This document shows positions 1 through 37,502 of a stretch of DNA of 37,502 bases, piece after piece. The notes under the pieces were generated by a model, which worked only from the letters and a program-made list of their open reading frames with translations, did no database searches and was not told the DNA's origin. Every line of letters starts with the position of its first letter. Position 1 is the first letter of the stretch. The position numbers were made by a program, and so were the translations under genes. This DNA comes from Desulfobotulus alkaliphilus (lineage in GTDB: Bacteria > Desulfobacterota > Desulfobacteria > Desulfobacterales > ASO4-4): assembly GCF_007830435.1 (NCBI RefSeq), contig NZ_VLLC01000031.1:1-37502 (forward strand), in the 5' to 3' direction.

Positions 1-2
1 CC

Positions 3-146
3 GCTTCCGCACAGGGCAAGAAGCTCCCGAATAAGATTGCGTCACGGGCAAATAGCCTGGAGCCTGTGCATCTGTCTTGCAGGTATGATATGAAAAACTG
101 TGCTGAACAGTTACTGAACTTTTACCAAAAAATAAAATCAAGGTGA
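3..146 (+). CDS. C-terminal end of an unidentified protein (5' end outside window)
   Basis: From base 3 one frame stays open for 47 codons and ends at TGA 144-146; the other two forward frames stop at about 31-33 and 91-93. The tail contains the stretch CRYDMKNCAEQLLNFYQKIK and looks like normal coding sequence, but I do not recognise a family. Its stop codon lies 6 bases before the radical SAM start, and AGGTGA at the stop doubles as that gene's ribosome binding site, so the two are probably cotranscribed. The upstream part is needed to name it. Confidence 0.4.
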   Translation, partial: ASAQGKKLPNKIASRANSLEPVHLSCRYDMKNCAEQLLNFYQKIKSR

Positions 147-152
147 AAAAAT

Positions 153-1022
153 ATGGATTATCAGGGTATGATCTTCCGTCCCCCCAGTGAGGCGGATTCC
201 ATTCTGTTGCAGGTGACCGTGGGCTGCTCCCACAACAAATGCACCTTCTGTGAGATGTACAAGGCCAAGCGTTTTACCATTAAAAGCGATGAACAGATTT
301 TTAAGGACATAGACTACGCCGCAAGCAAGTACCGCCGCATCCGCAGACTCTTTCTCTGTGACGGTGATGCCCTGATCCTGCCCATGAAGCGGCTGGTGCC
401 CATCATGGAGCGTATCAGGGAAAAACTGCCCTGGCTGGAAAGGGTGGGCACCTACGCCAACACAAAAAGCATTGCCTCCAAAAGCGTTGAAGAAATGAAA
501 CAGCTTAAGGAGCTGGGGCTGACCATTGCTTATTTTGGCCTTGAAACGGGAGATGATGTGACCCTGAAGGCCATCAATAAGGGAGCGGACAGCGCCCGCA
601 TGATAGAAATGGGCAAAAAGATTCGTTCCGCAGGGATCAAGCTTTCCATTACCGTCCTTAATGGTGTTGCCGGAAGGGAGCGTTCCATGGTCCATGCCAA
701 GGAAACGGGCAGGGTGCTGACGGCCATCGACCCTGAATTTGTGGGGGCTTTAAGTCTGATGCTGACACCGGGAGCGCCTTTGAACAAGGACCATAAGGAA
801 GGCCGGTTTGAGCTGATCGGTGCCGAGGAAATGCTGCAGGAACTGGGCATGATGATAGCCAGTACAGATCTTTCCGATGGTCTTTTCCATGCCAATCACG
901 CATCCAATTACCTGCCCATACGGGCCCATCTGCCCAAGGACAGGGATAAAACCCTTAAGATGATCAATGATGCCCTGGCAGGCAAGATCAAACTGAAGCC
1001 CGAGTACCTGAGGGCCCTTTAA
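153..1022 (+). CDS. Radical SAM protein
   Basis: Predicted 289-residue radical SAM enzyme that would use a [4Fe-4S] cluster to cleave S-adenosylmethionine. The cluster cysteines are C25, C30 and C33 in GCSHNKCTFC, a CX4CX2C spacing rather than the classical CX3CX2C. Further along, the segment around YFGLETGDD fits a TIM-barrel strand with the GLETG-type element common in Elp3/COG1032-like radical SAM proteins. There is no visible B12-binding or extra FeS domain. ATG 153 follows an AAGGTGA ribosome binding site. A strong terminator-like hairpin lies just downstream. The substrate cannot be predicted from the sequence. Confidence 0.9.
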   Translation: MDYQGMIFRPPSEADSILLQVTVGCSHNKCTFCEMYKAKRFTIKSDEQIFKDIDYAASKYRRIRRLFLCDGDALILPMKRLVPIMERIREKLPWLERVGTYANTKSIASKSVEEMKQLKELGLTIAYFGLETGDDVTLKAINKGADSARMIEMGKKIRSAGIKLSITVLNGVAGRERSMVHAKETGRVLTAIDPEFVGALSLMLTPGAPLNKDHKEGRFELIGAEEMLQELGMMIASTDLSDGLFHANHASNYLPIRAHLPKDRDKTLKMINDALAGKIKLKPEYLRAL

Positions 1023-1038
1023 TTCCTGAAAAAATCTT

Positions 1039-1101
1039 GCATCCTGATCGCATCCGGTGTAACCAATGGCCGGACTGCCCCGATCAAGGATGCTTTTTTT
1101 T
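1039..1101 (+). terminator. Intrinsic terminator between the radical SAM gene and tkt
   Basis: GCATCCTGATCG (1039-1050) pairs with CGATCAAGGATGC (1081-1093) with one bulged A. The apical part can form a second TCCGG/CCGGA stem. A run of eight T follows (1094-1101), then C and seven more T. It should end radical SAM transcription. It lies only about 24 bases before the tkt ATG, so tkt would need either readthrough or a promoter inside the structure. An attenuator role is therefore also possible. Confidence 0.75.
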
Positions 1102-1124
1102 CTTTTTTTCCAAGGAGATGCCCC

Positions 1125-3125
1125 ATGAGTTCCACCCCGTCCACGGACGCCCTCTGTGTCACCACCATCCGCACCCTGGCCATGGATGCCATAGAAAAAG
1201 CCAACTCCGGACATCCCGGAGCCCCCATGGGCCTTGCCCCCGCAGCCTATGCCCTCTGGACCCGTGTGATGAACCACAATCCCAAAAACCCAGCATGGCT
1301 GGACAGGGACCGATTTGTCCTTTCCGGTGGACATGGCTCCATGCTGCTTTATGGTCTTTTGCACCTTTCCGGATACGGTGTTTCCTTAGAAGACCTGAAA
1401 AACTTCCGTCAGCTGGGGTCAAAAACACCGGGACATCCGGAGTTCGGTCATACGCCGGGTGTGGAAACCACCACAGGTCCTTTGGGGCAGGGCATTGCCA
1501 ATGCCGTGGGCATGGCCATGGCGGAACGCCATCTGGCTGCCCGTTTCAACCGGCCCGGTTTTGATCTGGTAAACCACTTCACCTATGTGATGTGCGGTGA
1601 CGGGGATCTCATGGAAGGGGTGGCCTGTGAGGCCATGTCCCTTGCGGGGCATCAGAAACTGGGCAGGCTGATCTGCATCTACGATGCCAATGACATTTCC
1701 ATTGAAGGTTCAACGGAGATTGCCTTTACGGAAAATGTGGCTGGCCGCATGGAAGCCATGGGCTGGCACACCCTCACCGTCACCGACGGCAATGATCTGG
1801 ATGCCATTACAAAGGCACTGGAAACGGCAAAAACCATTACGGACAAACCTTCCCTCATTGTTCTGAAAACCCGCATTGCCTTTGGCAGCCCCAACAAGGA
1901 AGGCTCGGCCGATGCCCATGGTGCCCCCCTGGGAGCCGAGGAGGTCCGTCTGACCAAAAAAGCCTATGGCTGGCCCGAAGATGCCGACTTCCATGTTCCC
2001 CAAGAGGTTTATGCCCACTTTGCAGACCTGCAGGCAAAGATGCAGAAAAAGGAAGATGCCTGGCTGGAACTTTTTCGGCGCTATGCCGCAGCGCACAGGG
2101 ATATGGCCAACCTCTGGCTGGATGCCATGAGCGGTTTTCTGGTGGATGGCTGGGACAAGGAAATTCCTTACTTTACCCCCGGCGAGAAAATTGCCACAAG
2201 GGCAGCGTCCGGCAAGGTGCTCAATGCCATTGCCGCCAAAGTGCCTGCCCTCATGGGCGGTTCCGCAGATCTGGCACCTTCCAATAAAACCTTTTTGAAT
2301 GGTGAGGCGGAATTTCAGGCTGAAAGCCCCGAAGGCCGCAATATCCGTTTTGGTGTCAGGGAGCACGCCATGGGTGCCATTATGGCGGGTATGTTCCTGC
2401 ACAATGGTATCCGGCCCTATGGTGCCACCTTCCTTGTCTTTGCCGATTACATGCGGCCTGCCATCCGTGTGGCCAGCCTCATGCGTCTGCCCCTTATTTA
2501 TGTTTTCACCCACGATTCCATAGCCGTGGGCGAGGACGGTCCCACCCACCAGCCCGTGGAGCATCTGGCCTCCCTGCGGGCCATTCCCAATCTTACGGTT
2601 TTCCGGCCTGCGGATGCCAATGAGACGGCCGTGGGGTGGAAGGTGGCCATGCGCAGCAATTCCAGCCCCACGGCTCTGATTCTCAGCCGTCAGGGACTTC
2701 CCGTTCTCCATACAGACAATAAGAGGGGGCGGCCTGAAAGGGGGGCTTATATTCTGGAGGATGCCGATGGCACGCCGGATATTGTTCTTATTGCTTCCGG
2801 TTCCGAAGTGCATCTGGCTGTGGAGGCCCGCAGGATTCTTCTGGAAAGGGGCATTCAGGCAAGGGTTGTCAGTATGCCTTCATGGGAGCTTTTTGAGAAG
2901 GATACGGATGAATACAGAAAGCGGATTCTGCCTTCTGCCCTGAAAAAACGACTGGTGATTGAGGCGGGCATTGCCATGGGCTGGCATAAGTATGCCGGAG
3001 ACGAAGGCGACATCATTTCCATAGAGACCTTTGGCGCTTCCGGTCCGGATAAGGAAGTGCTGCGTCATTTCGGATTCTTTGTGGAAAACGTGGTGAACCG
3101 GGCTGTGATTCTGGCAAGGAAATAA
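1125..3125 (+). CDS. tkt: Transketolase
   Basis: 666 residues, the usual length for a bacterial transketolase. It would transfer a two-carbon ketol unit between sugar phosphates in the non-oxidative pentose phosphate pathway, using thiamine diphosphate and a divalent metal. Hallmarks are [11 protein letters not shown] near the N-terminus, the thiamine/metal motif in [14 protein letters not shown] followed by the YDAND element, the pyrimidine-domain stretch [14 protein letters not shown], and [18 protein letters not shown]. An AAGGAG ribosome binding site lies just before ATG 1125. The gene stands alone between two hairpins. Confidence 0.97.
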
Positions 3126-3130
3126 AATTA

Positions 3131-3180
3131 GGGGCAGGCCTTGTGTCTGCCCGGGGGCCACCCGTAAAGGGTGCCCCCGG
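3131..3180. terminator. Double hairpin after tkt
   Basis: Two adjacent stem-loops lie 6 bases after the tkt stop: GGGCAG/CTGCCC (3132-3137 with 3147-3152), then CCGGGGGCCACCC/GGGTGCCCCCGG (3151-3163 with 3169-3180, one bulge, loop GTAAA). There is no T-run on the plus strand, so it may be a rho-independent-like or RNA-stabilising structure between the convergent tkt and TPR genes. The phrase 'GGCAGGCC-TTGTGTCTGCC' is loosely echoed at about 3210-3232 (GACAGACCCTGCGTCTGC). Confidence 0.4.
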
Positions 3181-3243
3181 TAAAACAGGGTTGTAAAAGA
3201 TTTTTCAAAGGGACAGACCCTGCGTCTGCGTTTCCCCTGTATT

Positions 3244-4014
3244 TTACCTCAAACGCCGCAGGGCAAATTCCGCATCATCCTTTATCTCCGAATCTTCATC
3301 TGCCGTGCGAAGGGCTTCTTCGTAGGCCTTTTTCGCCTCTTCCCTCTGGTTCATTTTTTCAAGAATCTCACCTTTCAGCATCCATGCCGCAGCACTCATA
3401 GGGATTTCCGAAGTCAGACGATCCGCAGAACGCAGGGCCTCATGCATTCTTCCCATGGCGGAAAAGGTCATGGCCTGTCCCCGCAGGGCAGGAGGATGCC
3501 GGGATTCATGGCGCAGGGCACGGTTATAGTATCTCAGGGCCGTATCATAATTGCCGAGGTTGTAATAGGACCAGCCCAGGTTGGACAGGGCATAATGGGG
3601 TGTGGCGTAAAGCAGATCCTCGCTCAGGAGCTTGAGGACATCTATGGCATCGTCCCACCTTCCCAGAGCCATGTAGGCCGTGGCCAGATTGTTTCGGGCA
3701 GGGGCATAGTCGGAGCGGAGATCCACGGCTTTTTGAAAGCTCAATACGGCGGATTCGGGCCTGTCCAGGGCAAGGTAGGTCAGCCCTATATTGTTATGGA
3801 GATAGGGGTCTCTGGGATTTAGTTGTTCCGCCTTCAGAAACTCCTGCAATGCCCTGGAAAAGGAACCCTGAATCAGGTAGGCTTCGCCCAGATCCCGGAC
3901 AGCTCTGGCCTCGTTGACATTGGCAGCCCTCTTAGCCGCACATCCGCCGGAAAGGAGGGAAACCAGCGCAAGTATGAAAAAAAGCCTGACCCCAGATTTT
4001 GTTACGCCGTGCAT
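3244..4014 (-). CDS. TPR-repeat lipoprotein (PilW/PilF-like)
   Basis: 256 residues. The first 25 residues form a lipoprotein signal peptide: basic start, hydrophobic core, and lipobox LSGGC with C25 as the lipidated residue. The rest is a run of about six tetratricopeptide repeats, for example the units starting near AVRDLGEAYL, PYLHNNIGLTYL, APARNNLATAYM, YALSNLGWSYY and AAWMLKGEILEK. TPR lipoproteins of this size include the type IV pilotin PilF/PilW, but there are no pilus genes nearby, so this is a resemblance and not a function call. AAAGGAGG sits 5 bases before ATG 4014 and overlaps the stop codon of the HepT-like stub upstream. Confidence 0.88.
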   Translation of the reverse strand: MHGVTKSGVRLFFILALVSLLSGGCAAKRAANVNEARAVRDLGEAYLIQGSFSRALQEFLKAEQLNPRDPYLHNNIGLTYLALDRPESAVLSFQKAVDLRSDYAPARNNLATAYMALGRWDDAIDVLKLLSEDLLYATPHYALSNLGWSYYNLGNYDTALRYYNRALRHESRHPPALRGQAMTFSAMGRMHEALRSADRLTSEIPMSAAAWMLKGEILEKMNQREEAKKAYEEALRTADEDSEIKDDAEFALRRLR

Positions 4015-4025
4015 CGGTGCCTCCT

Positions 4026-4073
4026 TTAGATACTTTCTGATATATGAATAAGATAGAGTCTGTTGTCTTTCAT
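4026..4073 (-). pseudogene. 15-codon stub of a HepT-like (HEPN/DUF86) toxin
   Basis: The stop codon of the MntA-like gene overlaps a new start as ATGA (4070-4073), the usual arrangement of mntA-hepT pairs. This frame reads MKDNRLYLIHISESI and then stops at TAA 4026-4028. The start resembles the N-terminus of DUF86/HepT proteins (MK-D-RLYL-HI-E-I), which normally continue for 100 or more residues. Everything after codon 15 is missing: the next bases are the ribosome binding site and start of the TPR gene. I read it as a deletion remnant. A chance resemblance over 15 residues is possible. Confidence 0.5.
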
Positions 4074-4360
4074 AAAGGCCGTGCTTCCCGTATGATTTTT
4101 TCCTTAAGATACCAGTGCAGCCCTTTTTCCGTTACGATATCCACCTTTTGTCCAAGCAGGGTTTCAAGCTCTATGCTCATTCCTCCGAGGTCCATCAGAG
4201 ATCGTCCCTGATCCAGATCCACAAGAATATCAATGTCGCTGTCCGGCCCGTCCTGATTACGGGCCACAGATCCGAAAACCCGTATGTTTTTTGCACCATG
4301 CTGCCTTGAGATGCGCAGAATTTCTTCCCTTTTGTTTTTCAGCAGATGGGATGTATCCAT
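4070..4360 (-). CDS. MntA-like minimal nucleotidyltransferase
   Basis: 96 residues, typical for MNT-domain nucleotidyltransferases. The signature is GSVARNQDGPDSDIDILVD: the GS pair followed by DxD, the metal- and nucleotide-binding carboxylates. A third acidic residue is expected in the strand KVDIVTE (D in VDIV). Members of this family that pair with HepT act as antitoxins by adding AMP to the HEPN toxin. Here the downstream partner is reduced to a 15-codon stub, so this is an orphan antitoxin-type gene. It lies downstream of thrC on the same strand, 73 bases away. Confidence 0.85.
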   Translation of the reverse strand: MDTSHLLKNKREEILRISRQHGAKNIRVFGSVARNQDGPDSDIDILVDLDQGRSLMDLGGMSIELETLLGQKVDIVTEKGLHWYLKEKIIREARPL

Positions 4361-4433
4361 TTTCTGGCCTTTCAGGCAGCAGGGGTGAATGCTTGATGGC
4401 GGTATGCGAGATGCTCTTGTGAGCAGGATACTT

Positions 4434-5942
4434 TTATTTCTCTCTTAGGGAAAGGGTCAGGTTTTCTGCAATGGCATCCGCCGTCTGATGGACAAATTCC
4501 CTGAAGGCTTCGCCCGAAAGGGGAGCACCCGGTGCGGGGACTTCCTTAAGGCCTTCGGGCCGCATGAATACCGGGGCATTCTGCAGCTCTTTTTTTGGGT
4601 AAATGCCGTACGCTTCGGGCATGCGGTTTTCAAAGTACATTTCCTGAAAGCCGGAGAATTTCAGGGCGTGGGCCGTGGAGTCAATGATGGCCGTTTCATC
4701 GCTGCTCACACGCCCTTCTTTCCTTGCGCGGATCAGGCCAGCCAGGGTTTCTCCGCCATGGGTGCAGGCAATGTGGCCGTTACGGTTGGCCGTAAGCTGG
4801 CAGTCCATGATTTCCTGCTCCGTGACGCAGGTGAAAAAGACCTTCTGTTTTCCGGCCCTCTGGTTGTACTGGTTAACAAGGGAGATGACCCTTGGCATGG
4901 AAACGGGATTACCGATCATGGCGGCCTGGGCCACGCTGGGTTTTACGGTCATGGGTTCAAAGCGGCGCTTTTTTACATCCGGCTCAAGGTAGTAGCGGTA
5001 CACGGGGTTGGCATGTTCGGACTGAACCCCCACAATTTTTGGAAGATCCGTAATGATACCGGCATCAAAAAATTTCAGGAAACCGGCCATGACGGCGGTG
5101 ATGTTACCAGCATTGCCGATGGGCACCACCACCACCCTGTTTTTCATGTCATATTCCAGATCCTGTGCCACTTCATAGGAGTAGGATTCCTGCCCCAGAA
5201 TGCGCCAGGCATTTTTGGAGTTCAGCAGGGCCACATTGTATTTTTCGGAAAGGGCTTCCACCACCTTCATGCAGTCGTCAAAAACGCCGGGGATTTCAAA
5301 AACGGCAGCGCCGTTGCCTAAGGGCTGGGAAAGCTGCTGGGGCGTTACCTTGCCGTGGGGCAGGAGTACGGCAGACTTCACCGCAGGCTGCAGGTAGCTG
5401 GCATAAAGGGCGGCTGCGGCACTGGTGTCTCCGGTGGAAGCGCAGACGGCCAGAATATTTTCCACACGACCGCTTTTCACCAGATAATGGATGTAGGACA
5501 GGGCACTGGCCATGCCCCTGTCCTTGAAGGAAGCACTGGGGTTCTGGCCGTCGTTTTTGTAGAAAAAGCGCATTCCCGCAGCTTCCTGCAGGGTGTTGTT
5601 GGCCTCCACAATGGGGGTGTGGCCTTCACCCAGATAGACAATGGCATCCAGTGGGATGACAGGGCCTATGAACTCGTGGAAACGGTAGATGCCCTTGAGG
5701 GCAGGGATTTTGAGCATGCGGCGGTAATCCAGAATGTCCCGCCAGGTTTCTCCGGAAAGGCCTTTCAGCCGGTTTTTTTCCAGATCCTGCAGCAAAAGCA
5801 CCTCGCCACAGGCGGGGCAGGTATAGAGAAGCTGCTCAATGCCGAAGGTTTCGGAGCATCCGAGGCAGTGGTAGCTCATTTCCCCGGAAGGGGAGGGAAG
5901 AATATGCTCACGTATATGTTCAGGAAATTTTTCTGGTGTCAC
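4434..5942 (-). CDS. thrC: Threonine synthase
   Basis: 502 residues from GTG 5942. Converts O-phosphohomoserine to threonine with pyridoxal phosphate. The PLP lysine lies in NPSASFKDRGM (about K140), and the glycine-rich phosphate loop is in VPIGNAGN. The N-terminus has a zinc-ribbon-like CLGC/CPAC pair (C26, C29, C42, C45). An upstream in-frame GTG at 5999 would add 19 residues encoded by a heptamer repeat next to the serS stop. I prefer 5942 because GGAG precedes it and the repeat-encoded residues are not family-like. Probably cotranscribed with serS. Confidence 0.92.
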   Translation of the reverse strand: MTPEKFPEHIREHILPSPSGEMSYHCLGCSETFGIEQLLYTCPACGEVLLLQDLEKNRLKGLSGETWRDILDYRRMLKIPALKGIYRFHEFIGPVIPLDAIVYLGEGHTPIVEANNTLQEAAGMRFFYKNDGQNPSASFKDRGMASALSYIHYLVKSGRVENILAVCASTGDTSAAAALYASYLQPAVKSAVLLPHGKVTPQQLSQPLGNGAAVFEIPGVFDDCMKVVEALSEKYNVALLNSKNAWRILGQESYSYEVAQDLEYDMKNRVVVVPIGNAGNITAVMAGFLKFFDAGIITDLPKIVGVQSEHANPVYRYYLEPDVKKRRFEPMTVKPSVAQAAMIGNPVSMPRVISLVNQYNQRAGKQKVFFTCVTEQEIMDCQLTANRNGHIACTHGGETLAGLIRARKEGRVSSDETAIIDSTAHALKFSGFQEMYFENRMPEAYGIYPKKELQNAPVFMRPEGLKEVPAPGAPLSGEAFREFVHQTADAIAENLTLSLREK

Positions 5943-5975
5943 AGTTGTTCTCCGGTTTTTAAGATGTTGAAGTAT

Positions 5976-6009
5976 CACTTCCCACTTCCCACTTCCCACT
6001 TCTCACTTT
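5976..6009. repeat. Heptamer tandem repeat (CACTTCC)n between serS and thrC
   Basis: Three exact CACTTCC units (5976-5996), then CACTTCT and a degenerate CACTTT. On the coding strand this reads as repeated GGAAGTG. The repeat overlaps the serS stop codon (TGA at 6003-6005) and precedes the thrC start by about 35 bases. It creates several in-frame GTG codons, which confuses automatic start calling for thrC. Confidence 0.75.
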
Positions 6010-7277
6010 TCTATCAACTTCATCCCCCCCATGTAGGGCTGAAGGGCTTCGGGAATGCGGATACTTCCGTCGGGGTTCTGATAATTTTCCAGAATGGCGG
6101 CAAAGGTACGGCCCACGGCAAGGCCGGAGCCATTTAAGGTATGGACCAGCTCCGTGCCTTTTTTGCCCTTGCGTTTGAACCGGATATTGGCCCTTCTGGC
6201 CTGATAATCCTCAAAGTTGCTACAGGAGGATATTTCCCTGTAGGCATCCTGTCCGGGCATCCAGACTTCAATATCATAGGTTTTTGCGGAAGAAAAACCA
6301 AGGTCTCCGGCGCAGAGGGTGACCACCCGGTAGGGCAGTTCCAGCCTTTGCAGAATGGTTTCCGCCTGTTTCAGGAGGCTTTCCAGCTCATCCCAGGAGG
6401 TTTCCGGCAGCGAGAATTTCACCAGCTCCACCTTGTTGAACTGATGCAGCCGGATAAGCCCCCGGGTATCCTTGCCATAGGAACCGGCCTCGGAGCGGAA
6501 GCAGGGGGTATAGGCCGTATAGTAGAGGGGAAGATCCTCTTCGGAAAGAATTTCATCGCTGTGCATGTTGGTGACGGGCACTTCCGCCGTGGGAATGAGA
6601 AAATAGTCCGGCCCGTCCAGATGAAAGAGGTCGGATTCAAATTTGGGAAGCTGGCCTGTGCCGGTCATGGCTTTGCGGTTGACCAGAAAAGGCGGGATGG
6701 TTTCCGTGTATCCGTGCTCTTCGGTGTGGATGTCCAGCATGAAATTGATTAAGGCCCTTTCAAGGCGGCTTCCTGCGCCCAGATAAAGGGCAAAGCGGGC
6801 ACCTGTAATGCGTGCCGCCCTTTCAAAATCAAGAATACCTAGATTTTCCCCCAGCTCCCAGTGGGCTTTGGGAAGGAATTCAAAGTTTTTCGGAGTTCCC
6901 CAGCTTTTTTCAAGGCGGTTTTCGCTGTCGTCTTTGCCTTCGGGAACGGAAGGGTGAGGCACATTGGGGATGGCCATGAGAATGGCCTGAAGCTGTTCAT
7001 CCAGTTCTCCGAGGCTTTTTTCCAGATCTTTGATGTCCGCCGATGTCTGGCGCATGGCCAGAATCTTATCTTCGGCATCTTCTTTGTTTTTTTTCATGCG
7101 GGCAATTTCTTCGGAGGCCGCATTGCGTTCATGGCGCAGGGTTTCAAGGCGGGCAAGGATTTCCCGGCGTTTTTTTTCGGTTTCACTGAAGGAATCCAGG
7201 GTGCTTTCGGCGCCCCGTTTGGCAAGTCCTGCATGGATTTCGGACAAATTTTGGCGTAGAAACTTGATTTCCAGCAT
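6003..7277 (-). CDS. serS: Seryl-tRNA synthetase
   Basis: 424 residues, full length for bacterial SerRS. Charges tRNA-Ser with serine. The N-terminal about 110 residues are the long antiparallel coiled-coil arm that grips the variable arm of the tRNA (heptads around [20 protein letters not shown]). The class II catalytic core follows, with the TAEVPVTN serine-site element, motif 2 around [17 protein letters not shown] and motif 3 [19 protein letters not shown] 7277 gives the standard [10 protein letters not shown] start. thrC follows closely on the same strand. Confidence 0.97.
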
Positions 7278-7620
7278 TGTGACCTTTATATTGAATCGAT
7301 TTATGGTTTCAGAAAAAAGCCCTTTGGGTATCCTGTGGGCTTTGCCATGACAGATGCATGGGCCTCAGGCTTTTTATAGCAGATCTGTCCGGACTGGAAC
7401 ATGGTAAAAGTGGATTTCCGGCATCAGGCTGGAAAGAATACGTGATCCGGAAGAAAACGCCGCTTTCGGATGGTCATATTTTTTCAGTTCTTTACCCGTA
7501 ACTGAAAAAAATTATCATAAGGCCCATAGGGCGTCAACCTTCCCTCAAGTCACCGGAAAAGAGGCCTTTTATAAGGTCTCCGCAGCAGTGGCTGGCAGGG
7601 GCAAGATAAATGGAGCCACC
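7278..7620. other. Divergent intergenic region serS / cyclo-ligase, with an 11-bp hairpin
   Basis: About 340 bases separate the divergent serS and 5-FCL-like starts and should hold both promoters. I find no convincing gene. The clearest element is a perfect inverted repeat, TTTTTTCAGTT (7479-7489) and AACTGAAAAAA (7500-7510), with a 10-base loop. Its A/T-rich arms could act as an operator or a weak bidirectional terminator. On the minus strand, a TATAAA hexamer near 7374 could be a serS -10 box, but I see no good -35 to match. Confidence 0.4.
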
Positions 7621-8211
7621 ATGGAGGATGTTCGCGAAAAACGCCGCAGGATTGTCTCCGAGATTGAGAAGAAAATTTCTGCCCGGAGTGAGGCAGAGCT
7701 GAAGGAAATGCGCAGGCAGGCGGTGGACCGTCTGTTTGAATTTGCCAATTATGTGGAGGCCCGGATAGCGCTTCTCTATCTTCCAAGAAATCCCATGGAA
7801 ATGGATATAGCCGACATCATGGCCAGATCCTATGAACGCAAAAAGGTTGTGGTTCTTCCCCGTTTTGATAAAGAGCGCAAGACCATCCGTTTTTACAAGG
7901 TGGATGACCCGGATACCCACATTATCGGGAAAACACCGGAGGACAGGGGGCCGGATCCCAAAAAATGCCGGGAAATCCCCATGGATAACATTGATATCGC
8001 CCTGATTCCCGGTGTGGCCTTTGATGAAAAAGGTTCCCGCATTGCAGCCGATGGCGGCGAGTTTGACCGGCTCATGGGTAAGCTCCCCGTGACCACCCGC
8101 AAGGTGGGGGTTACCCTTGAGGATCAGATTGTTCCCCAGATTCCCATGGAATCCAAAAGCCGGTACGTGGATATTCTGGTGACGGATAAACGGGTAATTT
8201 ACAAAATCTGA
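7621..8211 (+). CDS. 5-formyltetrahydrofolate cyclo-ligase-like protein
   Basis: 196 residues from ATG 7621. The family converts 5-formyl-THF to 5,10-methenyl-THF using ATP. Matching features are a basic helical N-terminus, the strand-loop [25 protein letters not shown] (positions of the family's LVPG-AFD...GGGYYDR block) and the C-terminal [11 protein letters not shown]. The glycine loop is divergent (ADGGEFDR instead of YGGGYYDR), so activity is likely but not certain. GGAG lies 5 bases before ATG 7621. A GTG at 7588 would extend it by 11 residues but has no ribosome binding site that I can see. Confidence 0.78.
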
Positions 8212-8245
8212 GCAACAAGATCTGAACAATGGAAAAGGCGGTGAT

Positions 8246-8452
8246 ATGATGAAGCTGAAGGTCATTATCCACGAGGCCGAAGAAGGCGGTTTCTGGGCAG
8301 AGGTTCCTGCCATTCCCGGATGCGTCACCCAGGGTGAAACCTTTGATGAACTTCTTTCAAATATCTATGAAGCCGTTGAAGGGTGTCTGTCCGTAGATCT
8401 TGAAAATATTGTCCTGACGGAAAAGGACAAGGTCCTGGAGATAGCAGTGTGA
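8246..8452 (+). CDS. hicB: HicB-type antitoxin
   Basis: 68 residues, the short HicB form with only the partial RNase-H-like domain and no added DNA-binding helix domain. The pattern [41 protein letters not shown] is the standard HicB core ([19 protein letters not shown]). It would neutralise the HicA product encoded immediately downstream. Stop and start overlap by 4 bases (GTGA), so translation is likely coupled. The order is antitoxin first. A GGCGGTGAT ribosome binding site precedes tandem ATGs at 8246 and 8249. Confidence 0.92.
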
Positions 8453-8655
8453 AAGCTGTTTCAGGCAAAGAATTTGCAAAAATACTTGAGCGTGAAGGCT
8501 GGAAGCTGGTGAGGGTCAGGGGAAGTCATCATATTTATGCCAGAGCAGGCAGTCCGTTCCGGATATCTTTGCCTGTTCATGGCAATACACCTTTAAAAAC
8601 AGGGCTGTTAAAAAGCTTGATAAAAGCTGCAGGTCTGGATGAAATGATGCTGTAA
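8449..8655 (+). CDS. hicA: HicA-type mRNA interferase toxin
   Basis: 68 residues starting at GTG 8449. HicA toxins are small double-stranded-RNA-binding-fold ribonucleases that cleave mRNA. Visible hallmarks are the N-terminal [22 protein letters not shown], with the conserved GSHH catalytic histidine region, and the C-terminal [20 protein letters not shown]. The length is normal and no residue is obviously missing, so the pair looks intact. It sits between the folate gene and pcm with no sign of a mobile element. Confidence 0.92.
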
Positions 8656-8693
8656 TTCCCTGCTGTAATATTTAGAATTTTTTTCAGGATACC

Positions 8694-9356
8694 ATGCAGA
8701 CACAGGAAACGCTCAAATTCAGAAGACGGCGGGAGGCCATGGTGGCGGAGCAGTTGCAGGCCCGAGGCATTCATGATGCTGCGGTACTGGCTGCCATGGG
8801 CCGGGTTCCCCGCCATTTTTTTGTGAGCGAGGCCCTCATGGATCAGGCCTACGGGGATTACCCCCTGCCCATCGGTTACCAGCAGACCATCTCCCAGCCC
8901 CAGATTGTTGCGGAAATGACCCAGGCCCTTGGCGCCTCTTCCGAAGACCGGGTGCTTGAGATCGGCACGGGTTCGGGGTATCAGGCGGCGGTGCTGGCGG
9001 AGATGGTCTTCCGTGTTTATACCATAGAACGGCTGCAGCCCCTTTACATGAAGGCCCGCAGGCTTTTTGATGCCTTAAAATATCACAACATCGTTACCCG
9101 TTATTCAGACGGAACAACGGGCTGGAAATCCGAGGCCCCCTTTGATGCCATCCTTGTCACGGCGGGGGGGCCTTTGGTACCGGATGTCCTCCTTTCCCAG
9201 CTGGCAGAAGGCGGGCGTCTTGTTATGCCCGTGGGCAGTGCGGATGTGCAGCAGCTGGTTCGTGTTACCCGCACGCCTTCGGGATTTGAAAGGGAGGTTC
9301 TCTGTTCCTGTCGTTTTGTGAAGCTGGTGGGGGAACACGGCTGGCGGGAAGAATAA
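8694..9356 (+). CDS. pcm: Protein-L-isoaspartate O-methyltransferase
   Basis: 220 residues. Repairs isoaspartyl residues in aged proteins by SAM-dependent methylation. Family markers in order: MVAEQLQARGIHDAAVLAAM, VPRHFFV, the YGDYPLPIGYQQTISQPQIVAEM substrate block, the SAM-binding VLEIGTGSGYQAAVLAEM, and DAILVTAGG. It lies 38 bases after hicA and 20 bases before the VTT-domain gene on the same strand, so the last two could be cotranscribed. Confidence 0.95.
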   Translation: MQTQETLKFRRRREAMVAEQLQARGIHDAAVLAAMGRVPRHFFVSEALMDQAYGDYPLPIGYQQTISQPQIVAEMTQALGASSEDRVLEIGTGSGYQAAVLAEMVFRVYTIERLQPLYMKARRLFDALKYHNIVTRYSDGTTGWKSEAPFDAILVTAGGPLVPDVLLSQLAEGGRLVMPVGSADVQQLVRVTRTPSGFEREVLCSCRFVKLVGEHGWREE

Positions 9357-9376
9357 TATTTTGAAAGGCAGGTTTT

Positions 9377-9958
9377 GTGCTGCGTCGTCTCTATAACTGG
9401 GTTTTAAGCTGGGCAGACTCCCCCTGGGGTGTTCTGGCCCTTTTTATTATCGCCTTTGCGGAATCATCCTTTTTCCCCATTCCACCGGATATTCTCCTCA
9501 TTGCCCTTTGCGTGGGCAGGCCCTCAAGGGCTTTTTTTTATGCGGGAGTCTGCACGGCGGGTTCTGTGCTCGGCGGCCTTGCGGGCTATGGCATTGGCTG
9601 GTTTTTCATGGGCAGCATCGGCGCCCCCATTGTGGCCTTTTACGGGGCAGAGGAACAGGTGGCCCGCATCGGAGAGCTTTACAATAATTATGATGCCTGG
9701 GCCGTTGCCATTGCAGGATTTTCACCCATACCCTATAAGGTCTTTACCATAGCGGCAGGCATGTTTGCCATCAGTCTGCCGGTTTTTATTACCGCATCCA
9801 TTCTTTCCAGAGGGGCCCGTTTTTTTCTGGTTGCGGCTCTGATATGGAAGTTTGGTCCCGGCATACGGGCCTTTATTGAACGATATTTTGACAAACTGGC
9901 CATTCTCTTTGTGGTCCTGCTGGTGGGTGGTTTTCTGCTGATCCGTTTCCTTGGCTAG
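9377..9958 (+). CDS. VTT/DedA-family membrane protein (YqaA-like)
   Basis: 193 residues from GTG 9377, largely hydrophobic. The SNARE-associated/VTT core shows in AESSFFPIPPDILLIAL (the E-x4-P-x-PPD re-entrant element), then GSVLGGLAGYGIGWFFMG, and the second re-entrant element AGFSPIPYKVFTIAAGMF. A final transmembrane helix ends the protein. DedA relatives move undecaprenyl phosphate or other lipids across the membrane. This shorter YqaA-like branch is not functionally settled. Because gmd follows after only 32 bases, it could supply carrier lipid to the glycan locus, but that is inference. Confidence 0.85.
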   Translation: MLRRLYNWVLSWADSPWGVLALFIIAFAESSFFPIPPDILLIALCVGRPSRAFFYAGVCTAGSVLGGLAGYGIGWFFMGSIGAPIVAFYGAEEQVARIGELYNNYDAWAVAIAGFSPIPYKVFTIAAGMFAISLPVFITASILSRGARFFLVAALIWKFGPGIRAFIERYFDKLAILFVVLLVGGFLLIRFLG

Positions 9959-9975
9959 GCAGAATCAATGAATAA

Positions 9976-11025
<1,050 letters not shown>

Positions 11026-11087
11026 AAAGTTTCTCCTGGAGACTGCCTTCAGGATCAGGGAAAAATATTCTCTGTATTTTTTCAGAC

Positions 11088-11114
11088 AGGGGCAGCCGCT
11101 AGCTGCCCCTTTTT
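11088..11114 (+). terminator. Intrinsic terminator between gmd and the rmd-like gene
   Basis: AGGGGCAGC (11088-11096) pairs perfectly with GCTGCCCCT (11102-11110) around a 5-base loop, and the T-run continues to 11114. This is a canonical rho-independent terminator. It lies between two genes expected to act as a pair, 20 bases before the start of the second. Confidence 0.8.
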
Positions 11115-11134
11115 CACCTGCGAGGGAGGTACCC

Positions 11135-12028
11135 GTGACAGAAAAAGCCCTTATATTCGGCATGGACAGTTTTACCGGACCTTATCTTAAGGCAGAGCTG
11201 GAATCCCTTGGTATTCAGGTCTATGGAACTGCTTTAAAACAGGGCTTTACGGAAAGTTCCAGGGTTTTTACCTGTGATATCCGGGACAGGGAAACTGTCC
11301 GGGCACTTATGAGTACCATACGCCCCTCCATGGTGGCCGTTCTTTCCGCAGTGACCTTCGTACCTGAGGGGACAGACCGGACGATCTATGATATCAACCT
11401 TTTTGCTCCTTTGAATATTCTGGATATTCTGTCGGAAAATCCTTCACCGTGTGTACGCATCCTCATTCCCGGTACAAGTCATGTGTATGGTAACCGCAGA
11501 GGCGGCCGCCTCGATGAAAAAACGTCCCCGGATCCCATCAGTCATTATGCCCTGAGCAAGTTCGCCATGGAGCAGATGGCCCGGGCGTACGCAGGGAAAG
11601 TGGAAGTTGTGATTCCAAGGCCCTTCAATTATACAGGGCTTGGGCAGCCTGTGCATTTTCTTGTGCCAAAGCTTGTGGATCATTTCAGAAGGAGGGCCCC
11701 TTTCATGGAGCTGGGAAATCTCCATGTATCCAGAGATTTCTCCGATGTGAGGGATGTGGCGCGGGCCTATGCCCTTCTCATGACCATGGAACAGCCGCCT
11801 TCCCTTGTGAATATCGCATCGGGTCAGCCTTTCAGCATCAGAGAGATTCTTGGCATGCTTGAAGAAATGACAGGGCATGCCATGGAGATTCGTGTGAATC
11901 CGGCCTTTGTCAGGGAAAATGAAATTCTCTCCCTCTGCGGGGATAACGGACTTCTGCGTGCCTGCGGCTGGACACCGCAATATACCCTGAAAGATACCCT
12001 GATGTGGATGTTGGGTTTATCTTTTTGA
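11135..12028 (+). CDS. rmd: GDP-6-deoxy-D-lyxo-4-hexulose reductase (Rmd-like)
   Basis: 297 residues from GTG 11135, with GGGAGG 5 bases upstream. An in-frame ATG at 10982 would add 51 residues that run through the terminator and is rejected. NAD(P)-dependent epimerase/dehydratase fold: N-terminal FGMDSFTGPYL (the middle glycine of GxxGxxG is Ser), catalytic Ser in GTSHVYG, Y-x3-K in HYALSKFAME, then RPFNYTGLGQP and RDFSDVRDVARAY, as in Rmd/RmlD/Gmd-partner reductases. Expected product is GDP-D-rhamnose. A GDP-6-deoxytalose or fucose route is the alternative. Confidence 0.82.
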   Translation: MTEKALIFGMDSFTGPYLKAELESLGIQVYGTALKQGFTESSRVFTCDIRDRETVRALMSTIRPSMVAVLSAVTFVPEGTDRTIYDINLFAPLNILDILSENPSPCVRILIPGTSHVYGNRRGGRLDEKTSPDPISHYALSKFAMEQMARAYAGKVEVVIPRPFNYTGLGQPVHFLVPKLVDHFRRRAPFMELGNLHVSRDFSDVRDVARAYALLMTMEQPPSLVNIASGQPFSIREILGMLEEMTGHAMEIRVNPAFVRENEILSLCGDNGLLRACGWTPQYTLKDTLMWMLGLSF

Positions 12029-12107
12029 AATGATATACTCCAAACGGTCAGTCTTGAAACATTTGAAAAATTCAGGCGTACGATGTACTGTATAGGTCTC
12101 TGTAATA

Positions 12108-12159
12108 GTAGAAGCGGCTTCCAGCCGCTTTAAAGAATGCGTCAGGATGGCGCATCTAC
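12108..12159. repeat. REP-like element able to fold as a three-way junction
   Basis: A short outer stem GTAG/CTAC (12108-12111 with 12156-12159) encloses two hairpins: AAGCGGC/GCCGCTT (12112-12118 with 12124-12130) and ATGCGTCA/TGGCGCAT (12137-12144 with 12148-12155, one G-T pair, loop GGA). It lies in the 252-base gap between the convergent rmd-like and GT4 genes, where nothing else is evident. It resembles dispersed intergenic palindromic elements of bacterial genomes and may end transcription from both sides. Confidence 0.6.
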
Positions 12160-12280
12160 AAAACGCAGCAATACGGTGCAGGCTGCTGTTCAGGGTTTTT
12201 TCAACATCGTTTTAAGGCTGGCCCGTGTATCAAAAAAGACCGTTCGGAGTATAGCAAAAGCGGAGGCTGGGGTGCTTGTA

Positions 12281-13471
12281 TTACCGCCTTCGGACAATTC
12301 TGGCAAACTGCTGACCAACAGACTGTTCGCTGAACAGTTCCTGCACCCGTTTTTTTCCTGCTTTCCCAAGTTTTTCAAGATCGTGCTTTCCTGCTTCACA
12401 TTCAAGGAGTGTGCTGGCCAGCATCGATGGATTGCCCGCTTCAAGGGTGATGGCGCAGAGCCTGTCTGGTGCCACCCAGTTCACTCCTGTTCCCAGCTTT
12501 GTATTGATAATGGCTTTTTCCACGGCCATGGCATCAAGCTGGGCAATACCAAAGGCTTCGGACGGGAATTCCGATGGAAAGAGCAGGGCCCTTGCATGCG
12601 CAAGCAGGTGGTATTTTGACCCGTGGGGCAGGGTAGAATCAAAAAAGAGGATATTTTTTCCAAATTCCTTCGCAAGGCGTATAAACCTGTAACGCTCCGG
12701 GCCGTTTCCGAAGACGATGAGATTGATGGGTGTGCCCTGTTCTGCCAGCATGCGGAAGGCTTCTTCCATAACCCTTGTTCCTTTGTAGGCCACAAGGCGT
12801 CCGAAAAAAACATAGTAGCCGTCTCTTATGAAATTTTCCGGCAGAAAGATTTTTCTGTGGTTTTCACTACAGGCGTATGCCCTTTTTTCCCTTTCGACAA
12901 AATCCAGATCCATGGCAAAGGGCAGTACATCCATGGATCTGGGTATGGACGAAAGAACCTCTGAGCTTTTCTGAAGGGCAAGGCTTCCTGTGATAACGGT
13001 ATCTGCCTTGCGTATGACATTCCTGTCAAAGATGTAGGTGATGTGTTTGAGTTTGCGCTGGCGGAAGACATCCGAGTGATAGGTAACGATGAGACGGCCC
13101 CTGATGCGGCTGAGGGGAAGGCTTGCGGCCATACTGGCCCATGGAAACTGAAGATTGATATGAACAATATCCGCCCTGTGGGCCAGGCGGAAAAAATGAA
13201 GAAAAAAATGAAGGCTGGCGGGAGTGGAAAGAATGTTTCCCAATGAGGCACAGCGAATAATCCGGATGCCTTCGATTTCTTCCATAGAGGTCCGCATGCA
13301 GCGTTCATTGGCGCAGCAGAGTACCTGAACCCTGAAGCCCATGGCCTGATACCACCTTGCATATTGCTGTACGGCAGTTTCAATGCCTCCGATGGAGGGT
13401 GGATAAAACTTGGTTACCAGCAGCACATTAAAAAAGGGTGTCCCCTTTTTTTTGATTTTTTTACCATTCAT
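12281..13471 (-). CDS. GT4-family glycosyltransferase
   Basis: 396 residues, a two-domain GT-B enzyme. The N-terminal donor/acceptor loop is LLVTKFYPPSIGGIETAVQQYA (the typical GG after the first strand), followed by DIVHINLQFPWAS. The C-terminal nucleotide-sugar domain has YYVFFGRLVAYKGTRVMEEA (G-R-L---KG), LIVFGNGPE, and PSEFPSEAFGIAQLDAMA, where the family E-x7-E motif reads E-x7-D. It probably adds a sugar to the O-polysaccharide in the cytoplasm. It is the last gene of the minus-strand series, 66 bases after the other GT4 gene. Confidence 0.92.
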   Translation of the reverse strand: MNGKKIKKKGTPFFNVLLVTKFYPPSIGGIETAVQQYARWYQAMGFRVQVLCCANERCMRTSMEEIEGIRIIRCASLGNILSTPASLHFFLHFFRLAHRADIVHINLQFPWASMAASLPLSRIRGRLIVTYHSDVFRQRKLKHITYIFDRNVIRKADTVITGSLALQKSSEVLSSIPRSMDVLPFAMDLDFVEREKRAYACSENHRKIFLPENFIRDGYYVFFGRLVAYKGTRVMEEAFRMLAEQGTPINLIVFGNGPERYRFIRLAKEFGKNILFFDSTLPHGSKYHLLAHARALLFPSEFPSEAFGIAQLDAMAVEKAIINTKLGTGVNWVAPDRLCAITLEAGNPSMLASTLLECEAGKHDLEKLGKAGKKRVQELFSEQSVGQQFARIVRRR

Positions 13472-13537
13472 CCGGGTCTGTCTTTCGCCAGTATGTATTG
13501 TTTTTCTGTCCTGATTCGGAAAAGAGAAAGGAAACTG

Positions 13538-14751
13538 TCAGGTACAGATATGGGTTTTTTCGTAAACGGCCAGGGTGGTCCGGGCACACTGCTTCCATGA
13601 AAAACAAGAGGCGCGTTCTAAGCCCTTTCCATGGAGTTCTGTGCGAATTTTTTCACTGCTGAGAAGCGTTTCAAGTCCTTCGGCGATGGCATATGTATCC
13701 TCAGGTGTTACCAGCAGGGCTGCATTTTCTGCCAGTTCGGCCAGCGCGCCTCTGTTGGAAGTCAGTACGGGTGTTCCGCTGGCCATGGCTTCCAGAACGG
13801 GCAGGCCGAACCCTTCGTAAAGGGAAGGATAGGCAAATACGGCAGCAGAAGCCATGAGATTTTTTATTTCAGGAGCTGACAGATAGCCTGTTACGATAAC
13901 CCGCCAGGGTTTTTTTACCTGCTCTGTTTTTTGAATGAGCCCCCTGTTTTTCCAGCCATGAGCTCCTGCCAGTACCAGGGGCAGCTCCTTTACGGTTTTT
14001 TCCGGCAGACTGAGATAGGCCTCCAGCAGTCTGTCAAGATTTTTTCTGGGTTCAAGGGTAGCAACGGAAAGTATAAACTGTCGCCATGAAAGTCCCAGAT
14101 TTTCAAGGCATTCTTTTGTCTCGCCCTCACTCCGGGGACAAAAGCCCGTATCATACCCCAGCGGTGTTACATGAACAAGACTTTCTTTGGATACAAGCCC
14201 CGATAGCAGCAGTTCCTTTCTTATACATTCACTGATGGTTAAAACCGCTGAGGCTTTTGCAATACACTGGCTGAGCTTTTTATTCAGCCAGCGGACACGG
14301 GCTGCCGGATGGGTTTCCGGATAGCGGATATGGGAAAGATCATGGATGGTAAGGATACTGTTTCCTTTGAAGGGGACGGAAATGAAGCTGGGCTCATGGT
14401 AAATGTCTGCCCGGAGGCGGGCTAAGCACTTTCCTGTTCTAAGGTTCTGCCAGTTTTTATAAGGGGTGTATAATCCCGGAATATCCCGGATGTATCCTTT
14501 TATTTTTTCTTTTTGGCTCAAAATGAAAGGTCTGTTTTCAGAGTGTTCAGGAAATCCCTTTTCAAGGGTTTTCAGATATTCGTAAAAGTCGTCCTGTCCA
14601 AGGACAGCTCCGTTCATAACACCGCTGATGCGTACATCCTGACAGGATATCAGATTTTTTGCCAGATGCAGGGTGTAGTAGCCGATACCCGTGAGGGGAG
14701 CTTTCAGGGCATCGGCTCCCAGTGCGATATGCAGTTTTTTTTTTGTCTCAT
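13538..14751 (-). CDS. GT4-family glycosyltransferase with a frameshift at an A10 tract
   Basis: The uninterrupted ATG-initiated frame starts only at 14617 and lacks the first Rossmann strand. Reading the same frame upstream restores a proper GT4 N-terminus (KKKLHIALGADAL, then APLTGIGYYTLHLA) but finds no ATG, GTG or TTG. The only credible start is ATG 14749-14751. It overlaps the yidC stop as ATGA and has AGGA 7 bases upstream. That start reads ATG-AGA-C-A10 and is out of frame: as written it gives 15 residues and then stops. Reading A11 or A8 would give a protein of about 403-404 residues. The C-terminal domain is intact (LSVATLEPRKNLDRLLEAY, YPSLYEGFGLPVLEAMA with E-x7-E). Confidence 0.8.
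14735..14744 (-). other. Homopolymer A10 tract at codons 3-6 of a glycosyltransferase gene
   Basis: Ten T on the plus strand, hence ten A on the coding strand, seven bases after the start codon. This length is in the range where polymerase slippage during replication or transcription is known in bacteria. It is also a common place for sequencing error. The frame on its 3' side matches the conserved protein only if the tract is one A longer or two shorter. Confidence 0.85.
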
Positions 14752-16304
14752 ACCGTTTTCCTGATCCAGAGGGTGTGTGCCAGATGCAGAAGATTGGCCA
14801 TGGTCCAGTACAGGACCATGCCCGATGGGAAAGAATAGAACAGAAGAAAAAAACCTAAGGCTAGAAGTATGAGTCCTGCCTTGTTCTTCCATGTACTTTT
14901 TTCCGTATCTGCGGGAGCCGGAGAAAATTTTATGCTTAAAAGGTTGGTAAGGGACATGAGCAGGGGAAGAAGGTTGAAACAGGTCCCGAAAAAAGGCAGA
15001 TCCCTGCCAAAGGAAAAGAGCCTGTCCGGCTCGGAAAGGCTTGTTATCCATAGGAAACCAGCACTCCTGAGTTCAAAGGCCTGTCCCAGAAGGTGAAAGA
15101 GGGCGATGAACACAGGAATCTGAATGCCGACGATGACAAGGGGTTTCAGCCCTGCAAGGGGGCTGACACCATAGCGTTCATACACATGGAGAATGCGCTC
15201 GCTCTGCTCCCCCCCCCTGTACTTTTCTTTGATGGCCCGGATACGTGGCTTCATTTCCTTTTGCAGCTCCGCAAAGCGGCGTTGGGATTCCATGGCTTTC
15301 TTTGCCACGGGATGGATGGCAAGCCGGACCAGAAGGGCCAGAATAAGGATGGAAACTCCCCAGTTCATGACAAGTCCATGTATGGCATAGAGCAGGTGCA
15401 TCATGCCCAGAACAAGCAGGCGCATCCACTGCCACAGGGAGGAAAAGAGAATGTCCTGAAGCTGATTCTCCTTCAGCAGATTCCAGGATTTTCCGCCGCT
15501 GAAAATTTCAAGGGTAAAGGTCCGGCTTTCATTTTCTTCCATGGATGAAAAGGGAAGGGAAAGATACAGTTTGCTCTCAAAGGAGGGGGCATCGGGAAAG
15601 AAAAGGGGGCTTTCCGGTGTTTCAATTCTGTATTCCGCAAAAGGGCTTTGGGGTTTTACGATCATGGCAAAGTAGCGGGAATGCAGGCCTGCCCAGACAA
15701 TTTCTTCCGGAAGATCAAGGCTGTGGCGCTCTCCGCTGTTTTCGGCCCTCAGGGTGTGGATACCCCTTTTGTTTTTGAATATGGCTTCGGTGTAGGAATA
15801 AAGACCGTCTGCCATGCCAAGGCCGGAAACGGGGCGGCTGCCTATGCCCGGTCCCATGACCAGAAAAAGATCCGGTTTTCCTATGCTTGCAAGGGATTGC
15901 AGCCGGATCTCAAGCTTCAGGGAGCCGGCATGGTCTCCGGCCCTCCAGAGCTGCTCCAGAACAAAGGGTATGCCATCGCCCCCAAGGCGCAGCAGCACTT
16001 CATTTTCTGAAGAAGCAGGCGCTTTCCATCCTCCTGCTTTATCTGCCCATTCTTTCAGTTTTTTCCCGGCGATGAAACCGCCTGTCACCATCTGATTTCC
16101 CGCAGGAGATACCAGATTTTCCGGTATTTCCGCAGGCACCGTCCACGATACGGCCTGCCCCGAAAGGGCATCCAGAATGAGATGAACAGACGGAGTTTTA
16201 ATGGCTGGAAAGGAAGGTGCGGTCTCTGTTGTGTATCCGGACGATACCGGAAGGATACAGCAGAAAACAAGGAAAAATATCCATTTTCTGAAAGAAAAAA
16301 CCAT
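14748..16304 (-). CDS. YidC/Oxa1-family membrane insertase paralogue
   Basis: 518 residues. An N-terminal hydrophobic anchor (about 7-22) is followed by a periplasmic beta-rich domain of about 270 residues, then the conserved insertase core from about 290: VSILILALLVRLAIHPVAKK with the groove arginine R327, the charged cytoplasmic hairpin QRRFAELQKEMKPRIRAIKEKY, and further helices at about 388-407, 438-458 and 476-503. YidC inserts and folds membrane proteins. The housekeeping copy normally sits with rpmH-rnpA; this one lies inside a glycan operon, so it is probably dedicated to a component of this system. It is 4 bases after the small YLDPGTGS gene. Confidence 0.88.
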   Translation of the reverse strand: MVFSFRKWIFFLVFCCILPVSSGYTTETAPSFPAIKTPSVHLILDALSGQAVSWTVPAEIPENLVSPAGNQMVTGGFIAGKKLKEWADKAGGWKAPASSENEVLLRLGGDGIPFVLEQLWRAGDHAGSLKLEIRLQSLASIGKPDLFLVMGPGIGSRPVSGLGMADGLYSYTEAIFKNKRGIHTLRAENSGERHSLDLPEEIVWAGLHSRYFAMIVKPQSPFAEYRIETPESPLFFPDAPSFESKLYLSLPFSSMEENESRTFTLEIFSGGKSWNLLKENQLQDILFSSLWQWMRLLVLGMMHLLYAIHGLVMNWGVSILILALLVRLAIHPVAKKAMESQRRFAELQKEMKPRIRAIKEKYRGGEQSERILHVYERYGVSPLAGLKPLVIVGIQIPVFIALFHLLGQAFELRSAGFLWITSLSEPDRLFSFGRDLPFFGTCFNLLPLLMSLTNLLSIKFSPAPADTEKSTWKNKAGLILLALGFFLLFYSFPSGMVLYWTMANLLHLAHTLWIRKTV

Positions 16305-16308
16305 GGAA

Positions 16309-16551
16309 TCAGTTCTTTTCCTTTTCAGGGTCTGCCTTTAAATCCTCTTCATCATTGATATTTTCAATGCCCTTGCGGATGCCTAAAAGTCTTAGAAGTT
16401 TATGCCAGTAGAGTTTGGCTGCGATGGCGCAGGCGGCCAGGGCACCGATGATCCCCTGCAGAATGGCGCTGCCTGTTCCCGGATCCAGATAGGCAAGGGC
16501 GGATGCAGGGGCAAGCAGCACTGAAAAAAACAGGAAAAATTTTAATTTCAC
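16309..16551 (-). CDS. Small membrane protein with YLDPGTGS motif
   Basis: 80 residues from GTG 16551, with AAGGAGA 7 bases upstream. Residues 1-20 look like a signal peptide ending ALA, then YLDPGTGSAILQG, one hydrophobic helix (about 28-47), and a basic then acidic tail (KADPEKEKN). Proteins with a Y-(I/L)-DPGTGS start occur beside polysaccharide and sulfatase-like genes in other bacteria as I recall them, but their role is not known to me. Tight linkage to the YidC-like gene (4-base gap) suggests they work together, for instance as a client and its insertase. Confidence 0.75.
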   Translation of the reverse strand: MKLKFFLFFSVLLAPASALAYLDPGTGSAILQGIIGALAACAIAAKLYWHKLLRLLGIRKGIENINDEEDLKADPEKEKN

Positions 16552-16658
16552 GCCGGACTCTCCTTGTAATCAGTATAAATAATAGCACATACCCGGAAGG
16601 GATCTTATCTTCTCTTCCTTTGGGCAGCAGTCTTATCATAAACCGGCATTCAGGGAAA

Positions 16659-17846
16659 TCAGGAAATCCCTTTTTCTTTTTTAAGCAGATCCATGAGATG
16701 ATCCGCCCCGGCTTCTGCGCTTTTCCCTGTGTTGAAAATGCTTGTCTTTCGGATATTTCTGATTTTTTCAGCAAAGGTCTCCGAGGCCTCCATGAGCTGC
16801 CTGAGAACCGGGCCGATTTGCTGAACCTTTTCCGGGTGAAGAATCTGGCCGATTTCCTTTCGGATATGGTCTTCAAGGCCTGAAAAACCATAGTTTTCCC
16901 AGTCCGGATTGTTTATTTTCTGCGGCGTATCCATAAAAAGAACAGGACGTTCAAGGCCGAAGGCAAATTCTGTGGCTGCACCGGACCAGTCGCTTACCAT
17001 AACGGCGGCATCCCTTAAGGAGCTGTTGTCATTCAGGTTGTCTTCAATGAAAAAGGATTTTTTTTCAATCTCCCCTGAAAATTCTTTTTTTAAGGCAGCA
17101 ATTTCTTGCCCATGGTGGCGCAGGGTCATGGGATGGAGCCGTAAACGGCACTCCCAGTTTTCCCCGATAATATGACGGATCATGGCGCGGATAAGCAGCG
17201 GTTCTTCGGCAAAGGAACCCCTTCCCCATGAGGGAGCCAGCAGAATCAGGGGTTTTTCCCTGTGCTGCCGGTTTTCTTTCATCTTTGCATAGAGGCCCAT
17301 GACCGTATCCAGCTTGACGCTGCCATGCTCCAGCAACTCCCGTTTTTCCGCAAGCCCCAGTTCTTCTTCCCTGCGCAGCTCCCGGATATGATGGGGGCCG
17401 ACGCAGAGGATGGTGTCATAGAAGGCAAAGGCCTTGGGCCGGTAAACGGTGTGGGTGCTGTTGATGGAATGGAAACAGTAAACATAGTGAACAGGATGCA
17501 CCCTGCTGCGTTTCAGGTGATAGACTTCAAGGTCCGGGAGGGTCATGAGCAGCAGCCTGCATTTCAGGAACTGGAAAAAAAGGGTGCGCACCGTGCCTGA
17601 GCCGATATGGAAGGCAGAAAACTTTTCATGGACAAAGTCCATGCCGGGATCGTTTTTTTCCGATGAGAGGTAGCTTATGCTTTCCTCCGGGTATTTTTCC
17701 AGGAATTTTTCAGCCACAGGACCCATGTGGGGCCAGTCCTGGGGGCCTTCGGAATAAATTACCAGCCTTCTCCGGGATTCAGGCAGTTTTCTGAATGCCT
17801 GCCACTGCTGCCATTCTTTTCTGAAATTATTGATTTTTTTAAGCAT
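16659..17846 (-). CDS. TagF/CDP-glycerol glycerophosphotransferase-like enzyme
   Basis: 395 residues in the GT-B-like fold of TagB/TagF teichoic acid enzymes. Visible family elements: LLAPSWGRGSF (about 203-212), RLHPM (236-240), and SDWSGAATEFAFGLERPVLF (about 285-304), which contain the residues that bind the CDP-polyol phosphates in TagF. No membrane helix is obvious; basic amphipathic stretches near the N-terminus could give membrane contact. It follows the phosphonate genes with a 3-base gap. The natural inference is that it uses CMP-phosphonate (for example CMP-hydroxyethylphosphonate) instead of CDP-glycerol and transfers the phosphonate to a glycan hydroxyl. Confidence 0.82.
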   Translation of the reverse strand: MLKKINNFRKEWQQWQAFRKLPESRRRLVIYSEGPQDWPHMGPVAEKFLEKYPEESISYLSSEKNDPGMDFVHEKFSAFHIGSGTVRTLFFQFLKCRLLLMTLPDLEVYHLKRSRVHPVHYVYCFHSINSTHTVYRPKAFAFYDTILCVGPHHIRELRREEELGLAEKRELLEHGSVKLDTVMGLYAKMKENRQHREKPLILLAPSWGRGSFAEEPLLIRAMIRHIIGENWECRLRLHPMTLRHHGQEIAALKKEFSGEIEKKSFFIEDNLNDNSSLRDAAVMVSDWSGAATEFAFGLERPVLFMDTPQKINNPDWENYGFSGLEDHIRKEIGQILHPEKVQQIGPVLRQLMEASETFAEKIRNIRKTSIFNTGKSAEAGADHLMDLLKKEKGIS

Positions 17847-17849
17847 GAT

Positions 17850-19004
17850 TCACATCCATCGCAGGGCTGCTTTTTTCAGCAGTGTTTCATGTTCGCTGCC
17901 CTCAGGCTGACGAAGGTTGTTATCCGAACGCCCCGGAGTATGCATCTCATGGGCAAGGTCAAGGATCTGGGAAATGTCAGAAACCGTTTCACGGAAATGA
18001 TCCCTGAACCCAAGCCCTTCCATAAAGAGGAAGATTTTTTCAGAAAAAACGTCAGGCTCTTCCCCCAGCCTCCGGGCAAGGTCAGCCATGCGGCCATCAT
18101 CGGCCCCAAGGTTGAACGCCCAAAGTTCCGGCAGGGTAAAGCTGCATGCAATGCCATGGGGTGTTCCAAGGTGGGCGGTGAGGGGATAGGAAATGGCATG
18201 GGCCATGGCCGTCCGTGTACTGGCGATGCAAAGGCCGGAAAGCAGGCTGGCTTCCAGCATTTTTGTGCGCAGGAGGGTATTGCCGGGATCGTTTTTTAAA
18301 GGGGGAAGGGATTCCAGCACAAGGCTGATGCCTTCGGCTGCCAGGGCCAGACTTACGGTGGAGCAGTGGACGTTCCATACGGATTCAAGGCACTGGGAAA
18401 GGGCATCCAGCCCTGTGGACAGGGTGGTTTTCCATGGCAGGGAGCAGCTGAGGCCGGGAAAGAGCAGGGCCTTTTCGGGGTGCAGATTGTCCGAGGCGAG
18501 GGAATATTTTTTTTTCCTGTCCATATCCCATAGGGTGGCAAAGGGTGTGACCTCGCTGCCTGTTCCTGCGGTTGTAGGGCAGGCTGTCAGGGGGATGGGG
18601 GAGAGCTCCGGCAGCTTTGTTCCCGTGGAGAGCATTTCAAGGGTTTCGCCGGGGGATGGGGCAGTCTCAGCCAGCAGCCATGAGAGGATCTTTCCAAGAT
18701 CCATGGCACTGCCGCCCCCAAGGGCAAGGATATGTCCCGGTCTGAAATCCCTTATACCTTCACATATTTCCTTCAGATCCGTGAATGATGGATTGCTTGC
18801 AGCCGTATCCAGCAGCATATATGGAATTTTATTTTCTGAAAAAAGATTTTCCACGCTCCGGGTAATGCCCCTTTGCGTGCTTCCGGGAGTTGTGATGAAA
18901 AGGGTAGGGCAGGGTTTAAGATGCCCCTTCAGATCTTCTGGGAATTCAAGGCGGCTGTATATGCGGACAGGGGCATGAAATTCCCACTTTGAATCATGAT
19001 TCAT
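17850..19004 (-). CDS. Iron-containing alcohol dehydrogenase, probable phosphonoacetaldehyde reductase
   Basis: 384 residues, group III ADH. The NAD(P) motif is LALGGGSAMDLGK (about 94-105) and the fold markers are CPTTAGTGSEVTPFA. By alignment with the family, metal ligands fall at D200, position 204, H269 and H283; position 204 is Gln here where His is usual. Directly downstream of the decarboxylase, it most likely reduces phosphonoacetaldehyde to 2-hydroxyethylphosphonate (PhpC/FomC-like step). No aminotransferase for the 2-aminoethylphosphonate branch is present. AAGGA precedes ATG 19004. Confidence 0.85.
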   Translation of the reverse strand: MNHDSKWEFHAPVRIYSRLEFPEDLKGHLKPCPTLFITTPGSTQRGITRSVENLFSENKIPYMLLDTAASNPSFTDLKEICEGIRDFRPGHILALGGGSAMDLGKILSWLLAETAPSPGETLEMLSTGTKLPELSPIPLTACPTTAGTGSEVTPFATLWDMDRKKKYSLASDNLHPEKALLFPGLSCSLPWKTTLSTGLDALSQCLESVWNVHCSTVSLALAAEGISLVLESLPPLKNDPGNTLLRTKMLEASLLSGLCIASTRTAMAHAISYPLTAHLGTPHGIACSFTLPELWAFNLGADDGRMADLARRLGEEPDVFSEKIFLFMEGLGFRDHFRETVSDISQILDLAHEMHTPGRSDNNLRQPEGSEHETLLKKAALRWM

Positions 19005-19013
19005 AATATGTCC

Positions 19014-20153
19014 TTAATACCGGGGCTGAGGGATGTCACAGCATGCAGCCATGAAGGCCTGCCTGTTCTGCTCCGGTGTGGATGTGGGGCGTCCCAGATT
19101 ATCCCTTGAGCCGGGAAGGATTTTAATTTCAAGCATCTGCGGCCCTTTGCTCCGGCATATTTCCTCCCATGCCCCTTTAAGGCTTTCGGCGTCCGAAGCC
19201 AGCAGCCAGTTTCTGTACCCGCAGGCCCTTGCCATGGCCTTAAAATCTATTTTTCCGGCAACGGTGGGCTGGCCTCCCACGGACTCGTGGGCTGCGTTGT
19301 TCAGGAGAATATGGACAAAGTTATCCGGCTTCAGGCTGCCGATGATGGCCATGGAACCCATGTGCATGAGCAGGGAGCCGTCCCCGTCCAGACAGAGAAC
19401 CCGTTTTTCGGGTCTGCCTGCTGCAACTCCCATGGCAATGGAGGCGGTGTGACCCATGGAGCCTACGGTGAGAAAATCCCGCTGTTTTTCTCCCCGGAGC
19501 TGCCGGACTTCAAAGAGTTCTCTGGAGGTTTTACCCGTGGTGGAGACAATGAGGTCACTGGCATCCGCAAGACCCAGCAGTATGGAGAGGGCCTCTTCCC
19601 GCATCAGGCGGGTATCAGGGGCAGGTACAGCCTTTGCCTTGTACGGCGCAAAGGTATTTTTTTTTACAAGCACGGCAGCAGGGCTTTTCTGTTTTTCCAT
19701 ATGGGCGAAGAGACCATCCAGAAGGGGCGCAGGGTCTGTGTCCGGTCCGAGTATGGCATGGGGGATTTCCAGTATATCCAGCTGCTGGCGGGTAATTCTG
19801 CCCTGTTTGATGTGCTGTGGCTCATCCTTGACCCCCGGCTCCCCCCGCCAGCCGATGACAAGCAGCATGGGAATGCCATAAACTTCCGGGTCCGTCAGGG
19901 ACGTGAGGGGGTTGACGCAGTTCCCGAGTCCTGAGTTCTGCATGTAAACGGCCCCGGTTTTTCCCGTTGCCATGTGATACCCCGCAGCCATGGCAATGGC
20001 ATTGCCCTCATTGGCCGTGATGATGTGCTCTTTAGGGCTGCAGCGGTCATCCACAAAGGCGCAGAAATGTTTCAGCAGAGAGTCCGGGACACCGGCAAAA
20101 AAGTCCGTTCCCTTTTGCCGGATAAGTTCATAAAAAAATGAAGGTTCAATCAT
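19014..20153 (-). CDS. ppd: Phosphonopyruvate decarboxylase
   Basis: 379 residues, full length for Ppd/AepY. A thiamine-diphosphate enzyme that makes phosphonoacetaldehyde from phosphonopyruvate and pulls the unfavourable PEP mutase reaction forward. The Glu that activates thiamine is in ITANEGNAIAMAAGY (E49). Family-specific stretches are YMQNSGLGNCVNPLTSL and GWRGEPGVKDEPQH. The ThDP/metal motif is CLDGDGSLLMHMGSM through LLNNAAHESVGGQP (GDG...NN). It starts 3 bases from the end of the PEP mutase gene, as in most phosphonate pathways. Confidence 0.95.
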   Translation of the reverse strand: MIEPSFFYELIRQKGTDFFAGVPDSLLKHFCAFVDDRCSPKEHIITANEGNAIAMAAGYHMATGKTGAVYMQNSGLGNCVNPLTSLTDPEVYGIPMLLVIGWRGEPGVKDEPQHIKQGRITRQQLDILEIPHAILGPDTDPAPLLDGLFAHMEKQKSPAAVLVKKNTFAPYKAKAVPAPDTRLMREEALSILLGLADASDLIVSTTGKTSRELFEVRQLRGEKQRDFLTVGSMGHTASIAMGVAAGRPEKRVLCLDGDGSLLMHMGSMAIIGSLKPDNFVHILLNNAAHESVGGQPTVAGKIDFKAMARACGYRNWLLASDAESLKGAWEEICRSKGPQMLEIKILPGSRDNLGRPTSTPEQNRQAFMAACCDIPQPRY

Positions 20154-20155
20154 GC

Positions 20156-21463
20156 TTATTTGCCCCCCGGTATCAGTTCAAGGATTTCTTTTATGGGCAG
20201 CATCATTTCTGATGCTTCATGGGATCTCTGGTGTTCAAGGATCATTTTTGCGGTTTTTACCATGGCAGGGTAGGCACTGCGCAAAAGCTGGTTCCCGTAG
20301 ATGACCACATTGATGCCATGCTCCATGAACGCATCTTCCCTTACCTGATTATAGGTGGAAGGGACAACCACAAGGGGTTTTCTCTCCGGCAGCTTATTGT
20401 ATTCTTTGCAGAAGGCAAAAACTTCATCAGGGGTTTTTTCTTTACTATGTATCATGATGCCGTCTGCTCCGGCTTCCAGATAGGCCCTGGCTCTGGTCAG
20501 GGCATCATCCATGCCCTTTTTGAGGATCAGGCTTTCAATGCGGGCAATGATCATGAAATCCCGGGTTGCCCTGGCAGCCCTCCCTACCCGGATCTTATGG
20601 CAGAAATTTTCTATGGAATCCTGGGTCTGCTCCACATCGGTTCCGAAGAGGGAATTTTTTTTAAGACCGGTCTTGTCTTCTATGATGGCTGCGGAGATGC
20701 CCAGCCTTTCAAGGGTTTTTACGGTAAAGACAAAGTGCTCCGGCTGTCCGCCCGTATCCGCATCATAAATGATGGGCTTGGTGGTGACCTCCAGAACCTC
20801 ATTAAGGGTGCTGATCCTTGAACTGACATCCACGGCCTCGATATCGGGTTTGCCCTTGGCTGTGGAATCCGTAAGGCTGCTCCCCCACATGCCGTCAAAT
20901 TCCCTTACCCCTTTTTCCGTGTTCACGGAAACATTTTCCACAATGAGACCTGTCAGGCCGTTGTGAACCTCAATGAAGCGGAGAAGGGGTTTTACCTGCA
21001 GCATCCTTGAAAGGGATTTCAGGCGGATTTCCGGTGTGGTGCCGATCTCCTTGGCAGCTCCCTGTAGCTGTGTGGATGAAATGCCTTTGGTGTAGGGAAC
21101 TTCCACCAGCTTACCGCCCCATCCGGCAAGGGCCTCAATGACCCTCTGGCGGGTTTTTTTCTGGACCCCTTCCACCCAGTCATCACCATGTACCACGTAG
21201 TCCGGCTTCAGGGCTTCAAGGTTGGGTACATAATCGAGGGTACTCTGGGGAATCACCCGGCTGACCCCTTTGATGTTTTCAATCACGATCCTGCGCTGTT
21301 CAAAACTCATGAAGGGAATGCGCTTGTAGCTGGCAATGGCCTCATCCGTCAGAAGTCCCACAACAAGCTCCCCCAGCTCACTGGCATGCCTGATGATGTT
21401 CATGTGACCGGGGTGAACAAGGTCGGCACTCATACCGACATAAACGATTTTTTTTTCTGACAT
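20156..21463 (-). CDS. pepM: Cytidylyltransferase-phosphoenolpyruvate mutase fusion
   Basis: 435 residues with two domains. Residues 1-135 form a glycerol-3-phosphate cytidylyltransferase-like domain: HPGH at 17-20 and the ISST element at 128-131, both catalytic signatures that look intact. Residues about 155-430 are PEP mutase, the C-P bond-forming enzyme: YDADTGG (233-239, metal binding) and the diagnostic EDK-X5-NS motif ([10 protein letters not shown], 262-271), which separates true mutases from isocitrate-lyase relatives. One polypeptide therefore opens the pathway and may activate its end product with CTP. GAAGGAG precedes ATG 21463. Confidence 0.95.
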
Positions 21464-21549
21464 GGTTCATTCTCCTTCACTGTCCTGTTTTTTTATTGAA
21501 AAACAAGTGTGTGTAAAAAATGTAAAAAGCCGGATATGGAAAAACATAC

Positions 21550-24180
21550 TCAGTCTTCGTACTCAAGCCGCATTTCATACACCGCCATGCCCAGCTTTCT
21601 TGGATCCAGAGAGACGCCAATATCCGCAGGACTTGCCGGGTGACTGATGGAAAAAAGGATTTCCATGGTATCTTCTGCCAGATCAGATGGAATGGTGGCT
21701 TCGTACCAGCCTGTTTGAGCCATTTTCCACTCAGCAGTTTCAACGCCATTTACATGAACAAGAACGCTTTGTTCAGTGATATCTGTATATAAAAAAGGGT
21801 GGGCCATGAGCGTCAGTCTGAGATCCCGTTTCCTTTTTTCGGCAAGCGAAAAGATGAGGCTGGCCTGGCCTCCGGTCCAGCGGTGTTTTGCTTCCGGATG
21901 ATGCCAGCCCATACCGCTAATGGCTTCGGCGGCCTGACCGTAGCCGAACGTAAGGGAGGTTCCTGGTTCCACTTCAGCAGTGATTTTTTCGATACACAGT
22001 TTTGAGATGTTAACGCCCAGCAGTCGTCCGTCTTTTCCCGATCCGCATGCAGACGGGGAAACGGCATCCGGCAGCTCAAGCTCAAGGATAATCTCCTTTT
22101 CCGGGCCGGGCTTCATCCCTGCCGTAGTGAAAATATATTCTTCCTTTTTGTCAACGAACCATTTTCTGAGAATATTCTGGCCTTCTCTGAGAATGATCCT
22201 CTGGCTTTCAAGGGTGCCCCCACAGGTGTATGGAGCCAGTTGCATGCGAATTTTAAGGGTTTCATCTGTTTCTGCTGGAATACGGATGCGGACTTTTTTT
22301 CTTTCTGACCAGGTTCCGTGGGGTTCCGGACCGGACCAGCCTTCAAGCAGAATACCTTCAGGATGTGTGTTTTTGAAACAATAGGTTTCCAGTATTTCTT
22401 CCGGCAGTGAAGCCCCATTGCTTTTGAATGTTTTTCCTGTATAGGCCGGAGGAAAAGTCCTTCCCGTTGCTTTCCATGATGCGGGAGAAAAAGCATGGCC
22501 TTCAATGCTGTATTCCTTCATCTCTGGCAGATAATGCTGCTCCCACCCTGAAAATTCATAATAGAGGTAGCGCCTTGTCCGTTCCTCGTCTTCATTAAGT
22601 TCAAAGAGGTTTTTCCCTTCATAGGGATTTTTTCTGTCCGGCCAGAGCTTTGCGGCAATGGTTGGTGGCACGTCTCCCAGAGAGGCTGGTGCATCGGAGG
22701 TCTGCATGGGGCCAGTGGCTCCGAACTCTTTGGCCATCAGCAGGGGAAGGCCGCTGGCATGGTGCTTTGGGCGGATATCTCCCTTTTTATGGGGAAGCCC
22801 CGGGGCCGGGCCTACGCCGGGGTTATATTCTCCGCCACCATGATCGCTGAGGATGAAAAGCAGGGTTTCATCGAAAATTTCTGTTCTTTTTAAACCTTCA
22901 ATGAATATGTGAACGGCTTCCAGAGCAGCCATGGAATAGGTGAGAAAGCCTTCCCTGTTTCCAGGCTGTCTTTCCTGCTGCAGTGCAGGGTTCAGAACAA
23001 AGGGCTCGTGGGGAATATTGAAATGGAAAAATTTGAAAGTGGGTTTTTTGCTTCCTGCATTCAGTATGGACTGACTTTCTGCGGTAAATTGAAGAACAGG
23101 GTGGAAGTAGTGAATTTTTTCATGGGCGGGTTCTTCAGATGATTCCCTGATAAAGGCTGCGCCCATATGGTTCTGGATACGCCAGCGCATGTCATTGAGC
23201 CAGAAGGGTTTAAGAAACTGAGGAGAACTTCTGAACAGGGCGATATCCATCATTTTGCCGGCATCCCTTGCATTTCTTTCCGGGTTTGTATTCATTATTA
23301 TGTTGGATGCAAAGGCGGTATCATATCCGATAATACGTGGAGCAACGGGGTAAAGGTGGGTCATCCAGCCCTCTCTGGTGAGTCTGGTGGACAGGCTGTT
23401 CTTAAAAGATTCCTGAAGAAAATTCTGTACAGGCATATGATTTTCATACCAGAGTCCTGTAAGAAGTGCCGGAACAGCTCCGTAGGTTTTGGAGTACTGG
23501 GACGTGGTGTTACGAAACCAGGTGAAGCCCTCAAAGTAGTCCCTGTATTCCGGGTGGCGGTCCATGATTTCCTGAAAAATATCCGCCTGAAAGGCGTCCA
23601 GCATGATAATGACAATATTTTTTTTGGGGTTGAAATCCATTTTCCCCTCTTCGGAGAGAGAAAAATTCTGAAAGGAAGGAGGGAATTTTCTGGCTTCAAG
23701 GTAATGGGGAAGCAGCATGATAAGCTGGGCAGAGAGAAGGGTGAGGCAGATAAAAGCAAGGTTTTTTCTTATGATATGCGCAGAGCGCAGAAAAAAGAGA
23801 ATACCACCAGTCCACAGCAGAGTGTCCAGTATCAGACGTATCCGATAGGCTTCCCAGGGTATGGGAACCCCCGTCAAAACACCGTAGTCCCAGTTGATAA
23901 GACTGGCCTGTATCCACCAGAGGGTTGCGATTCCGGTGATAAGGGCAATGGCGTATGTGCGCAGCTTGTCACTGAGAAAGTGCATCAGAAAAAAAAGGCA
24001 GAAGATGAGCAGTCCAAGCAGTGGCAGCCATAGCGTAAAAATAAAGGTGAGGGGTGCTGAGAACTCCTGAATATTTGTAAAATAAGTCTGAAGACCCGTA
24101 AGGAACGGGGTACAGAAAAAAAGAAGTATTGGAAGGAGTAGGTATATCCGGATATGATTTTTTAAAAAGGTTAGCATCAT
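21550..24180 (-). CDS. Membrane sulfatase/phosphotransferase-like protein with C-terminal beta-sandwich
   Basis: 876 residues. Five hydrophobic segments (about 12-33, 43-68, 74-93, 112-132, 140-160) precede an alkaline-phosphatase-superfamily domain: metal-site IIMLDAFQAD (D195), the probable nucleophile region SKTYGAVPALLTG (S230/T232), FHFNIPHEPF, SDHGG (D446, H447) and KHHASGLPLLM. This plan resembles LtaS and phosphoethanolamine transferases, which act outside the membrane. The C-terminal about 270 residues are beta-rich with GMGWHHPEAKHRWTGG, a carbohydrate-linked module seen in other surface-polysaccharide membrane proteins. It could transfer or remove phospho- or phosphono-groups on the glycan. 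Tandem ATGs at 24180 and 24177 are both possible starts. Confidence 0.82.
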   Translation of the reverse strand: MMLTFLKNHIRIYLLLPILLFFCTPFLTGLQTYFTNIQEFSAPLTFIFTLWLPLLGLLIFCLFFLMHFLSDKLRTYAIALITGIATLWWIQASLINWDYGVLTGVPIPWEAYRIRLILDTLLWTGGILFFLRSAHIIRKNLAFICLTLLSAQLIMLLPHYLEARKFPPSFQNFSLSEEGKMDFNPKKNIVIIMLDAFQADIFQEIMDRHPEYRDYFEGFTWFRNTTSQYSKTYGAVPALLTGLWYENHMPVQNFLQESFKNSLSTRLTREGWMTHLYPVAPRIIGYDTAFASNIIMNTNPERNARDAGKMMDIALFRSSPQFLKPFWLNDMRWRIQNHMGAAFIRESSEEPAHEKIHYFHPVLQFTAESQSILNAGSKKPTFKFFHFNIPHEPFVLNPALQQERQPGNREGFLTYSMAALEAVHIFIEGLKRTEIFDETLLFILSDHGGGEYNPGVGPAPGLPHKKGDIRPKHHASGLPLLMAKEFGATGPMQTSDAPASLGDVPPTIAAKLWPDRKNPYEGKNLFELNEDEERTRRYLYYEFSGWEQHYLPEMKEYSIEGHAFSPASWKATGRTFPPAYTGKTFKSNGASLPEEILETYCFKNTHPEGILLEGWSGPEPHGTWSERKKVRIRIPAETDETLKIRMQLAPYTCGGTLESQRIILREGQNILRKWFVDKKEEYIFTTAGMKPGPEKEIILELELPDAVSPSACGSGKDGRLLGVNISKLCIEKITAEVEPGTSLTFGYGQAAEAISGMGWHHPEAKHRWTGGQASLIFSLAEKRKRDLRLTLMAHPFLYTDITEQSVLVHVNGVETAEWKMAQTGWYEATIPSDLAEDTMEILFSISHPASPADIGVSLDPRKLGMAVYEMRLEYED

Positions 24181-24512
24181 TGACCTCTGGTTTTTAGTAA
24201 TCCGTCTGTTTTTTTAAACGGAGTTGGGGCTGCTGGCCTGAATATCAAAGAATGCTGCATACGGCATATTTTGAAGGCGGATTTGTGTGGTTAAGGCACC
24301 CGGCGAATACCTCTCCATACCAGAAGCAGCCAACGCCCTGTTACGGCTTCCTGTCATAGACGAACTGTTGTGGGATTCAAATTCATTGTAATATTATGAT
24401 CAAAATTATCTTTTTAGTTTTTGAATTTGAAGGGTTAGGTTTGATTTGCTCAGGAGCTGCAAAAATGATCAGTGGTTTTCTGAGAGCCTTCGCCCTTTCC
24501 ATCTGGTTTAAA
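24181..24512. other. Intergenic gap between the fusion glycosyltransferase and sulfatase-like genes
   Basis: About 330 bases without a convincing gene, the widest gap within the minus-strand series. It is AT-rich near 24370-24430. The only structure I see is an imperfect inverted repeat around TCCGT...ACGGA (24201-24222) with an A/T loop, near the start of the sulfatase-like gene. The gap probably separates two transcription units (exporter plus polymerase, versus phosphonate module) and may carry a promoter for the second. I could not find a clear -35/-10 pair. Confidence 0.35.
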
Positions 24513-27500
24513 TCAGGACTGCTCCATTGCCATAAGGCAGCTGGCTGTAACGTTTTTCCACGAGTTTTCCGACGCATACCCAACAGATGCACAGGACAGT
24601 GCGTGATATTTATCAGGTGAGTTTAGAATTTTAAGAATAGCTTCTGCAATCCTGTCTGCGTCTGGCTCAACAGTGAAGGCTGCATCCCTTATTTCATCAA
24701 AAATTTTAGCTGTAGATACAATTACGGGGAGCCCCACTGCAAAGCAGTCACTTGCTGAGGCGCTTCCGCCTTCATCGCTTGACAGGTATGGAAGTACGGC
24801 CAGATCACAATTGGAAAGTTTTTCAAGAACTTCTTTTTTTTCCAGAAAGCGGGTATCAAAGTTGACGGCATGTTCCAGACCAAGAGTGTGAACCATTTTT
24901 TTACAAGCCAGCAGTTCTTCTCTGGAGTCTTCACTGGGGTATAATGCGCACTGGATTTTAAGTTTTGTACCGGGAAATTCAGAAAGCACCTTTTTCATTG
25001 CAGAAATCAGGGTGCGGACACCTTTATGCTTTCTTAAAAATCCATTGGTTACGATTACAGGAGGCGTTTTTGACATATCTCTGTCGTATATATTTTTTGT
25101 TTTCAGCGGTTCCTGATGATCAATACCCAGAGGGAGGAAATCCAGAAGAACACCATCTTTTTCTGCTTCGATAATTTCTGATTTGCGATGTGAGAAGAGT
25201 ACAATGCCAAGCTGGTTCAATGTAGAAAAGGCATCTGCGCTGGTGCTTGTGTAATTGTGAACGATAATAAGGGGTTTTATTCGATGTCTTACGCATTTTC
25301 CGGTAAGGGAAAGCAGCATTTTTTCTGAAAAAAATGCCGGATGATATTGAATGATGATTGCCTCACTACCCCAAGAGGTCAGTTGGTCAAAGATGTCATC
25401 TTTAAAAAAAGTTCCTGTCCACTTTTTATTATCCAGATACCATGAAATAATGTGATCAGGCGTATTTTCGAGGGGGTTTTTTTTCTCAAGTGCCGAGACA
25501 CAGGTCAGTATGAGATTGCTGCACCCATGATCATATAGCGTTTCCGCTATTTTTTTTGCATATTCTCCGATGCCGCATTTTAGGCCTGTGGTGGACAGGT
25601 GTGCAATTTTATATGTTTTTTTCTTTTTGTCTAAGGTAAGAGTCCTGCTTTTGCTGATCCACAGCTTGCGGAACTCACGTCCCAGCCTTGGTGATATTTT
25701 TTCCCATGAGTACAGCTCCTCAACTAACAGCCGGTTTTGAGAGCCGAGTTCATCCAGTTTTTTTGATTGTCCATGCATGCCTTTTATAAGGGATGACATG
25801 TCCTCAATTTCTGCCAGCAAAATACCTGCGACATCCTTTGTTGTAATACCGCGAGCTCCTGTTGGCGTTGTAATAACAGGAAGTCCTGCAGCCATAAAGT
25901 CAAACATTTTTATGTTTGTTCCAGAGCCTGAGATCATTGGATTGATGGCAAAATCGCTTGTGTGAAGCCAGTCGGTCCGCTGCTCATCACTGACATAACC
26001 AACGAGGCTTACATTTTCGGGCGGGCTGGACTTTATTCCGTTACAGACACTGCCTGCGATGACAAAATGTACATCCGGGCATTCCGGGGCTATGATATCC
26101 AGAATCGTGTTGGCAGCCTCCAGGTTTGGGGCGTAGTTGCTTCCAATAAAGAAAGCTGTCAATGATTGCTTCGTTTTGAAGTTCAGCTGTTTTCGGGCTT
26201 TATTCTTTTGATCCGGCGAAGGAGGCATAATATTATCGGTGAAAACGCCATTGGGAAAAACTTTGATACGCGTTTTTTTCCAGTTGTACTCATCCATAAA
26301 GCCGTGAACGTCTTCATCCGAGCATGCAAGGATTAAATCTGCCCTGTCTCCGGCCAGTTGCTCTGTGCGTGCTACTTCTTCAATTATTTCAAGTTGAAAA
26401 GGGTCGTTTTTATCAAGGATCTGTGCCCTCAGTCTTTTTTCGATGTTATGTGAATCGTATACAACAACCTTATCCTGCAATATTTTATCTTCCACCAGTG
26501 GTGCTACCCACGGGTGCGAGAACACAACAATATCTGCCCAGCGAACTGTCGATATGACTTCTTCTGTGTACTCTGGAGAAAGGTGTGCCTGTTTTGGAAA
26601 CAGCATATCAATCACAATCCTGTTACCGGCTTTTTTACAGGCTTTTGCAGCAGCAGCGTGGTGTTTATTGCTTAAAGGGATGTTAATTTCCTCAAGGGTT
26701 GGTGTTATATGGTGACGCCTGTATTTTTCACCCTGCCAGTCATATGTACCAATATAGCGTGCTTCTAAATGATTGCCAAGGGCGTGGTAAAGTCCCAGGA
26801 GGCGCAATCTCCCGCCACCAACTGCAGGAATGATTGGCTGCATGTCTAAGATTGCAACCTTTAATTTTTTGTTGTCTTTTTTTATTTGCCCAAAGCGGGT
26901 GCTGAAACCACCCGCTTCGAGTAGCCGGGAAGCCACTTCAGGCCATTGAATTTTTGCAGTTTTTGCATAACCAGCTTTCCCTAGTGTTTTAGCCAGTTCA
27001 CGGTTGTTCCAGAGTTTTTCAAATGCAGTACGAAGGGATTTTTCGTCAGGGTCGCACACAAAGCCAGTGTGGCCATCGGTAACAAACTGATTTGGTTCTC
27101 CTGAATCCGTGCAGGTTATTACTGGCTTTTCAGAGGCGAAAGCTTCCAGCGTGACGTAGCCATAGTCTTCACGGATGGGTATAAATGGGACAGCCAGCGC
27201 ACTTGCATAGAGTTTTTTTAATGTTTCATCATTAACATAACCAAGAAATTCTATTCTTGGATCACCGCCTGCAAGGTCTTTCAACCCCTGTTCTGCTTCA
27301 CCCGTACCGGAAATGACCAAACGCATCGGTAAGCAGGAGCCCTTAACAGCCTTGATTGCGAGGTCAACCCTTTTCCATGCATGCAAACGGCCCGGCATGA
27401 AAAAATAGTCACCGTATTCAGCGTTGTAGAGGCCTTTTAAATCGATTGGGGGGTGAAGTATTTCAGCGTCAACACCATTCCAGTATCTGAGTCTTTCAGC

Positions 27501-29591
27501 CACTTCATGACCGATTGCAAAACGCATGTTTATTTTTGATAATGCTTCGGTATCCGTTGTGTGTATCCATTTTTGCTGTTCAGCAAGCCGGGTATCTTGT
27601 TGGGGAAATGTTGCATCAAACATGTCATAGAATACGCGGATAGTGTGAACAAGGTACATTACATGGTTGTGGTGACGGACTGCAAATGTGGGGGCTTTTG
27701 TGGAAATGACCATATCATAGGAGCTGAGATCCAGCTCTTGTGTTTTTATATAACCCTTTTGAATGCTTTCAAAGCTGGATTCATCAAACTCAAGGCTAAG
27801 GATTTCAGCATCGCAGCCCAGATCCGTCAGTGCCTTTACCAGCCCGGAATAGAGTCTTTCAGCGCCTCCCTGCGTTCCGTCAGGTGATACCGGAGTCAGA
27901 ATGGCTATTCTTTTTTGGTTCTTGTAATTTTCATTGGATTTTCTTTGATTTTTTTTAAAAAGGTGATTGTTTGATTCGGGATCTGATTCCTTGCTCTCAG
28001 TGCCATGAAAGGTAAGCAGCCCTTTGATAAGGGCAAACTGCCGCAAATGAGCAAGCAGGGCGGGAAATCTCCGGAGGCGGGCAGTCAGCCAGTACCGGAG
28101 GCCGGGTCTGCCCAGGGCAAAGCGCATCAGTCCGGCAAGTATCGGTCGCAGACAGGCTTTTATGATGCGGAAGGGAAGAGCCAGCAGCCAGCCTGCAAGC
28201 AGACGCAGCCAACGGAGTGGTGCCGTAAGACGCCAGGAAGAACTGCTTAAAAGATCACTGACACGCTGTTCTGCAGAAGTGGCGCGCAGGTGCCAGTGAT
28301 GGGCATTCTCCACAGACTCACTGAGCTGGCGGGTGATGCCATCCGTTTGTGTACGCAGCGTTTCAATTTCAGCCTTGTGGATATCGTTGTGGTGGCGCAG
28401 CTCCTCCAGCTGAATTTTCAGTTCACCGGCTTCCTGCCTGCTCCCTTCCAGCTGTTGCTTCAGTTCCTGAGCATTTTGTGTCAGCGCAATCTGTTGCCCA
28501 CGGAGTTTTTCAGCCTGTCTGGCCAGCTCTTCTTTGTCTTTTAGGGTAAGTTCATAGCGGACTTCCATTTCTGCGGCACGGATACTGATCTGCCGAAGCT
28601 CTGTTTCTGACTGCCGGGCACGGTTTTCTTCCTCCTCAGCACGCCGGGTCCACTGCAGTCTCTGCTGGTCCAGCTGCCCGGCAAGGGTTTCGGTTTTTGC
28701 TGCCCGCACCTCCGCTTTGTGAAGTTCTTCAAGGAGTTTTCTTGTATCACCCTCTTGCTCAAGGATTCGGGAGAGAGAATGGCGCAGTTCGTATTCCTGT
28801 CGGGAGAGTTCTTCCATGCGGTGTGTTATCCCTTTTAATTCCTTTTCTAAAGCCTGATCATAGCGTTCTGCAATCTGATTCAGTGAAATACCGTAGTCCG
28901 TTTCAAACAGGGAATCAAAGGATTCAGTGATTTCACGGGTAGCTGGTTTTTGTGCCACGATGGCATAGTCGGGGCTTACGCCGCTCAATACATGGAGCAG
29001 TCCGGGGCGTTCCATGGTGTGGAGCGTCGGGTTTTCCTGTAGTCGTAGTATTTTATGGCGAAAAAAACCGGTCAGCTCGGTGACAAAGGAGAGCAGGGTG
29101 TAGGGTACCGGCCGGATATGCGTAGGGTCAAGGAAAAAATAGTGGGTACCCACCACCAGATTTTCAGCATTGGGGGTTTCAAGGATCAGGAGACCACCGG
29201 GTCTCAGCACCCGGAGAGCCTCTTCAACCAGAGTCTGCGCACGGCTGAAATCTATGTGCTCAATGATATGGAAACCGGTTACTACGCTCAGGCTGCTATC
29301 GGGCTGAGTCTGCAGGGCTTCGATGGCATCCCATTGAACTGTGTCGAGATTGAGCTGGTGGCAGGCTTCGAGCATGCCGCTGTCCAGATCTACACCACAG
29401 GCCTGAACCCCAAGGCGTCTCATGAGTACCAGCCACTCACCCCGTCCGCAGCCAAGATCAAGGGCTGTGCAGGGGGTATGCAGCAGCTTAAGCTTTTCGA
29501 TAAAGGGGGTGTATGCTTCAAGGCGTCCGAGGATCAGCTCCTGCGAACCTCTGTAGCGGTTTTCAAAGGCGCGGTAAAAATTAGAACTCAT
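24513..29591 (-). CDS. Fusion of methyltransferase, coiled coil and three GT4 domains (WbdD-like)
   Basis: 1692 residues from ATG 29591, which overlaps the wzt stop as ATGA (a GTG at 29600 would add 3). Order, in residue numbers counted from that GTG: SAM methyltransferase about 20-220 (LDLGCGRGEWL, HIIEH); long coiled coil about 245-450; a basic hydrophobic segment about 452-530 beginning SSSSWRLTAPLRW; a hydrophilic linker about 531-560; GT4-1 about 563-900 (GRLHAWKRVDLAI, EDYGYVTLEA); GT4-2 about 913-1315 (DSHNIEKR, GSGTNIKMFDFMAAG); GT4-3 about 1330-1690 (GFLRKHKGVRTL, EGGSASASDCFAVG). It recalls WbdD/WbdA of E. coli O9a, where methylation ends the chain and the coiled coil measures its length, but in one protein. 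Confidence 0.9.
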   Translation of the reverse strand: MSSNFYRAFENRYRGSQELILGRLEAYTPFIEKLKLLHTPCTALDLGCGRGEWLVLMRRLGVQACGVDLDSGMLEACHQLNLDTVQWDAIEALQTQPDSSLSVVTGFHIIEHIDFSRAQTLVEEALRVLRPGGLLILETPNAENLVVGTHYFFLDPTHIRPVPYTLLSFVTELTGFFRHKILRLQENPTLHTMERPGLLHVLSGVSPDYAIVAQKPATREITESFDSLFETDYGISLNQIAERYDQALEKELKGITHRMEELSRQEYELRHSLSRILEQEGDTRKLLEELHKAEVRAAKTETLAGQLDQQRLQWTRRAEEEENRARQSETELRQISIRAAEMEVRYELTLKDKEELARQAEKLRGQQIALTQNAQELKQQLEGSRQEAGELKIQLEELRHHNDIHKAEIETLRTQTDGITRQLSESVENAHHWHLRATSAEQRVSDLLSSSSWRLTAPLRWLRLLAGWLLALPFRIIKACLRPILAGLMRFALGRPGLRYWLTARLRRFPALLAHLRQFALIKGLLTFHGTESKESDPESNNHLFKKNQRKSNENYKNQKRIAILTPVSPDGTQGGAERLYSGLVKALTDLGCDAEILSLEFDESSFESIQKGYIKTQELDLSSYDMVISTKAPTFAVRHHNHVMYLVHTIRVFYDMFDATFPQQDTRLAEQQKWIHTTDTEALSKINMRFAIGHEVAERLRYWNGVDAEILHPPIDLKGLYNAEYGDYFFMPGRLHAWKRVDLAIKAVKGSCLPMRLVISGTGEAEQGLKDLAGGDPRIEFLGYVNDETLKKLYASALAVPFIPIREDYGYVTLEAFASEKPVITCTDSGEPNQFVTDGHTGFVCDPDEKSLRTAFEKLWNNRELAKTLGKAGYAKTAKIQWPEVASRLLEAGGFSTRFGQIKKDNKKLKVAILDMQPIIPAVGGGRLRLLGLYHALGNHLEARYIGTYDWQGEKYRRHHITPTLEEINIPLSNKHHAAAAKACKKAGNRIVIDMLFPKQAHLSPEYTEEVISTVRWADIVVFSHPWVAPLVEDKILQDKVVVYDSHNIEKRLRAQILDKNDPFQLEIIEEVARTEQLAGDRADLILACSDEDVHGFMDEYNWKKTRIKVFPNGVFTDNIMPPSPDQKNKARKQLNFKTKQSLTAFFIGSNYAPNLEAANTILDIIAPECPDVHFVIAGSVCNGIKSSPPENVSLVGYVSDEQRTDWLHTSDFAINPMISGSGTNIKMFDFMAAGLPVITTPTGARGITTKDVAGILLAEIEDMSSLIKGMHGQSKKLDELGSQNRLLVEELYSWEKISPRLGREFRKLWISKSRTLTLDKKKKTYKIAHLSTTGLKCGIGEYAKKIAETLYDHGCSNLILTCVSALEKKNPLENTPDHIISWYLDNKKWTGTFFKDDIFDQLTSWGSEAIIIQYHPAFFSEKMLLSLTGKCVRHRIKPLIIVHNYTSTSADAFSTLNQLGIVLFSHRKSEIIEAEKDGVLLDFLPLGIDHQEPLKTKNIYDRDMSKTPPVIVTNGFLRKHKGVRTLISAMKKVLSEFPGTKLKIQCALYPSEDSREELLACKKMVHTLGLEHAVNFDTRFLEKKEVLEKLSNCDLAVLPYLSSDEGGSASASDCFAVGLPVIVSTAKIFDEIRDAAFTVEPDADRIAEAILKILNSPDKYHALSCASVGYASENSWKNVTASCLMAMEQS

Positions 29592-30805
29592 CGTCTGCAC
29601 TCCACATGTGGCGGCATCCAGGCGACACCCACAAAGGTTGGATGTGACGTATTGACAATATTGAACATCAGGGCCATATCAAGCCAGTGATAATTGCGTT
29701 CAAGGTGGGTGTCTGCAATGTGCAGGGCGGCAGACACCGAGTAGGAACCCAGCCCAAGCCGTGCAGGAAAACGGAAACGGTACTCAAGTTTTTCCCCAGC
29801 CCGGAGATCGTACTGGGTCTGGTTAAGATAGAAGGTGTTGGTTCCGTAAATCTGCTGGCCGAGGCGGTCTTTGATCACATAGCCCAGCACCAGTTCAGGT
29901 ACAGGCTGATGAATTTCTGCTTTGATGCACAGGCAGATATCTTCGCCTACGGTAACATATTCTATGGGTTCATTGTGGATATTACGAAGGCTGATTTCAG
30001 TAATTTTAGCCTCTCCCGTTCCAGAGCTGGTCTGGGTGCTGCCGTTATCAAGGCGGCGGACCTCTACCGTGCTGTTTTCTTTTTCGGCAATAATGGCATT
30101 GTACAGATCAATAACTTCTTCCGGCGGACCATCTTTGATAACCGTGCCGTTTTCCAGAAGAAGGGTGCGGGTACACAAGGCCAGTATGGATGAAGGGTCA
30201 TGGGTCACAATCAGCAGCGTGGTGCCCTGTTTCTGAAATTTTCGGATGCGTTCAAAGCTTTTATGCTGGAAATAGGTGTCTCCCACGGAAAGGGCTTCGT
30301 CCACAATCAGAATTTCGGGACGGAAGGCCGTTGCTACGGCAAAGGCCACACGCACCTGCATACCACTGGAGTAGGTGCGCACCGGCTGATCGAAGTATTC
30401 GCCGATTTCTGCAAAGGCCTCAATGTCCGGCATGGCTTCCATAATCTGTTTGTGTCCATAGCCCATGAGTCCGGTGGAATGGAGGACGTTTTGCCGCCCG
30501 GTGAGTTCGGGGTTGAAGCCCATGCCCAGCTCCAGAATAGCTGCCGTACGGCCCTTGACATGAACTGTGCCTTCCGTTGGCTGCAGGGTACCGGCGATCA
30601 TTTTCAAGAGGGTGGATTTGCCCGCACCGTTTTGTCCCATGATGCCTATGGCTTCGCCGGGGCGGATATCAAAGCTGATATGGCGAAGTACCCAGCATTC
30701 TTCCGAAGGCCTTGCAGGTAAGCCAAACCAGCCTGCAAAGCGACGCCATTCCGAGCGGTAGGTCCGGTAGGCCTTTCCGAGATTTTGAACGCTCAGCAGT
30801 GTCAT
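29588..30805 (-). CDS. wzt: ABC exporter ATPase with glycan-recognition C-terminal domain
   Basis: 405 residues. The ATPase domain fills the first about 240: Walker A GQNGAGKST (57-65), signature YSSGMQ (145-150), Walker B ILIVDE (165-170), then the switch histidine in VTHD. The C-terminal about 150 residues are a beta-rich domain like that of O9a-type Wzt, which binds the modified non-reducing end of the finished polysaccharide. This fits the methyltransferase in the next gene. Its ATG overlaps the wzm stop (ATGA, 30802-30805) and its stop overlaps the next start, so all three are probably translationally coupled. Confidence 0.95.
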   Translation of the reverse strand: MTLLSVQNLGKAYRTYRSEWRRFAGWFGLPARPSEECWVLRHISFDIRPGEAIGIMGQNGAGKSTLLKMIAGTLQPTEGTVHVKGRTAAILELGMGFNPELTGRQNVLHSTGLMGYGHKQIMEAMPDIEAFAEIGEYFDQPVRTYSSGMQVRVAFAVATAFRPEILIVDEALSVGDTYFQHKSFERIRKFQKQGTTLLIVTHDPSSILALCTRTLLLENGTVIKDGPPEEVIDLYNAIIAEKENSTVEVRRLDNGSTQTSSGTGEAKITEISLRNIHNEPIEYVTVGEDICLCIKAEIHQPVPELVLGYVIKDRLGQQIYGTNTFYLNQTQYDLRAGEKLEYRFRFPARLGLGSYSVSAALHIADTHLERNYHWLDMALMFNIVNTSHPTFVGVAWMPPHVECRR

Positions 30806-31596
30806 AGCGCATCCACCATTTCAGGGGCTGCACGGCGGAACATGAAGAGGCTGAGAAGAAGAAGCGTGACCGCAACCCCCATGGTGATGACAATGGACTG
30901 AATGGGTGGGGGGGTGCCATAAACCAGAACATTGTGATAGGCACTGACGATCGGCAGCATGGGATTGTATGCCAGAATGCCCTGCAGGGTATCCGGTACA
31001 ATTTCTATTGGATAAACAATGGGAGTAAACCAGAAGAGTGCCTGAAGAATGATGGGGGTTATCTGGCCGACATCCCGTACAAACACATTAAAAGTGCCGA
31101 GAATCAACCCTGCTCCCAGTGCCAGTGAAGCATTGACCATTGTGAGCGGGATGAGCCACAGCACTTCAGGTCCGGGTACGTGGCCCAGCAGTGCAAAAAC
31201 GACAAGCACTGCTGCCAGCAGAAGTGTGTAGTTCAGCAGGCATGAGCCTGCAACGATTACCGGCATGGTGATTCGGGGAAAACGTATTTTTTTCATAAGG
31301 TTGCCATTATCTATAAAAAGGGTGAGGCAACGGCCGATGATTTCGGTAAACAGGCTCCAGGCGGTGATACCTGCCGTGAGATAGAGCGCATATGCGTATG
31401 GGTTATCAATTCCCGGAAGTTTGGCAGCCAGTACATTGGACAGGATAATGGCATAAATGCCTACCTGGGCAAGTGGGTTGATGACCATCCACAGCCCCCC
31501 CAGCTTGCTGCGGGCAAAACGGGCAACGAACTCATTGCGTATGGATGAAAAAATAAATCCCCGGTAGGCCCAGATGCTGTAAAAAAAAGTAAGCAT
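30802..31596 (-). CDS. wzm: ABC-2 type polysaccharide exporter permease
   Basis: 264 residues from ATG 31596, the normal size for Wzm. Family features are SSIRNEFVARFARSKLGGLWMVINPLAQVGIYAIILS at the N-terminal side, then six hydrophobic segments and the late LFWFTPIVYPIEIVP. With Wzt it would carry an undecaprenyl-linked glycan across the inner membrane. A longer frame from TTG 31683 exists, but its extra 29 residues are not family-like. The ribosome binding site for 31596 is weak (AGGA 11 bases away). A 9-codon ORF at 31629-31658 with a good AAAGGA site lies in the leader and may couple translation. Confidence 0.9.
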   Translation of the reverse strand: MLTFFYSIWAYRGFIFSSIRNEFVARFARSKLGGLWMVINPLAQVGIYAIILSNVLAAKLPGIDNPYAYALYLTAGITAWSLFTEIIGRCLTLFIDNGNLMKKIRFPRITMPVIVAGSCLLNYTLLLAAVLVVFALLGHVPGPEVLWLIPLTMVNASLALGAGLILGTFNVFVRDVGQITPIILQALFWFTPIVYPIEIVPDTLQGILAYNPMLPIVSAYHNVLVYGTPPPIQSIVITMGVAVTLLLLSLFMFRRAAPEMVDAL

Positions 31597-31738
31597 AATG
31601 AAGTCGGTCCTGAATAAAGCCCGCAGTTTTAGCTGCCTAAGGGTTGGTCTGCTTCCATTATAATGATTTCCTTTGTGAAACAAGGTTTTTTCGGGTAGCA
31701 GGGATAGGGTATGTCCTGTATGTCACAGGCAGCAGATG

Positions 31739-31765
31739 CTTATACCAAGTCAGGTCAGCCGTCAA
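31739..31765 (-). promoter_or_regulatory. Predicted promoter of the wzm-wzt operon
   Basis: Read on the minus strand: TTGACG (31765-31760), 15-base spacer, TATAAG (31744-31739), preceded by TGG to give an extended -10 (TGGTATAAG). The spacing is short, but the extended -10 compensates. It points toward wzm, about 140 bases from the start, in the divergent gap with the type I secretion operon. Confidence 0.45.
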
Positions 31766-31893
31766 GCATGGAGCCTGCCCGTCCGTTGCTCAGCGCTTTT
31801 ATGACGCGAGGACAGCTTGTGAAGTTGCCCGGGAGTTATGCCTTTCCTTTATGGGGGATGGTTTTCGGGGCCATGACCATGGTGGTTTTATGA

Positions 31894-31923
31894 TTGACAC
31901 CCGCCCTCTGAAGGGTCTATGAA
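31894..31923 (+). promoter_or_regulatory. Predicted promoter of the type I secretion operon
   Basis: Consensus -35 TTGACA (31894-31899), 18-base spacer, TATGAA (31918-31923), about 45 bases before the TTG start of the TolC-like gene. The spacer contains CCCGCCCTCTGAAGGGT, a small imperfect palindrome that could serve as an operator. Confidence 0.5.
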
Positions 31924-31968
31924 CATGGCGGCTTATGAGGTACCCCATTTCACACGAAGGACAGTCCC

Positions 31969-33264
31969 TTGCAATTTCTCTTTATTCCCCTTTTCATTTT
32001 ATTCTCCCTTTCTGCCCATGCCCAGCCCCTTGATCTTGTGGAGGCATGGCGTCTTGCCCTTGAAAACGATACCCGTTATCAGTCAGACCTCCATGAAAAA
32101 AGGGCGGCAGATACCCTGAAGGCGCAGGGTCTTGCAGGCCTCCTGCCGGATTTTTCCGTCCACGGGAGTTTTACCCACTCGGATTCCGACCGCTTTAATA
32201 AATATGAAACCCGCAGTTATGGGGTTACCCTGCGCCAGCCCCTGATTCATCCGGAGCGTTATTTCCATTACAAAAAGACCGGGTTTCAGGCGGAGGCGGG
32301 TGGTGTGGCCTTTGCCATTTCCGCAGCAGAGCTGAAACTCCGGGTGGCGGAAGCCTATTTTGACCTTCTGGCCGCAGCCGATCAGGAGGCTTTGCTTCTG
32401 GCGGAAAAGGGAGCCGTTGCCCGTCAGCTGGAACAGGCCCGTGCCATGCAGGCAGGAGGCCTTGTGGACCTTGCGGATCTGCACGAAACCATGGCCGTAT
32501 ATCAGGATGTCCTTTCCCGTATCACCGAGGCTGCCAGTACCCGTCGCATCCGGGAAGGAAACCTTCACAAAATTACCGGTGTTCCCGTTTCCGGGCTCTA
32601 TGCCCTGAGTGAAAGTGCGCTCTTTGATCTGCCGGAGCTTTCCCTGGAAGACTGGAAGAATATGGCCCTGAAGCACAACCTTACTATCCGTTACAGGGAA
32701 TTTCAGCTGGATATGGCAAGGCAGGACCGAAACATGGCTGCCTCCCGTTACGGCCCCACCGTGGAGGCGGTGTTTCAGTACAGGGATACCAATGAGAGTA
32801 CCCACTACAGGGGTGCCGAAGATACCATAGCCAGTGCCGCCGTTCAGATGAACTGGCCCCTTTTTTCCGGTGGAAGCACCCGGGCAAGGGTGAAGGAAAC
32901 CCGTGCCATGATCGACAGGTATCTTTCTGATCTGGAAGGAGCCAGGCGGGAGGCGGAGCACAGGGTCAGTGAGGCCTATGCCAACATAGAAGGGGCCGTG
33001 GCCCGCATGAAGGCTCTGGCGGAGTTTCTCCATGCTGCGGAGGTGGCACTGGAGTCCGTGGCCCGGGGGGTAGCTGCCGGGATCAGAACCCCTGTGGATG
33101 TGCTGGATGCGGAGCGGCGCATCTATGATACAAGAAACCGCCTGCTGAAGGCCCGTTATGATTATGTGGTCAGTCACCTTGCCCTGCTTTTCCATGCCGG
33201 CGTTCTGGGAGATGATGATCTTGAAACCTTCAACCGGATGCTTGCACCCGCAATAAAAGAATGA
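31969..33264 (+). CDS. TolC-family outer membrane channel of a type I secretion system
   Basis: 431 residues from TTG 31969, with AAGGA 7 bases upstream. Residues 1-18 are a clean signal peptide ending SAHA before QPLDL. The mature part has the two internally repeated TolC halves: LDLVEAWRLALENDTRYQ... with the SYGVTLRQPLIHPERY strand region, and later MARQDRNMAASRYGPTVEAV followed by NWPLFSGGSTRARVKE, alternating with long helices. It should form the trimeric outer-membrane duct. Gene order TolC, ABC, adaptor is that of PrtDEF-like systems with the outer protein moved first. Confidence 0.93.
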   Translation: MQFLFIPLFILFSLSAHAQPLDLVEAWRLALENDTRYQSDLHEKRAADTLKAQGLAGLLPDFSVHGSFTHSDSDRFNKYETRSYGVTLRQPLIHPERYFHYKKTGFQAEAGGVAFAISAAELKLRVAEAYFDLLAAADQEALLLAEKGAVARQLEQARAMQAGGLVDLADLHETMAVYQDVLSRITEAASTRRIREGNLHKITGVPVSGLYALSESALFDLPELSLEDWKNMALKHNLTIRYREFQLDMARQDRNMAASRYGPTVEAVFQYRDTNESTHYRGAEDTIASAAVQMNWPLFSGGSTRARVKETRAMIDRYLSDLEGARREAEHRVSEAYANIEGAVARMKALAEFLHAAEVALESVARGVAAGIRTPVDVLDAERRIYDTRNRLLKARYDYVVSHLALLFHAGVLGDDDLETFNRMLAPAIKE

Positions 33265-33279
33265 GGGAAAACTTAGCAG

Positions 33280-35001
33280 ATGAATAAAAAGAATCCAAAG
33301 GCAGGACAGGAGCAGAAGGGTGAACTTGCCAGCCTGCTCCTTACCTTTAAAACCACCTTTTTTTCTCTGGGCATATTCAGTTTCATCATTAACATGCTCA
33401 TGATCGTGCCTGCGGTATATATGCTCCAGATCTATGACCGGGTGCTCATGAGTGCCAATCAGACCACCCTTCTTATGCTCACCCTTGTTGTGCTGCTGAT
33501 GTATGTGATTCTGGCGGCGCTGGAAGGGGTCCGCAGCCGGGTCATGGTGCGTGCGGGCAATAAAATGGATGCCCAGATCAACCACCGGACCTTTGACACG
33601 GCCTTTGAAAAGGCCCTGAGGGGGGCTTCCGGCCGGGCCGGGCAGACCTTCAGCGATATGACCAATGTGCGCCAGTTCCTCACGGGTAACGGCCTTTTTG
33701 CCTTTTTTGATGCCCCATGGGCACCCATCTATCTTTTCATCATTTACATGCTCCACCCCATGCTTGGTGTTTTTTCAACGGTGGCTGCCCTCATTCTCAT
33801 TTTTCTGGCCTTTGTCACGGAATGGGCCAGCCGCGCACCTCTGGGGGAGTCCAACAAAGCCTACAATTCGGCCAACACCTTTGCCAATATGAATTTCCGC
33901 AATGCCGAGGTCATTCAGGCCATGGGCATGCTGGACAATGTCCGTCGCCACTGGAAGCCCAAGCACGATGCCCACATTTCATGGCAGGCCATCGCCAGCG
34001 AGCGGGCAGGTACCATACAGGCCTTCACCAAGTTCATTCGTTTAAGTGCCCAGTCCCTCATTCTGGGCCTTGGTGCCTATTATGTGATCCACCATGAAAT
34101 CACAGCCGGTATGATGATCGCAGGCTCCATTCTCATGGGAAGGGCGCTGGCTCCCGTGGAACTGCTCATTGGCACATGGAAGCATTTTGTGGGGGCCAGA
34201 GGGGCCTATCAGCGGCTGGAGGAGCACTTTGCCCTCTTCCCCGAAAGGGAAAAAAGCATGAAGCTGCCCCCGCCCAAAGGACATATTACCTGTGCAGGCC
34301 TTGTTTCCGTTGCACCGGGTACCAGCACCCAGATCCTTAAAGGCCTTTCCTTTGAGGTCCATCCCGGTGATACGGTGGGGATTGTGGGGCCAAGTGCTTC
34401 GGGCAAGTCCACCCTGGCAAGGCTTTTGGTGGGCGCATGGTTTCCTGCCCACGGAGCCATCCGTCTGGATGCGGGAGAAATCCATGCCTGGGATAAGGAG
34501 CAGCTTGGGCCCCACATCGGCTACCTTCCCCAGGACATAGAGCTTCTGGAGGGCAGCGTTGCCCAGAACATTGCCCGTTTCGGAAAGATTGATTCCGACG
34601 CCGTGGTGGATGCGGCGCAGATTGCCGGTGTCCATGAAATGATTCTCCAGTTTCCCGATGGCTATGAAACCTATATCGGCGAAGGCGGTACCGTGCTGTC
34701 CGGCGGCCAGCGCCAGCGCATCGGCCTTGCCAGAGCCATATATGGTCACCCCGTGCTTCTGGTGCTGGACGAGCCCAACTCCAATCTGGATGATGCCGGA
34801 GAAGAGGCCCTTGTTCAGGCACTGGCCCGGATGAAAAAGGAAAAACGCACCATCTTTGTCATTACCCACAAGACCAGTGTGCTCACCATGGTGGATAAGC
34901 TCATGATGCTTTCCGCAGGCCAGATTCAGGCCTTTGGTCCCAGAGATGATGTGCTGCGCTGGATACAGGAGCAGCGACAAAAAGAAATACAGGCAAAATA
35001 G
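33280..35001 (+). CDS. Type I secretion ABC transporter (PrtD/LapB-like family)
   Basis: 573 residues: a transmembrane domain (hydrophobic segments at about 27-50, 62-80, 136-156, 160-180, 255-285) followed by a nucleotide-binding domain with Walker A GPSASGKST (370-378), signature LSGGQ (473-477), Walker B VLLVLDE (492-498) and the switch region VITHKTS. There is no N-terminal C39 peptidase or C39-like domain, as in PrtD, so the substrate should carry an uncleaved C-terminal signal. It starts 15 bases after the TolC-like gene. Confidence 0.95.
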   Translation: MNKKNPKAGQEQKGELASLLLTFKTTFFSLGIFSFIINMLMIVPAVYMLQIYDRVLMSANQTTLLMLTLVVLLMYVILAALEGVRSRVMVRAGNKMDAQINHRTFDTAFEKALRGASGRAGQTFSDMTNVRQFLTGNGLFAFFDAPWAPIYLFIIYMLHPMLGVFSTVAALILIFLAFVTEWASRAPLGESNKAYNSANTFANMNFRNAEVIQAMGMLDNVRRHWKPKHDAHISWQAIASERAGTIQAFTKFIRLSAQSLILGLGAYYVIHHEITAGMMIAGSILMGRALAPVELLIGTWKHFVGARGAYQRLEEHFALFPEREKSMKLPPPKGHITCAGLVSVAPGTSTQILKGLSFEVHPGDTVGIVGPSASGKSTLARLLVGAWFPAHGAIRLDAGEIHAWDKEQLGPHIGYLPQDIELLEGSVAQNIARFGKIDSDAVVDAAQIAGVHEMILQFPDGYETYIGEGGTVLSGGQRQRIGLARAIYGHPVLLVLDEPNSNLDDAGEEALVQALARMKKEKRTIFVITHKTSVLTMVDKLMMLSAGQIQAFGPRDDVLRWIQEQRQKEIQAK

Positions 35002-35048
35002 TAAAAGGGGTCAGTCCCTTTTTTTAAAAGGGGGCTGACCCCTTTTAC
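35001..35048. repeat. 48-bp near-perfect hairpin between the ABC and adaptor genes
   Basis: GTAAAAGGGGTCAG (35001-35014) and CTGACCCCTTTTAC (35035-35048) are perfect inverted 14-mers. Inside them CCCTTTT (35016-35022) pairs with AAAAGGG (35026-35032), leaving a 3-base loop. The left arm begins on the last base of the ABC stop codon. There is no T-run, so it probably stabilises or processes the polycistronic mRNA. Its GGGGTCAG wording is typical of dispersed intergenic repeats. Confidence 0.8.
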
Positions 35049-35075
35049 GCTACGAAGAGTGTTGAGAGGATTTCC

Positions 35076-36386
35076 ATGCAGAACCCTGAACTGCCAAAAC
35101 CGGACACCAATTCTGCTCCGGCCATTATCACCGGCTTTGCCATACTTATTTTTGGTTTCTTCGGCTTTGTCTTCTGGGCCGTCACTGCCCCCCTCGGTAA
35201 GGGCATTGTCTGCGAGGGTGTGGTTTCCGTGGAAACCCACCGCAAGGCCGTGCAGCACCTTTACGGAGGTATTGTGGATGAGATACGGGTGCGGGAAAAC
35301 GAATTTGTTAAAAAGGGCGATCTTCTTATGCGCCTCAGTGACGTGCGGCCAAGGTCTGAATATGCCATGGTGCGCATGGAATACTTCAGCACCAAGGCCC
35401 GCCTTGCAAGACTTCGGGCCGAAAGGGCAGGGGCTTCTTCCGTTGCTTTTCCTGACATTCTTCTGGCAGAAACGGACAGCGAGGTAAAGGAGATCCTTGC
35501 CACCCAGCAGGCCCTTTTTGAGCGGCGTATGGGATCGCTCCAGAAGGAAAGGGAAATCCTTTCGGAAAACCTTGCCTCCCAGACCCGCTACACAGAAAAT
35601 ATGCAGGAGGTGCTGGAGGGCCGGAAAAAGCAGGCAGCCATCATCATGGAAGAGCTGGAGGATCTCCGGCCGCTGGCCGATGCGGGCCATTATCCCAGAA
35701 ACAGGCTGTTAAGTCTGGAACGGGCACTGGAAGAGGTGAACACCCGCCATGCGGAAGATCTCTCCCTTGTGTCCCGTACCGAGGGTCAGATCGCCGAACT
35801 CAAGCTGCGACTGCTCAAGCTGGAACAGGATTTTTTACAGGATGTGGAAAACCGCATCAGTGAGGCCCAGAGCCGCCTTTCTTCCCTGAAAAATCAGTAT
35901 GCCGCAGCCCTTGATATGTTGCACCGCACGGAGATTTTTTCCCCCGAGGACGGCATGGTCCTTGCCATGAGCGTGCACACCATCGGCGGGGTCATCAGTC
36001 CCGGCCAGAAGATCATGGAAATTGTTCCCAGCGATGCCAGCCTCATCATCGAAGCCCGTATCCAGCCAAGGGACATCGACAGGGTCCACGGCAACATGAA
36101 GGCGGATCTGCGTTTCAGTGCCTTTGATACCCGCAACACGCCCGTTCTGGAAGGGGATGTGGTGGCGGTGTCCGCAGACCGCCTCATTGATGAACGCACG
36201 GGCTATCCCTACTACCTTGCCCGTGTTACCGTGCCTTTAGAGGAACTGGAGCGGCTGGGCAGGGATAAGGAACTCTTGCCGGGTATGCCTGCGGAGGTGG
36301 TCATTAAAACCGGTGAGCGTACCCTCATGCAGTACCTCATTGATCCCTTCAGGGAAAGGCTCTTTGTTTCCTTTAAGGAGGAGTGA
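35076..36386 (+). CDS. HlyD/PrtE-family periplasmic adaptor
   Basis: 436 residues. One transmembrane helix (about 16-38) is followed by the HlyD-type barrel start GKGIVCEGVVSVETHRKAVQHLYGGIVDEIRVRENEFVKKGDLLMRL (split lipoyl half), a long coiled coil (about 105-285), the second lipoyl half IFSPEDGMVLAMSVHTIGGVISPGQKIMEIVP, and a beta-barrel domain ending PGMPAEVVIKTGERTLMQYLIDPF, the family's C-terminal signature. It links the ABC pump to the TolC-like channel. Start ATG 35076 has GAGAGGA upstream. Confidence 0.95.
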   Translation: MQNPELPKPDTNSAPAIITGFAILIFGFFGFVFWAVTAPLGKGIVCEGVVSVETHRKAVQHLYGGIVDEIRVRENEFVKKGDLLMRLSDVRPRSEYAMVRMEYFSTKARLARLRAERAGASSVAFPDILLAETDSEVKEILATQQALFERRMGSLQKEREILSENLASQTRYTENMQEVLEGRKKQAAIIMEELEDLRPLADAGHYPRNRLLSLERALEEVNTRHAEDLSLVSRTEGQIAELKLRLLKLEQDFLQDVENRISEAQSRLSSLKNQYAAALDMLHRTEIFSPEDGMVLAMSVHTIGGVISPGQKIMEIVPSDASLIIEARIQPRDIDRVHGNMKADLRFSAFDTRNTPVLEGDVVAVSADRLIDERTGYPYYLARVTVPLEELERLGRDKELLPGMPAEVVIKTGERTLMQYLIDPFRERLFVSFKEE

Positions 36387-36410
36387 TGTTTTCTTCTCTC
36401 CTTCCCTGCG

Positions 36411-36705
36411 GTGGCTGAGGCTCTCGAAGCCCGTACCCGGAAGCCCGGCGGCTGAGGTTCTCGAAGCCCGGTGGCTGAGGCTCTCGAAGCCCGTACCCGG
36501 AAGCCCGGCGGCTGAGGTTCTCGAAGCCCGGTGGCTGAGGCCCTCGAAGCCCGGTGGCTGAGGCCCTCGAAGCCCGTACCCGGAAGCCCGGTGGCAGAGG
36601 CCCTCGAAGCCCGGTGGCTGAGGCCCTCGAAGCCCGGCGGCTGAGGCTCTCGAAGCCCGGTGGCTGAGGTTCTCGAAGCCCGGTGGCTGAGGTTCTCGAA
36701 GCCCG
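36411..36705. repeat. Array of eleven 23-bp palindromic tandem repeats
   Basis: Unit: G(T/C)GGC-TGAG-G(C/T)(T/C)-CTCGAAGCCCG, present as 11 complete copies plus a partial twelfth at 36706. A 14-base TACCCGGAAGCCCG follows copies 1, 3 and 6. Within each unit GGCT-GAG pairs with CTC-(GA)-AGCC. The stem bases are nearly invariant; the loop varies (GCT, GTT, GCC), and copy 7 has a T to A change in the GGCT arm. Copies 1-2 and 3-4, each with one 14-mer, form a duplicated 60-bp block. Minus-strand frames through it are open only because of the repeat and are not genes. Confidence 0.95.
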
Positions 36706-36842
36706 GTGGCTGATGCAGCAGAACCTGAGACCGGCCCTGGAATCCCCCTCCCATACTCCGGCACCGGGAGGAAAAAAATCTGGCCGACAAAGGATAGTGC
36801 TTTGATAAATCAAGGAAAAGCGAGCTTTTTAACCATGAACTG

Positions 36843-36885
36843 TTTTTTGCTGCCGCAAACTTTTTTTTTGCGGCAATGCAAAAAA
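36843..36885. repeat. Long A/T-capped hairpin
   Basis: TTTTTTGC-TGCCGCAAA (36843-36859) pairs with TTTGCGGCA-(AT)-GCAAAAAA (36867-36885), 17 pairs with a two-base bulge. It lies just upstream of the promoter at 36898. Lacking a 3' T-run on either strand, it is not a textbook terminator, but it would block transcription coming from the repeat array if it pauses polymerase. Confidence 0.6.
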
Positions 36886-36897
36886 AAAGAAAAGACC

Positions 36898-36926
36898 TTG
36901 ACACCTTTGCTCTCAGGATTTAAAAA
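36898..36926 (+). promoter_or_regulatory. Predicted promoter of the DUF4214-like gene
   Basis: TTGACA (36898-36903), 17-base spacer, TAAAAA (36921-36926). This would leave a leader of about 225 bases before ATG 37160. A second TATAAT hexamer at 37116-37121 lies 38 bases before the ATG but has no good -35. Confidence 0.5.
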
Positions 36927-37029
36927 TGCAAACAATGGTTCAGGGCAGGATTCCGTTTGTATCTCCTGACTCAGGGGGCAACGGGCATCATTGTGAGGCA
37001 ACTCAAACAAAAAAAAGGAGGGTTTCATC

Positions 37030-37071
37030 ATGGCGACCGCTAACCCCTTTGTACTCAGGAGGTGGCCATAG
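37030..37071 (+). CDS. 13-codon leader ORF with a strong ribosome binding site
   Basis: ATG 37030 follows AAGGAGGG at good spacing and reads MATANPFVLRRWP, then TAG. The bases before it (AAACAAAAAAAAGGAGGGTT) closely resemble those before the next gene (AAACAAAAAAATGGAGAGGT). It may be a leader peptide, or the leftover start of a duplicated gene. No homologue is known to me. Confidence 0.3.
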   Translation: MATANPFVLRRWP

Positions 37072-37159
37072 AACAACGGTGGATTCTTAAACCAGCAGGA
37101 GCGGAAATTTTTTTCTATAATCAATCTGAATCTGAAACAAAAAAATGGAGAGGTTCACT

Positions 37160-37502
37160 ATGAGTCTTGCAGCGAAAGATTACATTGAGTTGTTTACTGG
37201 TATTTATGGAAGAGCCCCTGAGCTTGATGAGCTTCAGATGTGGCGTGATCAGGGTCTTACAACCCGCCCTCAGGTAGCAGAGGCCATGCTTAATGTAGGC
37301 GGCCTTAGTGACGGCCTTTCTAATTATGGTGAAGATGCCCGGTTTGGTGGCATGAGTAACGAAGATTTTCTTATCGGTCTTTATGATAACTTCTTTAATC
37401 GTCTTCCGGATAATAGTGGATTTAACTGGTGGGTTAATCAGCTTGAAACCGGTGGCTTTACCCGTGCTCAGGCAGTGATGGCCTTTACTGATGCTGCCAA
37501 AA
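37160..37502 (+). CDS. DUF4214-like repeat protein, candidate type I secretion substrate (3' end outside window)
   Basis: 114 codons are visible and the gene runs off the window. Two related units are seen: DYIELFTGIYGRAPELDELQMWRDQ and, about 70 residues later, FLIGLYDNFFNRLPDNSGFNWWVNQ, followed by GGFTRAQAVMAF. The pattern (Y-x2-L/F-x6-R-P-x5-W-x5-GG-x-TRAQ-x-A) is that of DUF4214, found at the start of large secreted RTX, S-layer and adhesin proteins. No Sec signal peptide is present, as expected for type I secretion. GGAGAGG precedes ATG 37160. Its place after the secretion operon supports it as the cargo. Confidence 0.75.
   Translation, partial: MSLAAKDYIELFTGIYGRAPELDELQMWRDQGLTTRPQVAEAMLNVGGLSDGLSNYGEDARFGGMSNEDFLIGLYDNFFNRLPDNSGFNWWVNQLETGGFTRAQAVMAFTDAAK

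Follow-up and report, generated by a model that had tools for sequence, protein, structure and literature searches.

Phosphonoglycans bearing hydroxyethylphosphonate (HEP) were reportedly described by Yu in 2014 in Glycomyces and Stackebrandtia. The logic by which phosphonates are activated as CMP derivatives has been published already (Rice 2019, PMC6697681). That study, which characterises PntC enzymes (PF12804) specific for aminoethylphosphonate (AEP), notes LicD-like phosphotransferases among the neighbouring genes; the term TagF is absent from its main text, and its abstract terms the later surface-decoration steps, after the CMP-phosphonate, enigmatic. Here we analyse a contig of Desulfobotulus alkaliphilus (37,502 nucleotides, hereafter the window) in which a cassette that is well supported by homology as a likely route to an activated C-P unit, CMP-HEP, lies among surface-polysaccharide genes (Table 1).

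Table 1. Features of the window discussed in the text, with the evidence for each.
Feature	Length (aa)	Position	Strand	Evidence
Glycosyltransferase		12281..13471	-	PF00534/PF13579
Glycosyltransferase		13538..14617	-	PF00534
YidC-like paralogue, YidC core at residues about 292-517	518	14748..16304	-	PF02096
TagF-like GT-B transferase	395	16659..17846	-	Family profile vs TagF/TarL, AlphaFold model, Foldseek/VIA-align, hydropathy
Fe-ADH, predicted phosphonoacetaldehyde reductase giving HEP	384	17850..19004	-	TIGR03405 best NCBIfam model
Phosphonopyruvate decarboxylase (Ppd)	379	19014..20153	-	TIGR03297
Cytidylyltransferase-PEP mutase fusion (CyT-PepM, Fom1-like)	435	20156..21463	-	TIGR02320, PF01467 N-terminal, 5x3d
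Membrane-anchored sulfatase/LtaS-type protein	876	21550..24180	-	PF00884, conserved columns, hydropathy
Methyltransferase with several glycosyltransferase domains	1695	24513..29600	-	Pfam
Wzt-type ABC ATPase with Wzt_C carbohydrate-binding domain		29588..30805	-	PF14524, PF00005
Wzm-type ABC permease		30802..31683	-	PF01061

The cassette consists of four minus-strand genes separated by 2, 9 and 3 bases (CyT-PepM/Ppd, Ppd/Fe-ADH and Fe-ADH/TagF-like, respectively), and all four reading frames lie where an earlier note, made from the sequence letters, had placed them. The enzyme identities that it proposed also held. The fusion protein scores 404 bits against TIGR02320 (PEP mutase, cut-off 319.55) and its CyT domain 57.3 bits against PF01467 (CTP_transf_like, cut-off 21), while Ppd scores 462.9 bits against TIGR03297 (cut-off 312.5). 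For the Fe-ADH the top model is the phosphonate Fe-ADH family TIGR03405, at 276.8 bits under the curated cut-off of 423.7, with the next model at 150.7. The motifs cited previously were found on reading the sequence: EDK-X5-NS in the PepM domain, HPGH and ISST in the CyT domain. The nearest solved structure for fusion residues 3-140 is 5x3d (206.9 bits, E 5.7e-60 over 138 aa), which we take to be Fom1; lower PDB matches are 3elb, an ethanolamine-phosphate cytidylyltransferase (66.2 bits), and 1coz, a glycerol 3-phosphate (G3P) enzyme (41.9 bits), and the match to TIGR01518 is weak (52.9 bits, cut-off 165.4). We infer that the CyT domain would convert CTP and HEP to CMP-HEP, and the 5x3d match upholds the earlier proposal of CTP activation by the fused domain.

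A HEP-type rather than AEP-type pathway is supported because no AEP transaminase over the family cut-off is present in the genome (a 42-bit match only to TIGR03301, cut-off 360.8; assembly 98% complete) and because Fe-ADH and AEP transaminase occur together in none of 11 PepM-bearing loci. As a positive control, genome G015 exceeded the TIGR03301 cut-off (409.2 bits); G000, G313 and G455 were under it. The earlier preference for hydroxyethyl over aminoethyl phosphonate is thereby supported.

Searched by itself, the window transferase gives no hit to Pfam or NCBIfam at E 0.001, nor to Pfam when the limit is relaxed to E 0.1, and it is not among the 14 of 16 transferase family members that match PF04464. 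A profile built from 16 relatives matches Cps3D (8qoy), TagF (3l7j/3l7i) and TarL (8va1) with E values from 8e-7 to 1.3e-5. The AlphaFold model of the transferase (pLDDT 93.3) has TagF as its top Foldseek match (E 2.9e-14, TM 0.57), and the AP-T/S-W, R-x-H and D-x-S motifs align with TagF, the family His falling at TagF position 584. In VIA-align the UDP-GlcNAc 2-epimerases (Z up to 22.2) score as well as TagF (Z 21.5); fold by itself is therefore not decisive. The window transferase is divergent (35% to the L007 relative, 23-29% to the other 14), and a single-sequence scan of the genome contigs with it found no relative. Simple hydropathy predicts no transmembrane (TM) helix.

Two same-strand genes adjoin the cassette in the window, a YidC-like gene 354 bp away and a sulfatase-like gene 86 bp away, and since these belong to the system too, the span of 16659-21463 given earlier was too narrow. 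Both had been overlooked as system parts in that reading. The YidC-like protein scores 123 bits against PF02096 (cut-off 35) and is the second YidC family member of the genome, beside the housekeeping copy. It keeps the groove arginine that aligns to that of E. coli YidC. A neutral residue stands at this Arg/Lys position in 49 of 54 module YidC domains (a set that includes those of L048, L055, L083 and L092), the basic residue being lost in most fused relatives of the window protein. A preprint reports lipid scrambling in vitro by E. coli YidC (PMC10491306).

The sulfatase-like protein of the window scores 46.8 bits against PF00884 and has four TM helices by simple hydropathy. Its Thr232, together with Asp195, Asp446 and His447, sits in conserved active-site columns; among 34 aligned sulfatase domains (all ORFs over 100 bits, duplicates kept), the active-site Thr is found in 32 and the Asp/His pair in 32. 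EptA and LtaS, which are phosphotransferases, use a Thr nucleophile, whereas arylsulfatases use Cys or Ser; the Thr and Asp/His metal site of the window protein are presumably the residues of LtaS/EptA. A sequence search of the PDB with the window protein ranks S1 sulfatases first, at weak scores, rather than LtaS or EptA. Foldseek matches of a model of the YidC-sulfatase fusion in L010 (pLDDT 79.4) include EptA and PbgA, with TM to the query of 0.22-0.26. A YejM-type protein occurs in L007, and the G015 sulfatase, also YejM-type, is weakly related to that of the window.

Relatives of the YidC-like and sulfatase-like genes co-occur, often fused, beside similar transferases in many bacterial groups. 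A YidC domain was found in 48 of 58 TagF-like loci (within 200 bp in 37), a sulfatase domain was detected in 34, and both reside in one protein in 30. Of the 17 loci that supplied the profiles, 16 also enter the count of 58; among loci outside profile building (L049-L091), YidC is present in 35/42. Before counting, L048 (= L011) and L055 (= L038) were removed as duplicates and L092 for its incomplete transferase; L083, a near-copy of L082, was counted and left out of the tree. In a Desulfovibrio-like family of 149 genomes (f99), an extra YidC is encoded by all 10 genomes with the transferase subfamily at E <=1e-30 and by 2 of the 139 others (Fisher p 6e-14, a value that assumes independent genomes, which these are not). 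The 1e-30 line was our choice and leaves aside nine rows whose matches were weak (E 7.9e-17 to 4.9e-4); with the 7 genomes that have weak transferase matches included (E 7.9e-17 to 1e-4), the figure is 10/17. None of the 52 f99 genomes with other PF04464 genes only has an extra YidC.

The most compact arrangement is that of L069, where Ppd, an NTP transferase, CyT-PepM, Fe-ADH, the TagF-like gene and YidC-sulfatase form a single six-gene run, overlapping or at most 9 bp apart. L037 carries the TagF-like gene and the whole HEP cassette with neither YidC nor sulfatase in flanks of 9.4 and 8.1 kb, and its genome has a single YidC match. The possibility that a 727-aa ORF adjoining the L037 transferase might be a concealed partner was rejected, as the ORF has no Pfam match and looks like a spurious frame. 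No YidC match was found in L056, L085 or L088 within 8 kb upstream and 5.9-8 kb downstream, nor in L036, L045, L074, L076, L079 or L084, which lie at contig ends or on short contigs; in the L036 genome, a different contig carries a YidC-sulfatase frame. In a literature search mostly confined to papers outside subscription, no title or abstract joined YidC with such a sulfatase fusion and no paper held both "YidC" and "sulfatase domain". This conserved association suggests an as yet undescribed machinery that attaches phosphonate and similar groups to the cell surface.

What varies is the donor module next to this core. Some loci carry PepM/Ppd (HEP or AEP type); others have a fusion of nucleotidyltransferase and choline kinase, or a cytidylyltransferase of glycerol-phosphate type. 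In a quick tree of 57 rows, 36 of them labelled, the donor switches between phosphonate, choline kinase and stand-alone CyT at least six times; the tree has long branches at the window clade, and its labels were set by hand (phosphonate by Ppd alone in L057, L061 and L067; choline-kinase weakly in L051, L062 and L065). In Desulfovibrio piger ATCC 29098 (L071), the choline-kinase fusion clusters compactly with the transferase and YidC-sulfatase genes, and the ORFs flanking this cluster on either side run on the opposite strand. Elsewhere the same core is apparently used with different head groups, namely AEP, phosphocholine or phosphoethanolamine, and glycerol-phosphate-like units. Separately, a 283-aa gene in a second PepM locus, read by eye as LicD, has only a weak CoA_binding match in Pfam and nothing convincing in the PDB, and that identity was dropped.

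We consider it fairly probable that the cluster makes CMP-HEP and passes HEP to a cell-surface polymer via the conserved membrane module. By strong homology, the PepM domain would convert PEP to phosphonopyruvate, Ppd would decarboxylate this to phosphonoacetaldehyde, and the fused cytidylyltransferase would form CMP-HEP; the intervening reduction to HEP by the Fe-ADH is predicted from moderate homology and the transaminase absence. The TagF-like GT-B enzyme may then transfer HEP from CMP-HEP to a membrane acceptor on the cytoplasmic side, a donor class supported by the swapped CTP-activating genes. Conserved linkage and fusion suggest that the YidC-like protein would present the product or move it across the membrane, and that the sulfatase/LtaS-type domain, with its Thr nucleophile and metal site, would hand the head group on to a polymer at the surface. 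In the window this polymer is probably the polysaccharide that the adjoining Wzm/Wzt and glycosyltransferase genes serve, with the 1695-aa protein as the candidate builder of the acceptor glycan. To have called the four genes a complete pathway was an overstatement, since acceptor and last transfer step are not covered by them. More tentatively, we propose that the YidC-sulfatase pair could be a new trans-envelope head-group transferase, in which a YidC fold has turned from protein insertion to flipping head-group lipids, is coupled to an LtaS-type transferase and is loaded by the TagF-like enzyme, which could draw on any phosphonate or phosphate head group activated with CTP; the cassettes that supply the donor (HEP, AEP, choline- or ethanolamine-phosphate, glycerol-phosphate-like) would be interchangeable across several phyla.

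The earlier note had HEP transferred directly to the exported polysaccharide. In such a scheme the TagF-like enzyme decorates the chain in the cytoplasm, Wzm/Wzt export it, and the YidC-like and sulfatase-like genes are unrelated. The absence of a TM helix from the TagF-like protein would suit this, as would the Wzm/Wzt genes with Wzt_C and the large glycosyltransferase/methyltransferase gene upstream on the same strand, and L037 shows the transferase and HEP cassette standing without the membrane pair. In single-sequence phmmer searches of the annotated loci (E 1e-8), the Wzt-type ATPase also has a strong match in L070 (E 1.2e-58) and weak ones in L050, L040 and L064. However, the Wzm permease was matched in the window alone by the same searches, which divergent permeases may escape, as were both exporter proteins together; YidC-like partners are far more widespread, and a YidC-sulfatase fusion adjoining the transferase would be hard to explain. 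We find direct transfer doubtful, although it retains an appreciable chance. Within the limits of such searches, Wzm/Wzt are unsupported as a general partner. Were the chain decorated in this way, HEP might be a terminal mark recognised by Wzt_C. An unlikely alternative is that the sulfatase-like protein acts as a hydrolase in trimming or recycling the decoration, and that the YidC-like protein is a conventional insertase, serving either the sulfatase-like protein or another membrane protein encoded in the locus. The sequence and fold matches do include sulfatases and phosphonate monoester hydrolases, and the YidC-like protein of the window keeps its groove arginine, but the near-invariant Thr resembles EptA and LtaS rather than the arylsulfatases, and most module YidC domains have lost the basic residue.

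The remaining readings concern the product. A phosphonolipid end product, for which the TagF-like enzyme would make a HEP lipid that the YidC-like and sulfatase-like proteins flip and remodel while the glycan stays undecorated, would suit the compact group of L071, but in the window these genes lie inside a polysaccharide locus, and we regard it as rather improbable. TagF links glycerol phosphate units, and kinship with the polymerases TagF, TarL and Cps3D, the free hydroxyl of HEP and the glycerol-phosphate-type cytidylyltransferases beside some relatives might suggest a teichoic-acid-like poly(HEP), joined through hydroxyl and phosphonate. Relatives next to choline-kinase or AEP modules could hardly polymerise in this way, so single transfer is the likelier conserved reaction and poly(HEP) very improbable. 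Hardly any credence attaches to activation of G3P by the CyT domain, giving ordinary glycerophosphate while PepM serves another end: the weak TIGR01518 match would fit, but the domain is fused to PepM and is by far closest to 5x3d. Transfer of HEP to the surface polymer through the membrane module remains our preferred reading.

The TagF-like, YidC-like and sulfatase-like proteins are concrete conserved candidates for the steps after the CMP-phosphonate, and the choline-kinase-linked form of this set is also present in D. piger ATCC 29098. If the proposal is true, a YidC paralogue would act in lipid or glycan export instead of protein insertion, and phosphonate or phosphocholine-like surface groups would be predicted in a range of bacteria, many known from metagenome assemblies only.

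Compared with described systems, the window shares with the Pnt clusters (PMC6697681) a PepM fused to a nucleotidyltransferase, Ppd and CTP activation, and differs in having HEP and the TagF-like, YidC-like and sulfatase-like parts. Fom1, the CMP-HEP synthase of fosfomycin biosynthesis, has the same domain order as the window fusion, with the CyT domain aligning over 138 residues, but it feeds an antibiotic pathway, whereas the window fusion neighbours surface-glycan genes. The transferase has the GT-B fold and motifs of the PF04464 glycerol- and ribitol-phosphate polymerases TagF, TarL and Cps3D, yet shows 13-15% identity in the fold match and no Pfam match; unlike other PF04464 genes of f99, its subfamily is linked to YidC-like genes. 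PF02096 and the alignment with E. coli YidC are common to the YidC/Oxa1 family and the window protein, which differs as a paralogue next to a housekeeping copy. Finally, a TM anchor with an alkaline-phosphatase-superfamily domain is shared with LtaS/EptA/MdoB and YejM/PbgA, whereas the module sulfatase is fused to, or adjoins, a YidC domain.

The window is the complete contig C32 of a 4.0 Mb genome in 95 contigs, and the phosphonate cassette stands within eleven co-directional genes (see table). Its intergenic gaps were measured at 2, 9, and 3 bases, as the earlier note had read them (2-9 bases), and it lies 86 bases from the sulfatase-like gene and 354 bases from the YidC-like gene. PEP mutase (PepM) and phosphonopyruvate decarboxylase (Ppd) both score above curated equivalog cut-offs, and the PDB structure closest to the cytidylyltransferase (CyT) domain is 5x3d (E 5.7e-60), which we take to be the Fom1 domain. 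Rice et al. (PMC6697681) describe CMP-2-hydroxyethylphosphonate (CMP-HEP) as made by Fom1's domain. The phosphonate Fe-ADH model ranks top, under its cut-off, for the window Fe-ADH and for those of loci L011 (301 bits), L037 (210.7 bits), and L069 (125.3 bits, barely above the next model).

Among the four genomes G000, G313, G455, and G015, the aminoethyl phosphonate (AEP) transaminase family was above cut-off in G015 only, whose locus has a transaminase in place of Fe-ADH; the best scores in the other three were 42, 26, and 50 bits, respectively. PepM occurs near the transferase in 11 loci: four have Fe-ADH (window, L011, L037, L069), five have AEP transaminase (L007, L072, L076, L077, L089), two have neither (L050, L060), and none of the 11 has both. 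Because the AEP transaminase exceeds its cut-off in G015 alone and never accompanies Fe-ADH, HEP is the likely product predicted for the window, in agreement with the earlier argument from a missing AEP aminotransferase, none being above cut-off in G000.

Sequence profile and fold place the transferase family with TagF and TarL. VIA-align scored the transferase against TagF (3l7l) at Z 21.5 (rmsd 4.9, 336 aligned) and against UDP-GlcNAc 2-epimerases at Z up to 22.2; the two are level, and fold alone therefore does not settle function. The family sequence profile, which matched only TagF, TarL, and Cps3D at E up to 1e-3, does point to a TagF-type enzyme. Relatives were found in the window's own genome and G015 among 58 relatives searched, in 3 of a phylum-wide sample of 395 genomes (the window's genome being one of the three), and in 3 of 41 from G313's order. 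Named genome contigs, mostly metagenome assemblies, gave 45 loci, from Desulfovibrio, Synergistales, Selenomonadales, Acidaminococcaceae, Lachnospiraceae, Gastranaerophilales, an alphaproteobacterium, Nitrotoga, Endomicrobia/Elusimicrobiota, Fibrimonadaceae, and Mucispirillum.

A YidC-domain gene adjoins the transferase in 48 of 58 loci (within 200 bp in 37), and in 30 of 58 the same protein carries a detectable sulfatase-type domain. Divergent versions of this domain were also seen on the YidC proteins of L051 and L077 (weak HMM scores and visual inspection) and of L067, L072, and L080 (weak Pfam matches). L037, L056, L085, and L088 are counter-examples, with no YidC partner found though flanking sequence is present. 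In the Desulfovibrio-like control family (f99, 149 genomes), the transferase matched in 10 genomes at E up to 1e-30 and in 17 at E up to 1e-3; YidC matched in 142, with more than one copy in 12. All 10 strong-transferase genomes fall within these 12, the remaining two being G526 and G595. Extra YidC was absent from all 52 f99 genomes whose PF04464 genes are all of other kinds and from all seven with weak transferase matches only.

Donor genes beside this core vary: a quick tree with 57 transferases, 36 of its rows labelled, shows at least six changes of donor type. They include PepM/Ppd (14 loci by Ppd, 11 by PepM) and NTP-transferase/choline-ethanolamine-kinase genes (kinase match in 14 loci, weak in three; PF01633 matched in L010 and L071). 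The three-gene group of L010 and L071 predicts a phosphocholine- or phosphoethanolamine-type decoration. A third donor type is a stand-alone CyT protein; the two tested had glycerol-3-phosphate cytidylyltransferase as top NCBIfam model, under cut-off. In Endomicrobia (L073, L074, L087), an aminotransferase-like gene and a stand-alone CyT lie beside the transferase, with PepM not matched. L069 is the clearest locus for donor genes and core together: Ppd, NTP transferase, CyT-PepM, Fe-ADH, TagF-like, and YidC-sulfatase genes share a strand and either overlap or are separated by no more than 9 bp.

Coordinates of the window cluster and of features at related loci
Locus	Coordinates	Strand	Feature
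Window	31683 to 12281	-	Wzm, Wzt, 1695-aa methyltransferase/glycosyltransferase protein, membrane sulfatase-like, CyT-PepM, Ppd, Fe-ADH, TagF-like, YidC-like, two glycosyltransferases
Window	31969-36386	+	Outer-membrane efflux protein, ABC exporter, HlyD-type adaptor; type I secretion-like trio adjoining the cluster
L004 (contig C11, same genome)	2699-6387		Second CyT-PepM/Ppd/Fe-ADH cassette
L007 (AEP-type)	10331-12178		YejM/PbgA-type protein (DUF3413 + sulfatase) between transferase and YidC-like gene
L010	7435-12790		Compact trio: NTP transferase/choline-ethanolamine kinase fusion, TagF-like, YidC-sulfatase fusion
L071	6481-11876		Same compact trio, in D. piger ATCC 29098
L043	10150-15622		Two YidC fusion genes at one transferase locus
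L072	5505-11791		Two YidC fusion genes at one transferase locus
L050 (Synergistaceae phosphonate locus)	9278-10690		Second CyT-domain protein, 470 aa, between transferase and YidC
G526:C163	1643-2212		Extra YidC domain in 1074-aa frame; genome without transferase match (assembly 74% complete)

In aligned sulfatase-type domains Thr is kept in 32 of 34 and Asp/His in 32 of 34, the membrane phosphotransferase pattern. The basic groove residue is lost in most of 54 module YidC domains (neutral in 49, one His, one gap), being kept as Arg in the window and L070 and as Lys in L007; the housekeeping YidC of the window genome has Lys. For E. coli YidC, a preprint (PMC10491306) reports lipid scrambling in vitro. 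Together these suggest a route in which CMP-HEP would form first, as donor, the TagF-like enzyme would move HEP onto a membrane acceptor, the product may cross the membrane via the YidC domain, and the sulfatase domain would hand the group to a surface polymer. The family as a whole makes a stronger case for this route than the window does, since the window has the unfused, divergent form of the module and its YidC keeps Arg.

The second cassette of the genome shares 77% (CyT-PepM), 62% (Ppd), and 39% (Fe-ADH) identity with that of the window. Its locus also encodes NeuB, a CMP-sugar-type cytidylyltransferase, and a Maf-related protein, from which we infer a sialic- or pseudaminic-type glycan, possibly flagellar. 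No gene there is labelled TagF-like; an unassigned 283-aa protein follows the cassette where that gene would stand.

HEP occurs in phosphonoglycans. CMP-phosphonate tailoring is already known (PMC6697681). Searches of the open-licence literature turned up no description of a module made of TagF-like, YidC-like, and sulfatase-like proteins.
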